Position numbers and translations under genes: made by a program
Shown here: piece by piece, positions 1 through 38,447 of the stretch
Layout: each line of letters begins with the position of its first letter
Numbering within the stretch: position 1 is the first letter of the stretch
Assembly: GCA_029820295.1 (NCBI GenBank)
Contig: JALGVA010000033.1
Span: 35,748 to 74,194 of the forward strand
Source: Candidatus Zipacnadia bacterium
GTDB taxonomy: Bacteria; Armatimonadota; Zipacnadia; Zipacnadales; UBA5352
Reading direction: 5' to 3'
Length of the DNA: 38,447 nucleotides
Notes under the pieces: generated by a model
Database searches by the model: none
Told to the model about the DNA's origin: nothing
The model's input: only the letters and a program-made list of their open reading frames with translations

Positions 1-944
1 CGGTCGTCGAGCGCGAAGCCATCCTCCGGGATACGCACCTGTGCGCCCACCACCCCCGCCGTGCGCGGCGTGAATCCCAGCCGCACCGACAGCAGACCGT
101 CAGGCCGGAGCGTCGCGGTCGCCGCGTCCTCCGCGCGTTTGTTGTACATGAGCGTCACCGGCACGCGGTCGCCCGCATTCCCGAAGGCGCGCACTTGCGC
201 ATCGACACTCAGCGGCCGGCCGCGCACAGCGGGCCGGTCGTGCACGGACGCGTCCGTGATCGCCAGGTTCTCCCCGGCTGGCGCGCCCACGTCCACCACG
301 ATGAGGCCCGCACCGCGGGGCAGCCGCGCTGCCGGCGAGGCGCCCAGTGAGGTGGCCTGCCCGTCGGTGATCAGCACGGCGCTCCCCCCGCCGCCGGCCC
401 GTTCGCCGAGGGCCGAGGCGAGGCACTCGCGAAGCCGGGCGTGCTCGTCCGTGGCGCGCAGACCCGCAGTCAGCCCGGCTGCCTGCCCCGCGGACAGCGG
501 CCCTTCTGCGACCGCCCGAAGCGATGCGCCTGCTCCGGCGAGCACCACGGGGCTGGCGTACGGGAGTCCGGCCATGATCTCCCGCGCGGCCTCACGGGCG
601 CGCGCCATCCCAGTCCGGTCGGCCATTCGTATGCGCATGCTGGCCGAGACATCGACGAGGACCGCGGTTGCGCCCAGCGGCCGTCCCAGCGCCGCCAGCC
701 AGCCGGTTCGCGCCGTCGGCAGGGCCAGCGCGGCGGCGAGCAGCAGCAGCGCGAGGCAGCGCAGGAGCAGCGAGACCAGCCGCTGCAGGCGCACCGAGCT
801 GTGCCGCTCACGGTGCGCGACGCGCAGCAGGCGCAGCGAGGGGAAGCGCACATGCCGAGGGCGCGGGCGGCCGAAGAGGTGGATCAGGATCGGCACAGCC
901 ACGCCCGCCGCCGCGGCCAGATGGAGGGGGCTGAGCCACGTCAT
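1..944 (-). CDS. BatA-type membrane protein with von Willebrand factor A domain (C-terminus beyond window)
   Basis: The reading frame stays open from an ATG at 944 to the window edge, giving 314 residues of an incomplete protein. The N-terminus (MTWLSPLHLAAAAG, then PILIHLF at about 18-24) is the pattern of the BatA / aerotolerance-regulator N-terminal domain. A second hydrophobic segment follows at about 55-77. A VWA domain comes next, with an intact metal-ion-dependent adhesion motif D-V-S-A-S at 98-102 and a later ITDG strand. Such proteins are inner-membrane anchored with the VWA domain on one face; their exact role is poorly defined. A GGAG lies 7 bases before the ATG. The gene starts 18 bases after the stop of the GH123-like gene, so the two are probably co-transcribed. 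Family call is firm; function is not. Confidence 0.8.
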   Translation of the reverse strand, partial: MTWLSPLHLAAAAGVAVPILIHLFGRPRPRHVRFPSLRLLRVAHRERHSSVRLQRLVSLLLRCLALLLLAAALALPTARTGWLAALGRPLGATAVLVDVSASMRIRMADRTGMARAREAAREIMAGLPYASPVVLAGAGASLRAVAEGPLSAGQAAGLTAGLRATDEHARLRECLASALGERAGGGGSAVLITDGQATSLGASPAARLPRGAGLIVVDVGAPAGENLAITDASVHDRPAVRGRPLSVDAQVRAFGNAGDRVPVTLMYNKRAEDAATATLRPDGLLSVRLGFTPRTAGVVGAQVRIPEDGFALDD

Positions 945-962
945 CGGCTCACTCCACGCACC

Positions 963-3290
963 CTACTGCAGGGCGATGATCCAGTCGGCCAGATGCCGCC
1001 GGATGTCGTCGTAGTCGGCGAAGTCCCACACGCCGGGCACCTTCAGATGACCGGCGACCGCCTGCTGCCCCTCGTCGGTGACCTGCAGGCCGCCGGTCCA
1101 CTCGCCCTGTGTCGGCCGGCCGCGCCACCGCGCGTAGTCGATCTCCGCGAGCTTGTCCGTCAGCCATGCCCGCGACTCGGCCACGATGCGCCGCTGCTCG
1201 TCCGTGCCTCCGGCCAGCGCGCGCTCGCACAGCGCGTCCCAGGTGGCGAGGTAGCGGTAGTCGTCGATGCCCTCGCGCAGCGCCTCGAAGCCGATCGACG
1301 GACCGCCGGGCTCGCCCTCCATGGACGGGAAGCGGTGCATGAACACGAACTTGCGGTCCTCGTTGGGCGCGTAGGGGTCGGGCAGGTACGACTGATACGA
1401 CCACGTAAACGCCCCGCGCGCACCGGTGTTCCACAGATGGAAGCCCTGCGAGAAACGCGCGTTCTCGGGCCGGTGGCACGAGATCTCGACGTTGTAGAAC
1501 CAGATGGTCTTCCCGGCCGCGTCCATGCGCGCGCGGAAGTCCTCCCAGGCGACCGCGTCGTAGGTGCCGCGACGCAGGAAGGGGCCATCGTGGAAGTTCG
1601 CCACGTCGATGAACTCCAGCGCCTCGTCGAGGCCCTCAGGGTTGCCGTTCATGCCGTCGGCCTCGACGCGGACGCCCAGGTCCTTGAGGATACGCATCTC
1701 CGCCATCATGCGCTCGAAGCTGTCGCGATGCTCGAAGGCCTCATCGACCGGCTGGAAGATGATCTGCGGCCAGCCCTCGGCCTCGGCCCTGGCAAGGATC
1801 GCGCGGATCACGCCGGCGTAGGCGGCGGCGTACTCAGGCGTGCCGATCGCGCCGAACTGCTCGGCGAAGCGCGAGGTGTCGCGCCCCATGAGCCACTGCA
1901 CCGGCTCGGGGAACCCCGCGGCGACGTAGGCCGCCATGCCGCGCTCGAGGTCGGTCTCACCGGTCCAGTGCACCGTGACGCGGCCATCGTCCAACGTCAT
2001 CTCCGCGCCGTGATTGCCGCACATGCCCACCGAGGTCATGCCGTGCTCGGCCTGGTCGCGGAACTTGGCCTCGAGCGCGTCGGGGTCATCGGAGTACGTG
2101 CGCGCGTGGTAGTCATACATGCCCCACGCGATGCCCTCGGGTTGCAGCAGCGTGATGGGCAGCACCTCCAGCTCGACCGGGATGGTGGCCTCGCCGCCAC
2201 TCGCGGAGATCGTGATGGTCGATCGGTAGCCCCCCGGGGCGGCGTCCTCGGGGACGTGCACGGTGAACCAGTACCACTGCGAGCGGCCGGCCGGCACGTT
2301 CACCGGGTGCATGTCCTCGATGAGGGCGGGCAGCTCCAGCATGTCATCGGTGCGCGGGTGCATCTTGCGCATGAGCGTGCGCACCACGCCCGCGTGTGTC
2401 GCGTCCTCGGGCAGCGCGACGCCATCGCCCACGAAGGCGGTGATCCTGGCCGACATCGCCTGCTGGTCGGCAAGCGCGCGCACCGCGAAGCTGATGGGCT
2501 CGCGCTCGCCGGGCACGGCGAAGATGCGCAGTGTGGGCTCGAGCTGCTCGGCGGCGGGGACCGTCGCCGGCATCACCACGTCGAGGTAGTTCGCCGCGAA
2601 AGGCACGAAACCGCGCGCCTGGTCGCCCGCGGAGAGCGCGGGCATCGGTGCGGGATCGATGTGCGTCAAGGGCGGCGCTTCCTCCAGGTCGGTCGGCTCG
2701 ATGCTGACGTCATCGTACCACGCGGTCACCGGCCCGCGTCGGTTGAAGTTCGTCCACAGGCGCAGGCGCAGACGCTCAGCGTCCTTGGGCGGCTCGAAGA
2801 GCGCGACGAAGCGCCGCCAGTCGGTGTCCTCGGCCACCAGGATGGCGTCGTAGTCGGCGCCCAGCCACTGCCCGTCGGCGCCCAGGTAGACCAGCGCGAC
2901 GTGCGCGGCGCCTCCCGCCGCACCCCGCACACGCAGCCACGCGCTCAGCCGCAGCACGCGCACGCCCTCGGGCAGGGCGATCGCGTCCTGCGTCCACACG
3001 CCATCGTCGAGCGCGCGAGTCACGCCGGTGCGAATCGAGCGCGCGCCCTCGTGGACCACCTCGGCGTCAGGGCCCCAGTCGGGCTCGCGGCGGTCCATGT
3101 CGGCGGTGTCGCCGCTGTGCGTCCGCTCCCAGGCGAAGTCCCAGCCGTCGGGCAGGCCGTCTCCGTCCTCGTCAAGCTCGAAGCCCGGGTTGGTCACCAG
3201 GTTCTGCTGCGCGGTGGTGGGCATGGCGCAGATGATCATCAGCGACAGGATCGCGCAGGGCACTGCGAAGTCGCATCGCTGGGCCGGCAT
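963..3290 (-). CDS. Secreted GH123/DUF4091-like glycoside hydrolase with N-terminal carbohydrate-binding-like domain
   Basis: A 775-residue exported protein. The start at 3290 (MPAQRCDFAV) is preferred because it gives a signal peptide with likely cleavage near TTA-QQ at about 27; longer starts would run toward the kinase gene. Residues about 30-200 begin NLVTNPGFELDEDGDGLPDGW and look like a CBM-type beta-sandwich. A beta-rich middle region follows, then a TIM-barrel-like part. It ends in the DUF4091 signature FEALREGIDDYRYL at about 668-681. An adjacent Asp-Glu pair (QPVDEAFEH, D516-E517) matches the GH123 arrangement, in which these two residues act in substrate-assisted catalysis on N-acetylgalactosamine-type sugars. 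The substrate here is inferred, not shown. It lies between an orphan histidine kinase upstream and a BatA protein downstream, all on the same strand. Confidence 0.8.
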   Translation of the reverse strand: MPAQRCDFAVPCAILSLMIICAMPTTAQQNLVTNPGFELDEDGDGLPDGWDFAWERTHSGDTADMDRREPDWGPDAEVVHEGARSIRTGVTRALDDGVWTQDAIALPEGVRVLRLSAWLRVRGAAGGAAHVALVYLGADGQWLGADYDAILVAEDTDWRRFVALFEPPKDAERLRLRLWTNFNRRGPVTAWYDDVSIEPTDLEEAPPLTHIDPAPMPALSAGDQARGFVPFAANYLDVVMPATVPAAEQLEPTLRIFAVPGEREPISFAVRALADQQAMSARITAFVGDGVALPEDATHAGVVRTLMRKMHPRTDDMLELPALIEDMHPVNVPAGRSQWYWFTVHVPEDAAPGGYRSTITISASGGEATIPVELEVLPITLLQPEGIAWGMYDYHARTYSDDPDALEAKFRDQAEHGMTSVGMCGNHGAEMTLDDGRVTVHWTGETDLERGMAAYVAAGFPEPVQWLMGRDTSRFAEQFGAIGTPEYAAAYAGVIRAILARAEAEGWPQIIFQPVDEAFEHRDSFERMMAEMRILKDLGVRVEADGMNGNPEGLDEALEFIDVANFHDGPFLRRGTYDAVAWEDFRARMDAAGKTIWFYNVEISCHRPENARFSQGFHLWNTGARGAFTWSYQSYLPDPYAPNEDRKFVFMHRFPSMEGEPGGPSIGFEALREGIDDYRYLATWDALCERALAGGTDEQRRIVAESRAWLTDKLAEIDYARWRGRPTQGEWTGGLQVTDEGQQAVAGHLKVPGVWDFADYDDIRRHLADWIIALQ

Positions 3291-3357
3291 AGTGCGGATC
3301 GACCCCCGTGCGGGCGCTGCGTATCCGCGGCGCGAGGTGATGTGCGAAGTCGGCGCC

Positions 3358-4647
3358 TCATCCCGGACTCGCGTGACCGATTGGCATCTCAAGGGCGAAG
3401 TGACTTCCCTCGGCATCGCTGCGCGCCACGATGCGGCCACCGAAGCTCGCGGCCAGCGCGGCGCACAGCGGCAGCCCCAGCATCGGCGGGGCGAGCTGCT
3501 CGCGGGCCTGCTCGGCAGTCAGCTCCGGCAGGCCCTCGCCGGCGATCTCCCCCTCCGGGGGCGCCGGACCAGAGTCCGTGACCGTGATGGTGAGCACGCC
3601 GTCCGCCCAGGCGCTGACCATGACCGTGTCGCCGGGGCCGCTGCGATCGAGCCCGTGCAGCATCAGGTGGTAGAGCACCTGCTTGAACGGCCGCTCGCGC
3701 ACCTGAATCGGCGGGAGCGGCTCCGGCACGTCCACCACGATGTCCACGTCCTCGCGCCGCGCCTGGCCCACCAGCAGCCTCTCAATGCGCCGGATCATCT
3801 CCGCCGGATCGAGTACACGCTCCTCCGACGGCAGGTGGTAGCTCTGTGGCCGGCCGATGTCCAGAATGTCGGTGACGAGCCGCAGGATGCGCTCGCCGCC
3901 GATATGGATCTCCTGCGCGGCGTCGAGCTGGTTGTCGGCCAGCTCCCCCAGCGTACCACTGGTCAGCAGTTCGGAGAAGCCCATTATCACGTTCAACGGT
4001 GTGCGCAGTTCGTGGCTGATATTCGACATCAGCCGCTCCTGCACGCCCGCGAAGTCGGCCACCGCCTGGCCGGCGTCGTTGGCGACGAAGCCCACGGCGA
4101 CTATCTGCCGCTCGGGATCTCTCACGGGTCGCGCCCTGATGTGTACCACGCGCACACCGCCCCCGCGCGTGTGCACGGCGCAGGCGCTCGCGTCCGCGTG
4201 GCCGTCGCGCAGGGCGTCGGTGATCAGCTCGCGGCACCGGGGGGGCGCGCCTGAGGTGAGCAGCTCCGAGAAGCCTGCGCCCACGGCCACCCGCGCCGGG
4301 CCGAATAACTCGCGCGCGGCGGCGTTGGCCATCACTACGCGCCCCGTGTTCGCATCGATGGCCAGCGTCGGGCAGAACGACAGGGCCAGTCGGTCGGCCA
4401 GTTCCCCGGCTTGCGGTGCCTCCTCGTTCGGCGCGGCCAGCACCAGCAGGGCAAGGATCAGAGCGGTGGCGGAGATGATGGCGACCGGGAAGCCGATCAG
4501 GACGACCGGCCGAATGCCCAACCAGGCGCCGGTGATCGTGAGCAGAAGAATCAGGCCCAACAGCACCACGACTGCGTACATGAGCGGCCGGCGCGACACC
4601 GTGCCGACGCCTCCGGCGCTGTTGCCTGCGCGTGCGTTGTTGCCCAA
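3358..4647 (-). CDS. Membrane sensor histidine kinase-like protein with degenerate ATPase domain
   Basis: 429 residues. Two membrane helices (about 22-43 and 46-71) are followed by a PAS-like domain at about 85-190. A HisKA domain follows with an intact H box SNISHELRTPLNVIMGF (phospho-acceptor H212). The C-terminal HATPase region is recognisable but altered. The N box, normally QVLxNLLxNA, reads QVLYHLMLHG (323-332), so both Asn positions are His. The G1 box reads DSGPAP (358-363) instead of DxGxG. The late LGLPLC...FGGRI segment is kept. The start is TTG, supported by a GGGAGG eight bases upstream. No response regulator is adjacent. It may be a phosphatase-only or pseudokinase partner of another kinase, or may bind ATP unusually. 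The family call is firm; autokinase activity is doubtful. Confidence 0.85.
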   Translation of the reverse strand: MGNNARAGNSAGGVGTVSRRPLMYAVVVLLGLILLLTITGAWLGIRPVVLIGFPVAIISATALILALLVLAAPNEEAPQAGELADRLALSFCPTLAIDANTGRVVMANAAARELFGPARVAVGAGFSELLTSGAPPRCRELITDALRDGHADASACAVHTRGGGVRVVHIRARPVRDPERQIVAVGFVANDAGQAVADFAGVQERLMSNISHELRTPLNVIMGFSELLTSGTLGELADNQLDAAQEIHIGGERILRLVTDILDIGRPQSYHLPSEERVLDPAEMIRRIERLLVGQARREDVDIVVDVPEPLPPIQVRERPFKQVLYHLMLHGLDRSGPGDTVMVSAWADGVLTITVTDSGPAPPEGEIAGEGLPELTAEQAREQLAPPMLGLPLCAALAASFGGRIVARSDAEGSHFALEMPIGHASPG

Positions 4648-4655
4648 CGATGTGG

Positions 4656-4661
4656 CCTCCC
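4656..4661 (-). promoter_or_regulatory. Shine-Dalgarno GGGAGG fixing a TTG start
   Basis: On the minus strand GGGAGG lies 8 bases before the TTG at 4647. No ATG or GTG in frame nearby is as well placed, so this site decides the start of the histidine kinase-like gene. Confidence 0.6.
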
Positions 4662-4807
4662 AGCACGATGCTGCCCGCAGGGCCGACCGCCTGCCTCTCG
4701 GCGAATGCCCCCCCGTCCCGCCGCATCGGATCCCGGCCGGTCACGACAGTATTCCGCGCGCGTTGCCTGCGCCCTCTGTGCGACGCGCTCTTTGTGCACC
4801 CGTTACG

Positions 4808-5707
4808 TCACGGCCTGCCCGGCTTCCGCCGCCCGCGCAGCAGTCGCGACAGATCACGCGCCGGCAGGCGGACGCGTTGCCCCAGCCACAGCAGCGTCAG
4901 CGCGCCGGCGTACTGCCACCACGGCAGCCGTCCGCGGTAGTGCTTGCGGTAGAAGCGCACGAAGCTGCGGTGCGACTCGACGAGCATGCGCCGGCGCACC
5001 TGCGAGGTCGACGCGCCACCTACGTGGTCCATGGACGCGTGCGGAGTGAACCAGATCTCCCAGCCGGCTTCACGGATGCGCTTGCACAGATCGACATCAT
5101 TGAAGAAGATCGGGAAGTCCTCATCCATGCCGCCGACCTGGTCGAGCACCTCGCGTCGCACCATGAACGCCGAGGCCATCGGCTGCTCCACCGGCCGCTC
5201 GTCATCATAGTCCCACCACGTCATGCGGTACTTGCCGAAACGGCGGCTGCGCGGGAAGAGGCGGCACAGGCCCAGGGCCTCGTAGAGCACCACGTCGGGC
5301 GTCGGAAAGCTACGGCAGCTCGCCTGCACCGAGCCGTCCGGCAGGATCAGGCGCGGGGCCACCGCCCCCGCCTGCACCCGCTCATCCAGCACGCCCACCA
5401 GCGCATCGAGCGCCCCGGCGTGCACGACGATGTCCGGGTTGAGCAGCAGGATCAGCCGTCCACGCGCGATCGCGATCGCCTGGTTGTTCGCGGCCGCGTA
5501 GCCGCGGTTCTCGTCGTTGACGACGAGGGTCACGTCCGGATGCTTGTGCCGCACCATCTCGACCGTGCTATCGGCTGAGGCGTTGTCCACCACGATGACC
5601 TCGCGTGTCACCGCGTCCGGCGCTTCCGCGATGCTGCGCAGGCAGGCGTCGAGCAGCTCGCGCGTGTTCCACGAGACGACGCAGATCGACAGCTCGGGCG
5701 TCCTCAC
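4808..5707 (-). CDS. Family 2 glycosyltransferase (rhamnosyltransferase-like)
   Basis: 299 residues, soluble or membrane-associated in the cytoplasm. The GT2 fold is shown by LSICVVSWNTRELL at the start, the nucleotide-binding DNASADST (41-48) and LLLNPDIVV around 88-95. NPD stands in for the usual DxD, as in WbbL-type rhamnosyltransferases. MDEDFPIFFNDVDLCKR and a C-terminal basic tail also fit that subgroup. It should transfer a sugar from a nucleotide donor to a glycan or lipid acceptor; the sugar is not predictable. I chose a GTG start at 5707, which overlaps the stop of the upstream GT4 gene as GTGA, a sign of translational coupling. This is the last gene of the glycan cluster. Confidence 0.88.
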   Translation of the reverse strand: MRTPELSICVVSWNTRELLDACLRSIAEAPDAVTREVIVVDNASADSTVEMVRHKHPDVTLVVNDENRGYAAANNQAIAIARGRLILLLNPDIVVHAGALDALVGVLDERVQAGAVAPRLILPDGSVQASCRSFPTPDVVLYEALGLCRLFPRSRRFGKYRMTWWDYDDERPVEQPMASAFMVRREVLDQVGGMDEDFPIFFNDVDLCKRIREAGWEIWFTPHASMDHVGGASTSQVRRRMLVESHRSFVRFYRKHYRGRLPWWQYAGALTLLWLGQRVRLPARDLSRLLRGRRKPGRP

Positions 5708-6786
5708 CACTGCTCGATCACCCGCAGCCAGCACTCCTGCCAGCGCTCGCGGCTGTGGTTCGTGAGCACCGCCTGCCGCTGCTGCCTGGCCAGAGCTTCG
5801 GCGTCGCGCCACCCCTCCAGCATGCGCTCGCCCAGCTCCGGCGCCGACACCGGCGCGTGCAACGCCGGCACATCACGCAGTCCGCCGGCATCAGTGGCCA
5901 CGACCGGTGTGCCGCAGGCCATGCTCTCCAGCGCCGCCAGCGACGTGCCCTCGCCGCATAGCGACGGAATGACGGTGACGCGCGCGGCCGAGTACAGCGG
6001 CGGCATCTCCTCCCACGGGACCGAGCCGATCATCTCCACGCGATCGCCGACGCCGAAGCGCGCCACGGCCAGCCGCACCTGCTCGACCGCCGCGGGCTGC
6101 GACAGTGCGCCGGCGATCACCATGCGCGCCTGAGGCAACTCGTCGGCGATGCGCCCGAAGGCCGCGACCGCCAGGTGCACGCCGCGGTTAAGGTAGATGT
6201 TGCGCGGTACCAGGAAGGCGCCCTCGGCGCGCGGGTCGATCTGCTCCCGCGGGTAGAAGACCCGCTCATCGACGCAGTTGGGCACGTACCACTTACCGGG
6301 CGTGACCTCGACGAAGCCCTCGATGCCGGCGGCTACATCGAGCCCCATCTCGCGCAGGAAGAAGGTGTCGTTTGCGACGTAGCGGGCGCAGTGCTCGAAT
6401 GCCCAGCGCGCCCAGCGCTTCTTGTGTTCCGAGGCCGGCGTCCCCGGCGCATCGTCCCAGGTCACGCCGTGCGAGAGGCCGACCACGCGCGGATGCCAGG
6501 CCGCCGGGCGGCAGTACTGCGGGTAGTGGCCGATCAACACATCGCGGCGCATCAGCTCGTGCCGGCGCAGGCGAAGCAGCCAGGGCAGCACCCAGAACTC
6601 CTTTGCCGACAGCGGCCAGGGCACGTGCGGCAGGCGCACGATGCGCGGATCGTCGCGGGCCACATGGCGCTGGTAGATGATGCACTCATGCCCCGCCGCC
6701 ACCAGCACGCGCCGGAGCTGCTCGGCGTAGGCGTCGGCGCCGCCGGTGATCGGCAGGTAGCTGTATGTGAGCTGGGCGATGCGCAT
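5704..6786 (-). CDS. Family 4 glycosyltransferase
   Basis: 360 residues with the two-Rossmann GT-B layout. The N-terminal half opens MRIAQLTYSYLPITGGADAYAEQL, the usual glycine-rich acceptor-side loop. The C-terminal half has the E-x7-E donor-binding motif GEGTSLAALE (E279, E287) followed by SMACGTPVVATDAGG. It is a retaining, nucleotide-sugar-dependent glycosyltransferase acting in the cytoplasm on a growing glycan. The stop overlaps the next gene by four bases, and the start lies two bases after the stop of the preceding GT2 gene. Donor and acceptor cannot be named from sequence. Confidence 0.9.
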   Translation of the reverse strand: MRIAQLTYSYLPITGGADAYAEQLRRVLVAAGHECIIYQRHVARDDPRIVRLPHVPWPLSAKEFWVLPWLLRLRRHELMRRDVLIGHYPQYCRPAAWHPRVVGLSHGVTWDDAPGTPASEHKKRWARWAFEHCARYVANDTFFLREMGLDVAAGIEGFVEVTPGKWYVPNCVDERVFYPREQIDPRAEGAFLVPRNIYLNRGVHLAVAAFGRIADELPQARMVIAGALSQPAAVEQVRLAVARFGVGDRVEMIGSVPWEEMPPLYSAARVTVIPSLCGEGTSLAALESMACGTPVVATDAGGLRDVPALHAPVSAPELGERMLEGWRDAEALARQQRQAVLTNHSRERWQECWLRVIEQW

Positions 6787-6788
6787 GA

Positions 6789-7748
6789 TCAGCTCTGCCC
6801 GGAGGGGTGACGTACGTCGATGTCGCTGAAGTTGGTGGCCAGCTCGACCACGCGGAAGTGCGTGCCGGCGTCGGTGATCAGCTCGGGACGGTCGCCGATG
6901 AGCGGGCCGAAGATCGTCCAGAAGCTGCCGCGGATCAGCCCGCCGACGGCCACCAGCAGGCGCACCAGCACCTCGGACGCGCGCCCGGAGTTATTGCGGA
7001 AGAACCGGAAGGTGGCGCGATGTGAGTTGAGGATGCGTTCCCGCGAGGCCCCACCCCAGCTTCCGGCCTCGAGGTGGGTCACGCGCGCGCCCGGCAGGTA
7101 CCAACGCTCATATCCAGCGCGCGACAGCCGGAAGCACCAGTCCACATCTTCGGAGTACATGAAGTAGCCCTCGTCCAGCGGCCCGACGCGCTCCCACACC
7201 TCGCGGCGGGTGGCCAGGCAGGCCCCGGACAACCAGTCCACACGCCGCGGCTGGTCGTGCGCCCACCACGACATGTCATAGGCGCCGAAGGTGCGCGTGT
7301 TGGGCGCGAGGCGGTGCAGACCGAGCTGGGCGATGAACGTCAGCCACGCCGACGGGAAGACGTGGCAGGTATACTGCAGGCGGCCGTCCTCCCCCTCGAT
7401 GCGCGGGCCCACTGCGCCGGCCTCGGGGCGCTCGCGCAGGAAGCCGACCATGTGCTCGAGCGCACCGACGTGCACCAGCGTGTCCGGGTTGAGCATCAGC
7501 AACACATCGCCGGTCGCCGCGGCCATGCCCAGGTTGATGCCGCCCGCGAAGCCCAGGTTCTCCTCGCTCGCCATGGCGATGACGTGCGGGAAGTCCGCGG
7601 TCAGCATCTCGATGGTGTCGTCGGCCGAGCCATTGTCAACCACGATGACCTCGACCGCGAGCGCGCCGGTGGCGCCCTCGATGCTGCGCAGGCAGCCCGC
7701 CAGCAGATCGCGGCAGTTGTACGACACGATCACGATCGACAGGTCCAT
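6789..7748 (-). CDS. Family 2 glycosyltransferase
   Basis: 319 residues, starting MDLSIVIVSYNCRDLL at an ATG 16 bases after the KdsC-like stop, preceded by a GAAGAGAG purine run. GT2 features are VVDNGSADDT (37-45), MLNPDT around 85-90 and the acceptor-side LDEGYFMYSEDVDWCFRL. It resembles the GT2 gene two places downstream in organisation but is clearly a diverged paralogue. It probably adds one residue of the same glycan. A hydrophobic stretch near 250-275 (VLVRLLVAVGGLIRGSFWTIFG) may anchor it to the membrane. Confidence 0.88.
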   Translation of the reverse strand: MDLSIVIVSYNCRDLLAGCLRSIEGATGALAVEVIVVDNGSADDTIEMLTADFPHVIAMASEENLGFAGGINLGMAAATGDVLLMLNPDTLVHVGALEHMVGFLRERPEAGAVGPRIEGEDGRLQYTCHVFPSAWLTFIAQLGLHRLAPNTRTFGAYDMSWWAHDQPRRVDWLSGACLATRREVWERVGPLDEGYFMYSEDVDWCFRLSRAGYERWYLPGARVTHLEAGSWGGASRERILNSHRATFRFFRNNSGRASEVLVRLLVAVGGLIRGSFWTIFGPLIGDRPELITDAGTHFRVVELATNFSDIDVRHPSGQS

Positions 7749-7764
7749 ATCTCTCTTCGGGGCG

Positions 7765-8271
7765 TCAGGCCCCGTCCGTGCGGCCGTCGCGCTCAAGCTG
7801 GTCGATGATGGCGTCGCACACCTCGCGCACCGCCCCGTGCCCTCCCGGCCGCTGCGTCACCCAATCGGCGACCTTCAGCACCTCGTCCGCGGCGTCCGCC
7901 ACCGCCACGGACAGCCCGACCATGCGCATCGCCGGGATGTCGGTGATGTCATCGCCCATGTAGACCGCGCACTCGGCGGACAGACCCGTGCTGGCGAACA
8001 GCTCGTTGAGTGCCGACTGCTTGTCCATGCGCCCCAGCACCACGTGGGTGATACGCAGCGCCTCGCAGCGCGCGGCGGTGATGGCCGAGCGATCGCCGCT
8101 GACCACCGCGGTCGGGAAGCCGAGATCGGCCAGGCGCGTGAGCCCGAGGCCGTCCTTCACGTTGAAGCGCTTGAGCGCCTGCCCGTCCGCGTTGAAGTAC
8201 ATGCCGCCATCAGTGAGCACGCCGTCGCAGTCGAGGATCAGCACGGAGACATCGTGCGGCAGCGGAATCAT
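7765..8271 (-). CDS. kdsC: KdsC-like HAD phosphatase (3-deoxy-D-manno-octulosonate 8-phosphate phosphatase family)
   Basis: 168 residues, the normal length of a KdsC subunit. The HAD motifs are in order: ILDCDGVLTDGG (nucleophile and general acid Asp pair), TAVVSGDRS (motif II), a conserved lysine region and YMGDDITDIPAM (motif III/IV). KdsC enzymes are tetramers that remove phosphate from KDO-8-phosphate before CMP activation. Relatives act on other nonulosonate or sugar phosphates. No kdsA or kdsB is in the window, so the substrate is inferred from family only. It sits inside a glycan cluster, 7 bases from the preceding gene, which supports a role in making an activated envelope sugar. Confidence 0.8.
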   Translation of the reverse strand: MIPLPHDVSVLILDCDGVLTDGGMYFNADGQALKRFNVKDGLGLTRLADLGFPTAVVSGDRSAITAARCEALRITHVVLGRMDKQSALNELFASTGLSAECAVYMGDDITDIPAMRMVGLSVAVADAADEVLKVADWVTQRPGGHGAVREVCDAIIDQLERDGRTDGA

Positions 8272-8278
8272 GACGCCA

Positions 8279-9922
8279 TCACCTGATCTCGCCCTCGGCC
8301 GACACGTCGAAGATGAACAGCAGCGGCACGCCGTCCTGGCGCAGGACCGCCGTCGGCGAGTGCGTGCGCAGCAGCTCGCGCGATACGTCCGTAAACTCAG
8401 TGACCTTATTCTGGAAGACCGCGTAATCGGCCTCCGCCGGGACAAACGGACCGGCGGTCGTGCGGATGTCCGCGCGCAGGATCCCCAGGTGGCGGTAGAC
8501 GCCCATCATCGACTCGACGCCGGGCGGCTCGATCCACGCCAGCGCGTTCTGCGGCGCGTTGCGGTTAAGCCATCCCGCGGCCCACAGATAGGTCTCGCCC
8601 CAGTGGGTGACCTCCATCCCGGCGCGCTCGGCGCCGGGCAGACCGCCGATCAGCTCGTTGTAGTAGCTCAGCTCATAGGGGTGAAAGGCCAGCACCGCGC
8701 GCGCCTGCGGCAGCAGCGCCAGCGCCAGCACGCTGGCCAGGGCGATCTTCGGCAGCGACGCGGAACTCTCGCCGAGCGCTGACTGCACGCGCGCGAAGAC
8801 CCCGCGCCCCACCCACGCGATGCCCAGGCCGGCGACGATCGCGAGCAGCGGGAAGACCGGCTGGAAGAGCCGTACGCCCGTGTACTTGGGCGTGGCGGGC
8901 AGGGAGTTGAGCGCGAAGTTCACCAGCAGCGCCCAGCCCAGCAGCGCCGCCGCCGCACGCCGCCGCCAGTTCGGGTCGGCCCAGCGCGCGCGCCAGCCAT
9001 TGACGGCCGGGCAGCGCGCGCGCGCGCGCATGATGCGCACGGCGCCGACGACGGCCTCGACCAGCGTGAGTGCGGGCGTGGTGACGAGAGTCATCACCGC
9101 CGGGTAGTGCCAGGGCGCGGTGCGGTACTTCGTGCCGAAGTAGGTGACGTCGATCTGCCAGTGCTGCGCGTGGAAGTGCAGGTAGGCGCCCAGCCGCGCG
9201 ATGGTGTCGTGCCAGAGCCAGGGCCAGCTTGCGAGGAAGCACAGCGGGCCGATACTCGCGCCGCATACCAGCACGGGCAGCAGTGCGTCGCGCGCGCACA
9301 GGACCAGCCACGGGATCACGATGAGTGGCACGAAGAGCGCGTTGACCTTGGTACTCAGCGCCAGCCCCCAGACGGCCGCACCCGCGGCTGCCCACCACCA
9401 GCTCCGGTCGCGCGCGCACAGGAAGAAGCCGTGCAGGGCGATGAAGGTCAGCGCCATCACCGGCGCGTCCAGCGCGAAGAGGTGGGCGTGTGTGAAGGTG
9501 CGCGGCATGGTGAGCAGTGCCCCCACCGCCGCCACCGCCTCCGCCCGGCCCCACGCGTGCGCCACGAACAGGTACATGCTCGCGCACAACAGCGCCACAA
9601 GCAGCGTGGTGCCGAAGCGCAACGCCGCCAGCACCGGCAGCAGACCATCGACCAGCGGCGCGGTCAGGGCGGCCCACAGCTTCAGGAAACCCGGCTGCTG
9701 CTCGCCGCGCGCATCCCAGAAGCGCCGCACCCCCGCGTCGTCCAGCGCCGCCCCGGGGTCCAGCATCAGCAGCCGCAGCCACGCCCCGGCCTCCTGCGCG
9801 CGCGACATGTAGACCGGCTCATCGTAGCCGAGGCCGAAGCTGTGCGCGGTGCTCGCCAGCACGACGAGCACGATCGCGAACACGAGGGCCGCCTCGATGG
9901 CGCGCGCCGCCCGCGGACTCAT
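8279..9922 (-). CDS. GT-C fold membrane glycosyltransferase (ArnT/PMT-like, GT39/GT83 type)
   Basis: 547 residues with about ten or more hydrophobic helices. The first periplasmic loop contains SFGLGYDEPVYM, the acidic DE pair found just after the first helix in ArnT, PMT and related GT-C enzymes. These use a polyprenyl-phosphate sugar on the outer face of the inner membrane. The C-terminal part is a soluble periplasmic region. The start ATG at 9922 overlaps the upstream YfhO stop as ATGA. An alternating GC tract at 9014-9029 encodes an Ala/Arg run on the cytoplasmic side. The acceptor (lipid, glycan or protein) is unknown. Confidence 0.82.
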   Translation of the reverse strand: MSPRAARAIEAALVFAIVLVVLASTAHSFGLGYDEPVYMSRAQEAGAWLRLLMLDPGAALDDAGVRRFWDARGEQQPGFLKLWAALTAPLVDGLLPVLAALRFGTTLLVALLCASMYLFVAHAWGRAEAVAAVGALLTMPRTFTHAHLFALDAPVMALTFIALHGFFLCARDRSWWWAAAGAAVWGLALSTKVNALFVPLIVIPWLVLCARDALLPVLVCGASIGPLCFLASWPWLWHDTIARLGAYLHFHAQHWQIDVTYFGTKYRTAPWHYPAVMTLVTTPALTLVEAVVGAVRIMRARARCPAVNGWRARWADPNWRRRAAAALLGWALLVNFALNSLPATPKYTGVRLFQPVFPLLAIVAGLGIAWVGRGVFARVQSALGESSASLPKIALASVLALALLPQARAVLAFHPYELSYYNELIGGLPGAERAGMEVTHWGETYLWAAGWLNRNAPQNALAWIEPPGVESMMGVYRHLGILRADIRTTAGPFVPAEADYAVFQNKVTEFTDVSRELLRTHSPTAVLRQDGVPLLFIFDVSAEGEIR

Positions 9923-12288
9923 CGCCTCGACCTCCCCACCACGACCCACGCTCCCAGCGCGCTCAGGCCCGCCAGCGCTACCAGCGTCGCGAACATACCG
10001 GCGGTGAAGCTGCCCGGCAGGTAGACGAAGCGCACCGCGCGCGCGCCTTCGGGCAATCGGACCGCCCGCCGCACCAGGTCCGCGCGCAGCACAGGTCGCT
10101 CGACTCCGTCGGCGAAGGCCTGCCAGCCCGGATAGGCGGTGTCGGCCAGCACCAGCCACGAGCCCGCTGGCATATCGCCCTCGACGCGCACGGAGTTGGC
10201 GGAGGAGTCGGTGATGCGCACCTCCACGTCGTGCGGGGGCGTCTCGGCCACCGCCCCGGGAAGGTGAACCACCAGGGGGTCGGCGTCCGCGGCGGTAACC
10301 GCCGCGAACACGGCGGCGGCGTCGGGCTCGGAGACGACCTCGTGCGCGAGGAAGGCACGCGGGGCGGCCTGCTCGTTCTCATAGAGGCGCGTCTCGTACA
10401 TGCCCGCCGGCCGCCAGCCCGGATCGTCCACCTGGACCGTGCTGGACAGCCAGCGCACCGCCATCAGGTCCATCAGCGGGTGCGCGGGATCGACCTGCTC
10501 GAAGCCGTAGCGCTCACTGCGCGCGGCGGTCAGCAGCCGGTGATACGGGGCGAAGATCAGGGACTCCGAGCCCTGCGCCGATTGCAGGTCAAAGATCATG
10601 TGCGTGTTCGGGCAGATGCGGTCGAGGAAGTCCGGGCCGATGCCCGCGATGCGTGCGTCGGGATCCGCCGGACGGATCGCCGCGACGAGTTCGGGCTCAA
10701 TACCGAGGTACTCAGTGCGGCCCTCGGGCGTGAACTTCTGCATGAACACGCCCATGTCCAGCGCCACCAGCAGCGCCAGCGCCCACCAGGCCCAGCGACC
10801 GCGAGATCGCGCACCCCACGCGATGAGCGCCCAGGCCGCCACCAGCAGCCCCACGAAGCGGCCGATCTGCGCCATGGTGTACGCGCCGATGCCCGGCAGA
10901 CTCTCTTCGAGCGCGCCGGTGAACACCCACGTCGCGATGCCGCCGATGACGCCGCCGAGCAGCAGCACGCTTCCGGTGATGGACACCGCGCGCGTGGGAT
11001 CGCGCCCCCCCGCAACGGCGCGCATGATCGCGTCGAGGCCCAGCGCCCCCAGCACCGCGCCGGCGGTGCATGCCAGCACGACCACGCGCCCGATGCCACT
11101 GAGTTGCTGATAGCCGGGAACAAGATAGTAGAGGATGACGTTGAGCGACGTGCCGAAGGCCAGCGCCAGCGCGAGCAGCAACATTCCCAGCCAGAACCAA
11201 GCCTGTCGGCGCGGATGCAGGCCCAGGCCCGCGATCCCGAGCAGCAGCGGCGCCACACCGAAGTACCAGGCGCTCTCCGTGTATGTGCGGTAGGCTCTCC
11301 CCCACCACATGTTCAGGTCCGCGCCCCAGTGGTTGGCGTCGGCGGGATTGCCGAAGATGTCAGGCATGATGCCCAGCAGCAGTTGCGGGGGGGCGAGCGC
11401 GTGGGCGACCTGATCGGTGTAGCTCAGGCCCTCGGTGCGGTAGTTCAGGCGTGCGAACTCGAGCGACGGTCCGAGCTGGCAGCCCGCCAGGAGCCCGCCG
11501 ACCACCAGCGCCGCCAGCGCCAGCGCAGCCAGGCCTGCGATACGCCGCCCGACCGCGTGATCGAGAGCCAGGCCGACCAGGCGCGCGGTCGCGTAGAGCG
11601 CAAAGCCCATGAGCACGTAGATGGAGATGTGCAGGTTGCCCGCGAGGAACTGCATGCCGGTGCCCAGCGCGGTCAGGCCCAGCCAGGAGGCGCGGCGCGT
11701 GCGCACCGCCTGCTCGAAGCCCAGCAGCATCAGGGGCAGCCACGCACCCACCGAGCGGAAGCTCGGGAAGGTCAGCCAGCCGACGAAGTAGCCGCTGAGC
11801 ATGAAGCTCACGCCACCGATGGCCGAAGGCAGCGGACGCAGGCTGATCACGCGCAGGAAGCCGTACATGCTCGAGCCGGCGATGATCAGGAACATGAGCG
11901 TGGCCCAGCCGAGGGCCTTGAGAGGGCGGATGACGTAATGCAGCCAGGTCTCCGGGTAGAAGACCGCCGACTGGTTGTTGCCCACAAAGGGCGCGCCGGA
12001 GAGCATCTGCGTGGTCCACAGGGGCACGACGCCCCTGCGCACCTCGCGCGCCGCGTACAGGCGCCACGGGTAGAACTGCTGCACGGCGTCGAGGATGGGG
12101 GGGCTCATGCGCTCGGCCGCGGCGAACTCATGGGCGTGCGCGCGCCACGGCTGCATGCGCAGGTAAAGGTCGGTGGGGAGCAGCGCGCGGTCGCCGAGGG
12201 TGGTCTGCCACGTGACCACGAGGGCCACCGCCCAGACGAAGGCGAGCGCCGCCAGGTCAGGCCTGGTGGTCCGCGCCACCCGGCTCAT
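9919..12288 (-). CDS. YfhO-family integral membrane protein
   Basis: 789 residues with many membrane helices and a periplasmic C-terminal domain. The first loop carries the family pattern FYPWRLYAAREVRRGVVPLW, then GAPFVGNNQSAVFYP. Near the end it has YPGWQAFADG followed by a last helix, as in YfhO proteins of Gram-positive glycosylation loci. YfhO proteins are GT-C-like and are implicated in sugar modification of teichoic acids or other envelope glycans with lipid-linked donors. The ATG at 12288 lies inside the end of the preceding gene (32-base overlap) but is preceded by a strong GGGAGGGAG. It is a diverged paralogue of the protein at 14907-17072. Confidence 0.85.
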   Translation of the reverse strand: MSRVARTTRPDLAALAFVWAVALVVTWQTTLGDRALLPTDLYLRMQPWRAHAHEFAAAERMSPPILDAVQQFYPWRLYAAREVRRGVVPLWTTQMLSGAPFVGNNQSAVFYPETWLHYVIRPLKALGWATLMFLIIAGSSMYGFLRVISLRPLPSAIGGVSFMLSGYFVGWLTFPSFRSVGAWLPLMLLGFEQAVRTRRASWLGLTALGTGMQFLAGNLHISIYVLMGFALYATARLVGLALDHAVGRRIAGLAALALAALVVGGLLAGCQLGPSLEFARLNYRTEGLSYTDQVAHALAPPQLLLGIMPDIFGNPADANHWGADLNMWWGRAYRTYTESAWYFGVAPLLLGIAGLGLHPRRQAWFWLGMLLLALALAFGTSLNVILYYLVPGYQQLSGIGRVVVLACTAGAVLGALGLDAIMRAVAGGRDPTRAVSITGSVLLLGGVIGGIATWVFTGALEESLPGIGAYTMAQIGRFVGLLVAAWALIAWGARSRGRWAWWALALLVALDMGVFMQKFTPEGRTEYLGIEPELVAAIRPADPDARIAGIGPDFLDRICPNTHMIFDLQSAQGSESLIFAPYHRLLTAARSERYGFEQVDPAHPLMDLMAVRWLSSTVQVDDPGWRPAGMYETRLYENEQAAPRAFLAHEVVSEPDAAAVFAAVTAADADPLVVHLPGAVAETPPHDVEVRITDSSANSVRVEGDMPAGSWLVLADTAYPGWQAFADGVERPVLRADLVRRAVRLPEGARAVRFVYLPGSFTAGMFATLVALAGLSALGAWVVVGRSRR

Positions 12289-13036
12289 ACGCTCCCTCCC
12301 GCATTCTGCGGCGGATCAGCCGAAGTTGCCGCCATGACTCCAGGGCGTTGCGCAGCGGGCGCACGCGGCTGTCGCGCCGATCGGCCCAGCGCACCGGCAC
12401 CTCCACGACGCGCAGCCCCAGGCGCTGCGCGATCAACAGCAGCTCGGCGTCGAAGGCCCAGCCATCGATCGTCGCCAGCGCGAAGACGCGATGCGCTGTG
12501 TCGCGCGTGAAGGCCTTGAAGCCGCAGGTGATGTCGCTGGCCCGCAGCCCCAGCATCGTCCGCGCCAGCGAGCGGAAGGCGCCGCCCATGAACCGGCGCA
12601 GCGGCGGCTGGGCGTGCTCGATCTCAGCGTCCGGGTGCTGGCGCGTGCCCACGACCATCTGCGCCCCGGCCTCGATGGCCGGCAGCACCTTGTCGATCTC
12701 ACCCACGGGCGTTGCCAGGTCGGCATCGAGGAAGACGATGACGTCGCCGCGCGCGTGCCGCACGCCGTGGCGCACGGCGTGACCCTTGCCGCGATTGCGC
12801 TCGTGGTCCTCGGCGCGCACGCGCTCATGCTCGGCCGCGAGCGCATCGGCGATCTCACCGGTGCCGTCCGTGCTGCCATCGTTGACCACGATGACCTCGC
12901 CGTCGAGGTCGCGGTCGTCAAGATAGCTCAGCGCGGCGAGCACCGCGCCACGCAGGCAGGCGCGCTCGTTGTAGGCCGGGATGACGATGGACAGGCCGAT
13001 TGCGCAGGCGTCGTTCTCGGGCACGTTCTCACTCAT
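12257..13036 (-). CDS. Polyprenyl-phosphate glycosyltransferase (dolichyl-phosphate beta-glucosyltransferase-like GT2)
   Basis: 259 residues. GT2 motifs are LSIVIPAYNERACL (15-28), VVNDGSTDGT (50-59), the metal-binding LDADLATP around 102-109, and GFKAFTRDTA. This set, with DLATPVGEI and GTRQHPDA, is the pattern of dolichyl/polyprenyl-phosphate glucosyl- or mannosyltransferases. They move a sugar from a nucleotide donor to polyprenyl phosphate on the cytoplasmic face. The start overlaps the preceding GT-C gene by ATGA, and the next gene begins inside its end. In this cluster it is the obvious source of lipid-linked sugar for the neighbouring GT-C and YfhO proteins. Confidence 0.87.
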   Translation of the reverse strand: MSENVPENDACAIGLSIVIPAYNERACLRGAVLAALSYLDDRDLDGEVIVVNDGSTDGTGEIADALAAEHERVRAEDHERNRGKGHAVRHGVRHARGDVIVFLDADLATPVGEIDKVLPAIEAGAQMVVGTRQHPDAEIEHAQPPLRRFMGGAFRSLARTMLGLRASDITCGFKAFTRDTAHRVFALATIDGWAFDAELLLIAQRLGLRVVEVPVRWADRRDSRVRPLRNALESWRQLRLIRRRMREGAYEPGGADHQA

Positions 13037-14916
13037 TCCGGAGGCGCCGCGGGCACGGGGAGGTCAGTTGCGCCCGCCGCAGCCGGGTCATCCAGGAAGA
13101 TCGGCTGGGAAATCACATCATAGACGGTGACCTCGCCGCTTGTAAAGACCGGGCGTAGCACGCCTCTCGTGGCCTCGCGGAACTGCCCCGCGGGATCCTC
13201 GGGCGGCTCGCGCATCATGCCGGTGGCGATGAGCGCCTCCTGCGGCCCGTAGATCACCCACGTCGCGCCGACGGCCTCGAGCGCGCCGGAGAGGACACGG
13301 GCGTTGCGGCCGGGGGTGAGGAACTTCGCGACGAACGCCACCGCATCGGCGAAGTGCAGCGTCTCCGCCCAATGCCCCGCGAAGACCAGGCAGGGGGCGC
13401 GGGTGGGGACGTAGCTGCCGGTCAGCGACGAACACAGGACGATGTCATCCTCGACCGCGTGCGCGCCCAGGTAGTCCAGCGCGCGCACCTCGTCGAAACT
13501 CAGGTAGATGGGGGGCTGCAGCACGCCCAGCAGCGCGCGATTGTTGCTCTCGACGTTGTCCATACAGCCGGCGACGAAGAGCGCGTTCGAGGGCATGGTC
13601 AGGACAACCGCCGCCGCGATCAGCAGCGCGACGCGACCGGGTGCCGGCCCGGCCACGCGGGCCGCGGCCCGCCGGCGCTCCCCCGCGGGCAGCACGCCCG
13701 GTTCGGGTTCGGTCTCACGCGGCGGTGCGGCGAGCCGTTGTGCGATGACCATCACCAGCCCCAGAGCCGCCAGCATGCACAGCGGGATGTGCAGGCCCTC
13801 GGCCAGCTTGCGCTGGAAGCTCACGGGCAGATAGAGCAGCGGCAGGTTCACCCCCGCCCAGCACAGCGGCAGCAGCAGACGGGGCCGCTCGCGCCGATGG
13901 CGGACGGCGTAGACCACACCGGTAACCGCCAGCAGCAGCACCAGCCCGTAGCCCATCGCCAGGTCGAGCGGCGGCGGTGACAGCGTCTTGGTGAGGATTT
14001 TCTGCAGATAGGATTGATCGACGCGCGCGGTCCACCACGCCCAGACCGGCGCGGGCAGCGCGATGGCGAACATGAGGGCGAACTGCAGCGCCGCGCGCCG
14101 CAACTCCGCCCGACCCATCCGCACCATCAGCAGGAAGTAGACGCCGATCGCGGCGTCGAGTACGAAGACGTCGTAGGTGTGCACATTGCCGATGACCAGC
14201 AGCACCACGCCGGTCAGCGCCGCCCACCCCAGGCTCCGCCGCTCGATGGTCACCGCCGCGGCGAGCAGCACCAGACACATGAGCGCCATCGACCAGACGA
14301 ACAGCGGGTTGAGCAGCAGCGACAGGAAGGTCACCGCCTCGGGCATGACCTGCCACGCGTGCGGCGGCGGCGGAGCGTAGTCCGGCGGTGTGAGCGGCGG
14401 GGGCAGGTAATCCGGTCGCGACTGCGCCCACATCGCCGCCAGCCATCCCAGCCCCGAGCCCAGCGATGCCAGACACAGCGTCCCCCAGCGCGCCGCCACC
14501 GAGCGCGTCACGAATGCCGTCAGCAGGTAGATGCTCACGAGCAGCACCACCCCACCGACCAGGCGTGCGGCGTGGAAGATGACCGCCGGAGGCTGGCCGG
14601 TCAGGGCGGTGATCCGCCCGAGCGCGAGCAGGAAGACGTTGAAGAAGCGCGGGGTCTGCGGAAGGGTCGTGTACTGATTGCGCAGTAGCACACGGCCCTC
14701 GGCCGCCTGGCGCATCCACGCAAGATAGACGTTGCCCTCGTCCACTCCCCAGATGAAGCCCTCGAACTGCATCTCCACCGGAGCGCGCTGCACCGCCCAC
14801 ACGTACGGCAGCGCGGTAAGGCCCACGATCACCAGCGCCCACAGCAGCACCGGCGCGATCTCGCGCCGGGTCACCAGCGGGGCGTCCGTCTGATGGTTGG
14901 GAGCAGTCAGATGCAT
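13033..14916 (-). CDS. Large multi-pass membrane protein, GT-C-like
   Basis: 627 residues with about ten or more predicted helices. I do not recognise a named family. The first extracytoplasmic loop has GFIWGVDEGNVYLAWM; the acidic DE after helix one and the overall layout fit GT-C glycosyltransferases. A proline-rich loop (PDYLPPPLTPPDYAPPPPHAW) at about 168-188 is unusual. The C-terminal region after the last helix (from about 450) is soluble and likely periplasmic. The gene overlaps the YfhO gene before it by 10 bases and the polyprenyl-phosphate transferase after it by 4. Role in the same envelope-glycan pathway is inferred from these overlaps. Confidence 0.7.
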   Translation of the reverse strand: MHLTAPNHQTDAPLVTRREIAPVLLWALVIVGLTALPYVWAVQRAPVEMQFEGFIWGVDEGNVYLAWMRQAAEGRVLLRNQYTTLPQTPRFFNVFLLALGRITALTGQPPAVIFHAARLVGGVVLLVSIYLLTAFVTRSVAARWGTLCLASLGSGLGWLAAMWAQSRPDYLPPPLTPPDYAPPPPHAWQVMPEAVTFLSLLLNPLFVWSMALMCLVLLAAAVTIERRSLGWAALTGVVLLVIGNVHTYDVFVLDAAIGVYFLLMVRMGRAELRRAALQFALMFAIALPAPVWAWWTARVDQSYLQKILTKTLSPPPLDLAMGYGLVLLLAVTGVVYAVRHRRERPRLLLPLCWAGVNLPLLYLPVSFQRKLAEGLHIPLCMLAALGLVMVIAQRLAAPPRETEPEPGVLPAGERRRAAARVAGPAPGRVALLIAAAVVLTMPSNALFVAGCMDNVESNNRALLGVLQPPIYLSFDEVRALDYLGAHAVEDDIVLCSSLTGSYVPTRAPCLVFAGHWAETLHFADAVAFVAKFLTPGRNARVLSGALEAVGATWVIYGPQEALIATGMMREPPEDPAGQFREATRGVLRPVFTSGEVTVYDVISQPIFLDDPAAAGATDLPVPAAPPE

Positions 14917-17072
14917 GGGATGCTCTCGCGCCGGAAAACGATGAGCCCCGCGAGCGCGCCCAGGCCGGCCAGGCCCAGGAAGAGCCCGACGCGCACACTG
15001 AGCGGCTCGAAGACGAGGCGCACCTCGCGGTCATGGGGTCCCAGCGGCACGCCGCAGAAGGTCCGGGCGACCGCTACGACGCTGCGCTCCTCGCCATCGA
15101 CATAAGCGCGCCAGCCGGGGTAGAAGGTTTCCGAGACGACCAGCCGGGGCGCTCGCCCCTCGGCGTCCAGCCCCGAGACCGCGATCACGGACGGGTTGAC
15201 GCGCCGCATCTGCGCCGGCTTCACCGGCCCGATGTCCTCTCGCGCAAGGGGCGCCGCGCGGGGAAGCAACGCCTGCAGGATCGGCAGCGCCCACTCGTGA
15301 CCGTCGGGGGCGACGAAGGCGCGCGGCAGGGCCTCGTTCATCGTGGTGACCACGACGCCACGCCCGGGTTCATCGTAGGGCATCGCGGCCACAGCCGTAA
15401 GCCCGGCGACCGCGTAAAGCGCCGAGTCTGCGTTCTCGAGCAGCAGCATGTTCCCGTTGACCGCCGGCGATGGCTCGCCGCCCTCCGCCCGGTAGGCGAA
15501 CACGCGGTAATCCTGCGGATAGAGCGAATCGTAGCCGGAGACGCTGTCGTAGCCGTAGACGGTCGCGGAGTTTGGCGGCAGCAGCGCCGGCGGAGTGCCG
15601 GTCAGTCGCCAGGAGCTTCGAGGAGTCAGCGCCAGCACGCGTCCGGGCGCCTGCGTCAGGCGTTCAATGCTCGGCGTCATCGGGTAGACGTGCTCACGCC
15701 GGGTGCGGGGCAGATAGTGGTGGGCCCACGGCAGCAGCTCGTAGCCCAGGACCAGCAGCGCCAGAGCGCCGATGATGGCCGCCGGGCGCAGGCCGCCGCG
15801 TCCCGGCTCATCCGTGCGGGAGCGCAGCCGCCGCAGGAGCGCGTCGAGTCCGGCGGCGCCCGCCAGCGCCATCGCGAAGGTGTAGATGCACAGCGCCCGC
15901 GTGAAGCTCCCTGCCAGGCCGATCTTGGGGATGCCGAAGTACATGGCCTGCGCCAGCGGCCCACACATGGCGACGTTGAGCGCGGCGGCCGCGGCGATCA
16001 GGAAGACCGCGAAATGCCGCGTGCGCGCCAGCCCGATCCCGACCAGCGCCAGCAGCACTGTGCTGATGCCGACGAAGCCGCAGTGCTCCGCGTAGGGGAT
16101 GCCGTAGCGCGTCAGCACATGGTCGCCGCGGGCGGGCGTGCCGAAGATGTTGGGCCGCACGAGCGCGACCAGCTCCTCGGGCTGCAGCGCGCGGGCGCGG
16201 TGGAACTCGAAGCCCTCCTCAGTCGGCCTGCCGATCCCGCGCGGCGAGTCACCGACCAGCTCGAGGCTCGGCAGCACCTGCGGAGCCCCGATGAGCAGCG
16301 CCAGCGCGAAGCCGGTCGCCAGCGACAGCGGATGCCAGGTGCGATGGTTGACTGCCTCCCACAGCGCACGAAGACCGGCATAGGCGACGGCCGCGAGCCA
16401 GACGTAGATGGCGATCTGGAAATGCCCGGCGAGCAGCGTCAGCGCGAGCGAGCCGCCCAGCACTGGCACACCCCAGCGGCTGCGCTCGAAGATGAGAGCG
16501 ATGCCCAGCAGCACGCCCGGCAGCCAGGTCGCAACGTTGACCAGGGTGGGCAGCTCCGCCCACCCGACCATGAACCCCCCCCAGGCGAAGGCGATCCCGG
16601 CGAAGGCCGCGGCGAGCGGGCCGATGCCGACGCGCCGCGCGAACAGCCAGGTGAGCGCCGCCGCCAGGGACGAGTGCAGTGCGGCGAGCAGGCCTATCCC
16701 CCAGCGCACATCGACCAGCGCCAGCAGCCAGTTGGGCGGGTAGAAGAGGGCCGACTGGCCGTTGCCGACCAGCGGATAGCCGCAGAACTGGTGGGGATTC
16801 CACAGCGCCAGGCGGCCGGCGCGCAGCTCCCGCGCGGCGAAGACGCGCCAGGGGTAGAACTGTGCCACGCCGTCCCACAGCAGCGGGTACCAGGCCGCGT
16901 CACAGTCGGGGAGGTCCAGCTCGGAGCGCCACGGCTCCATCTGCGCCTGCGAACCGGCGGCGAGGGGCGCGTTCGGGCCGACCAGGCAGTCGCCCCAGAA
17001 CGCGGCCGAGAGCAGGGCAAGCCCCGCGAGCGGAATGAGCCGGCCTCGGCGCGACGCCACCTTGCTCCACAT
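14907..17072 (-). CDS. YfhO-family integral membrane protein, probably leaderless transcript
   Basis: 721 residues, multi-pass. It shares with the other YfhO protein the loop FYPWRVFAARELRAGRLALWNPH, GYPLVGNGQSALFYP and the periplasmic ending FYPGWRAYVDGEE followed by a final helix. In-frame alternatives begin at 17081 and further upstream. I prefer the ATG at 17072 because a clear promoter (-10 TATAAT at 17085-17080) ends seven bases before it, so transcription would begin at or next to this ATG, and there is no Shine-Dalgarno. The ATG at 17081 would overlap the -10 element. It probably heads the glycan cluster transcript together with any read-through from the EamA-like gene 45-54 bases upstream. 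Confidence 0.82.
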   Translation of the reverse strand: MWSKVASRRGRLIPLAGLALLSAAFWGDCLVGPNAPLAAGSQAQMEPWRSELDLPDCDAAWYPLLWDGVAQFYPWRVFAARELRAGRLALWNPHQFCGYPLVGNGQSALFYPPNWLLALVDVRWGIGLLAALHSSLAAALTWLFARRVGIGPLAAAFAGIAFAWGGFMVGWAELPTLVNVATWLPGVLLGIALIFERSRWGVPVLGGSLALTLLAGHFQIAIYVWLAAVAYAGLRALWEAVNHRTWHPLSLATGFALALLIGAPQVLPSLELVGDSPRGIGRPTEEGFEFHRARALQPEELVALVRPNIFGTPARGDHVLTRYGIPYAEHCGFVGISTVLLALVGIGLARTRHFAVFLIAAAAALNVAMCGPLAQAMYFGIPKIGLAGSFTRALCIYTFAMALAGAAGLDALLRRLRSRTDEPGRGGLRPAAIIGALALLVLGYELLPWAHHYLPRTRREHVYPMTPSIERLTQAPGRVLALTPRSSWRLTGTPPALLPPNSATVYGYDSVSGYDSLYPQDYRVFAYRAEGGEPSPAVNGNMLLLENADSALYAVAGLTAVAAMPYDEPGRGVVVTTMNEALPRAFVAPDGHEWALPILQALLPRAAPLAREDIGPVKPAQMRRVNPSVIAVSGLDAEGRAPRLVVSETFYPGWRAYVDGEERSVVAVARTFCGVPLGPHDREVRLVFEPLSVRVGLFLGLAGLGALAGLIVFRRESIPCI

Positions 17073-17079
17073 GGCCGCC

Positions 17080-17108
17080 ATTATACGGCAAGAGTCCTGC
17101 CGGGACAA
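17080..17108 (-). promoter_or_regulatory. Sigma70-like promoter, TTGTCC-N17-TATAAT
   Basis: On the minus strand TTGTCC (17108-17103), a 17-base spacer and a perfect TATAAT (17085-17080) are followed after seven bases by an ATG. Spacing and -10 match are the best in the window. It predicts a leaderless or near-leaderless mRNA for the YfhO gene. Confidence 0.6.
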
Positions 17109-17126
17109 AGCGCGGGGCGCGTGCGG

Positions 17127-17546
17127 CTACCGGGCCTGCTCGATCGGCGGTTCGGCCGCGACGGCCTGGCCGGCCTCGGCGCGATAGCTGGCCGCGACGG
17201 TCAGGACGCCGCCGAGGATCAGCACCAGCCCGACCACGCGCAGCAGCGGCAGCGTCTCGTCGAGGATGCGCCACGACAGCACGGTCACCAGGACGAAGCT
17301 GAGCGCGACGAAGGGATAGGCGTAGCTCAGATCAAGTCGCGAGAGCGCGATCAGGTAGAGCAGCGAACTCAGCCCGTAAAGACAGAAGCCGGCGAGCACG
17401 TAGGGAGTGAAGATACCCCGCAGGATGGTGAGCGGCGATGCGGCGCCGCCCTGGTTGACGGCGTTCACGCCGATCTTCAGGCAGATCTGCCCGCCGGCGC
17501 CCAGCGAGATGGCAGTAAGCAGCAGCAGGATCGCGCGGATGGGCAC
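17127..17546 (-). CDS. Small EamA/SMR-type membrane protein (ArnE/ArnF-like flippase subunit)
   Basis: 139 residues with four hydrophobic helices, the size of a single drug/metabolite-transporter half (SMR, ArnE or ArnF). It opens VPIRAILLLLTAISLGAGGQICLKIG and includes the helix-two glycine/serine pattern YGLSSLLYLIALSRLDLSYAYPF, typical of ArnE/EamA proteins. ArnE/F-type proteins move undecaprenyl-phosphate-linked sugars across the inner membrane. That role is inferred here from the neighbouring glycan cluster. I chose the GTG at 17546 because GGGGAG lies 10 bases upstream; longer starts lack a ribosome site and would extend into the region between genes. A homodimer would be required for transport. 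Confidence 0.75.
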   Translation of the reverse strand: MPIRAILLLLTAISLGAGGQICLKIGVNAVNQGGAASPLTILRGIFTPYVLAGFCLYGLSSLLYLIALSRLDLSYAYPFVALSFVLVTVLSWRILDETLPLLRVVGLVLILGGVLTVAASYRAEAGQAVAAEPPIEQAR

Positions 17547-17677
17547 GTCGCATCCACTCCCCTGGTACGGACGGATGCCGGACATGCGACAGCGCAGAAG
17601 CCATCTCCGCCCCCCCCGAGCGCGCGGCACGGGCGGCGATGGCTCCTGCGCGAGTGCGCCCCGAGGTTCGCCGCCGG

Positions 17678-18310
17678 TCAGGCGAGCAGCTCGTTGACCT
17701 TGTCCACCGCCGAGGCGGCGTCGGGCGCGTAGCCGTCCGCGCCGATCTCGTCGGCGTAGCTCTGTGTTACCGGCGCCCCGCCGATGATGACCTTGCACCG
17801 GTCGCGCAGGCCGGCCTCGGTGAGCGCATCGATGGTGTCCTTCATCGACGGCATGGTAGTGGTCAGCAGCGCCGACAGCGCGACCACGTTGGCCCCCTGG
17901 TCGCTGACGGCCGCCACGAACTGCTCGGGGGCCACATCCACCTCGAGGTCGATGATATCGAAGCCGCCGCCCTCGAGCATCATGGCCACCAGGTTCTTAC
18001 CGATGTCGTGCAGATCGCCCTTCACCGTGCCGATGGCGACCGTGCCCTTGGCCTCCACCTCGCCCTCAGTCAGCAGCGGCTTGACCTTGGCCATGGCGGA
18101 CTGCATCGCGCGCGCCGCGATGAGCACCTCAGGGACGTAGAACTCGTTGTTCTTGAACTTCTCGCCGACCACGCTCATGCCGGCGATCAGCCCGTCGTTG
18201 ATGATCGTGCCGGGCCGCATTCCCTCGTCGATGGCCTCCTGGGTCAGCCTTTCGGCCTCCTCCTTCTGGCCATTGATGACAGCCTCTGCCAGAGCCTGCA
18301 GGTCCGCCAT
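17678..18310 (-). CDS. Corrinoid (cobalamin-binding) protein, MtbC/MttC-like
   Basis: 210 residues, the standard length for stand-alone methyltransferase corrinoid proteins. Residues 1-85 form the helical cap domain with LTQEAIDEGMRPGTIINDGLIAGM. The cobalamin domain has the lower-ligand motif GDLHDIGKNLV (H101), then a VALSALLTTTM loop and GGAPV, which surround the B12 tail. These proteins carry a methyl group between a substrate-specific methyltransferase and a second methyltransferase. The start has a GGGAGG upstream. The gene for its likely reactivase is 82 bases upstream, but no MttB, MtaB or MtrH-like partner is in the window, so the methyl donor is unknown. Confidence 0.9.
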   Translation of the reverse strand: MADLQALAEAVINGQKEEAERLTQEAIDEGMRPGTIINDGLIAGMSVVGEKFKNNEFYVPEVLIAARAMQSAMAKVKPLLTEGEVEAKGTVAIGTVKGDLHDIGKNLVAMMLEGGGFDIIDLEVDVAPEQFVAAVSDQGANVVALSALLTTTMPSMKDTIDALTEAGLRDRCKVIIGGAPVTQSYADEIGADGYAPDAASAVDKVNELLA

Positions 18311-18354
18311 GTGGTGTAACCTCCCGTTCGGTTTGCGACCGTCCGTTACCCCAA

Positions 18355-18374
18355 ACGCGCCCACGTGGGCGCGT
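18355..18374 (-). repeat. Perfect 20-base palindrome between RACE and corrinoid genes
   Basis: The sequence reads identically on both strands, centred on CACGTG, with ACGCGCCC arms. It lies 19 bases after the stop of the activator gene and 45 bases before the start of the corrinoid gene. On the minus strand it is followed by TTGGGG, too short a T-run for a convincing terminator. It could be an operator for a dimeric regulator, an mRNA hairpin tuning the ratio of the two proteins, or a weak terminator. Confidence 0.5.
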
Positions 18375-18392
18375 GTTGACGCCTTGATCAGG

Positions 18393-20225
18393 TCAGTCCG
18401 GGAAGATCATGCTGTCGGCGAACGCCATCTGGAAGCGCGGGTTGGCCATCAGCTCGATGTGCTCGGCGCGGCGGGCCAGCTCCGCGGCGTAGCGCCGCTG
18501 GGCGGTCGAGACCAGCGCGGCCAGCGCCCCGGCCCCGGCGGCGTTGCCGACGCCCTGAATACGCTCAGGCGGCAGGTCGGGCAGCAGACCCATGCGCAAC
18601 GCGCTGCGCCGGTCGATGTAATTGCCGAAGGCGCCGGCGAGCAGAATCTCGTCGATCTCATCGGTCCCGATCCCGGCCTCCGCGCACAGTAGTTCGACCG
18701 CGGCCCGCACGGCACCTTTCGCGAGCTGCACTTCGCGCACATCTTTTTGCGTGAAGACGATCTCGCCGCTGCCGTTGTCACCGCCGGGGGCGACCACGAA
18801 CTCGCGGGTCGAGCCCTCCCCGCGCAGGCGCGAGGCGATGCCCTCGGCCAGCTTCTCAGCAGCGCTGGCGTCGGCCAGGCGGCCGCCGCTGTCGGCCGCG
18901 CCCGAATCGAGCAGCGCGGCGACAATGTCGAAGATGCCTGAGCCGCAGATGCCGTTGGGTCGGACGCCGCCGATGGTGGCGTAGCCGATGGTGCCGTTGC
19001 GCAGCCAGACGCGCTCGATGGCGCCGTTGGCCGCGCGCACGCCGTTGCTGATCTCGCCCCCCTCGAAAGCGGGGCCGGCGGCACAGGAGGCGACCAGCAG
19101 CCGCTCGCCCGACCACAGCATGACCTCGCCGTTGGTGCCGATGTCGATGGCGAGGGTCGGCCTCTCGCGCTCGGTCATGCGCGATACCAGCAGCACGCCC
19201 ACGGTGTCGGCGCCCACGAAGCCGGCGATGACCGGGAGGCAGTATACGCTGCCCGCCCGGTTGATGGCAAGCCCGGCCTCCTCGGCCGAGAGCACCATGG
19301 GCTGGGTGGTGACCGGGATGTACGGCGCGCGCGCGAGGTTGCGCGGGTCAAGGCCGAGGAAGAGGTGGTGCATGCAGGTGTTACCGACCACCGTGAGTTC
19401 GTAGATATCGCGGCGGCGCGCATCCACCTGAGCGACCGCTTCACCCAGCAGACGGTTGATGAGGTCCACGATCAGGCGGCGCATGTCATCGAGGCCGGTG
19501 GTCGTGCTCTCGACGTACTCGATGCGTGAGATCAGGTCGTGACCATGGCGCGCCTGCGGGTTGAGGTCAGAGGCGGTGGCGAGGCGCTCGCCGCTGCGCA
19601 GATCAACGAGGTACGCGACCACCGTAGTGGTGCCGATGTCCACCGCCGCGCCCAGGCAGCACGGCTCAGTGTGGGGTGCGCGGACCGCCGCGAGCGTGTC
19701 GCCGACCATCACGGCGGTGACAGCGAACTTGTTGGCGCGCAGCACCCCGGGCATCTCGGCCAGCGCGGCGTGATCAATGTGCAGGTCGGCGACGGGCACA
19801 CCCAGGCCATCGGCCACGCGCTCGGCGTCGCTGCGCTGGTCGGCCAGCGAGGGCTCAGGCAGCTCCAGGCACCGGCTCGTCACATTAGGCGACAGCTCGA
19901 GATGGCGCCAGGTGTCCTCCGAGAGGATCTTGCCCCCGACGGTCCGGGAATCGGAGGGCACGATGATCTGGGCATCGCCCATCAGCACGGCCTCGCAGGC
20001 CAGGCGGAAGCCGTTGCGCAGTTCCTCGCCGGTGAGCAGGTCGCGCTCAGCCTGGGTGGGTTCCTCGCAGCCGTTGGCTACGATGACGCGGCAGCGACCG
20101 CAGCGACCGCGGCCGCCGCAGGGGGCGGTGATAGGCACATCAAGCTCATGAGCGACCTCGAGCACGGTCTGCCCGGGCTCGACCCGACCGCTCTCCCCCC
20201 CCGGCTTGAAGGTGACGGTAATCAT
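18393..20225 (-). CDS. Reductive activator of corrinoid enzymes (RACE; ferredoxin plus ASKHA domain)
   Basis: 610 residues. The N-terminal 2Fe-2S ferredoxin has Cys36, Cys42, Cys45 and Cys77 (CGGRGRCGRC plus RLAC). A linker follows, then a DUF4445/ASKHA ATPase domain with two phosphate-binding segments, DIGTTTVVAYL (196-206) and DIGTNGEVML (361-370), and late glycine-rich ICGSGIFD and LAGAFGNYID. RACE proteins use ATP and low-potential electrons to return an oxidised Co(II) corrinoid to Co(I). The partner is almost certainly the corrinoid protein encoded next. The ATG has no evident Shine-Dalgarno, which is unusual in this window. Membership of the family is clear; the specific electron donor is not encoded nearby. 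Confidence 0.92.
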   Translation of the reverse strand: MITVTFKPGGESGRVEPGQTVLEVAHELDVPITAPCGGRGRCGRCRVIVANGCEEPTQAERDLLTGEELRNGFRLACEAVLMGDAQIIVPSDSRTVGGKILSEDTWRHLELSPNVTSRCLELPEPSLADQRSDAERVADGLGVPVADLHIDHAALAEMPGVLRANKFAVTAVMVGDTLAAVRAPHTEPCCLGAAVDIGTTTVVAYLVDLRSGERLATASDLNPQARHGHDLISRIEYVESTTTGLDDMRRLIVDLINRLLGEAVAQVDARRRDIYELTVVGNTCMHHLFLGLDPRNLARAPYIPVTTQPMVLSAEEAGLAINRAGSVYCLPVIAGFVGADTVGVLLVSRMTERERPTLAIDIGTNGEVMLWSGERLLVASCAAGPAFEGGEISNGVRAANGAIERVWLRNGTIGYATIGGVRPNGICGSGIFDIVAALLDSGAADSGGRLADASAAEKLAEGIASRLRGEGSTREFVVAPGGDNGSGEIVFTQKDVREVQLAKGAVRAAVELLCAEAGIGTDEIDEILLAGAFGNYIDRRSALRMGLLPDLPPERIQGVGNAAGAGALAALVSTAQRRYAAELARRAEHIELMANPRFQMAFADSMIFPD

Positions 20226-20288
20226 CGCGCAAAGCCGGACCCGCGGGCCGCAACGGCGCCCCGGACCCGGCTCCTCGTGTCCTCCCCG

Positions 20289-20648
20289 TCAGTCGTAGTA
20301 CGAGAGCTGCTTCTGCGCCTCGACGCCATGCTTGGAGTCGGCGTCAAGCTCGACGACGCGCTCAAAGAAGGGCTTCGCCTCATCGTACATGCCCAGCATC
20401 GTGTAGTGCTTGCCCGCGTCGAGCAGATAGAGCTGGTTGTCGGGCTCGGCCTCGCAGGCCTGCACGATCGTCTCGAGCGCCTCGTCGAACTCGCCTATGT
20501 TCATCAGCGACAGGCCCAGCCCCCACATGGCCTCCGCCGAATCGGGATCCTCCGCGAGGACCTGCCGGTACAGCTCGATCGCCTCGTCGTACTCCCCGTT
20601 GATCCGGTGCTCATGGGCCTGCTCGAGCACTTCGCTGCCCGCACCCAT
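20289..20648 (-). CDS. Small TPR-repeat protein
   Basis: 119 residues made almost entirely of three tetratricopeptide repeats of about 34 residues (starting near 10, 44 and 78; for example GEYDEAIELYRQVLAEDPDSAEAMW). There is no signal peptide or other domain, so it should be cytoplasmic. TPR units bind other proteins, so it is probably an adaptor. It lies between the fmt end of the housekeeping operon (83 bases upstream) and the RACE gene (63 bases downstream). It occupies the place after fmt where many bacteria have rsmB. A GGAGG is present 10 bases before the ATG. No partner can be named. Confidence 0.8.
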   Translation of the reverse strand: MGAGSEVLEQAHEHRINGEYDEAIELYRQVLAEDPDSAEAMWGLGLSLMNIGEFDEALETIVQACEAEPDNQLYLLDAGKHYTMLGMYDEAKPFFERVVELDADSKHGVEAQKQLSYYD

Positions 20649-20731
20649 CAGGTCGCGTCCTCCAAGCTGATGCCGGCGTGCCCGCCGTAGACAACGGCGC
20701 TGGCGCGGCGCGGCCCCTCGACGGTGTCAGT

Positions 20732-21670
20732 CTATCCGAAGCGGTCGCCGATGGCAAGCCTCGCCCCGCGCAGGAACTCCGCCCCGCTCATCGGCCGCCG
20801 ACCCTCGGGCTGCAGACGCACAACCTCCACCGCCCCGTCGCCAACGCGCACAAGCGGCCCCGCTCCGTGGGACATTTCGACGATCTCGCCCGGGCTCCCT
20901 TCCTCGCTTAACATTTTTTGTCCGATTTCTACAGCCTGCACCTTGACCCGCCGCCCCCCCAGTCGGCACCAGGCGCCCGGCCACGGCGTGCACGCGCGCA
21001 CCAGGCGCCGCACCTCCTCGGCCGGCGCGGCCCAGTCGATGCGGCAGTCGTCGGTCGTCACGCGCCCCACGTAGGTGGCCGCGGCCTCGTCCTGGGGCGT
21101 GCGCGGGGCCTCGCCCGCCTCGATCAGCGTCACTGCTTCGACAAGTAACGGAACGCCGATCGCGGTGAGCCGGTCGGTCAGCGTGCCCCGGTTGTCATCC
21201 TCGGCGATCTCCAGCTCGCGTTGGAGGATGATGTCGCCGGCGTCCAGCTCGAGCGCCATGTGCTGGATGGTCACGCCGGTGGTCGTCAGGCCCCGGCGCA
21301 GGGCGCCGTAGACCGGCGCCGCGCCGCGCAGCTCTGGCAGCAGCGAGTAGTGCACGTTGATGAAGCCCGCGGGCGTCAGCTCCAGCAGCGTGCGCCGCAG
21401 GATCTGGCCGTAGGCGACCACCACCCCAAGCTGCGGGCGGCGCGCGTCCAGCGCCGTGATGAAGGCCTCACTTGCGGCCGACTCGGGCGTCAGCACAGGC
21501 AGGCCCAGCTCCTCGGCGACCATGCGCACCGGGCTGGGCGTCGGAGCGCGGCCACGCCCGGCCGGGCGGTCGGGCTGCGTGACCACCGCGACCACCTCGT
21601 GCCCGGCGTCCAGCAGCGCCCGCAGGTAGGGCACCGACGGCGGCGGGGTGCCGAAGAACGCGATGCGCAT
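20732..21670 (-). CDS. fmt: Methionyl-tRNA formyltransferase
   Basis: 312 residues, the usual length. It transfers a formyl group from 10-formyl-tetrahydrofolate to the amino group of Met-tRNA(fMet), allowing initiation. The N-terminal Rossmann domain starts MRIAFFGTPPPSVPYL. Catalytic residues are present in FINVHYSLLPELRGAAP (N105, H107, with SLLP) and ELDAGDII (Asp near 143-146). The C-terminal OB-like tRNA-binding domain starts near 205. The ATG at 21670 lies 8 bases after the def stop, and the two genes act on the same N-terminal formyl group in sequence. It is the last clear gene of the gmk operon. Confidence 0.95.
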   Translation of the reverse strand: MRIAFFGTPPPSVPYLRALLDAGHEVVAVVTQPDRPAGRGRAPTPSPVRMVAEELGLPVLTPESAASEAFITALDARRPQLGVVVAYGQILRRTLLELTPAGFINVHYSLLPELRGAAPVYGALRRGLTTTGVTIQHMALELDAGDIILQRELEIAEDDNRGTLTDRLTAIGVPLLVEAVTLIEAGEAPRTPQDEAAATYVGRVTTDDCRIDWAAPAEEVRRLVRACTPWPGAWCRLGGRRVKVQAVEIGQKMLSEEGSPGEIVEMSHGAGPLVRVGDGAVEVVRLQPEGRRPMSGAEFLRGARLAIGDRFG

Positions 21671-21677
21671 TCCGGCC

Positions 21678-22244
21678 TCAACTCCCCCGGCGGGCGCGCA
21701 GGCGGTCGAACGCCTCCAGCGCCTCCTCGACCGTGGTCGGCTCCGTGCGGTAGCCCGACTCCTCGCTCTCATCGGGACGCAGCCAGACGAGCGAGTCAGG
21801 CTCTACCAGGTCGATGAACAGCCGGCCCTCGAGGTGGTCCAGCTCATGCGACAGGCAGCGGGCCATCAGGCCCTCGCCCTCAAGAGTGGTAGGATTCCCG
21901 CTCGGGTCCACGGCGGCCACGACGACCCGCGCCGGCCGGATGACCATCCCGCGTAGCGTCGGCAGGCTCAGGCATGCCTCGGTGCCCTCTTGCTCGCCCT
22001 CCGACTCGATGATGCGGGGGTTGATGAGTTCGAGCACGCGCTCGGACTCGGGATCGCGCATCACGGTCACGGCCGCCACCGGCACGCCGATCTGCGCCGC
22101 CGCCAGCCCCAGGCCGCTCGCGTGCCGCATGGTGTCGCGCAGATCGTCGAGCAGTTGGATGACGTCCTCGTCGATGTTTCGCAACCGCCGGGCCTTGCGG
22201 CGCAGCGTCGGGTCGCCGCAGTAGACAATTCGTCGGACTGCCAT
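21678..22244 (-). CDS. def: Peptide deformylase
   Basis: 188 residues. It removes the formyl group from nascent chains using a metal held by one Cys and two His. The three motifs are GLGLAAAQIG (44-53), EACLS (89-93, Cys91) and HELDH (133-137). The middle motif is normally EGCLS; here Gly is replaced by Ala. That change is seen in some deformylases, and the Cys ligand is intact. A C-terminal extension after about 150 is acidic and probably flexible. An AAGGAAG ribosome site precedes the ATG. It is between priA (36 bases) and fmt (7 bases). Confidence 0.95.
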   Translation of the reverse strand: MAVRRIVYCGDPTLRRKARRLRNIDEDVIQLLDDLRDTMRHASGLGLAAAQIGVPVAAVTVMRDPESERVLELINPRIIESEGEQEGTEACLSLPTLRGMVIRPARVVVAAVDPSGNPTTLEGEGLMARCLSHELDHLEGRLFIDLVEPDSLVWLRPDESEESGYRTEPTTVEEALEAFDRLRARRGS

Positions 22245-22280
22245 GTCCCGTCTTCCTTACGGCGGGCGCGACCGGCCCGC

Positions 22281-24820
22281 TCACATCATGTCCAGTGGAT
22301 CGACGTCAACCGTGACGGCCGCCGCGTCGGCGCCGAGGGCGTCCAGCGCCTCCAGCAGCGCGGCCCGCAGATCCTCGATGGAGCGCCCCTTGAGCAGCAG
22401 ATGGTACCGGTAGCGCCCGCGCAGCTTGGCCAGCGGCGCCCGTGCCGGCCCCACGAACTGCAGCGCGCCACGCTTGTGCGCCAGGCCGCGCTTCTGCAGC
22501 TCGTAGGCCAGCCTGCGCGCCACGGCGAGGGCGCGATCTTCGTCCCCGTCGGCGATCGTCAGGTTGATCAGTCGCGCGAAGGGAGGATACATGTTCTCGC
22601 GCCGATTGGCAAGCTCGGCGGCGTAGAAGGCCTCGTAGTCATGGCGGCTGGCGCTGGTGACGGCGAGGTGGTCGGGGTTGTAGGTCTGCACGAGCACACG
22701 GCCGGGCTTGTCGGCGCGCCCGGCGCGGCCCGCCACCTGGGTCAGAAGCTGGAAGGTGGCCTCGGAGGCGCGGAAATCGGCACGGTTCAGGCCGGTGTCG
22801 GCGTTGAGCACGCCCACGAGCGTAACATCGGGAAAGTCGTGGCCCTTGGCGATCATCTGCGTGCCGATGAGCACGTTGGCTTCGCCGGCGGCGAAGCGGC
22901 CGAGGATGTCGGCGTAGGCGCCCCTGCGCGTGGTGGTGTCACGGTCCATGCGCAGCACGCGGGCCAGCTCGAACTCGCGCGCGACCTGGTCGGCCACGCG
23001 TTCGGTCCCCAGCCCGTGGAAGCCGATGTCCTCAGACCTGCACGCCGGGCACCGCTCGGGCATGGGCAGCGCGAAGTCGCAGTGGTGGCAGCGCATGTCG
23101 CGGGTGTCGTGGTGGTAGATCAGCGAGACCGAGCAGTCCCGGCAGCGCAGCGTGTACCCGCAGTTGCGGCACATGACGAAGGTCGAGTAGCCGCGGCGGT
23201 TGAGGAAGAGCATCGCCTGTTCGCCGCGCTCGAGGCAGCCCTGCAGTGCGTCGAGCAGCCGCTGGCTGAAGGTGCCGCCGGCGCCCATGAGCGTCTCGCC
23301 GCGCAGGTCGATGATCTCGACCTCCGGCAGCGGGCGGTCGTCGATGCGCGTGGGCAGGTGGCACAGGCTCAGGCCATCGAGGCGACTCTTCGCGGCGTGG
23401 TAGGTCTCCAGCGAGGGCGTGGCGCTGCCCATCACCAGCGTGGCCTGATGCTGCTGCGCGCGGCGCCGGGCGACCTCGACGGCGTGATAGCGGGGCGGGC
23501 CGTCCTGCTTGTAGGCGCGCTCGTGCTCCTCGTCGATGACGATCACACCGATGTCGGCCAGCGGCGCGAAGATCGCCGAGCGCGCGCCCACCACCAGGTC
23601 GGCGCGCCCACGCTCGATGCGCGCCCACTCGTCGAACCGTTCGCCGGGGCTCAGCCCGCTGTGCAGCAGCGCCAGGCGATCGCCGAAGCGCGCGCGGAAC
23701 CGCCCGACCATCTGCGGGGTGAGCGCGATCTCGGGCACCAGCACGATGGCGCCGCGCCCGCGTGCCAGCGCCGCCTGGATGGCGTGCAGGTAGACCTCGG
23801 TCTTGCCCGAGCCGGTGACGCCGTGCAGCACCACGCCCTCGAAGCGATGCGCCTGCAACGCGGCGTCGATGCGGTCAAAGGCGCACTGCTGATCGCCGGT
23901 CAGGCACAGAAAGTCGCGCTCCTGCCCGTGCAGCTCGGCACGCTCAGGAATGCGGCGCACAGTCTCATCGGCGACGATCACCAGGCCCTTGTCGGCAAGC
24001 GCATTCACTGCGCCCCGGTTAAGATCCGCGACCGGCGCGCCGTCCTCGCAGGCCAGCAGCTCCTGCAGCACCTCGGCCTGGCGAGGTGCGCGCGGCTGTG
24101 CCTGCATGATGATCTCGGCCCAGTCGCGGTCCCCGTTAAGTCGCGCCACCTGCCGGCGCAACGCCTGCACGCGCGGCGGGGACAGGGCGCGGCGCAGGCG
24201 CACCAGCCCGCGCTCGGCCAGCGCGTTCACGCTCGAGGTGACCACGCTCGCGGTCGCGGACGGATCGGCCTCGGCCAGCGACGCCTGCAGATCAGCGAGG
24301 TCGATCTCCTCCCCCGCCTCTCGAATCGTCTCGAACACCTGCTGCTGTCGTGGCGCGCGAGACAGCTCGCCCGCCGAGGTCTGCGCGCCTTGGTCGGTGA
24401 GCGCAACGAAGCTGCGGGTGTCGCGGCCCGCCCCGGGCGGGAGCAGGCAGCGCAGGGCGTCGCGCAGCGGGGCGAGGTAATGCCTGGCCATCCAGCGGGC
24501 CAGCTCAAGGCCGCCCTCGTCGAAGACCGGGCCATCGACCAACAGCCTTGTGATCGGCCGGATGCGCACTCCAGGAGGAGCCTCGGCGAAGCCGACCACC
24601 CACCCGGGAACCCGTCGCCGCCCCAGTGGCGCCAGAACGTAGCTGCCGACCTGAAGCTCATCCTCCAGGTCGGCAGGCACTGAGTAGGTCAGCTCCATGT
24701 CGAGCGCGCGGCCGGGCTGATCGACGATCACCTGCACGAAAGGGCCGGCATCATCGCAGCCGGTCTCCTCGGACTGCGGTGGGTCGGTGTCGAGCAGTCG
24801 AGGTTGCCGGTGGCGCTGCG

Positions 24821-24824
<4 letters not shown>
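22281..24824 (-). CDS. priA: Primosomal replication restart helicase PriA
   Basis: 847 residues. PriA recognises stalled forks and reloads DnaB. It has the N-terminal DNA-binding region from about 30 to 130, a winged-helix region, Walker A GVTGSGKT (335-342), the DEEH box (431-434) with HERAYKQ, and GSATPS. Eight cysteines binding two zincs are at 552, 555, 561, 564, 579, 582, 592 and 595. It ends with the C-terminal helicase motifs ([19 protein letters not shown]). The start is TTG at 24824, overlapping the metK stop as TTGA, with GAAGAGG seven bases upstream. An internal GTG at 24737 is possible but lacks a ribosome site. Confidence 0.95.
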
Positions 24825-25969
<1,145 letters not shown>

Positions 25970-25997
25970 GATGCACGCCTCCTTGTCGGTGCCCGCG

Positions 25998-27224
25998 TCA
26001 GCGCCCGCTCTCCCGCCCCCGGGCGAGCAGCTCCTCTATCCGGTCGAGGATCGCACCCGCGACCTCGGCCTTGCTCATGATCGGGAATTCACTCCGGGTC
26101 CCCGTCGCGTCGATCAGCGTGATCTCATTCGCGTCGGTGGTGAAGCCCACGTCCAGGCGGCTGACGTCGTTGGCGGCGATCAGGTCGAGGCCCTTGGCGC
26201 GCAGCTTCTCCTCGGCGTGGGCCAGCAGCTCCTCAGTCTCGGCCGCGAAGCCCACCACCAGCGGCCGCGGCTCCCATGCCGCCACGCCGGCGATGATGTC
26301 CGGCGTGCGCTGCAGGCGCAGCGTCAGCTCCTCCCGGCCGGTCTTCTTGAGCTTGTGGTCGCTTGCCTCGACCGGCCGCCAGTCGGCGACCGCGGCGGCG
26401 CCGATGAAGACATCAACCGTCCCCGCGCGCGCCTGCACCGCCTCGTGCATCTCCTCGGCGCTGCCCACGCGTACGACCTCGACGCCCCGCGGATCGCTCA
26501 GCGCCACCGGGCCGCTGACCAGCGTCACCGCGCCCCCGCGCCGCGCGGCCTCCGCCGCCAGGGCATAGCCCATCTTGCCGCTGGAGGGGTTCGACAGGAA
26601 GCGCACCGGGTCGAGCGGCTCGCGCGTCGGGCCCGCGGTGACCAGGACGCGCAGTCCGGCCAGCGAATCGCTCGCGACGCCCAGTGCGTCTTCGAGCGCC
26701 TCCACGAGCGTCGCGGTGTCGGGGAGGCGGCCCACGCCCTCATCCCCGCAGGCGAGTCGGCCCTCGGCGGGTTCGAGGATGCGTACGCCGCGCTCGCTCA
26801 GCAGGCGCAGGTTGGCCTGCACAGGCGCGGAGCCGAGCATACGCGTGTTCATCGCCGGGGCCATGATGACCGGGCAGGTGAAAACCAGCAGCGCCGTGGA
26901 GAGCAGGTCGTCGGCGATGCCGTGCGCGTACTTGCCGATGATGTTAGCGGTCGCCGGCGCGACAATCACCGCCTCGGCGAAGTCGGCGAGCGAGATGTGC
27001 TCCATGTCGGCGCGCTCGGCCCACATGTCGTGGGAGACGGGCCCGCCAATCAGGGCCTCGAAGGTCAGGCGGCCGACGAAGCGCTCGGCGTTGCGAGTCA
27101 TGACCACGCGCACCTGCGCTCCGGCCTTGACCAGCGTGCTGACGAGATCGCAGGCCTTGTAGGCCGCGATGCCGCCGGTCACGCCAACCACGATCCTCCT
27201 GCCGTTGAGCGCGCCGTCGTCCAC
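25998..27224 (-). CDS. coaBC: Bifunctional phosphopantothenoylcysteine decarboxylase / phosphopantothenate-cysteine ligase
   Basis: 408 residues. The N-terminal CoaC flavoprotein domain (about 1-180) has [11 protein letters not shown], the catalytic His in MEHISLA (H76), PAMNTRM (N125) and the [10 protein letters not shown] loop. The CoaB ligase domain follows with [33 protein letters not shown] and the KLKK lysines. Together they make 4'-phosphopantetheine from phosphopantothenate and cysteine on the route to CoA. The start codon is GTG, 6 bases after the gmk stop, with GGAGG overlapping the end of gmk. The usual rpoZ gene between gmk and coaBC is absent. Confidence 0.96.
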
Positions 27225-27230
27225 CGACCC

Positions 27231-27878
27231 TCACGCCTCCATGTCGTCGAGCAGGCGTCGCTGCAGCTCCTGCCAGCGCGTGCGTCGCAGACGGGACTTC
27301 TCGGCCACATAGATCGCCTCGAGGGCGTCTACGGCGTCCTCGAGGACGTCATTGACGATCAGGAACTGGAACATGCCGATGTGTCCGAACTCGATGCGCG
27401 CGCTGCGCAGCCGGCGCACCACGGCCTCGGCGTCCTCGGTGTTACGGCGGGCCAGCCGCTCCGCAAGCGCCCGCGCGCTGGGCGGCGCGACGAACACCAG
27501 CACCGCCTCGGGCAGCGCATGGCGCACGCTGCGCGCGCCCTGGAAGTCGATCTCCAGGACGATGTCCCGCCCGTCTTCGAGCGCGTCCTCCACCGGGGCG
27601 CGCGGGGTGCCGTAGAAGTGTGTCCCGTGCACCACCGCCCACTCGAGCAGCTCGCCCTCGCGCCTCATGCGGGCGAACTCCTCGGAGCTGACAAAGTGGT
27701 AGTCGCGCCCGTCCACCTCGCCCTCGCGCGGCTCGCGCGTGGTGCACGAGATCGACCACTCGACCCGCGGGTGGCGCTCGCGCAGGCCCGCGATCATTGT
27801 GCCCTTGCCCACGCCCGACGGCCCGGCGACCACCAGCAATATGCCGCGCCCGGTCCGGCGGGCGTCAGCGTCGCTCAC
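27231..27878 (-). CDS. gmk: Guanylate kinase
   Basis: 215 residues. It phosphorylates GMP to GDP with ATP. The P-loop GPSGVGKGT is at 19-27, followed by the GMP-binding segment SISCTTREPREGEVDGRDYHFV and the lid region RLARRNTEDAEAVVRRL. I chose the GTG at 27878, with ACGGAG eight bases upstream; a TTG at 27932 would lie too close to the predicted transcription start. It is the first gene of the operon running to fmt, with its promoter just upstream. Confidence 0.95.
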   Translation of the reverse strand: MSDADARRTGRGILLVVAGPSGVGKGTMIAGLRERHPRVEWSISCTTREPREGEVDGRDYHFVSSEEFARMRREGELLEWAVVHGTHFYGTPRAPVEDALEDGRDIVLEIDFQGARSVRHALPEAVLVFVAPPSARALAERLARRNTEDAEAVVRRLRSARIEFGHIGMFQFLIVNDVLEDAVDALEAIYVAEKSRLRRTRWQELQRRLLDDMEA

Positions 27879-27920
27879 AGCGCGTGCTCCGTTCCGCGTT
27901 CGCTCAATGCAGCGCCGCGA

Positions 27921-27949
27921 AGTGTACCACAATTCCCATGGCAGTGCAA
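27921..27949 (-). promoter_or_regulatory. Sigma70-like promoter for the gmk operon, TTGCAC-N17-TACACT
   Basis: On the minus strand TTGCAC (27949-27944) and TACACT (27926-27921) are separated by 17 bases. The predicted start near 27914 leaves a leader of about 36 bases before gmk. The match is moderate, but position and spacing are right, in an AT-richer patch. Confidence 0.5.
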
Positions 27950-27963
27950 TTCCGAGGGCCCGG

Positions 27964-27997
27964 CCGTGCGCAGCCTGTGAGACTGCCCGTGCGCAGC
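27964..27997. repeat. 11-base direct repeat in the divergent intergenic region
   Basis: CCGTGCGCAGC occurs at 27964-27974 and again at 27987-27997, 23 bases apart start to start, about two helical turns. It lies between the gmk promoter and the promoter of the amidohydrolase-like gene. It could be a paired binding site for a regulator of either; chance in GC-rich DNA is also possible. Confidence 0.3.
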
Positions 27998-28106
27998 AGG
28001 TGGTGTCGCCGCGGGCGGCGAATGGCGAGCTGCTACCGTCGCGTTTGGGCCACGCATTGCGTGAGCCCGCACAGCGCGAGGGTAGCTGCTGTTCTCGCCA
28101 TCCCGC

Positions 28107-28135
28107 TTGCCGCGCCCGCCGCGATGCGCTATCCT
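28107..28135 (+). promoter_or_regulatory. Candidate sigma70-like promoter, TTGCCG-N17-TATCCT
   Basis: TTGCCG (28107-28112) and TATCCT (28130-28135) have 17 bases between them and would start transcription near 28142, about 30 bases before the ATG at 28172. The hexamers are moderate matches. Confidence 0.4.
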
Positions 28136-28171
28136 TCCCGCGCCGCCCATCTCCCGCGTGGAGGTCGCCGC

Positions 28172-28957
28172 ATGGCCCTGCCCATCATCGACGCGCGTGT
28201 CCATGTGAGCCGGACCATCGCGCCGTGGCCGCGGGCGCGCGAGACGCTGCGCCGGGCGGGCATCGACACCGCGCTGCTCACCGCCCACCCCGAGAGTCCG
28301 CAGCTCTCCGACGACATCACGTTGCCGCTCGACGTTGCAGGCCCGGATGGCCCCTGGGCGGCGCTCTACGTGGGCGGCAACCCGTTCTCGGGGCATCGGC
28401 GGGGCCCTATCCGCGTGCCACACGACCTCGAGCGCTACCACGCGCTGCACATCCGCTGCTTTCTGTCGCCCTCGCTGGACTTCGGCGCGGCGACTACCTC
28501 GTCAACGTGGGAGCCCGAGGAGCTGCAGGCGGCCGTGGGACGCGAGGACCTGGGCGCGCTGATCGAGGCCGCGCACGCGCTGGGCATGGCGGTGTGGCTC
28601 ACCGAGCACTTCCCCGTGACGCTCGAGCTGATCGACCGCTTCCCGCAGGTGCGCTTCGTGATCCCGAGGATGGGCGCGATGAACGGCGGCGCCGCGCAGG
28701 TGGTCAACATGCTGGCCAGGTATGACAACGTCTATTTCGACACCTCGTGCGGGGAGCTGCACGAGGCGGTGGTGCGCCGCATCGGGGCGCAGCGCATCCT
28801 GCTGGCCTCCGGCCACCCGTTCAACGACCCGGCGGAGGCGCTCGACCAGGTCGGCCACCTCGACCTGCCCGACGACGACATCGCCGCCATCGCCGGCGGG
28901 AACCTGCTGGGGCTGTTGCCGCGGCGAGACAGGTCCCGCGGGCGGGCCGGCGAATAA
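28172..28957 (+). CDS. Amidohydrolase_2-like TIM-barrel protein lacking several metal ligands
   Basis: 261 residues. The barrel plan of the amidohydrolase 2 family is visible: IIDARVHV at the N-terminus, VWLTEH (H146), FVIPRMGAM, NVYFDTS and ILLASGHPFNDP, ending IAGGNLLGLL. The usual metal-binding residues are mostly changed. DxHxH reads D-A-R-V-H (H to R9), the HMG motif reads RMG (R166) and the GSDxPF Asp is Gly214. H11 and H146 remain. It may be non-catalytic or use a different mechanism. GGAGG lies seven bases before the ATG. It precedes the aldolase-like gene by 79 bases on the same strand, suggesting linked sugar-acid or aromatic-acid chemistry, but no substrate can be named. Confidence 0.75.
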   Translation: MALPIIDARVHVSRTIAPWPRARETLRRAGIDTALLTAHPESPQLSDDITLPLDVAGPDGPWAALYVGGNPFSGHRRGPIRVPHDLERYHALHIRCFLSPSLDFGAATTSSTWEPEELQAAVGREDLGALIEAAHALGMAVWLTEHFPVTLELIDRFPQVRFVIPRMGAMNGGAAQVVNMLARYDNVYFDTSCGELHEAVVRRIGAQRILLASGHPFNDPAEALDQVGHLDLPDDDIAAIAGGNLLGLLPRRDRSRGRAGE

Positions 28958-29036
28958 CCGTCCACCAGCGCTCACGCGAGGCACCAACGCGGGCATCTGG
29001 CCCGCCTGGCCCGACCCATTGAGGAGAGTGACACGA

Positions 29037-29696
29037 ATGCCGACACGTCCGGAGACGATTGACTGGATCATCCGCTGCGGGATGGCCGCGGTCATCCGCG
29101 CGAAGAGTTCCGACCACCTCATGCAGGTCGCCGACGCCATCAAGGCGGGTGGCATCGACGTCATCGAGGTGACCATGACCACGCCCAACGCCCTCGCGGT
29201 CATCGAGGAGGTCGCGAGCAAGTACGGCGACGAGGTGCTCATCGGCGTGGGGTCGGTGCTGGACGCCGAAACCTGCCGCATGGCGATCCTGTCCGGCGCG
29301 CAGTTCGTGGTGGGCCCGTGCCTTGACCGTCCGATGGTTGAGATGGCGCACCGCTACGACAAGCCGGTGCTGCCGGGCGCGTTCACGCCGACGGAGATCA
29401 AACTGGCGTGGGACTGGGGCGCGGACATGGTCAAGGTCTTCCCCGCCGATGTGGGCGGCCCCGGCTACTTCAAGGCGATACTGGGGCCGCTGCCGCAGAT
29501 CCGGCTGGTACCGACCGGTGGCGTGAACATCGACACCACGCCTGCGTTCCTCAAGGCCGGCGCGGTGGCGCTGTGCGCCGGCGGGGCGCTCATCGACAAG
29601 CAGGCGGTCGCCGAGGGCCGCTTCGACCTGGTGACCGACACCGCGCGGCGCTTCCGCGAGGTCATCGACCAGACGCGCGCGGAGATGGGCGGGTAG
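29037..29696 (+). CDS. KDPG/KHG aldolase-family protein (Eda-like)
   Basis: 219 residues, normal for the family. It is a class I aldolase that would cleave a 2-keto-3-deoxy sugar acid phosphate, or 4-hydroxy-2-oxoglutarate, to pyruvate and an aldehyde. Visible motifs are IDVIEVTMTTP (E44), GVGSVLDAE, PGAFTPTEI, the Schiff-base lysine in VKVFPAD (K133) and LVPTGGVN. In Escherichia coli Eda the segment reads EVTLRT; the phosphate-side Arg is Thr48 here, so substrate preference may differ. GAGGAG lies upstream of the ATG. No KDG kinase or dehydratase gene is adjacent, so the pathway is incomplete in this window. Confidence 0.85.
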   Translation: MPTRPETIDWIIRCGMAAVIRAKSSDHLMQVADAIKAGGIDVIEVTMTTPNALAVIEEVASKYGDEVLIGVGSVLDAETCRMAILSGAQFVVGPCLDRPMVEMAHRYDKPVLPGAFTPTEIKLAWDWGADMVKVFPADVGGPGYFKAILGPLPQIRLVPTGGVNIDTTPAFLKAGAVALCAGGALIDKQAVAEGRFDLVTDTARRFREVIDQTRAEMGG

Positions 29697-29760
29697 GCCC
29701 GGCAACGGAGGGTTGAGCGTGCGGTCGCGGGCTGGTAGCCTGCAACACGATGGGGAGCGC

Positions 29761-29797
29761 GGGCCTGGGCGTGCGCCGCGATCGGGCGCCCGGGCCC
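29761..29797 (+). terminator. GC-rich hairpin after the aldolase gene (possible terminator)
   Basis: GGGCCTGGGCG (29761-29771) pairs with CGCCCGGGCCC (29787-29797), an 11-pair stem with one G-T pair and a 15-base loop, 64 bases after the stop. It lacks a T-run, so it may only slow polymerase or protect the 3' end. Confidence 0.3.
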
Positions 29798-29873
29798 TTG
29801 CGCACAGACATCCGTGGGGCGGGCAGGACACCCGCCGTCGCCGCGGTGCTGCCGGCGAGACTGTGCCGGACGC

Positions 29874-29902
29874 TTGCAGGAACAACCCCGACTGAGTAGA
29901 AT
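29874..29902 (+). promoter_or_regulatory. Sigma70-like promoter, TTGCAG-N17-TAGAAT
   Basis: TTGCAG (29874-29879) and TAGAAT (29897-29902) are exactly 17 bases apart. Transcription would start near 29909, leaving a leader of about 79 bases before the L,D-transpeptidase gene. Confidence 0.55.
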
Positions 29903-29947
29903 GGGATTGCCGCCGGGCGGGGATGACGCAGCACAATGCGCAGCTTG

Positions 29948-29968
29948 CCCGGGCGCTCTGCGCCCGGG
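29948..29968 (+). repeat. Perfect 9-base-pair hairpin in the leader of the L,D-transpeptidase gene
   Basis: CCCGGGCGC and GCGCCCGGG flank a TCT loop. It lies inside the predicted 5' leader, 19 bases before the ATG at 29988, where the Shine-Dalgarno is weak. It could block or tune ribosome access, or stabilise the mRNA. Confidence 0.5.
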
Positions 29969-29987
29969 GCCGCAGCGGGTGCAGGCA

Positions 29988-30884
29988 ATGCTGAGGGTGT
30001 CGGTGGCCGTCCTGATCGTTCTGCTCTTCGCAGCACCGTCCGACGCACCGCCTGCGCCGGACGCGGGGGGGCCGGTGCACGTCGGCTCACTCCCCCTCCA
30101 GCCTGAGCCCCCACACGTCGGGCTTGAGGTCGTCCCTGAGCCCGGCGCCCGGGCGACCTCCGAGCGCTTCGTCGTGCGCATCGTCGAGCCGAGCGATGAC
30201 GGTGAGGTGCTCGAGGGCGCCGGGACCTCGATCCGCTGGGAGTCGGGCGGCCCCATCGACAAGGTGCGCCTCTACTACTACTACGACCGCTGCCGGCTGG
30301 GCGGGAAGTCGCGCGGGCAGTACGGGCGCGTTATCTTCGGCCAGATGGTCCCCGACCTCGGCCGCGTTCCCTGGACCATCCCCTGGATGGACACCGACGC
30401 CTTCCGGCTGCGCATCGCCGGCTACGACCGCGACGGCGCGCTGATCGCCGCCGACGAGATCGGCGTCCGCTACCGCCCCGCGCAACTGAAGGACCTGCCG
30501 CCCCACGCTATCGGCATCATCAAGAAGCGCCAGCGACTATATTACTACGAAGATGGACATATCCGGCGCATGCACATCGTGTCCACGGCGGCGCCGGGCT
30601 ACACCACACCGACCATGCATCCAGGCAGCTACGACCGGCGTCGTGGCGCCATGGGGCAGGTGTTCGGCAAGTCCCCCAACGCCTGGAGCCGCAGGTACAC
30701 GTGCTGCATGCCCTACTGGCTCCAGATTACCTCGAGCGGAAGCCACGGCATCCACGCCACCAGCCCCGGATACTACCGCTACCTCGGACGGGGTGCATCG
30801 CACGGCTGCGTGCGCCAGCACCGCGCCGACGCGCAGGCGCTCTACCAGCTCGTCGAGGTGGGGACGCCGGTGTACATCTTCTGA
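29988..30884 (+). CDS. Exported L,D-transpeptidase (YkuD domain) with Ig-like N-terminal domain
   Basis: 298 residues. A signal sequence (MLRVSVAVLIVLLFAAPSDA) is followed by an Ig/KRE9-like beta domain at about 60-150 (RIVEPSDDGEVLEGAGTSIRW, then VRLYYYYDRC). The C-terminal YkuD domain has GSHGIHAT (H253, H256) and ASHGCVR with the catalytic Cys274. Such enzymes cross-link peptidoglycan 3-3 or attach proteins to it in the periplasm. The segment YTCCMPYWLQI just before the active site has an extra Cys pair. It has its own promoter and converges on a polysaccharide deacetylase gene, with only 20 bases between the two stops. The start is chosen for the signal peptide; the ribosome site is weak. 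Confidence 0.88.
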   Translation: MLRVSVAVLIVLLFAAPSDAPPAPDAGGPVHVGSLPLQPEPPHVGLEVVPEPGARATSERFVVRIVEPSDDGEVLEGAGTSIRWESGGPIDKVRLYYYYDRCRLGGKSRGQYGRVIFGQMVPDLGRVPWTIPWMDTDAFRLRIAGYDRDGALIAADEIGVRYRPAQLKDLPPHAIGIIKKRQRLYYYEDGHIRRMHIVSTAAPGYTTPTMHPGSYDRRRGAMGQVFGKSPNAWSRRYTCCMPYWLQITSSGSHGIHATSPGYYRYLGRGASHGCVRQHRADAQALYQLVEVGTPVYIF

Positions 30885-30904
30885 GGCACGGCCGGGGGAA
30901 CGAC

Positions 30905-31765
30905 CTACTTCGCGGCTGCGAAGTCCACCACACCGTCGGCCTCCGTATGCAGCCGCGCCAGCACATCGCCGATGGCCGCAAACTCGAACTCCGCGCACAG
31001 GTGCAGCAGGCGCGATCGCGTCTTGGCGAGGCCAACTGTGTGCTGGAAGCGCCGGAAGCGGCTGCGCGGCGCGACCGGCGGGTACGGGTCCAACTCCCAC
31101 GGGTGCAGGTAGATCAGCGCCGGGCGACCGCTGCTGTTGATGCGGTGCGTCGCCCAGCGGGTCACCAGGAACGGGTAGAGCCGCAGGTAGCCCCCGCCCC
31201 CGAAGGGCAGCTCCATCCCCGCCAGCTTCACCGTCGCCGCCGGGAACTCCCACATGCCGTTGTCGAGCCGGTGCGGGTCCGTGCGCATGCGCGGGGCGCC
31301 CGAGTGGCGCATCCGCGTGGGATAGATGCTCGCGTCATAAACGAAGCCCAGGTCGGCGAGGATGTCGAGCGCCCACAGACAGCTCTCGGTGATGGAGAAC
31401 GAGGGCGCGCGGTAGCCCACGGGCTTCTCGCCGATGACCTGGCCAATCAGGTCGACGGAGCGGCGCACATCGTCGCGGAACTCCGCGGGCTGCTGCGTGT
31501 AGACCAGCCGATGGCCATAGCCATGGCTGCCGATCTCGTGACCGCGGTCGTGTATCTCGCGCAGCAGATGCGGCTCGCGCTCCACGACCCAGCCCAGCAC
31601 GAAGAAAGTCGCCCGGATGCGGTGGTTCTCGAGGATCTTGAGCGTCTCGAGGGTGTGGGGCACCACGCGGCTCTCCAGCTCCGCCCACTCCTGACAGGAG
31701 AGAGTGTCGCCCGGGTAGGCGTAACAGAAGTACTCCTCGACGTCAATCGTCAAGGCGTTGACCAC
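30905..31765 (-). CDS. Polysaccharide deacetylase, PEP-CTERM/exosortase-locus type (DUF3473)
   Basis: 286 residues. It opens VVNALTIDVEEYFCY, the NAxTIDVEDYF opening typical of the deacetylases found in exosortase (XrtA) polysaccharide loci. The NodB metal site is Asp8 with H81 and H85 in SHGYGH. YRAPSFSIT, YDASIYPTR and the C-terminal ALIYLHPWELDP (DUF3473) follow. It should remove N-acetyl groups from an exopolysaccharide; there is no signal peptide, so it would act in the cytoplasm or by another route. A GTG at 31765 has GGGGAG eight bases upstream. No exosortase, PEP-CTERM protein or other XrtA-locus gene is in the window. Confidence 0.85.
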   Translation of the reverse strand: MVNALTIDVEEYFCYAYPGDTLSCQEWAELESRVVPHTLETLKILENHRIRATFFVLGWVVEREPHLLREIHDRGHEIGSHGYGHRLVYTQQPAEFRDDVRRSVDLIGQVIGEKPVGYRAPSFSITESCLWALDILADLGFVYDASIYPTRMRHSGAPRMRTDPHRLDNGMWEFPAATVKLAGMELPFGGGGYLRLYPFLVTRWATHRINSSGRPALIYLHPWELDPYPPVAPRSRFRRFQHTVGLAKTRSRLLHLCAEFEFAAIGDVLARLHTEADGVVDFAAAK

Positions 31766-32108
31766 GCGGCCCGCTCCCCTGCTGCTCCCCCGATATACTC
31801 CCCAGCGGCACACGCGCGCTGAGTCGCTGCCTTCGTCTCTCCGTGCTCCGCTATGGTACGCAGATTCTCCACATTAAGCAAGTCATCACAGACGAAATCG
31901 GGCGTTCCCGCCGACCTGTCGCCGCTGCAGAATCACTACGCCGCCGGGTGGCGCGCCGATGGTGGCGGGCGGCGGCGTGCGAGGCAGTCACCGCTCGGTA
32001 ACGGTAGCGCAAGTCCTGCGTGCCCTTCCGAGCCAGGGGGCGAAGGTATACGCCCGCGGATGACGAAAGGCGAGGCGCCGCAAGATGCAGCCCCGGGAGG
32101 AGCCGGCG
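31766..32108. other. Divergent intergenic region, 343 bases
   Basis: It separates the deacetylase gene (minus) and the PIG-L gene (plus). A TATATC -10-like box lies on the minus strand at 31797-31792, about 26 bases from the deacetylase GTG, without a clear -35. A TATACG at 32047-32052 is a weak -10 candidate for the PIG-L gene. An AT-richer patch runs from 31862 to 31900. I see no gene, RNA or strong inverted repeat in it. Confidence 0.4.
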
Positions 32109-32795
32109 ATGGACTACAAGCGGATTCTGGTATTCGGAGCGCATCCGGACGACGAGCTGACCATGGCGCCGACCATGGCGATGCTGGCCGACCGAGGCGT
32201 TGAGGTTTGCATCTGCATCGCGACCAACGGCTCGGAGGGCTACCCGCGACCCGAGTGGCGCGACCAGATCGTAGCCATGCGCGCCCGGGAGATGGCAGAG
32301 GCCGACAGGCTCATCGGTACCACCGAGCGCATCTGCATCGGCGCCGATGACATGGGCCTCATCAACGACAAGCCGACCTTCAAGGCGTTCATCGAGGTCA
32401 TTCGGCGCGTGCGCCCGCACGTGATCTTCACCCACGGCCCACACGATATGCACCGCGACCACCTGAACACGCACGCGATCTCCATCGAGGCGGCGTGGCA
32501 GGCGGGCAACCCGGTCTCCGCGGAGCTGGGCGAGACCTGGCGCACGCCCTACATCTTCTACTACAAGGCGGTGCAGGACCGCCCCCCCGACATCGTCCTG
32601 GACGTGCGCGAGTGGGCACACGTCCGGCCGCTCACGCAGGCGACCCAGGTGACCCAGCTCACGCTGTGGAACACCACCGTAGAGCAACTCGAAGCCGAGG
32701 CCGAACGCCTGCGCCACTCCGACGCGCCCTTCACGAACACGTTCTGGTTCCATGAGCGCACGCACCTGAGCTACCTGCCGCCGCTGGAGCTGTGA
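32109..32795 (+). CDS. PIG-L family N-acetylglucosaminyl deacetylase-like protein
   Basis: 228 residues. Zinc-binding AHPDDE is at 11-16, with the second site PHDMHRDH (H115, H118). These are the residues that bind the metal and activate water in MshB, LmbE and PIG-L enzymes, which remove acetyl from N-acetylglucosamine-linked metabolites or other amides. It starts MDYKRILVFG; GGGAGGAG is six bases upstream. The next gene is a class I methyltransferase 25 bases downstream, so the two probably modify the same small molecule or glycolipid. The substrate is not predictable. Confidence 0.9.
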   Translation: MDYKRILVFGAHPDDELTMAPTMAMLADRGVEVCICIATNGSEGYPRPEWRDQIVAMRAREMAEADRLIGTTERICIGADDMGLINDKPTFKAFIEVIRRVRPHVIFTHGPHDMHRDHLNTHAISIEAAWQAGNPVSAELGETWRTPYIFYYKAVQDRPPDIVLDVREWAHVRPLTQATQVTQLTLWNTTVEQLEAEAERLRHSDAPFTNTFWFHERTHLSYLPPLEL

Positions 32796-32820
32796 TCGCC
32801 GGGCGAGGAGTGGGATCGCG

Positions 32821-33465
32821 ATGCCCGGAGTGCTGTCGCGCCTGAAGAGCCATCTGGTGACGGTGGCCGCACGCAAGCCCAGCGGCTTCCTGGGGCGCTT
32901 CATCTACGGCACGCTCGCCTCCGCCGACAGCCTCGGCCGCACCGCGATCGAGCGCCTGCAGCCGCAGCCCGATGACCGCTACCTCGAGATCGGCCAGGGC
33001 GGCGGCCTCTTGCTGCGGCGCGTCCTCGAGACGGTCGAGTTCGGCGCGGGCATCGATCACAGCCCGGACATGGCGAAGCTGGCGGTGCGCAACAATCACG
33101 CGGCGGCGCAGGAGGGGCGGGCGCAGATCGTCGTCGGCGACGCGGCCCGTCTGCCGTGGGGGGAGGCGCAGTTCACCTGCTGCGCCTGCGTCGCGACCTT
33201 CCTGTTCTTCCCCGATCCGGACGCCGCGCTGGAGGAGATGTACCGCGTTCTGCGTCCGGGCGGACGCGTGGTCATCATCACGCCCGCAAGCCGGGCGCCG
33301 ACCTTCGTGCGGTCACTGCAGTCGGCCGATGACGAGGGCCCCAGGCTCTACTCGCAGGACGAGTTCGCAGATATGCTGGACGACGCGGGCTTCGCGAACA
33401 TCGAGGTCGATCTCACGGCGAAGCGGCTGATAGCCTACGCGGAGGTGCGCAGGCTGGCGGCGTAG
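32821..33465 (+). CDS. Class I SAM-dependent methyltransferase
   Basis: 214 residues. Motif I is YLEIGQGGG (54-62), the acidic ribose-binding residue follows in AGIDHSPDM, and VVGDAARLPW marks the adenine-side loop. The late EEMYRVLRPGGRVVIITP is typical of the Methyltransf_11 group. It lies 25 bases after the PIG-L gene with GAGGAG in between. It ends 12 bases from the converging restriction-like module. Whether it methylates oxygen, nitrogen or carbon cannot be read from the sequence. Confidence 0.88.
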   Translation: MPGVLSRLKSHLVTVAARKPSGFLGRFIYGTLASADSLGRTAIERLQPQPDDRYLEIGQGGGLLLRRVLETVEFGAGIDHSPDMAKLAVRNNHAAAQEGRAQIVVGDAARLPWGEAQFTCCACVATFLFFPDPDAALEEMYRVLRPGGRVVIITPASRAPTFVRSLQSADDEGPRLYSQDEFADMLDDAGFANIEVDLTAKRLIAYAEVRRLAA

Positions 33466-33477
33466 GCACGCCACGGC

Positions 33478-33927
33478 CTACCGAAAGAGGTCCCGATGGG
33501 CGGCCGCGATGCCCACAGCCTCGATCTGGCGGCCAGTGCACCGAAAGAGAACCACGTCGGCAGGACGACGCTGCGGTAGAGGCCCGCCGAAACAGATGCC
33601 CACGATTACTGCGTCGAGCGGCTGCCCAGCCATCGCGGCGAGGCGACCAAGGTCGTCGCGGTACCGCGCGTCGGTGGCAATCATGCGGACTTTTGCCACA
33701 TCCGGCTCACAGTACTCGGGCTTCGACTCGAGGATGACCACGCACCCGTTGCGAACCGCGAGGATGTCCGGGATGACTGCGCCCTCGGACTTCGACGTAC
33801 CCCCGCTCGGGCGCAAGCGCAGGCCGCCCTGTGTCCCCGGAACGTGCACACTCAGGACGCACCAGCCGAGGGCATCCAGCCACGCTGCCACGCTTCGGGT
33901 GACGTCCTCCTCGCGCATGGCCGCCAT
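33478..33927 (-). CDS. Small PD-(D/E)xK nuclease-like protein
   Basis: 149 residues. It has a helix with acidic residues at the N-terminus (MREEDVTRSVAAWLDALGW), then VIPDILAVRNGCVVILESKPEY. That gives Asp54, Glu67 and Lys69, the classical PD-x(n)-E-x-K spacing of restriction-type nucleases. Upstream, a glycine/serine loop with GLRLRPSGGTSKSEG resembles the DNA-contact loop of short single-domain nucleases. Its ATG overlaps the stop of the 384-residue gene by one base (TGATG), so both are translated together. It may be the cutting subunit, a Vsr-like or accessory nuclease, or one half of a heterodimeric restriction enzyme. Nuclease fold is likely; role is inference. Confidence 0.7.
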   Translation of the reverse strand: MAAMREEDVTRSVAAWLDALGWCVLSVHVPGTQGGLRLRPSGGTSKSEGAVIPDILAVRNGCVVILESKPEYCEPDVAKVRMIATDARYRDDLGRLAAMAGQPLDAVIVGICFGGPLPQRRPADVVLFRCTGRQIEAVGIAAAHRDLFR

Positions 33928-35081
33928 CAGATGACGATCCCGTCACTGAAGACGATCATGTCCGCGAACGCACAGAAGGTCCGTATCTCCTTCTGCTTGG
34001 TGTAGCGGCAGCCCTCGCGCAGGTGCAGCGAGTACACGCGACTGAGGTTGGCTTCGTCCGCCTCGAGGCACAGTGGACAGTCGCGCTCATAGAAACGCTG
34101 GGCCTTGCCGACCATCCTCGACATGGACACGTGCGGCATGTGCAGCACGAGATTGCGGTAGCGGTGCTGGCGGGTGGGGCCGTTGCGGCACCGCAGGTAG
34201 TCGAGGGCGATGAGCGCGCCCGCATAGGGATCGCTGCGGAAGTCGCGCGTGCCCGCGTGGTAGACCAGGCTCTGCTCGCGCTCGCGGAGGTGGTCCGGGA
34301 CGCGCGGAATCCATACTCCGCTGGCTTCGCGAGCCCACTGTCGCAGGCTGTTGAGTCCGCTGATCGTCTCGCATGAGGTCAGCGGCGACCATACGCGCGT
34401 GCCGCCCCCGCGGTCGTGGAACCACCGCCACATGCGTGCCTCGTGCTGAGCGTAGAACTCGGTGTAGACCATCTGGCTGAACGGTTCGTTGTCGAGGTAG
34501 TGCTGCACGGCGAGATCAACGAACTGCCAGAGCTGCTGGATGCGGGGTTCTCCTGCGGCTGGCAGGCAGTGCCCGCCCGACTCGCAGAGCAAGCGCCCGT
34601 GAGCAGGATCGCCACGGCTCTTGTCAGCAGGCCATATGAACCCAAGTGCAGGAACGCCGTGGAAACGGGACATGTGAAGAAGCACCTGGAAGACCTGCGG
34701 GTTGTAAAGGTCCCAGCGGCCTCCGGTGCGCCGCGTGACCCACTTGCGTTCAGGGAAGAGATAGGCGAAAGGTACCCCGAATTCGACCGAAGCAGCCACG
34801 CGCGCAATCCGCTGGAAGCAGTCATGCCCGGAGGGGGCTTCCGCAGAGAACTCTGCACCGACGATGGGCTCCTCGGGCCGGCCCGACGTCACGAGGATGT
34901 CCGGTTTGTCGAGATACAGGATGTCCTGGATCAGCTTCGGGTTCTCTGCGAAACCGTCTCCGCGATCCTGAATCTGGGCGAACTCGCAGCGGTAGTCGCG
35001 CAAGCACGTGTGCTCAACAAGCAACTCGGCCGAAGTACGAGCTTCGCCGAACCAGACGGTGAACGTGGGCCGAACCGGCAT
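33927..35081 (-). CDS. Probable restriction-type protein with PD...ExS motif and C-terminal Cys4 cluster
   Basis: 384 residues, not a family I can name. The segment KPDILVTSGRPEEPIVGAEFS gives Asp61 and Glu77-x-Ser79, a PD...ExS variant of the PD-(D/E)xK core. BamHI and BglII also lack the Lys. EAPSGHDCFQRIARVAASVEFGVPFAYLFPE follows. The middle is rich in Trp and aromatic residues. The C-terminus has Cys335, Cys338, Cys358 and Cys370 (CPLC...C...C), a probable zinc site. It lies six bases after the DNA methyltransferase stop and is coupled to the small nuclease gene. A DNA-cleaving or target-recognising role in a restriction-modification module is inferred from this context. Confidence 0.55.
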   Translation of the reverse strand: MPVRPTFTVWFGEARTSAELLVEHTCLRDYRCEFAQIQDRGDGFAENPKLIQDILYLDKPDILVTSGRPEEPIVGAEFSAEAPSGHDCFQRIARVAASVEFGVPFAYLFPERKWVTRRTGGRWDLYNPQVFQVLLHMSRFHGVPALGFIWPADKSRGDPAHGRLLCESGGHCLPAAGEPRIQQLWQFVDLAVQHYLDNEPFSQMVYTEFYAQHEARMWRWFHDRGGGTRVWSPLTSCETISGLNSLRQWAREASGVWIPRVPDHLREREQSLVYHAGTRDFRSDPYAGALIALDYLRCRNGPTRQHRYRNLVLHMPHVSMSRMVGKAQRFYERDCPLCLEADEANLSRVYSLHLREGCRYTKQKEIRTFCAFADMIVFSDGIVI

Positions 35082-35087
35082 GGCTTC

Positions 35088-35885
35088 CTACCCCCCAGAG
35101 AGGAGTCGTGTCGGTGCCTTTCCTATCTCGGCGACGGCCAGCTCGCAGTACTCCTCGCTGATTTCGTAGCCGACACCGAAACGTCCTGCATTCCGAGCCG
35201 CGACCAAGGTGCTTCCCGTCCCGACGAAGGGATCAAGCACGGTGTCTCCCGGATAGGAGAAGAGGTAGATAAGTCGTTCGGGCAACTCCATGGGGAACGG
35301 TGCGGGGTGTCCCTTCGTCTGCGAAACGGGCAGTTCCCAAACGCTCCAGGAAACAGCCTTGATGAACTCTTCCGACAACTGACACTCCCGTGGAGGGTCG
35401 AATTGCCCCTCGCGCTGGAAGACCAGTATGTACTCGTGTTGGATGTTGATTGCTGCGTAGCATGGGTACGGGTTGTCCTTGAGGAACTGAGTGGTTCCGC
35501 GCTGCCACAGGCCCTGCGTGCCCTTGGGTTTGGTCCAGATGAACTCCTTGCGCAGCGTGTAGCCGTGGGCGCCGAAGACCTCGATGCTGTCGGCGGGGAT
35601 GTGCTTGAGTTCACCGTGGGAGACGCGCGTCCCGATGACCCAACAGAGGAACCGTCCCGGAGCCAGCACGCGCTTGGACTCGGCCGCCACGAGGTGCAGT
35701 TGGGCCAAGTAATCCTCATATGACTGCCCAAGCCCAATCTGGCCGCTGTTGCGGTAGTTCTTGATGTCCCAATATGGAGGACTGGTCACGACCAACTGCA
35801 CGCTCGCACGTTCGAGCGCCGCCATGTTGCGGGCGTCTCCGCAGTACAATCGAATGCTGTCATCTTCGTAGAATGGCTTGTTCAT
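35088..35885 (-). CDS. Site-specific DNA methyltransferase, N6-adenine/N4-cytosine beta-type
   Basis: 265 residues. Motif IV TSPPYWD (SPPY 35-38) lies near the N-terminus. The SAM-binding motif I DPFVGTGST (218-226) is near the C-terminus, the circular order of beta-class enzymes; SPPY is common in N4-cytosine enzymes but also occurs in adenine ones. A 35-residue region after DNPYPCYAAINIQHEYILVF is the likely target recognition part. I start it at MNKPFYEDDSIRLYCGDAR, the usual family opening. An ATG at 35975 would add 30 residues and overlap the GH4 stop as ATGA; that is possible. It heads the three-gene module. The codons are less GC-rich than the neighbours, which points to acquisition. 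Confidence 0.9.
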   Translation of the reverse strand: MNKPFYEDDSIRLYCGDARNMAALERASVQLVVTSPPYWDIKNYRNSGQIGLGQSYEDYLAQLHLVAAESKRVLAPGRFLCWVIGTRVSHGELKHIPADSIEVFGAHGYTLRKEFIWTKPKGTQGLWQRGTTQFLKDNPYPCYAAINIQHEYILVFQREGQFDPPRECQLSEEFIKAVSWSVWELPVSQTKGHPAPFPMELPERLIYLFSYPGDTVLDPFVGTGSTLVAARNAGRFGVGYEISEEYCELAVAEIGKAPTRLLSGG

Positions 35886-35971
35886 CGAATCACTCTGCCA
35901 CCATCGGTCTATCAAGGTCTCCCGCCGATCCCAGTCTACCACACGCAGGGAGTGGGGAGGAAGGCCAGCGC

Positions 35972-37339
35972 TCATGCGAACTGCGGCAGCAGGTCCGCGG
36001 AGGCGGCCAGCAGCTCGTCAACCATCGCGACCGTGCGGTCGGGCGGGATCGACATCTCGTCGAGCAGGCAGGCCTGCACCACCAGGTTGCGGTCGCCGGT
36101 GACCGCCGCGTCCGCCACCAGCTCCTGCCAGACGATGCGCTTCTCCAGGATGCCCTTGAGCACCGGCGGCGCCTCACCCATCTGCAGGCCACGCACCCCA
36201 CCGAAGTCGGTCACGGCCTCGACCTCCAGCAGCGCGTGCGCCGGCAGGTTGCGCACGCAGCCGCCGTTGGGGATGTTCGCCACGCACACCTCACGTCGGC
36301 CGGTGGCGATGGCGCTGATTACCCGCCCCATCGCCTCGCCCAGCAGCGGGTCCGAGGGCGCCGTGGGCAGCGAGGCGCTGGCCACGAGCTCGCTGTACTC
36401 GGCCATGAACCGCTCGCGCACCTCCGGGCCCGGCGGCTCGGCCGAGGGCAGCTCGGTGGGCGCATGCGCCCAGCGCCTGTGCGCATCCTCGGCCATGTCG
36501 TAGGGCAGGTCGTCGAGACTGCGGCACTGCGCCGCCCACGGATAGAACTCGATGATGTGGTCGTCCTGCGGATAGAGGATCTGGTAGCCGTAGGCCTGCG
36601 ACAGCTCGGCGGCCATGCGCCGGCCCTCGGACGCCTCGCGCTCGGCGACGCGCCGCCTCAGCTCGGGGTAGACGTCACGCCCGCGGTTCAGCACGCGCGT
36701 GAGCCAGTAGTAGTGGTTGGTGCCGACCCACGAGCAGGATAGCTCGTGCGGCGAGACCTCAAGGATCTCGGCGGCGTAGCGGATGCCCGCCTGCACGCCG
36801 TGGCAGATGCCGATCACGTTCACGCCGGTGTACTTGACCATCGCCCGGCACAGCACCGCCATCGGGTTCGAGTGATTGAACAGGATGGCGTGCGGCGCGC
36901 GCTCCTCCAGCGCGCGGCAGATCTCGATGTAGGCCGGCACCGCGCGCAGGCCCATCATCATCCCCGCCGGGCCGCAGGTGTCCCCCACCACCTGCTGGAT
37001 GCCGTACTTCGCGGGGATGCGGATGTCGGCGGCGTGGTAGCGCGAGGCGTAGACGCGCGAGGTCACCTCCGCGCCCGAGCCGCCAATGGAGGAGATGGCG
37101 AAGTCGACGCCATCGACCGCGTCGGCAAGGTCGTCCGAGGCGCGCACCGAGCAGCCGGTCCCCGACTCGGCGGCCAGCTCGCCCAGCCGCGCGGCCATCA
37201 CCTCGACCTTGGGCAGGTCGATGTCGTAGAGTACGATCTCCGAGCCGGCCAGCTCCTCGCGCATGAGCAGCTCGGGCACCGCGTAGCGGAAGTAGAGGCT
37301 CCCGCCCCCCAGGCAGACGATCTTCCTCGCGTCGGGCAT
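35972..37339 (-). CDS. Family 4 glycoside hydrolase (NAD- and metal-dependent)
   Basis: 455 residues. GH4 enzymes cleave alpha- or beta-glycosides by redox chemistry at C3 with NAD and Mn. The NAD site is CLGGGSLYF (9-17). FNHSNPMAVLCRA (155-165) is the substrate segment; the metal ligands are Cys179 in GICHG and His209 in GTNHYYW. GDTCGPAGMMMGLRAVP is another family marker. The sugar could be a phosphorylated glucoside, a galactoside or a glucuronide. The ATG at 37339 has GAGG eight bases upstream. A longer GTG start at 37357 would overlap the nitrilase stop and lacks a ribosome site. It lies 10 bases after the nitrilase gene. Confidence 0.92.
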   Translation of the reverse strand: MPDARKIVCLGGGSLYFRYAVPELLMREELAGSEIVLYDIDLPKVEVMAARLGELAAESGTGCSVRASDDLADAVDGVDFAISSIGGSGAEVTSRVYASRYHAADIRIPAKYGIQQVVGDTCGPAGMMMGLRAVPAYIEICRALEERAPHAILFNHSNPMAVLCRAMVKYTGVNVIGICHGVQAGIRYAAEILEVSPHELSCSWVGTNHYYWLTRVLNRGRDVYPELRRRVAEREASEGRRMAAELSQAYGYQILYPQDDHIIEFYPWAAQCRSLDDLPYDMAEDAHRRWAHAPTELPSAEPPGPEVRERFMAEYSELVASASLPTAPSDPLLGEAMGRVISAIATGRREVCVANIPNGGCVRNLPAHALLEVEAVTDFGGVRGLQMGEAPPVLKGILEKRIVWQELVADAAVTGDRNLVVQACLLDEMSIPPDRTVAMVDELLAASADLLPQFA

Positions 37340-37349
37340 GACTGTCGCC

Positions 37350-38213
37350 TCACTCACTCATGCGGCAGATGTCGCCGTAGATCTCCGGGCGGCGGGTCTG
37401 CAGGTTGAAGCAACGCGCCCGGCGCCGCGCCTCGAACAGCTCGGCCTCGAGGTCGCACACCACCATGTCATCCTCGATCAGGTCCGTCCGCGACTCGGCG
37501 AGGATGGCGCCCGAGGGATCGACGAACAGGATGCCGCCGCAATGGTTGGTCTCCGGGCCAGCCTGCCCGGCCTGGTTGCAGTAGATCACGAACATGCCGT
37601 TGTCGTTGGCACGCGCGCGCAAGGTCATGCGCGCGTGCTCCTTGACCAGCGCTACCTTGGCGCGCTGCTCATCGGCGTCCTCGGCCCACTGGCCGCAGCG
37701 CGCGGCGTGGGGCGCGAGGTAGACCTCAGCGCCCTTGATGGCGGCGATACGCGCAGTCTCGGGAAAGACGGTGTCGTAGCAGATGCCGATGCCCAGCCGG
37801 CACGGGCCGATGTCGATAATGTGCGTCGCCCCGCCCATGCGAAAGTGGAAGTACTCATCGGCCGACATGTGCAGCTTGCGCTGCTTGCCCAGGTAGCCCT
37901 GTGGGCCGATGATCACCTGGGTGTTGTAGGCCACGTTGGCCTCGCGCTCGGCGATGCCCACCGACAGCACGCAGCCCAGCTCCGCGGCCAGCCACTCCAG
38001 CCGCCGACAACTCGGGCCGTCCGGCACCGGCTCCGAGGCGGCCCAGACGTCACCCGCGCACCAGTGGCCGGTGATCGACAGCTCGGGGAAGCACACGAGC
38101 TGCGCGCCCTCGCCGACGGCCGCGCGCGCCCAGCGCTCGATCTGATCGAGGTTCGCCTCGATCTCACCCAGCGGCGCGTTCATCTGGATCGCGGCGGCCC
38201 GGAAGTCCTGCAT
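37350..38213 (-). CDS. Nitrilase-superfamily carbon-nitrogen hydrolase
   Basis: 287 residues. The catalytic triad is complete: Glu44 in CFPELSITG, Lys113 in GKQRKLHM and Cys145 in GIGICYDTVFPE. It should hydrolyse an amide, carbamoyl or nitrile substrate in the cytoplasm; the subgroup is unclear. The ATG at 38213 has a long GGAGGGGGTGAGGG ribosome site. Longer frames lack this. It leads a two-gene transcript with the GH4 gene. An 8-base palindrome TTGCGCAA lies at 38257-38264 in the divergent region upstream. Confidence 0.9.
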   Translation of the reverse strand: MQDFRAAAIQMNAPLGEIEANLDQIERWARAAVGEGAQLVCFPELSITGHWCAGDVWAASEPVPDGPSCRRLEWLAAELGCVLSVGIAEREANVAYNTQVIIGPQGYLGKQRKLHMSADEYFHFRMGGATHIIDIGPCRLGIGICYDTVFPETARIAAIKGAEVYLAPHAARCGQWAEDADEQRAKVALVKEHARMTLRARANDNGMFVIYCNQAGQAGPETNHCGGILFVDPSGAILAESRTDLIEDDMVVCDLEAELFEARRRARCFNLQTRRPEIYGDICRMSE

Positions 38214-38319
38214 GACCCTCACCCCCTCCGAGGTTGCGGCTCTCGCCGCGGCGAAGTTGCGCAAGGTTCGCACCGACGTTGCCGATTCCTGCCCGCAGCG
38301 AAGAAAAGAGATGGTCTGC

Positions 38320-38447
38320 ATGAGACCGCTTCCCCTCATCCTGGCACTGCTGCTCATCGCCTCGACCGCCTGCGCGCAGCGTCCGCTGCGCCACGTGCTC
38401 TTCGACTTCGAGGACGGCATCGATGAGTGGACGACGAACGTCTGGGG
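38320..38447 (+). CDS. Secreted protein, N-terminus only
   Basis: Only 42 residues are in the window. A signal peptide MRPLPLILALLLIASTACA with likely cleavage before QRP is followed by LRHVLFDFEDGIDEWTTNVWG. The DFEDG...W pattern is how many carbohydrate-binding-module proteins begin their first beta-sandwich. An AAAGAG lies nine bases before the ATG at 38320. The gene is divergent from the nitrilase gene by 106 bases. The lipobox is not canonical, so a soluble or surface secreted protein is more likely than a lipoprotein. Anything beyond that needs the missing part. Confidence 0.6.
   Translation, partial: MRPLPLILALLLIASTACAQRPLRHVLFDFEDGIDEWTTNVW

Follow-up and report, generated by a model that had tools for sequence, protein, structure and literature searches.

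A candidate envelope glycosylation cluster with four GT-C-type proteins in Zipacnadia (Armatimonadota)

Described systems and layout of the cluster

Mycobacterial arabinan assembly involves decaprenyl-P-arabinose, an SMR-type transporter and the proteins AftA, AftD and Emb. According to PMC11127046, one lipid-P-sugar serves several GT-Cs in this pathway, and pentofuranose three-component systems combine a synthase, a small transporter and a GT-C acting on periplasmic O-polysaccharide. The CsbB-GtcA-YfhO system of Bacillus, Listeria and Staphylococcus is described in PMC8035078 as a three-component system for LTA/WTA glycosylation. Lipid A modification by ArnC-ArnE/F-ArnT was also compared. In the open-licence PMC literature, no paper was found for Armatimonadota or Armatimonadetes together with YfhO and, judging by titles, none on such a cluster for Armatimonadota together with glycosyltransferase.

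The window (the whole stretch of 38,447 nucleotides analysed) belongs to the class Zipacnadia of the Armatimonadota. Between positions 4808 and 17546, its minus strand carries ten tightly packed genes, all in the same orientation (Table 1). Protein families and coordinates bear out the gene list and the packing given in the preliminary description. Overlaps of the sizes it reported were confirmed between GTC1 and PPS (4 bases, 13033-13036), YfhO1 and GTC1 (10 bases, 14907-14916) and PPS and YfhO2 (32 bases, 12257-12288). Two others depend on the start codon chosen: YfhO2 and GTC2 overlap by 4 bases if GTC2 starts at ATG 9922, and KdsC and GT2b by 32 bases only with TTG 7796, there being none with ATG 7748.

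Family searches assigned three of the ten proteins to GT2 and one to GT4, and detected no initiating sugar-phosphate transferase, polymerase or exporter among them. Moreover, the PPS gene is absent from the cluster in relatives that otherwise keep it (for example G267, G256, G258 and G263). The earlier description of the locus as complete-looking is thus not supported in a strict sense. Synthase-like genes were present outside the cluster in 15/15 genomes searched. The 20 kb downstream of the window gave no match to any cluster model.

Two corrinoid-related genes precede the cluster. Of the 40 loci examined, 15 have the B12-binding gene and 13 the RACo-type gene within 4 kb of YfhO. A functional tie of the cluster to these genes was considered and rejected, as no mechanism was found; the same applies to the B12 radical SAM gene of relatives, of which the window's genome lacks a close copy (33% identity at best).

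Table 1. Predicted genes of the cluster and its upstream neighbours (positions in the window).
Gene	Predicted product	Coordinates	Strand	Basis and remarks
GT2c	GT2 glycosyltransferase, presumed cytoplasmic	4808..5692	-	PF00535, 73.4 bits; start uncertain, ORF opens at 5812
GT4	Glycosyltransferase, presumed cytoplasmic	5704..6786	-	PF00534, 82.1 bits
GT2b	GT2 glycosyltransferase, presumed cytoplasmic	6789..7748	-	GT2 family; start ATG 7748, TTG 7796 possible
KdsC	KdsC-type phosphatase, candidate Kdo-8-phosphate phosphatase	7765..8271	-	TIGR01670 above cut-off
GTC2	PMT_2-type membrane glycosyltransferase	8279..9922	-	PF13231; start ATG 9922
YfhO2	Second YfhO-type protein, old paralogue of YfhO1	9919..12288	-	Homology to YfhO1
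PPS	DPM1/ArnC-like GT2, candidate polyprenyl-phosphate sugar synthase	12257..13036	-	GT2 family and similarity to solved chains
GTC1	GT-C membrane glycosyltransferase with OST-like C-terminal globular domain	13033..14916	-	Fold of AlphaFold model
YfhO1	GT-C membrane glycosyltransferase	14907..17108	-	PF09586 above cut-off; start TTG 17108 or ATG 17081
Eam	SMR/EamA (ArnE/F-size) membrane protein, candidate polyprenyl-phosphate-sugar flippase	17127..17546	-	EamA above cut-off
	B12-binding corrinoid protein	17678..18364	-	PF02310/PF02607; conserved neighbour upstream of Eam
	RACo-type corrinoid activation protein	18393..20225	-	PF14574/PF17651; conserved upstream neighbour

Donor route and GT-C-type proteins

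Our preferred reading, held with somewhat more than even confidence, is that the cluster is an enlarged three-component system for extracytoplasmic glycosylation, with one lipid-linked donor route, four GT-Cs and a Kdo-containing LPS glycan as the most likely acceptor. By gene content, a candidate synthase (PPS), a candidate small flippase (Eam) and a transferase of GT-C fold are all present. The solved chains nearest to PPS are dolichol monophosphate mannose synthase (5mlz) and undecaprenyl-phosphate Ara4FN transferase. Eam exceeded the EamA cut-off (30.8 bits against 28.2) and fell below those of the NCBIfam equivalogs ArnF (43.0 against 99) and ArnE (41.7 against 92); its SMR match was also under the cut-off and its match to EmrE was weak (E 0.0024). 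Eam remains, as proposed earlier, a flippase candidate of ArnE size.

In CsbB-GtcA-YfhO as described in PMC8035078, the same gene content is recognizable (a synthase for the polyprenyl-phosphate sugar, a small flippase and a YfhO GT-C), but the flippase there is of the GtrA family and not of the SMR/EamA type. The cluster further differs in its diderm host and in having four GT-Cs instead of one, and it includes a KdsC-type phosphatase and three additional glycosyltransferases. It resembles ArnC-ArnE/F-ArnT in the weak similarity of Eam to ArnE/ArnF, the proximity of PPS to the Ara4FN transferase, a GT-C for the periplasmic face and the tandem Eam genes of four relatives (L013, L017, L019 and L040). 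However, Eam is single in the window, and ArnT is a more distant match to the folds of YfhO1 and GTC1 than AftD and STT3 are. The combination of synthase, small transporter and GT-C is shared, by gene content, with the pentofuranose systems of PMC11127046, where in contrast the GT-C is a GT136 protein with a C-terminal CBM; no PRPP-using synthase was found among the ten proteins. As for arabinan assembly, the YfhO1 model is closest to AftD and the GTC1 model is also near AftA, but identity in these structural alignments is only 13-16%, and the synthase is DPM1-like rather than a phosphoribosyl transferase with epimerases.

The predicted models bear out the GT-C-like fold that had been suggested, for YfhO1 and GTC1; likeness to a GT-C fold is by itself no evidence of function. 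YfhO1 scored 41.8 bits against PF09586 (cut-off 28.5), and its AlphaFold model (pLDDT 88.4) has a clear GT-C fold, AftD being closest (Z 23.9 over 565 residues). A sequence search of solved structures with YfhO gave no match. In a six-frame PF09586 search of the window's genome, YfhO1 reached only 22 bits and no further copy was listed; a Bacteroides control genome was also positive. YfhO2 shows homology to YfhO1 along its length (28% identity, E 2e-47), and its assignment to YfhO and to the GT-Cs is by this homology only: it scored 23.2 bits against PF09586, its L002 orthologue 26.0, both below the cut-off, and its L003 orthologue 58.9, above it. GTC2 matched PF13231 with 28.9 bits (cut-off 26.1), scored on the longer frame 8279-9970, and its only match among solved structures was at chance level.

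For GTC1, neither Pfam nor NCBIfam gave a match, and no Pfam family was found for its L002 orthologue either. The AlphaFold model of GTC1 (pLDDT 85.5) also has a clear GT-C fold, and compares with STT3 (Z 24.3), PglB (20.8), AftA (19.4) and ArnT (18.3). The C-terminal part resembles the C-terminal globular domain of AglB (3vu0_A, Z 10.8, rmsd 2.7, 126 residues). These likenesses raise the possibility that the same lipid-linked-sugar machinery modifies proteins, GTC1 with its STT3-like fold and the PMT_2-type GTC2 being the enzymes that glycosylate them. The top-Z folds are indeed oligosaccharyltransferases, and the core also occurs where no KdsC was found. Nevertheless, Pfam STT3 is not matched by GTC1, AftA ranks second in Foldseek with the GTC1 model, and AftA and ArnT, strong matches as well, use non-protein acceptors. 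There is no obvious acceptor among the ten proteins, and PMT_2, according to PMC8035078, also includes teichoic-acid and polysaccharide enzymes. We thus regard a protein acceptor as unlikely.

As noted earlier, the first-loop motif and YPGW...DG are present in YfhO1 and YfhO2 alike; the YPGW domain is absent from four distant YfhO1 relatives, those of the loci with tandem Eam genes (L013, L017, L019 and L040). The rows of both copies share 30 invariant columns, including loop Asp79 (26 rows), and loop Asp59 is invariant in GTC1 (16 rows). Both aspartates are presumably catalytic. Their retention argues against the view that only part of the YfhO and GTC proteins are enzymes, the rest binding the acceptor or acting as partners of one active GT-C. 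PMC8035078 does speculate that, in some systems, several proteins may share transfer and acceptor binding between them; we consider such a division of roles distinctly improbable here.

Conservation and origin of the YfhO pair

Homologues of YfhO were found in 268 and of GTC1 in 245 of the 291 phylum genomes searched. YfhO had been described as better known in Gram-positive bacteria, which is fair as regards experiments (PMC8035078); against it stand these numbers and the positive Bacteroides control genome. Conserved gene order in other families shows that the genes are kept together outside this genome: Eam-YfhO-GTC1 occurs in 19 of 54 loci. Forty YfhO loci were hand-picked to cover 31 of 45 family codes; in 17 of them Eam is near YfhO, directly upstream (it is missing in L101), and in 16 GTC1 is near; neither was near in 21, an absence that is weak evidence because regions were centred on the best matches listed and genomes often have 3-5 YfhO homologues, and also because L093, L098 and L126 stop within 1.2 kb of YfhO. 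The same reserve applies to the 20 GTC1-centred loci, where YfhO was nearby in 6, Eam in 2 (both in one locus) and neither in 13.

The two closest relatives of YfhO1 share 57-63% identity with it, more distant YfhO1 rows 31-41%. In a tree of 102 rows (sequences below 550 or above 1100 residues removed), YfhO2 of the window's class clusters with the second YfhO of Hebobacteria and of families f31 and f33 (22 rows, support 97). The first copies of those taxa are all placed elsewhere, in a group of 55 rows whose support is only 88 and which also contains long-branched Woesebacteria; this FastTree analysis has no bootstrap, leaves 28 of 99 inner branches open and carries long-branch and composition warnings. 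A recent local duplication is rejected on the 28% identity of the copies and their placement in separate clades. On sequence comparison, the two proteins are old paralogues, and not duplicates in the sense first proposed.

Acceptor and proposed mechanism

The genome of this uncultured bacterium contains LpxC, KdsA/B/D and a WaaA-type transferase, a diderm gene set that supports the host type inferred earlier. The cluster KdsC exceeded the cut-off of TIGR01670, the KdsC-phosphatase subfamily (YrbI family), with 141.8 bits against 106.95. Its nearest solved chains are 3n1u, 3mn1 and KdsC (2r8e), and it aligns to 3n1u across the N-terminal DxDGVLxDG motif. It did not reach the cut-off of the equivalog PRK09484 (154.8 against 208); Kdo-8-P is therefore only its presumed substrate. 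The kdsB-kdsA-kdsD genes sit together elsewhere without kdsC, and the cluster protein is the sole KdsC-type protein found in the genome. Because the only such phosphatase is built into the cluster, Kdo-containing LPS is the likeliest acceptor. That KdsC serves another sugar privately is possible, and ranks second since no other KdsC-type protein accompanies kdsA, kdsB and kdsD.

Of 15 genomes, 7 have KdsC in the GTC2-KdsC run; it follows GTC2 in all seven genomes examined of families f1, f3, f4 and f7. In 6 of the 15 it lies apart from the cluster, and it was not found in 2 that keep YfhO1-GTC1-YfhO2-GTC2. The link to LPS would thus characterize the window's class rather than the core.

Alternatively, the cluster could build or decorate a capsule, exopolysaccharide or other wall-linked polymer, KdsC being a mere lodger in the window's class. 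AftD, the closest solved fold to YfhO1, belongs to arabinan synthesis, and characterised YfhO systems modify LTA or WTA (PMC8035078). The third cytoplasmic glycosyltransferase is variable, the L002 protein at the GT4 position scoring only 51 bits against that of the window, and five matches to Wzy_C (O-antigen ligase/polymerase type) occur elsewhere in the genome; because of the latter, acceptors may include other surface polysaccharides. Against this, the ten proteins include neither a polymerase nor an exporter nor an initiating transferase, and KdsC follows GTC2 in all seven genomes examined of f1, f3, f4 and f7. Overall, a capsule or wall polymer seems improbable to us.

With LPS as the preferred acceptor, PPS would charge polyprenyl phosphate with a sugar on the cytoplasmic side, and Eam would flip the product, as a single protein in the window and as two tandemly encoded ones in some relatives. 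On the periplasmic side, YfhO1, GTC1, YfhO2 and GTC2 would each move a sugar from that lipid; they probably differ in the linkage formed or act at successive positions. The acceptor, most likely the Kdo-containing LPS core or chain, would first be extended in the cytoplasm by GT2b, GT4 and GT2c (GT2b and GT2c are 44% identical over 251 residues). We infer charging, flipping and transfer by the cluster proteins from their families and structures; the donor is presumably shared and LPS presumably the acceptor.

A bolder and rather doubtful proposal is that Armatimonadota, across the phylum, have a characteristic outer-membrane glycan built stepwise in the periplasm by several GT-Cs from one flipped polyprenyl-phosphate sugar, as an arabinan-like LPS assembly line and not only as decoration of a finished chain. 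The GT-Cs of such a line would comprise two YfhO/AftD-like proteins, one STT3/AftA-like and one PMT_2.

This is a variation on a known kind of glycosylation system, and its notable part is its breadth in a poorly studied phylum. If the preferred reading is right, a candidate envelope-glycan pathway can be named, the core of which has homologues in most Armatimonadota genomes searched, GTC1 among them as a widespread GT-C protein that bears no Pfam or NCBIfam name. It would also suggest that YfhO-type enzymes can be core genes in a diderm phylum, and four GT-Cs with one donor route would form a natural set for studying how linkage specificity is divided.

Gene content and predicted structures

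The ten genes are ordered on the minus strand as Eam (a small SMR/EamA candidate flippase), YfhO1, GTC1, PPS (a candidate polyprenyl-phosphate sugar synthase), YfhO2, GTC2, KdsC (a KdsC-type phosphatase), GT2b, GT4 and GT2c. The last three are presumed cytoplasmic glycosyltransferases; the YfhO and GTC proteins are GT-C-type membrane proteins. Gene overlaps of 4, 10 and 32 bases matched the preliminary description, whose domain calls were supported by domain evidence, with qualifications for three proteins. YfhO2 falls under the Pfam cut-off and was assigned by homology to YfhO1 and through its orthologue at locus L003, which exceeds that cut-off. KdsC passed the subfamily model and failed the equivalog cut-off. 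GTC1 matched no family and was assigned as a GT-C from its predicted structure.

The GTC1 model (pLDDT 85.5) matched yeast STT3 (Z 24.3, rmsd 6.5, 492 residues), PglB (Z 20.8, rmsd 4.7, 466 residues), AftA (Z 19.4, rmsd 4.8, 477 residues) and ArnT (Z 18.3, rmsd 6.1, 445 residues). For the YfhO1 model (pLDDT 88.4), the best match was AftD (Z 23.9, rmsd 5.4, 565 residues), and STT3 (Z 21.2, rmsd 4.6, 438 residues) and ArnT (Z 15.8, rmsd 5.4, 430 residues) were also matched. This fold is as expected, since PMC8035078 gives AftD, ArnT and STT3/PglB as top structure-based matches for such GT-Cs.

YfhO1 and YfhO2 align along their length at 28% identity. Thirty columns, including first-loop Asp79, Gln83, Trp87 and Arg88, are invariant across 26 rows of both kinds. 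In a 102-row tree, YfhO2 clustered with the second YfhO of Hebobacteria and of families f31 and f33 (22 rows, support 97); first copies formed a separate group with weaker support (55 rows, 88). The pair is interpreted as two old enzymes that are probably both active. Four loci (L013, L017, L019, L040) carry distant YfhO1 relatives lacking the C-terminal YPGW domain.

The cluster is followed by genes for a PAS histidine kinase and for a GH123-like protein. Both also follow it at locus L092 (463 and 605 bits, respectively), and they may therefore belong to the cluster in the window's family. Elsewhere in the window, an N6/N4 DNA methylase, possibly acquired, lies in a lower-GC stretch (0.626 for 34001-36000 vs 0.68-0.72 elsewhere).

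Coordinates of genes flanking or interrupting the cluster, or elsewhere in the window, by locus
Feature	Locus	Positions
PAS histidine kinase and GH123-like protein	window	963-4647
Corrinoid protein and RACo-type activator	window	17678-20225
N6/N4 DNA methylase	window	35088-35975
B12-binding radical SAM gene, between YfhO1 and GTC1	L003	12142-13557
B12-binding radical SAM gene, between YfhO1 and GTC1	L004	12298-13662
B12-binding radical SAM gene, between YfhO1 and GTC1	L005	12083-13438
B12-binding radical SAM gene, between YfhO1 and GTC1	L007	7049-8413
B12-binding radical SAM gene, between YfhO1 and GTC1	L012	3687-5051
B12-binding radical SAM gene, between YfhO1 and GTC1	L016	12471-13838

Conservation of gene order in Armatimonadota

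Homologues, not proven orthologues, of YfhO (26-row alignment, E 1e-10 or better) were found in 268 of 291 phylum genomes (187 of the 194 of good quality), and those of GTC1 in 245 (171 of good quality). Among 54 loci gathered with YfhO1 as query, a set biased toward relatives, Eam-YfhO-GTC1 occurred in order on one strand in 19, with YfhO2 and GTC2 also in order in seven.

Forty further loci were hand-picked around YfhO-alignment matches listed, one or two per family, covering 31 of 45 family codes and 39 genomes (G247 twice); some contigs are common to both sets. Within 4 kb and on the YfhO strand were found Eam (17 loci), GTC1 (16, L101 included), GTC2 (11), at least two YfhO (10), KdsC (5), PPS (4), the B12 protein (15), RACo (13), FMT (12) and the B12 radical SAM gene (3). 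FMT-RACo-B12-Eam-YfhO1-GTC1 was the arrangement in f42 and f43, extended by YfhO2 and GTC2 in f31 and f32; f33 had the latter form, starting at RACo. B12-Eam-YfhO1-GTC1 occurred in f44 and at one f45 locus out of two. In f13, f14 and f36, and at one f16 locus out of two, a YfhO lay close to fmt, with RACo and B12 absent. The cluster from f6, a family of the same taxonomic order as the window's, consisted of Eam-YfhO1-GTC1 only (L099). Neither Eam nor GTC1 was near YfhO in 21 of the 40, including all loci of f15-f19, f26 and f29, which argues against a fixed cluster. Around GTC1 (20 loci), YfhO adjoined or lay within 2 kb in six and Eam in two, one of these also with YfhO; 13 had neither nearby. 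Partner genes thus come back in several arrangements, far from everywhere.

The corrinoid protein and RACo-type activator directly upstream of the glycosylation genes are kept in several families. The B12-binding radical SAM gene lies between YfhO1 and GTC1 at six loci; the window, L002 and L008 lack it at that position, and no close copy was found anywhere in the window's genome. The best models for the L003 and L004 proteins were HpnJ and BchE, well under cut-offs.

Outer membrane, Kdo and the proposed pathway

The closest YfhO1 relatives are from Candidatus Zipacnadia genomes (L002, 61%; L003, 57%), and the host was placed in class Zipacnadia, Armatimonadota. According to PMC10290634, where this class is named, its genomes encode KdsABCD, KdtA and Lpx genes and are likely to be those of Gram-negative bacteria. 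The diderm host proposed earlier is borne out by LpxC, KdsA and a WaaA-type Kdo transferase, all encoded in the window genome, where contig C154 carries kdsB, kdsA and a kdsD-type gene in succession. Five Wzy_C matches lie outside the cluster.

The sole KdsC-type protein found in this assembly is the cluster's own. Above-cut-off KdsC adjoins the YfhO2-GTC2 genes in 6 of 15 genomes searched (G000, G267, G263, G256, G258, G254). In G246 the cluster contig stops within GTC2, and the KdsC contig opens with part of GTC2, followed by KdsC, GT2c and GT2b; this split brings the count to 7 of 15, and the position of KdsC there favours LPS as the acceptor. KdsC lies away from the cluster in six genomes (G283, G233, G228, G224, G230, G196) and was not found in G192 and G202. 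By these counts, the cluster's association with Kdo chemistry holds for families f1, f3, f4 and f7 but does not extend to every genome with the core genes.

Eam is single-copy in the window and a tandem pair in the four loci with distant YfhO1 relatives, recalling ArnE/ArnF. It may work like ArnE, without being filed as such because it falls under both equivalog cut-offs (ArnE, ArnF). The PPS gene is variably present in the cluster among relatives; synthase-like genes occur outside it in all 15 genomes, in a search that also catches other GT2 proteins. From the protein families and from three-component systems, as PMC8035078 and PMC11127046 present them, polyprenyl phosphate would be charged with a sugar and flipped, and the sugar transferred in the periplasm. 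All four GT-Cs would share one donor, and LPS would be the acceptor.

Altogether, the cluster exists as initially observed, and its interpretation as a lipid-linked-sugar glycosylation system stands in the main, although the system is older and less complete than proposed. It is a variant on a known system type, the breadth of which in an understudied phylum is unusual.

Follow-up and report, generated by a model that had tools for sequence, protein, structure and literature searches.

We identified, in the window (the whole 38,447-nucleotide stretch of Candidatus Zipacnadia DNA analysed here), a three-gene module that is very probably a Type II restriction-modification system with a heterodimeric restriction enzyme of the Type IIT (Type IIS-like) kind. 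A methyltransferase (M), a predicted large restriction subunit (A) and a predicted small catalytic subunit (B) are encoded by three intact open reading frames on the minus strand, in the gene order M-A-B, within a block that is specific to the lineage:

35088..35975, minus strand: M, beta-class N4-cytosine/N6-adenine DNA methyltransferase (295-aa ORF; PF01555, PADLOC MTase_II, motif order)
33927..35081, minus strand: A, predicted large restriction subunit (384 aa; PADLOC PDLC03392, BsmI profile and fold match)
33478..33927, minus strand: B, predicted small catalytic subunit (149 aa; PD-(D/E)XK, D54..E67-S-K69)
32796..35971: lineage-specific block comprising the trio together with a Methyltransf_11 gene, flanked by GH4 and PIG-L genes

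M and A are separated by 6 bases, and the stop codon of A and the start codon of B share one base (TGATG). The coordinates, the lengths of A and B and the 6 and -1 base spacing given in a preliminary description agree with these frames, and the residues it singled out, D61, E77 and S79 of A and D54, E67 and K69 of B, are all present in the window proteins.

The large subunit resembles the N-terminal part of the restriction enzyme BsmI (PDB 9f38, 9ezd, 9ez5, 9ez7). A contains an N-terminal PD-(D/E)XK domain with D61..E77-x-S79 and Q90; across six homologues, D61, E77 and Q90 are invariant and position 79 is either S or C. All six homologues match the PADLOC profile PDLC03392, 'Type II nicking endonuclease' (best E 8.4e-9). 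Compared with the PDB, a profile of the six sequences gave BsmI as its sole match (E 0.0022), over the catalytic stretch, where PD..E77-x-S of A aligns with PD..E109-x-C of BsmI; by hhalign, the same stretch aligned with a BsmI homologue from a Leptotrichia plasmid (E 4.3e-5). The absence of a lysine from the catalytic site is common to A, with its E-x-S/C, and the E-x-C site in the N-terminal part of BsmI. The plasmid homologue, WP_018450723.1 of Leptotrichia shahii (plasmid JCM16776p1, L063:5737-7779), is annotated 'hypothetical protein' and adjoins a DNA adenine methylase. It is a full-length BsmI homologue of 680 aa (E 6e-184 to BsmI), and shares the PD..E-x-C stretch with A but is a single chain.

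By template-free AlphaFold2, A was modelled with a mean pLDDT of 65, the N-terminal half being the better part and the C-terminal half of low confidence. With Foldseek, the model matched BsmI at E 3.8e-11, against 8.9e-3 for the next unrelated match; by VIA, BsmI scored Z 15.6 over 298 aligned residues, with residues 4-384 of the model lying on residues 1-424 of BsmI, and the next match scored Z 6.4. AlphaFold2 had been trained before the BsmI entries became public, in 2025. The preliminary description had made its reading of the module depend on a nuclease fold in the 384-residue protein, and the model shows such a fold, with BsmI as its match. We infer that the C-terminal half carries most of the DNA recognition. 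The four C-terminal cysteines reported earlier are present in the window protein, but they do not form a conserved Cys4 motif: C370 is missing from the most distant relative and C338 from every relative, for which reason a zinc-finger reading of A was rejected.

The small subunit was modelled by AlphaFold2 with a pLDDT of 90.5 and a pTM of 0.87, and its model has a PD-(D/E)XK nuclease fold. The best VIA match is again BsmI, here residues 465-656 (Z 10.2, 138 residues aligned), a stretch outside the match of A. Other PD-(D/E)XK proteins scored Z 8.8 and below, including EndoMS (Z 8.4), FokI (Z 7.2), Hjc (Z 6.3) and the small subunit of BspD6I (2p14, Z 6.2), and the fold lead of BsmI over them is modest. 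Across six homologues of B, residues D54, E67, S68, D76 and K79 are kept; K69 is a lysine in five of the six and a tyrosine in the most distant, from Candidatus Falkowbacteria. The ESK motif of B resembles the C-terminal ESK site of BsmI. No significant sequence similarity was found between B and the BsmI C-terminal domain, and the B half of the case thus rests on fold, position and motif. With its frame intact and its catalytic residues kept, B is very unlikely to be the pseudogene remnant that had been considered earlier.

That A matches the N-terminal part of BsmI and B its C-terminal domain suggests a BsmI-like enzyme divided over two chains. An improbable alternative is that A needs no partner and is by itself a complete Type II enzyme, either monomeric or transiently homodimeric; B would then be an accessory nuclease or one without any relation to A, such as a nuclease for mismatch or branched-DNA repair of damage caused by M. 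It draws on the fold likeness of B to EndoMS and Hjc noted above and on a weak similarity of the B homologues to archaeal Hjc in Pfam (best 2.7e-4), but the best structural match of B is the second catalytic domain of the very protein whose first part best matches A, and those relatives of A that are known cut both strands only with the help of a second catalytic site. Searched against Pfam and NCBIfam at E values up to 1, B had no Vsr match, which further disfavours a mismatch nuclease; a Vsr or mismatch reading of B was rejected for want of a family match and since BsmI outscores the folds of EndoMS and Hjc. Of the roles proposed for the small protein in the preliminary description, the mismatch-type accessory nuclease and the defence effector are not favoured.

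The heterodimeric reading can be set against enzymes of known organization. BsmI is one chain of 676 residues, whereas the window has two genes of 384 and 149 residues. Identity to BsmI in the structural alignments is ~12%, and specificity need not be common to both. BsmI entry 9ez7 ('nicking top') carries E109V, and 9ezd ('bottom nicking') carries E546V in the ESK motif (wild-type numbering), which assigns bottom-strand cutting to the N-terminal site and top-strand cutting to the C-terminal site; this assignment was read from the PDB entry titles and mutations. Site recognition and bottom-strand nicking in BtsI belong to the large subunit, and its small subunit, inactive alone, supplies the top-strand site (PMC2909958). 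BtsI, BsrDI and BspD6I are all heterodimeric, each with a large subunit that nicks and a small, catalytic one (PMC2909958; PMC4081073), and a 2014 review grouped such enzymes as Type IIT, with small subunits that lack specificity and single-chain forms that are fusions of ancestral heterodimers (PMC4081073). The kind of system is thus already known, and the earlier remark that no named system has exactly this set does not amount to novelty.

Compared by description, A and B are predicted to resemble BtsI and BsrDI, in which a large, site-recognising, bottom-nicking subunit pairs with a small top-strand subunit; the BtsI subunits measure about 38 kDa (computed from concentrations in PMC2909958) and about 19 kDa. 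BtsI differs from the window module in having two separate methyltransferases, against one. R.BspD6I/BstNBI likewise combines a large nicking subunit with a small catalytic subunit, the fold of which B resembles; its large subunit (604 aa), however, cuts the top strand (PMC4081073), the opposite of the prediction for A, and was absent among the listed matches of A.

The BsmI strand assignment, together with the division of labour in BtsI, leads us to read A and B as a heterodimeric Type IIS/IIT enzyme. We infer that A would bind the recognition sequence and use D61/E77-x-S79, in its N-terminal domain, to cut the bottom strand, and that B, having no sequence specificity of its own, would dock on A and cut the top strand with D54/E67/K69; M would methylate the recognition site in host DNA. 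Strand assignment, division of labour, complex formation and restriction activity are all drawn by analogy with these enzymes. By the same analogy, A without B is predicted to act as a natural nickase of the bottom strand, perhaps with a new specificity, and if so it would be a useful tool. The module adds a divergent two-chain relative of BsmI from Armatimonadota and Patescibacteria, and it lends support to a view already published, in which the same parts are arranged either as a single-chain Type IIT enzyme or as a heterodimer.

Homologues of A were found in 5 of 291 genomes of the same phylum, that of the window and four others, at identities to the window protein of 65, 53, 47 and 45% (three of the A-bearing genomes are also in the GTDB contig collection). 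All four relatives have homologues of M, A and B on one strand and in this order, indicating that the genes form a conserved unit rather than a chance grouping. Outside the phylum, A occurs at 31% identity in a Candidatus Falkowbacteria genome with B directly after it, flanked by a D12-class adenine methyltransferase (PF02086, 4.9e-34) and an N6_N4-class methyltransferase (PF01555, 2.3e-24); none of 379 other Patescibacteria genomes carried A. A and B are encoded separately and side by side at all six loci, that of the window included. Adjacency that is kept down to 31% identity, across phyla and beside different methyltransferases, argues against A acting alone. A genome search for the trio, proposed in the preliminary description, thus recovered it in four other Armatimonadota and A-B also in Falkowbacteria; its suggestion that the small protein is the second half of a heterodimeric cutter gains from this adjacency in five other genomes as well as from the matches to the two halves of BsmI.

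In the closest relative of A (65% identity; L014:8285-9439), a TAG codon interrupts the frame after residue 348 of 384, and the M and B frames at this locus are open; the restriction subunit therefore looks damaged, beside an intact methyltransferase. Were the window module, too, no more than a degenerate or inactive relic of a restriction system of this kind, this stop codon would be its precedent; we consider this very unlikely for the window, where all frames are intact and both the catalytic residues and the overlap of the A and B genes are kept.

The Falkowbacteria module has features of its own. Between the D12 methyltransferase and A lies a gene for a 421-aa protein (L021:4719-5981) without any Pfam match, the C-terminal part of which contains VDILLLHR...ATVMELKKER, a D..E-x-K nuclease-like pattern; judged by this pattern, the module may hold a third nuclease. 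The module is also carried by IMGVR_UViG_2711768769_000001 (L022 / L042), the presence on an IMG/VR contig meaning that this copy is classed as viral or proviral by IMG/VR. This sole IMG/VR contig found is the Falkowbacteria sequence itself, and no plasmid or phage relatives of the window's A or of the Falkowbacteria A were found.

The methyltransferase was assigned to the beta type in the preliminary description, and this is borne out by its match to PF01555 (E 4.8e-39) and by its motif order, motif IV (TSPPYWD) preceding motif I (DPFVGTGS); it also matches PADLOC MTase_II (3.4e-58). A motif IV of the form TSPPY(W) points to N4-methylcytosine, and TSPPYW in M suggests the same product here. 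The M proteins of the relatives align from about codon 31, and the true start is probably at this codon (35885), leaving about 265 aa; with this start, the apparent overlap of M with the GH4 gene disappears. A homologue of M (76-62% identity) heads the module in all four Armatimonadota relatives.

The unusual point of the module is that a single methyltransferase is linked to it, one fewer than expected. As a rule, though not an absolute one, both strands have their methyltransferase in Type IIT systems, either as two enzymes or as a fused pair (PMC4081073). One linked methyltransferase was counted at four loci, those of the window and of three of the four Armatimonadota relatives; the remaining relative (L016) has a fusion of two methyltransferase domains, and Falkowbacteria (L021) has two methyltransferases. 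In the fusion (L016:3941-6130), a 730-aa two-domain protein heads the A-B pair, and motif I precedes motif IV in its second domain.

A single linked methyltransferase for a presumably asymmetric site also favours a different view of the whole module, as a defence or nuclease module in which no restriction-modification takes place and, for example, M guards a toxic effector or the nuclease is methylation-dependent (Type IV-like). We regard this as highly improbable, since both by fold and by nearest named relatives A falls among the restriction or nicking enzymes of Type II, M stands first in the Armatimonadota modules, and two methyltransferases lie beside the Falkowbacteria copy.

For the restriction-modification system that we favour, two explanations offer themselves: a site sufficiently pseudo-palindromic for a single methyltransferase, or a second methyltransferase encoded elsewhere. 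The genome of the window has 15 PF01555 matches. With the second domain of the L016 fusion as query, many partial methyltransferase matches were found in the five genomes searched, the best being a 407-aa methyltransferase ORF on contig C293 of the window's genome that resembles this domain; genomes G259 and G263 had no full-length match as good, and no second methyltransferase in trans was consistent across the five genomes. We hold it possible, though doubtful, that the module is a compact Type IIT system with a heterodimeric enzyme of new specificity, and that one methyltransferase of the N4-cytosine type is its only guard. Should one methyltransferase suffice, the site would be pseudo-palindromic or otherwise unusual, such that one enzyme could protect it on both strands, and the fused pair in L016 would represent an older state or a gain. 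The single linked gene raises a clear and testable question, the protection of an asymmetric site.

Composition and gene content at the insertion site support acquisition of the trio at a variable slot. The GC fractions of M, A and B are 0.598, 0.639 and 0.676, and the GC3 of the trio is 0.75-0.81, against 0.85-0.95 in seven neighbouring genes, in keeping with the lower GC than in the flanks described earlier. Two relatives in the family of the window organism (G267 and G265) lack M, A, B and the Methyltransf_11 gene between GH4 and PIG-L: in G267 (L065), no more than 290 bp and one small ORF separate the GH4 match from the PIG-L match, and in G265 (L067), a different gene takes this place. 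Lower GC3 and the missing trio at this slot in two relatives make the module look acquired, and the mobile origin put forward in the preliminary description is supported on both counts. Flanking repeats that might indicate an insertion mechanism were sought, and the search gave only short imperfect ones, none of them convincing. The slot between GH4 and PIG-L is variable in the family (window:32796-35971; L065:6880-7169; L067:8260-9106), and the ORF that occupies it in G265 (L067:8260-9106) is, judged by eye, aminoglycoside N-acetyltransferase-like.
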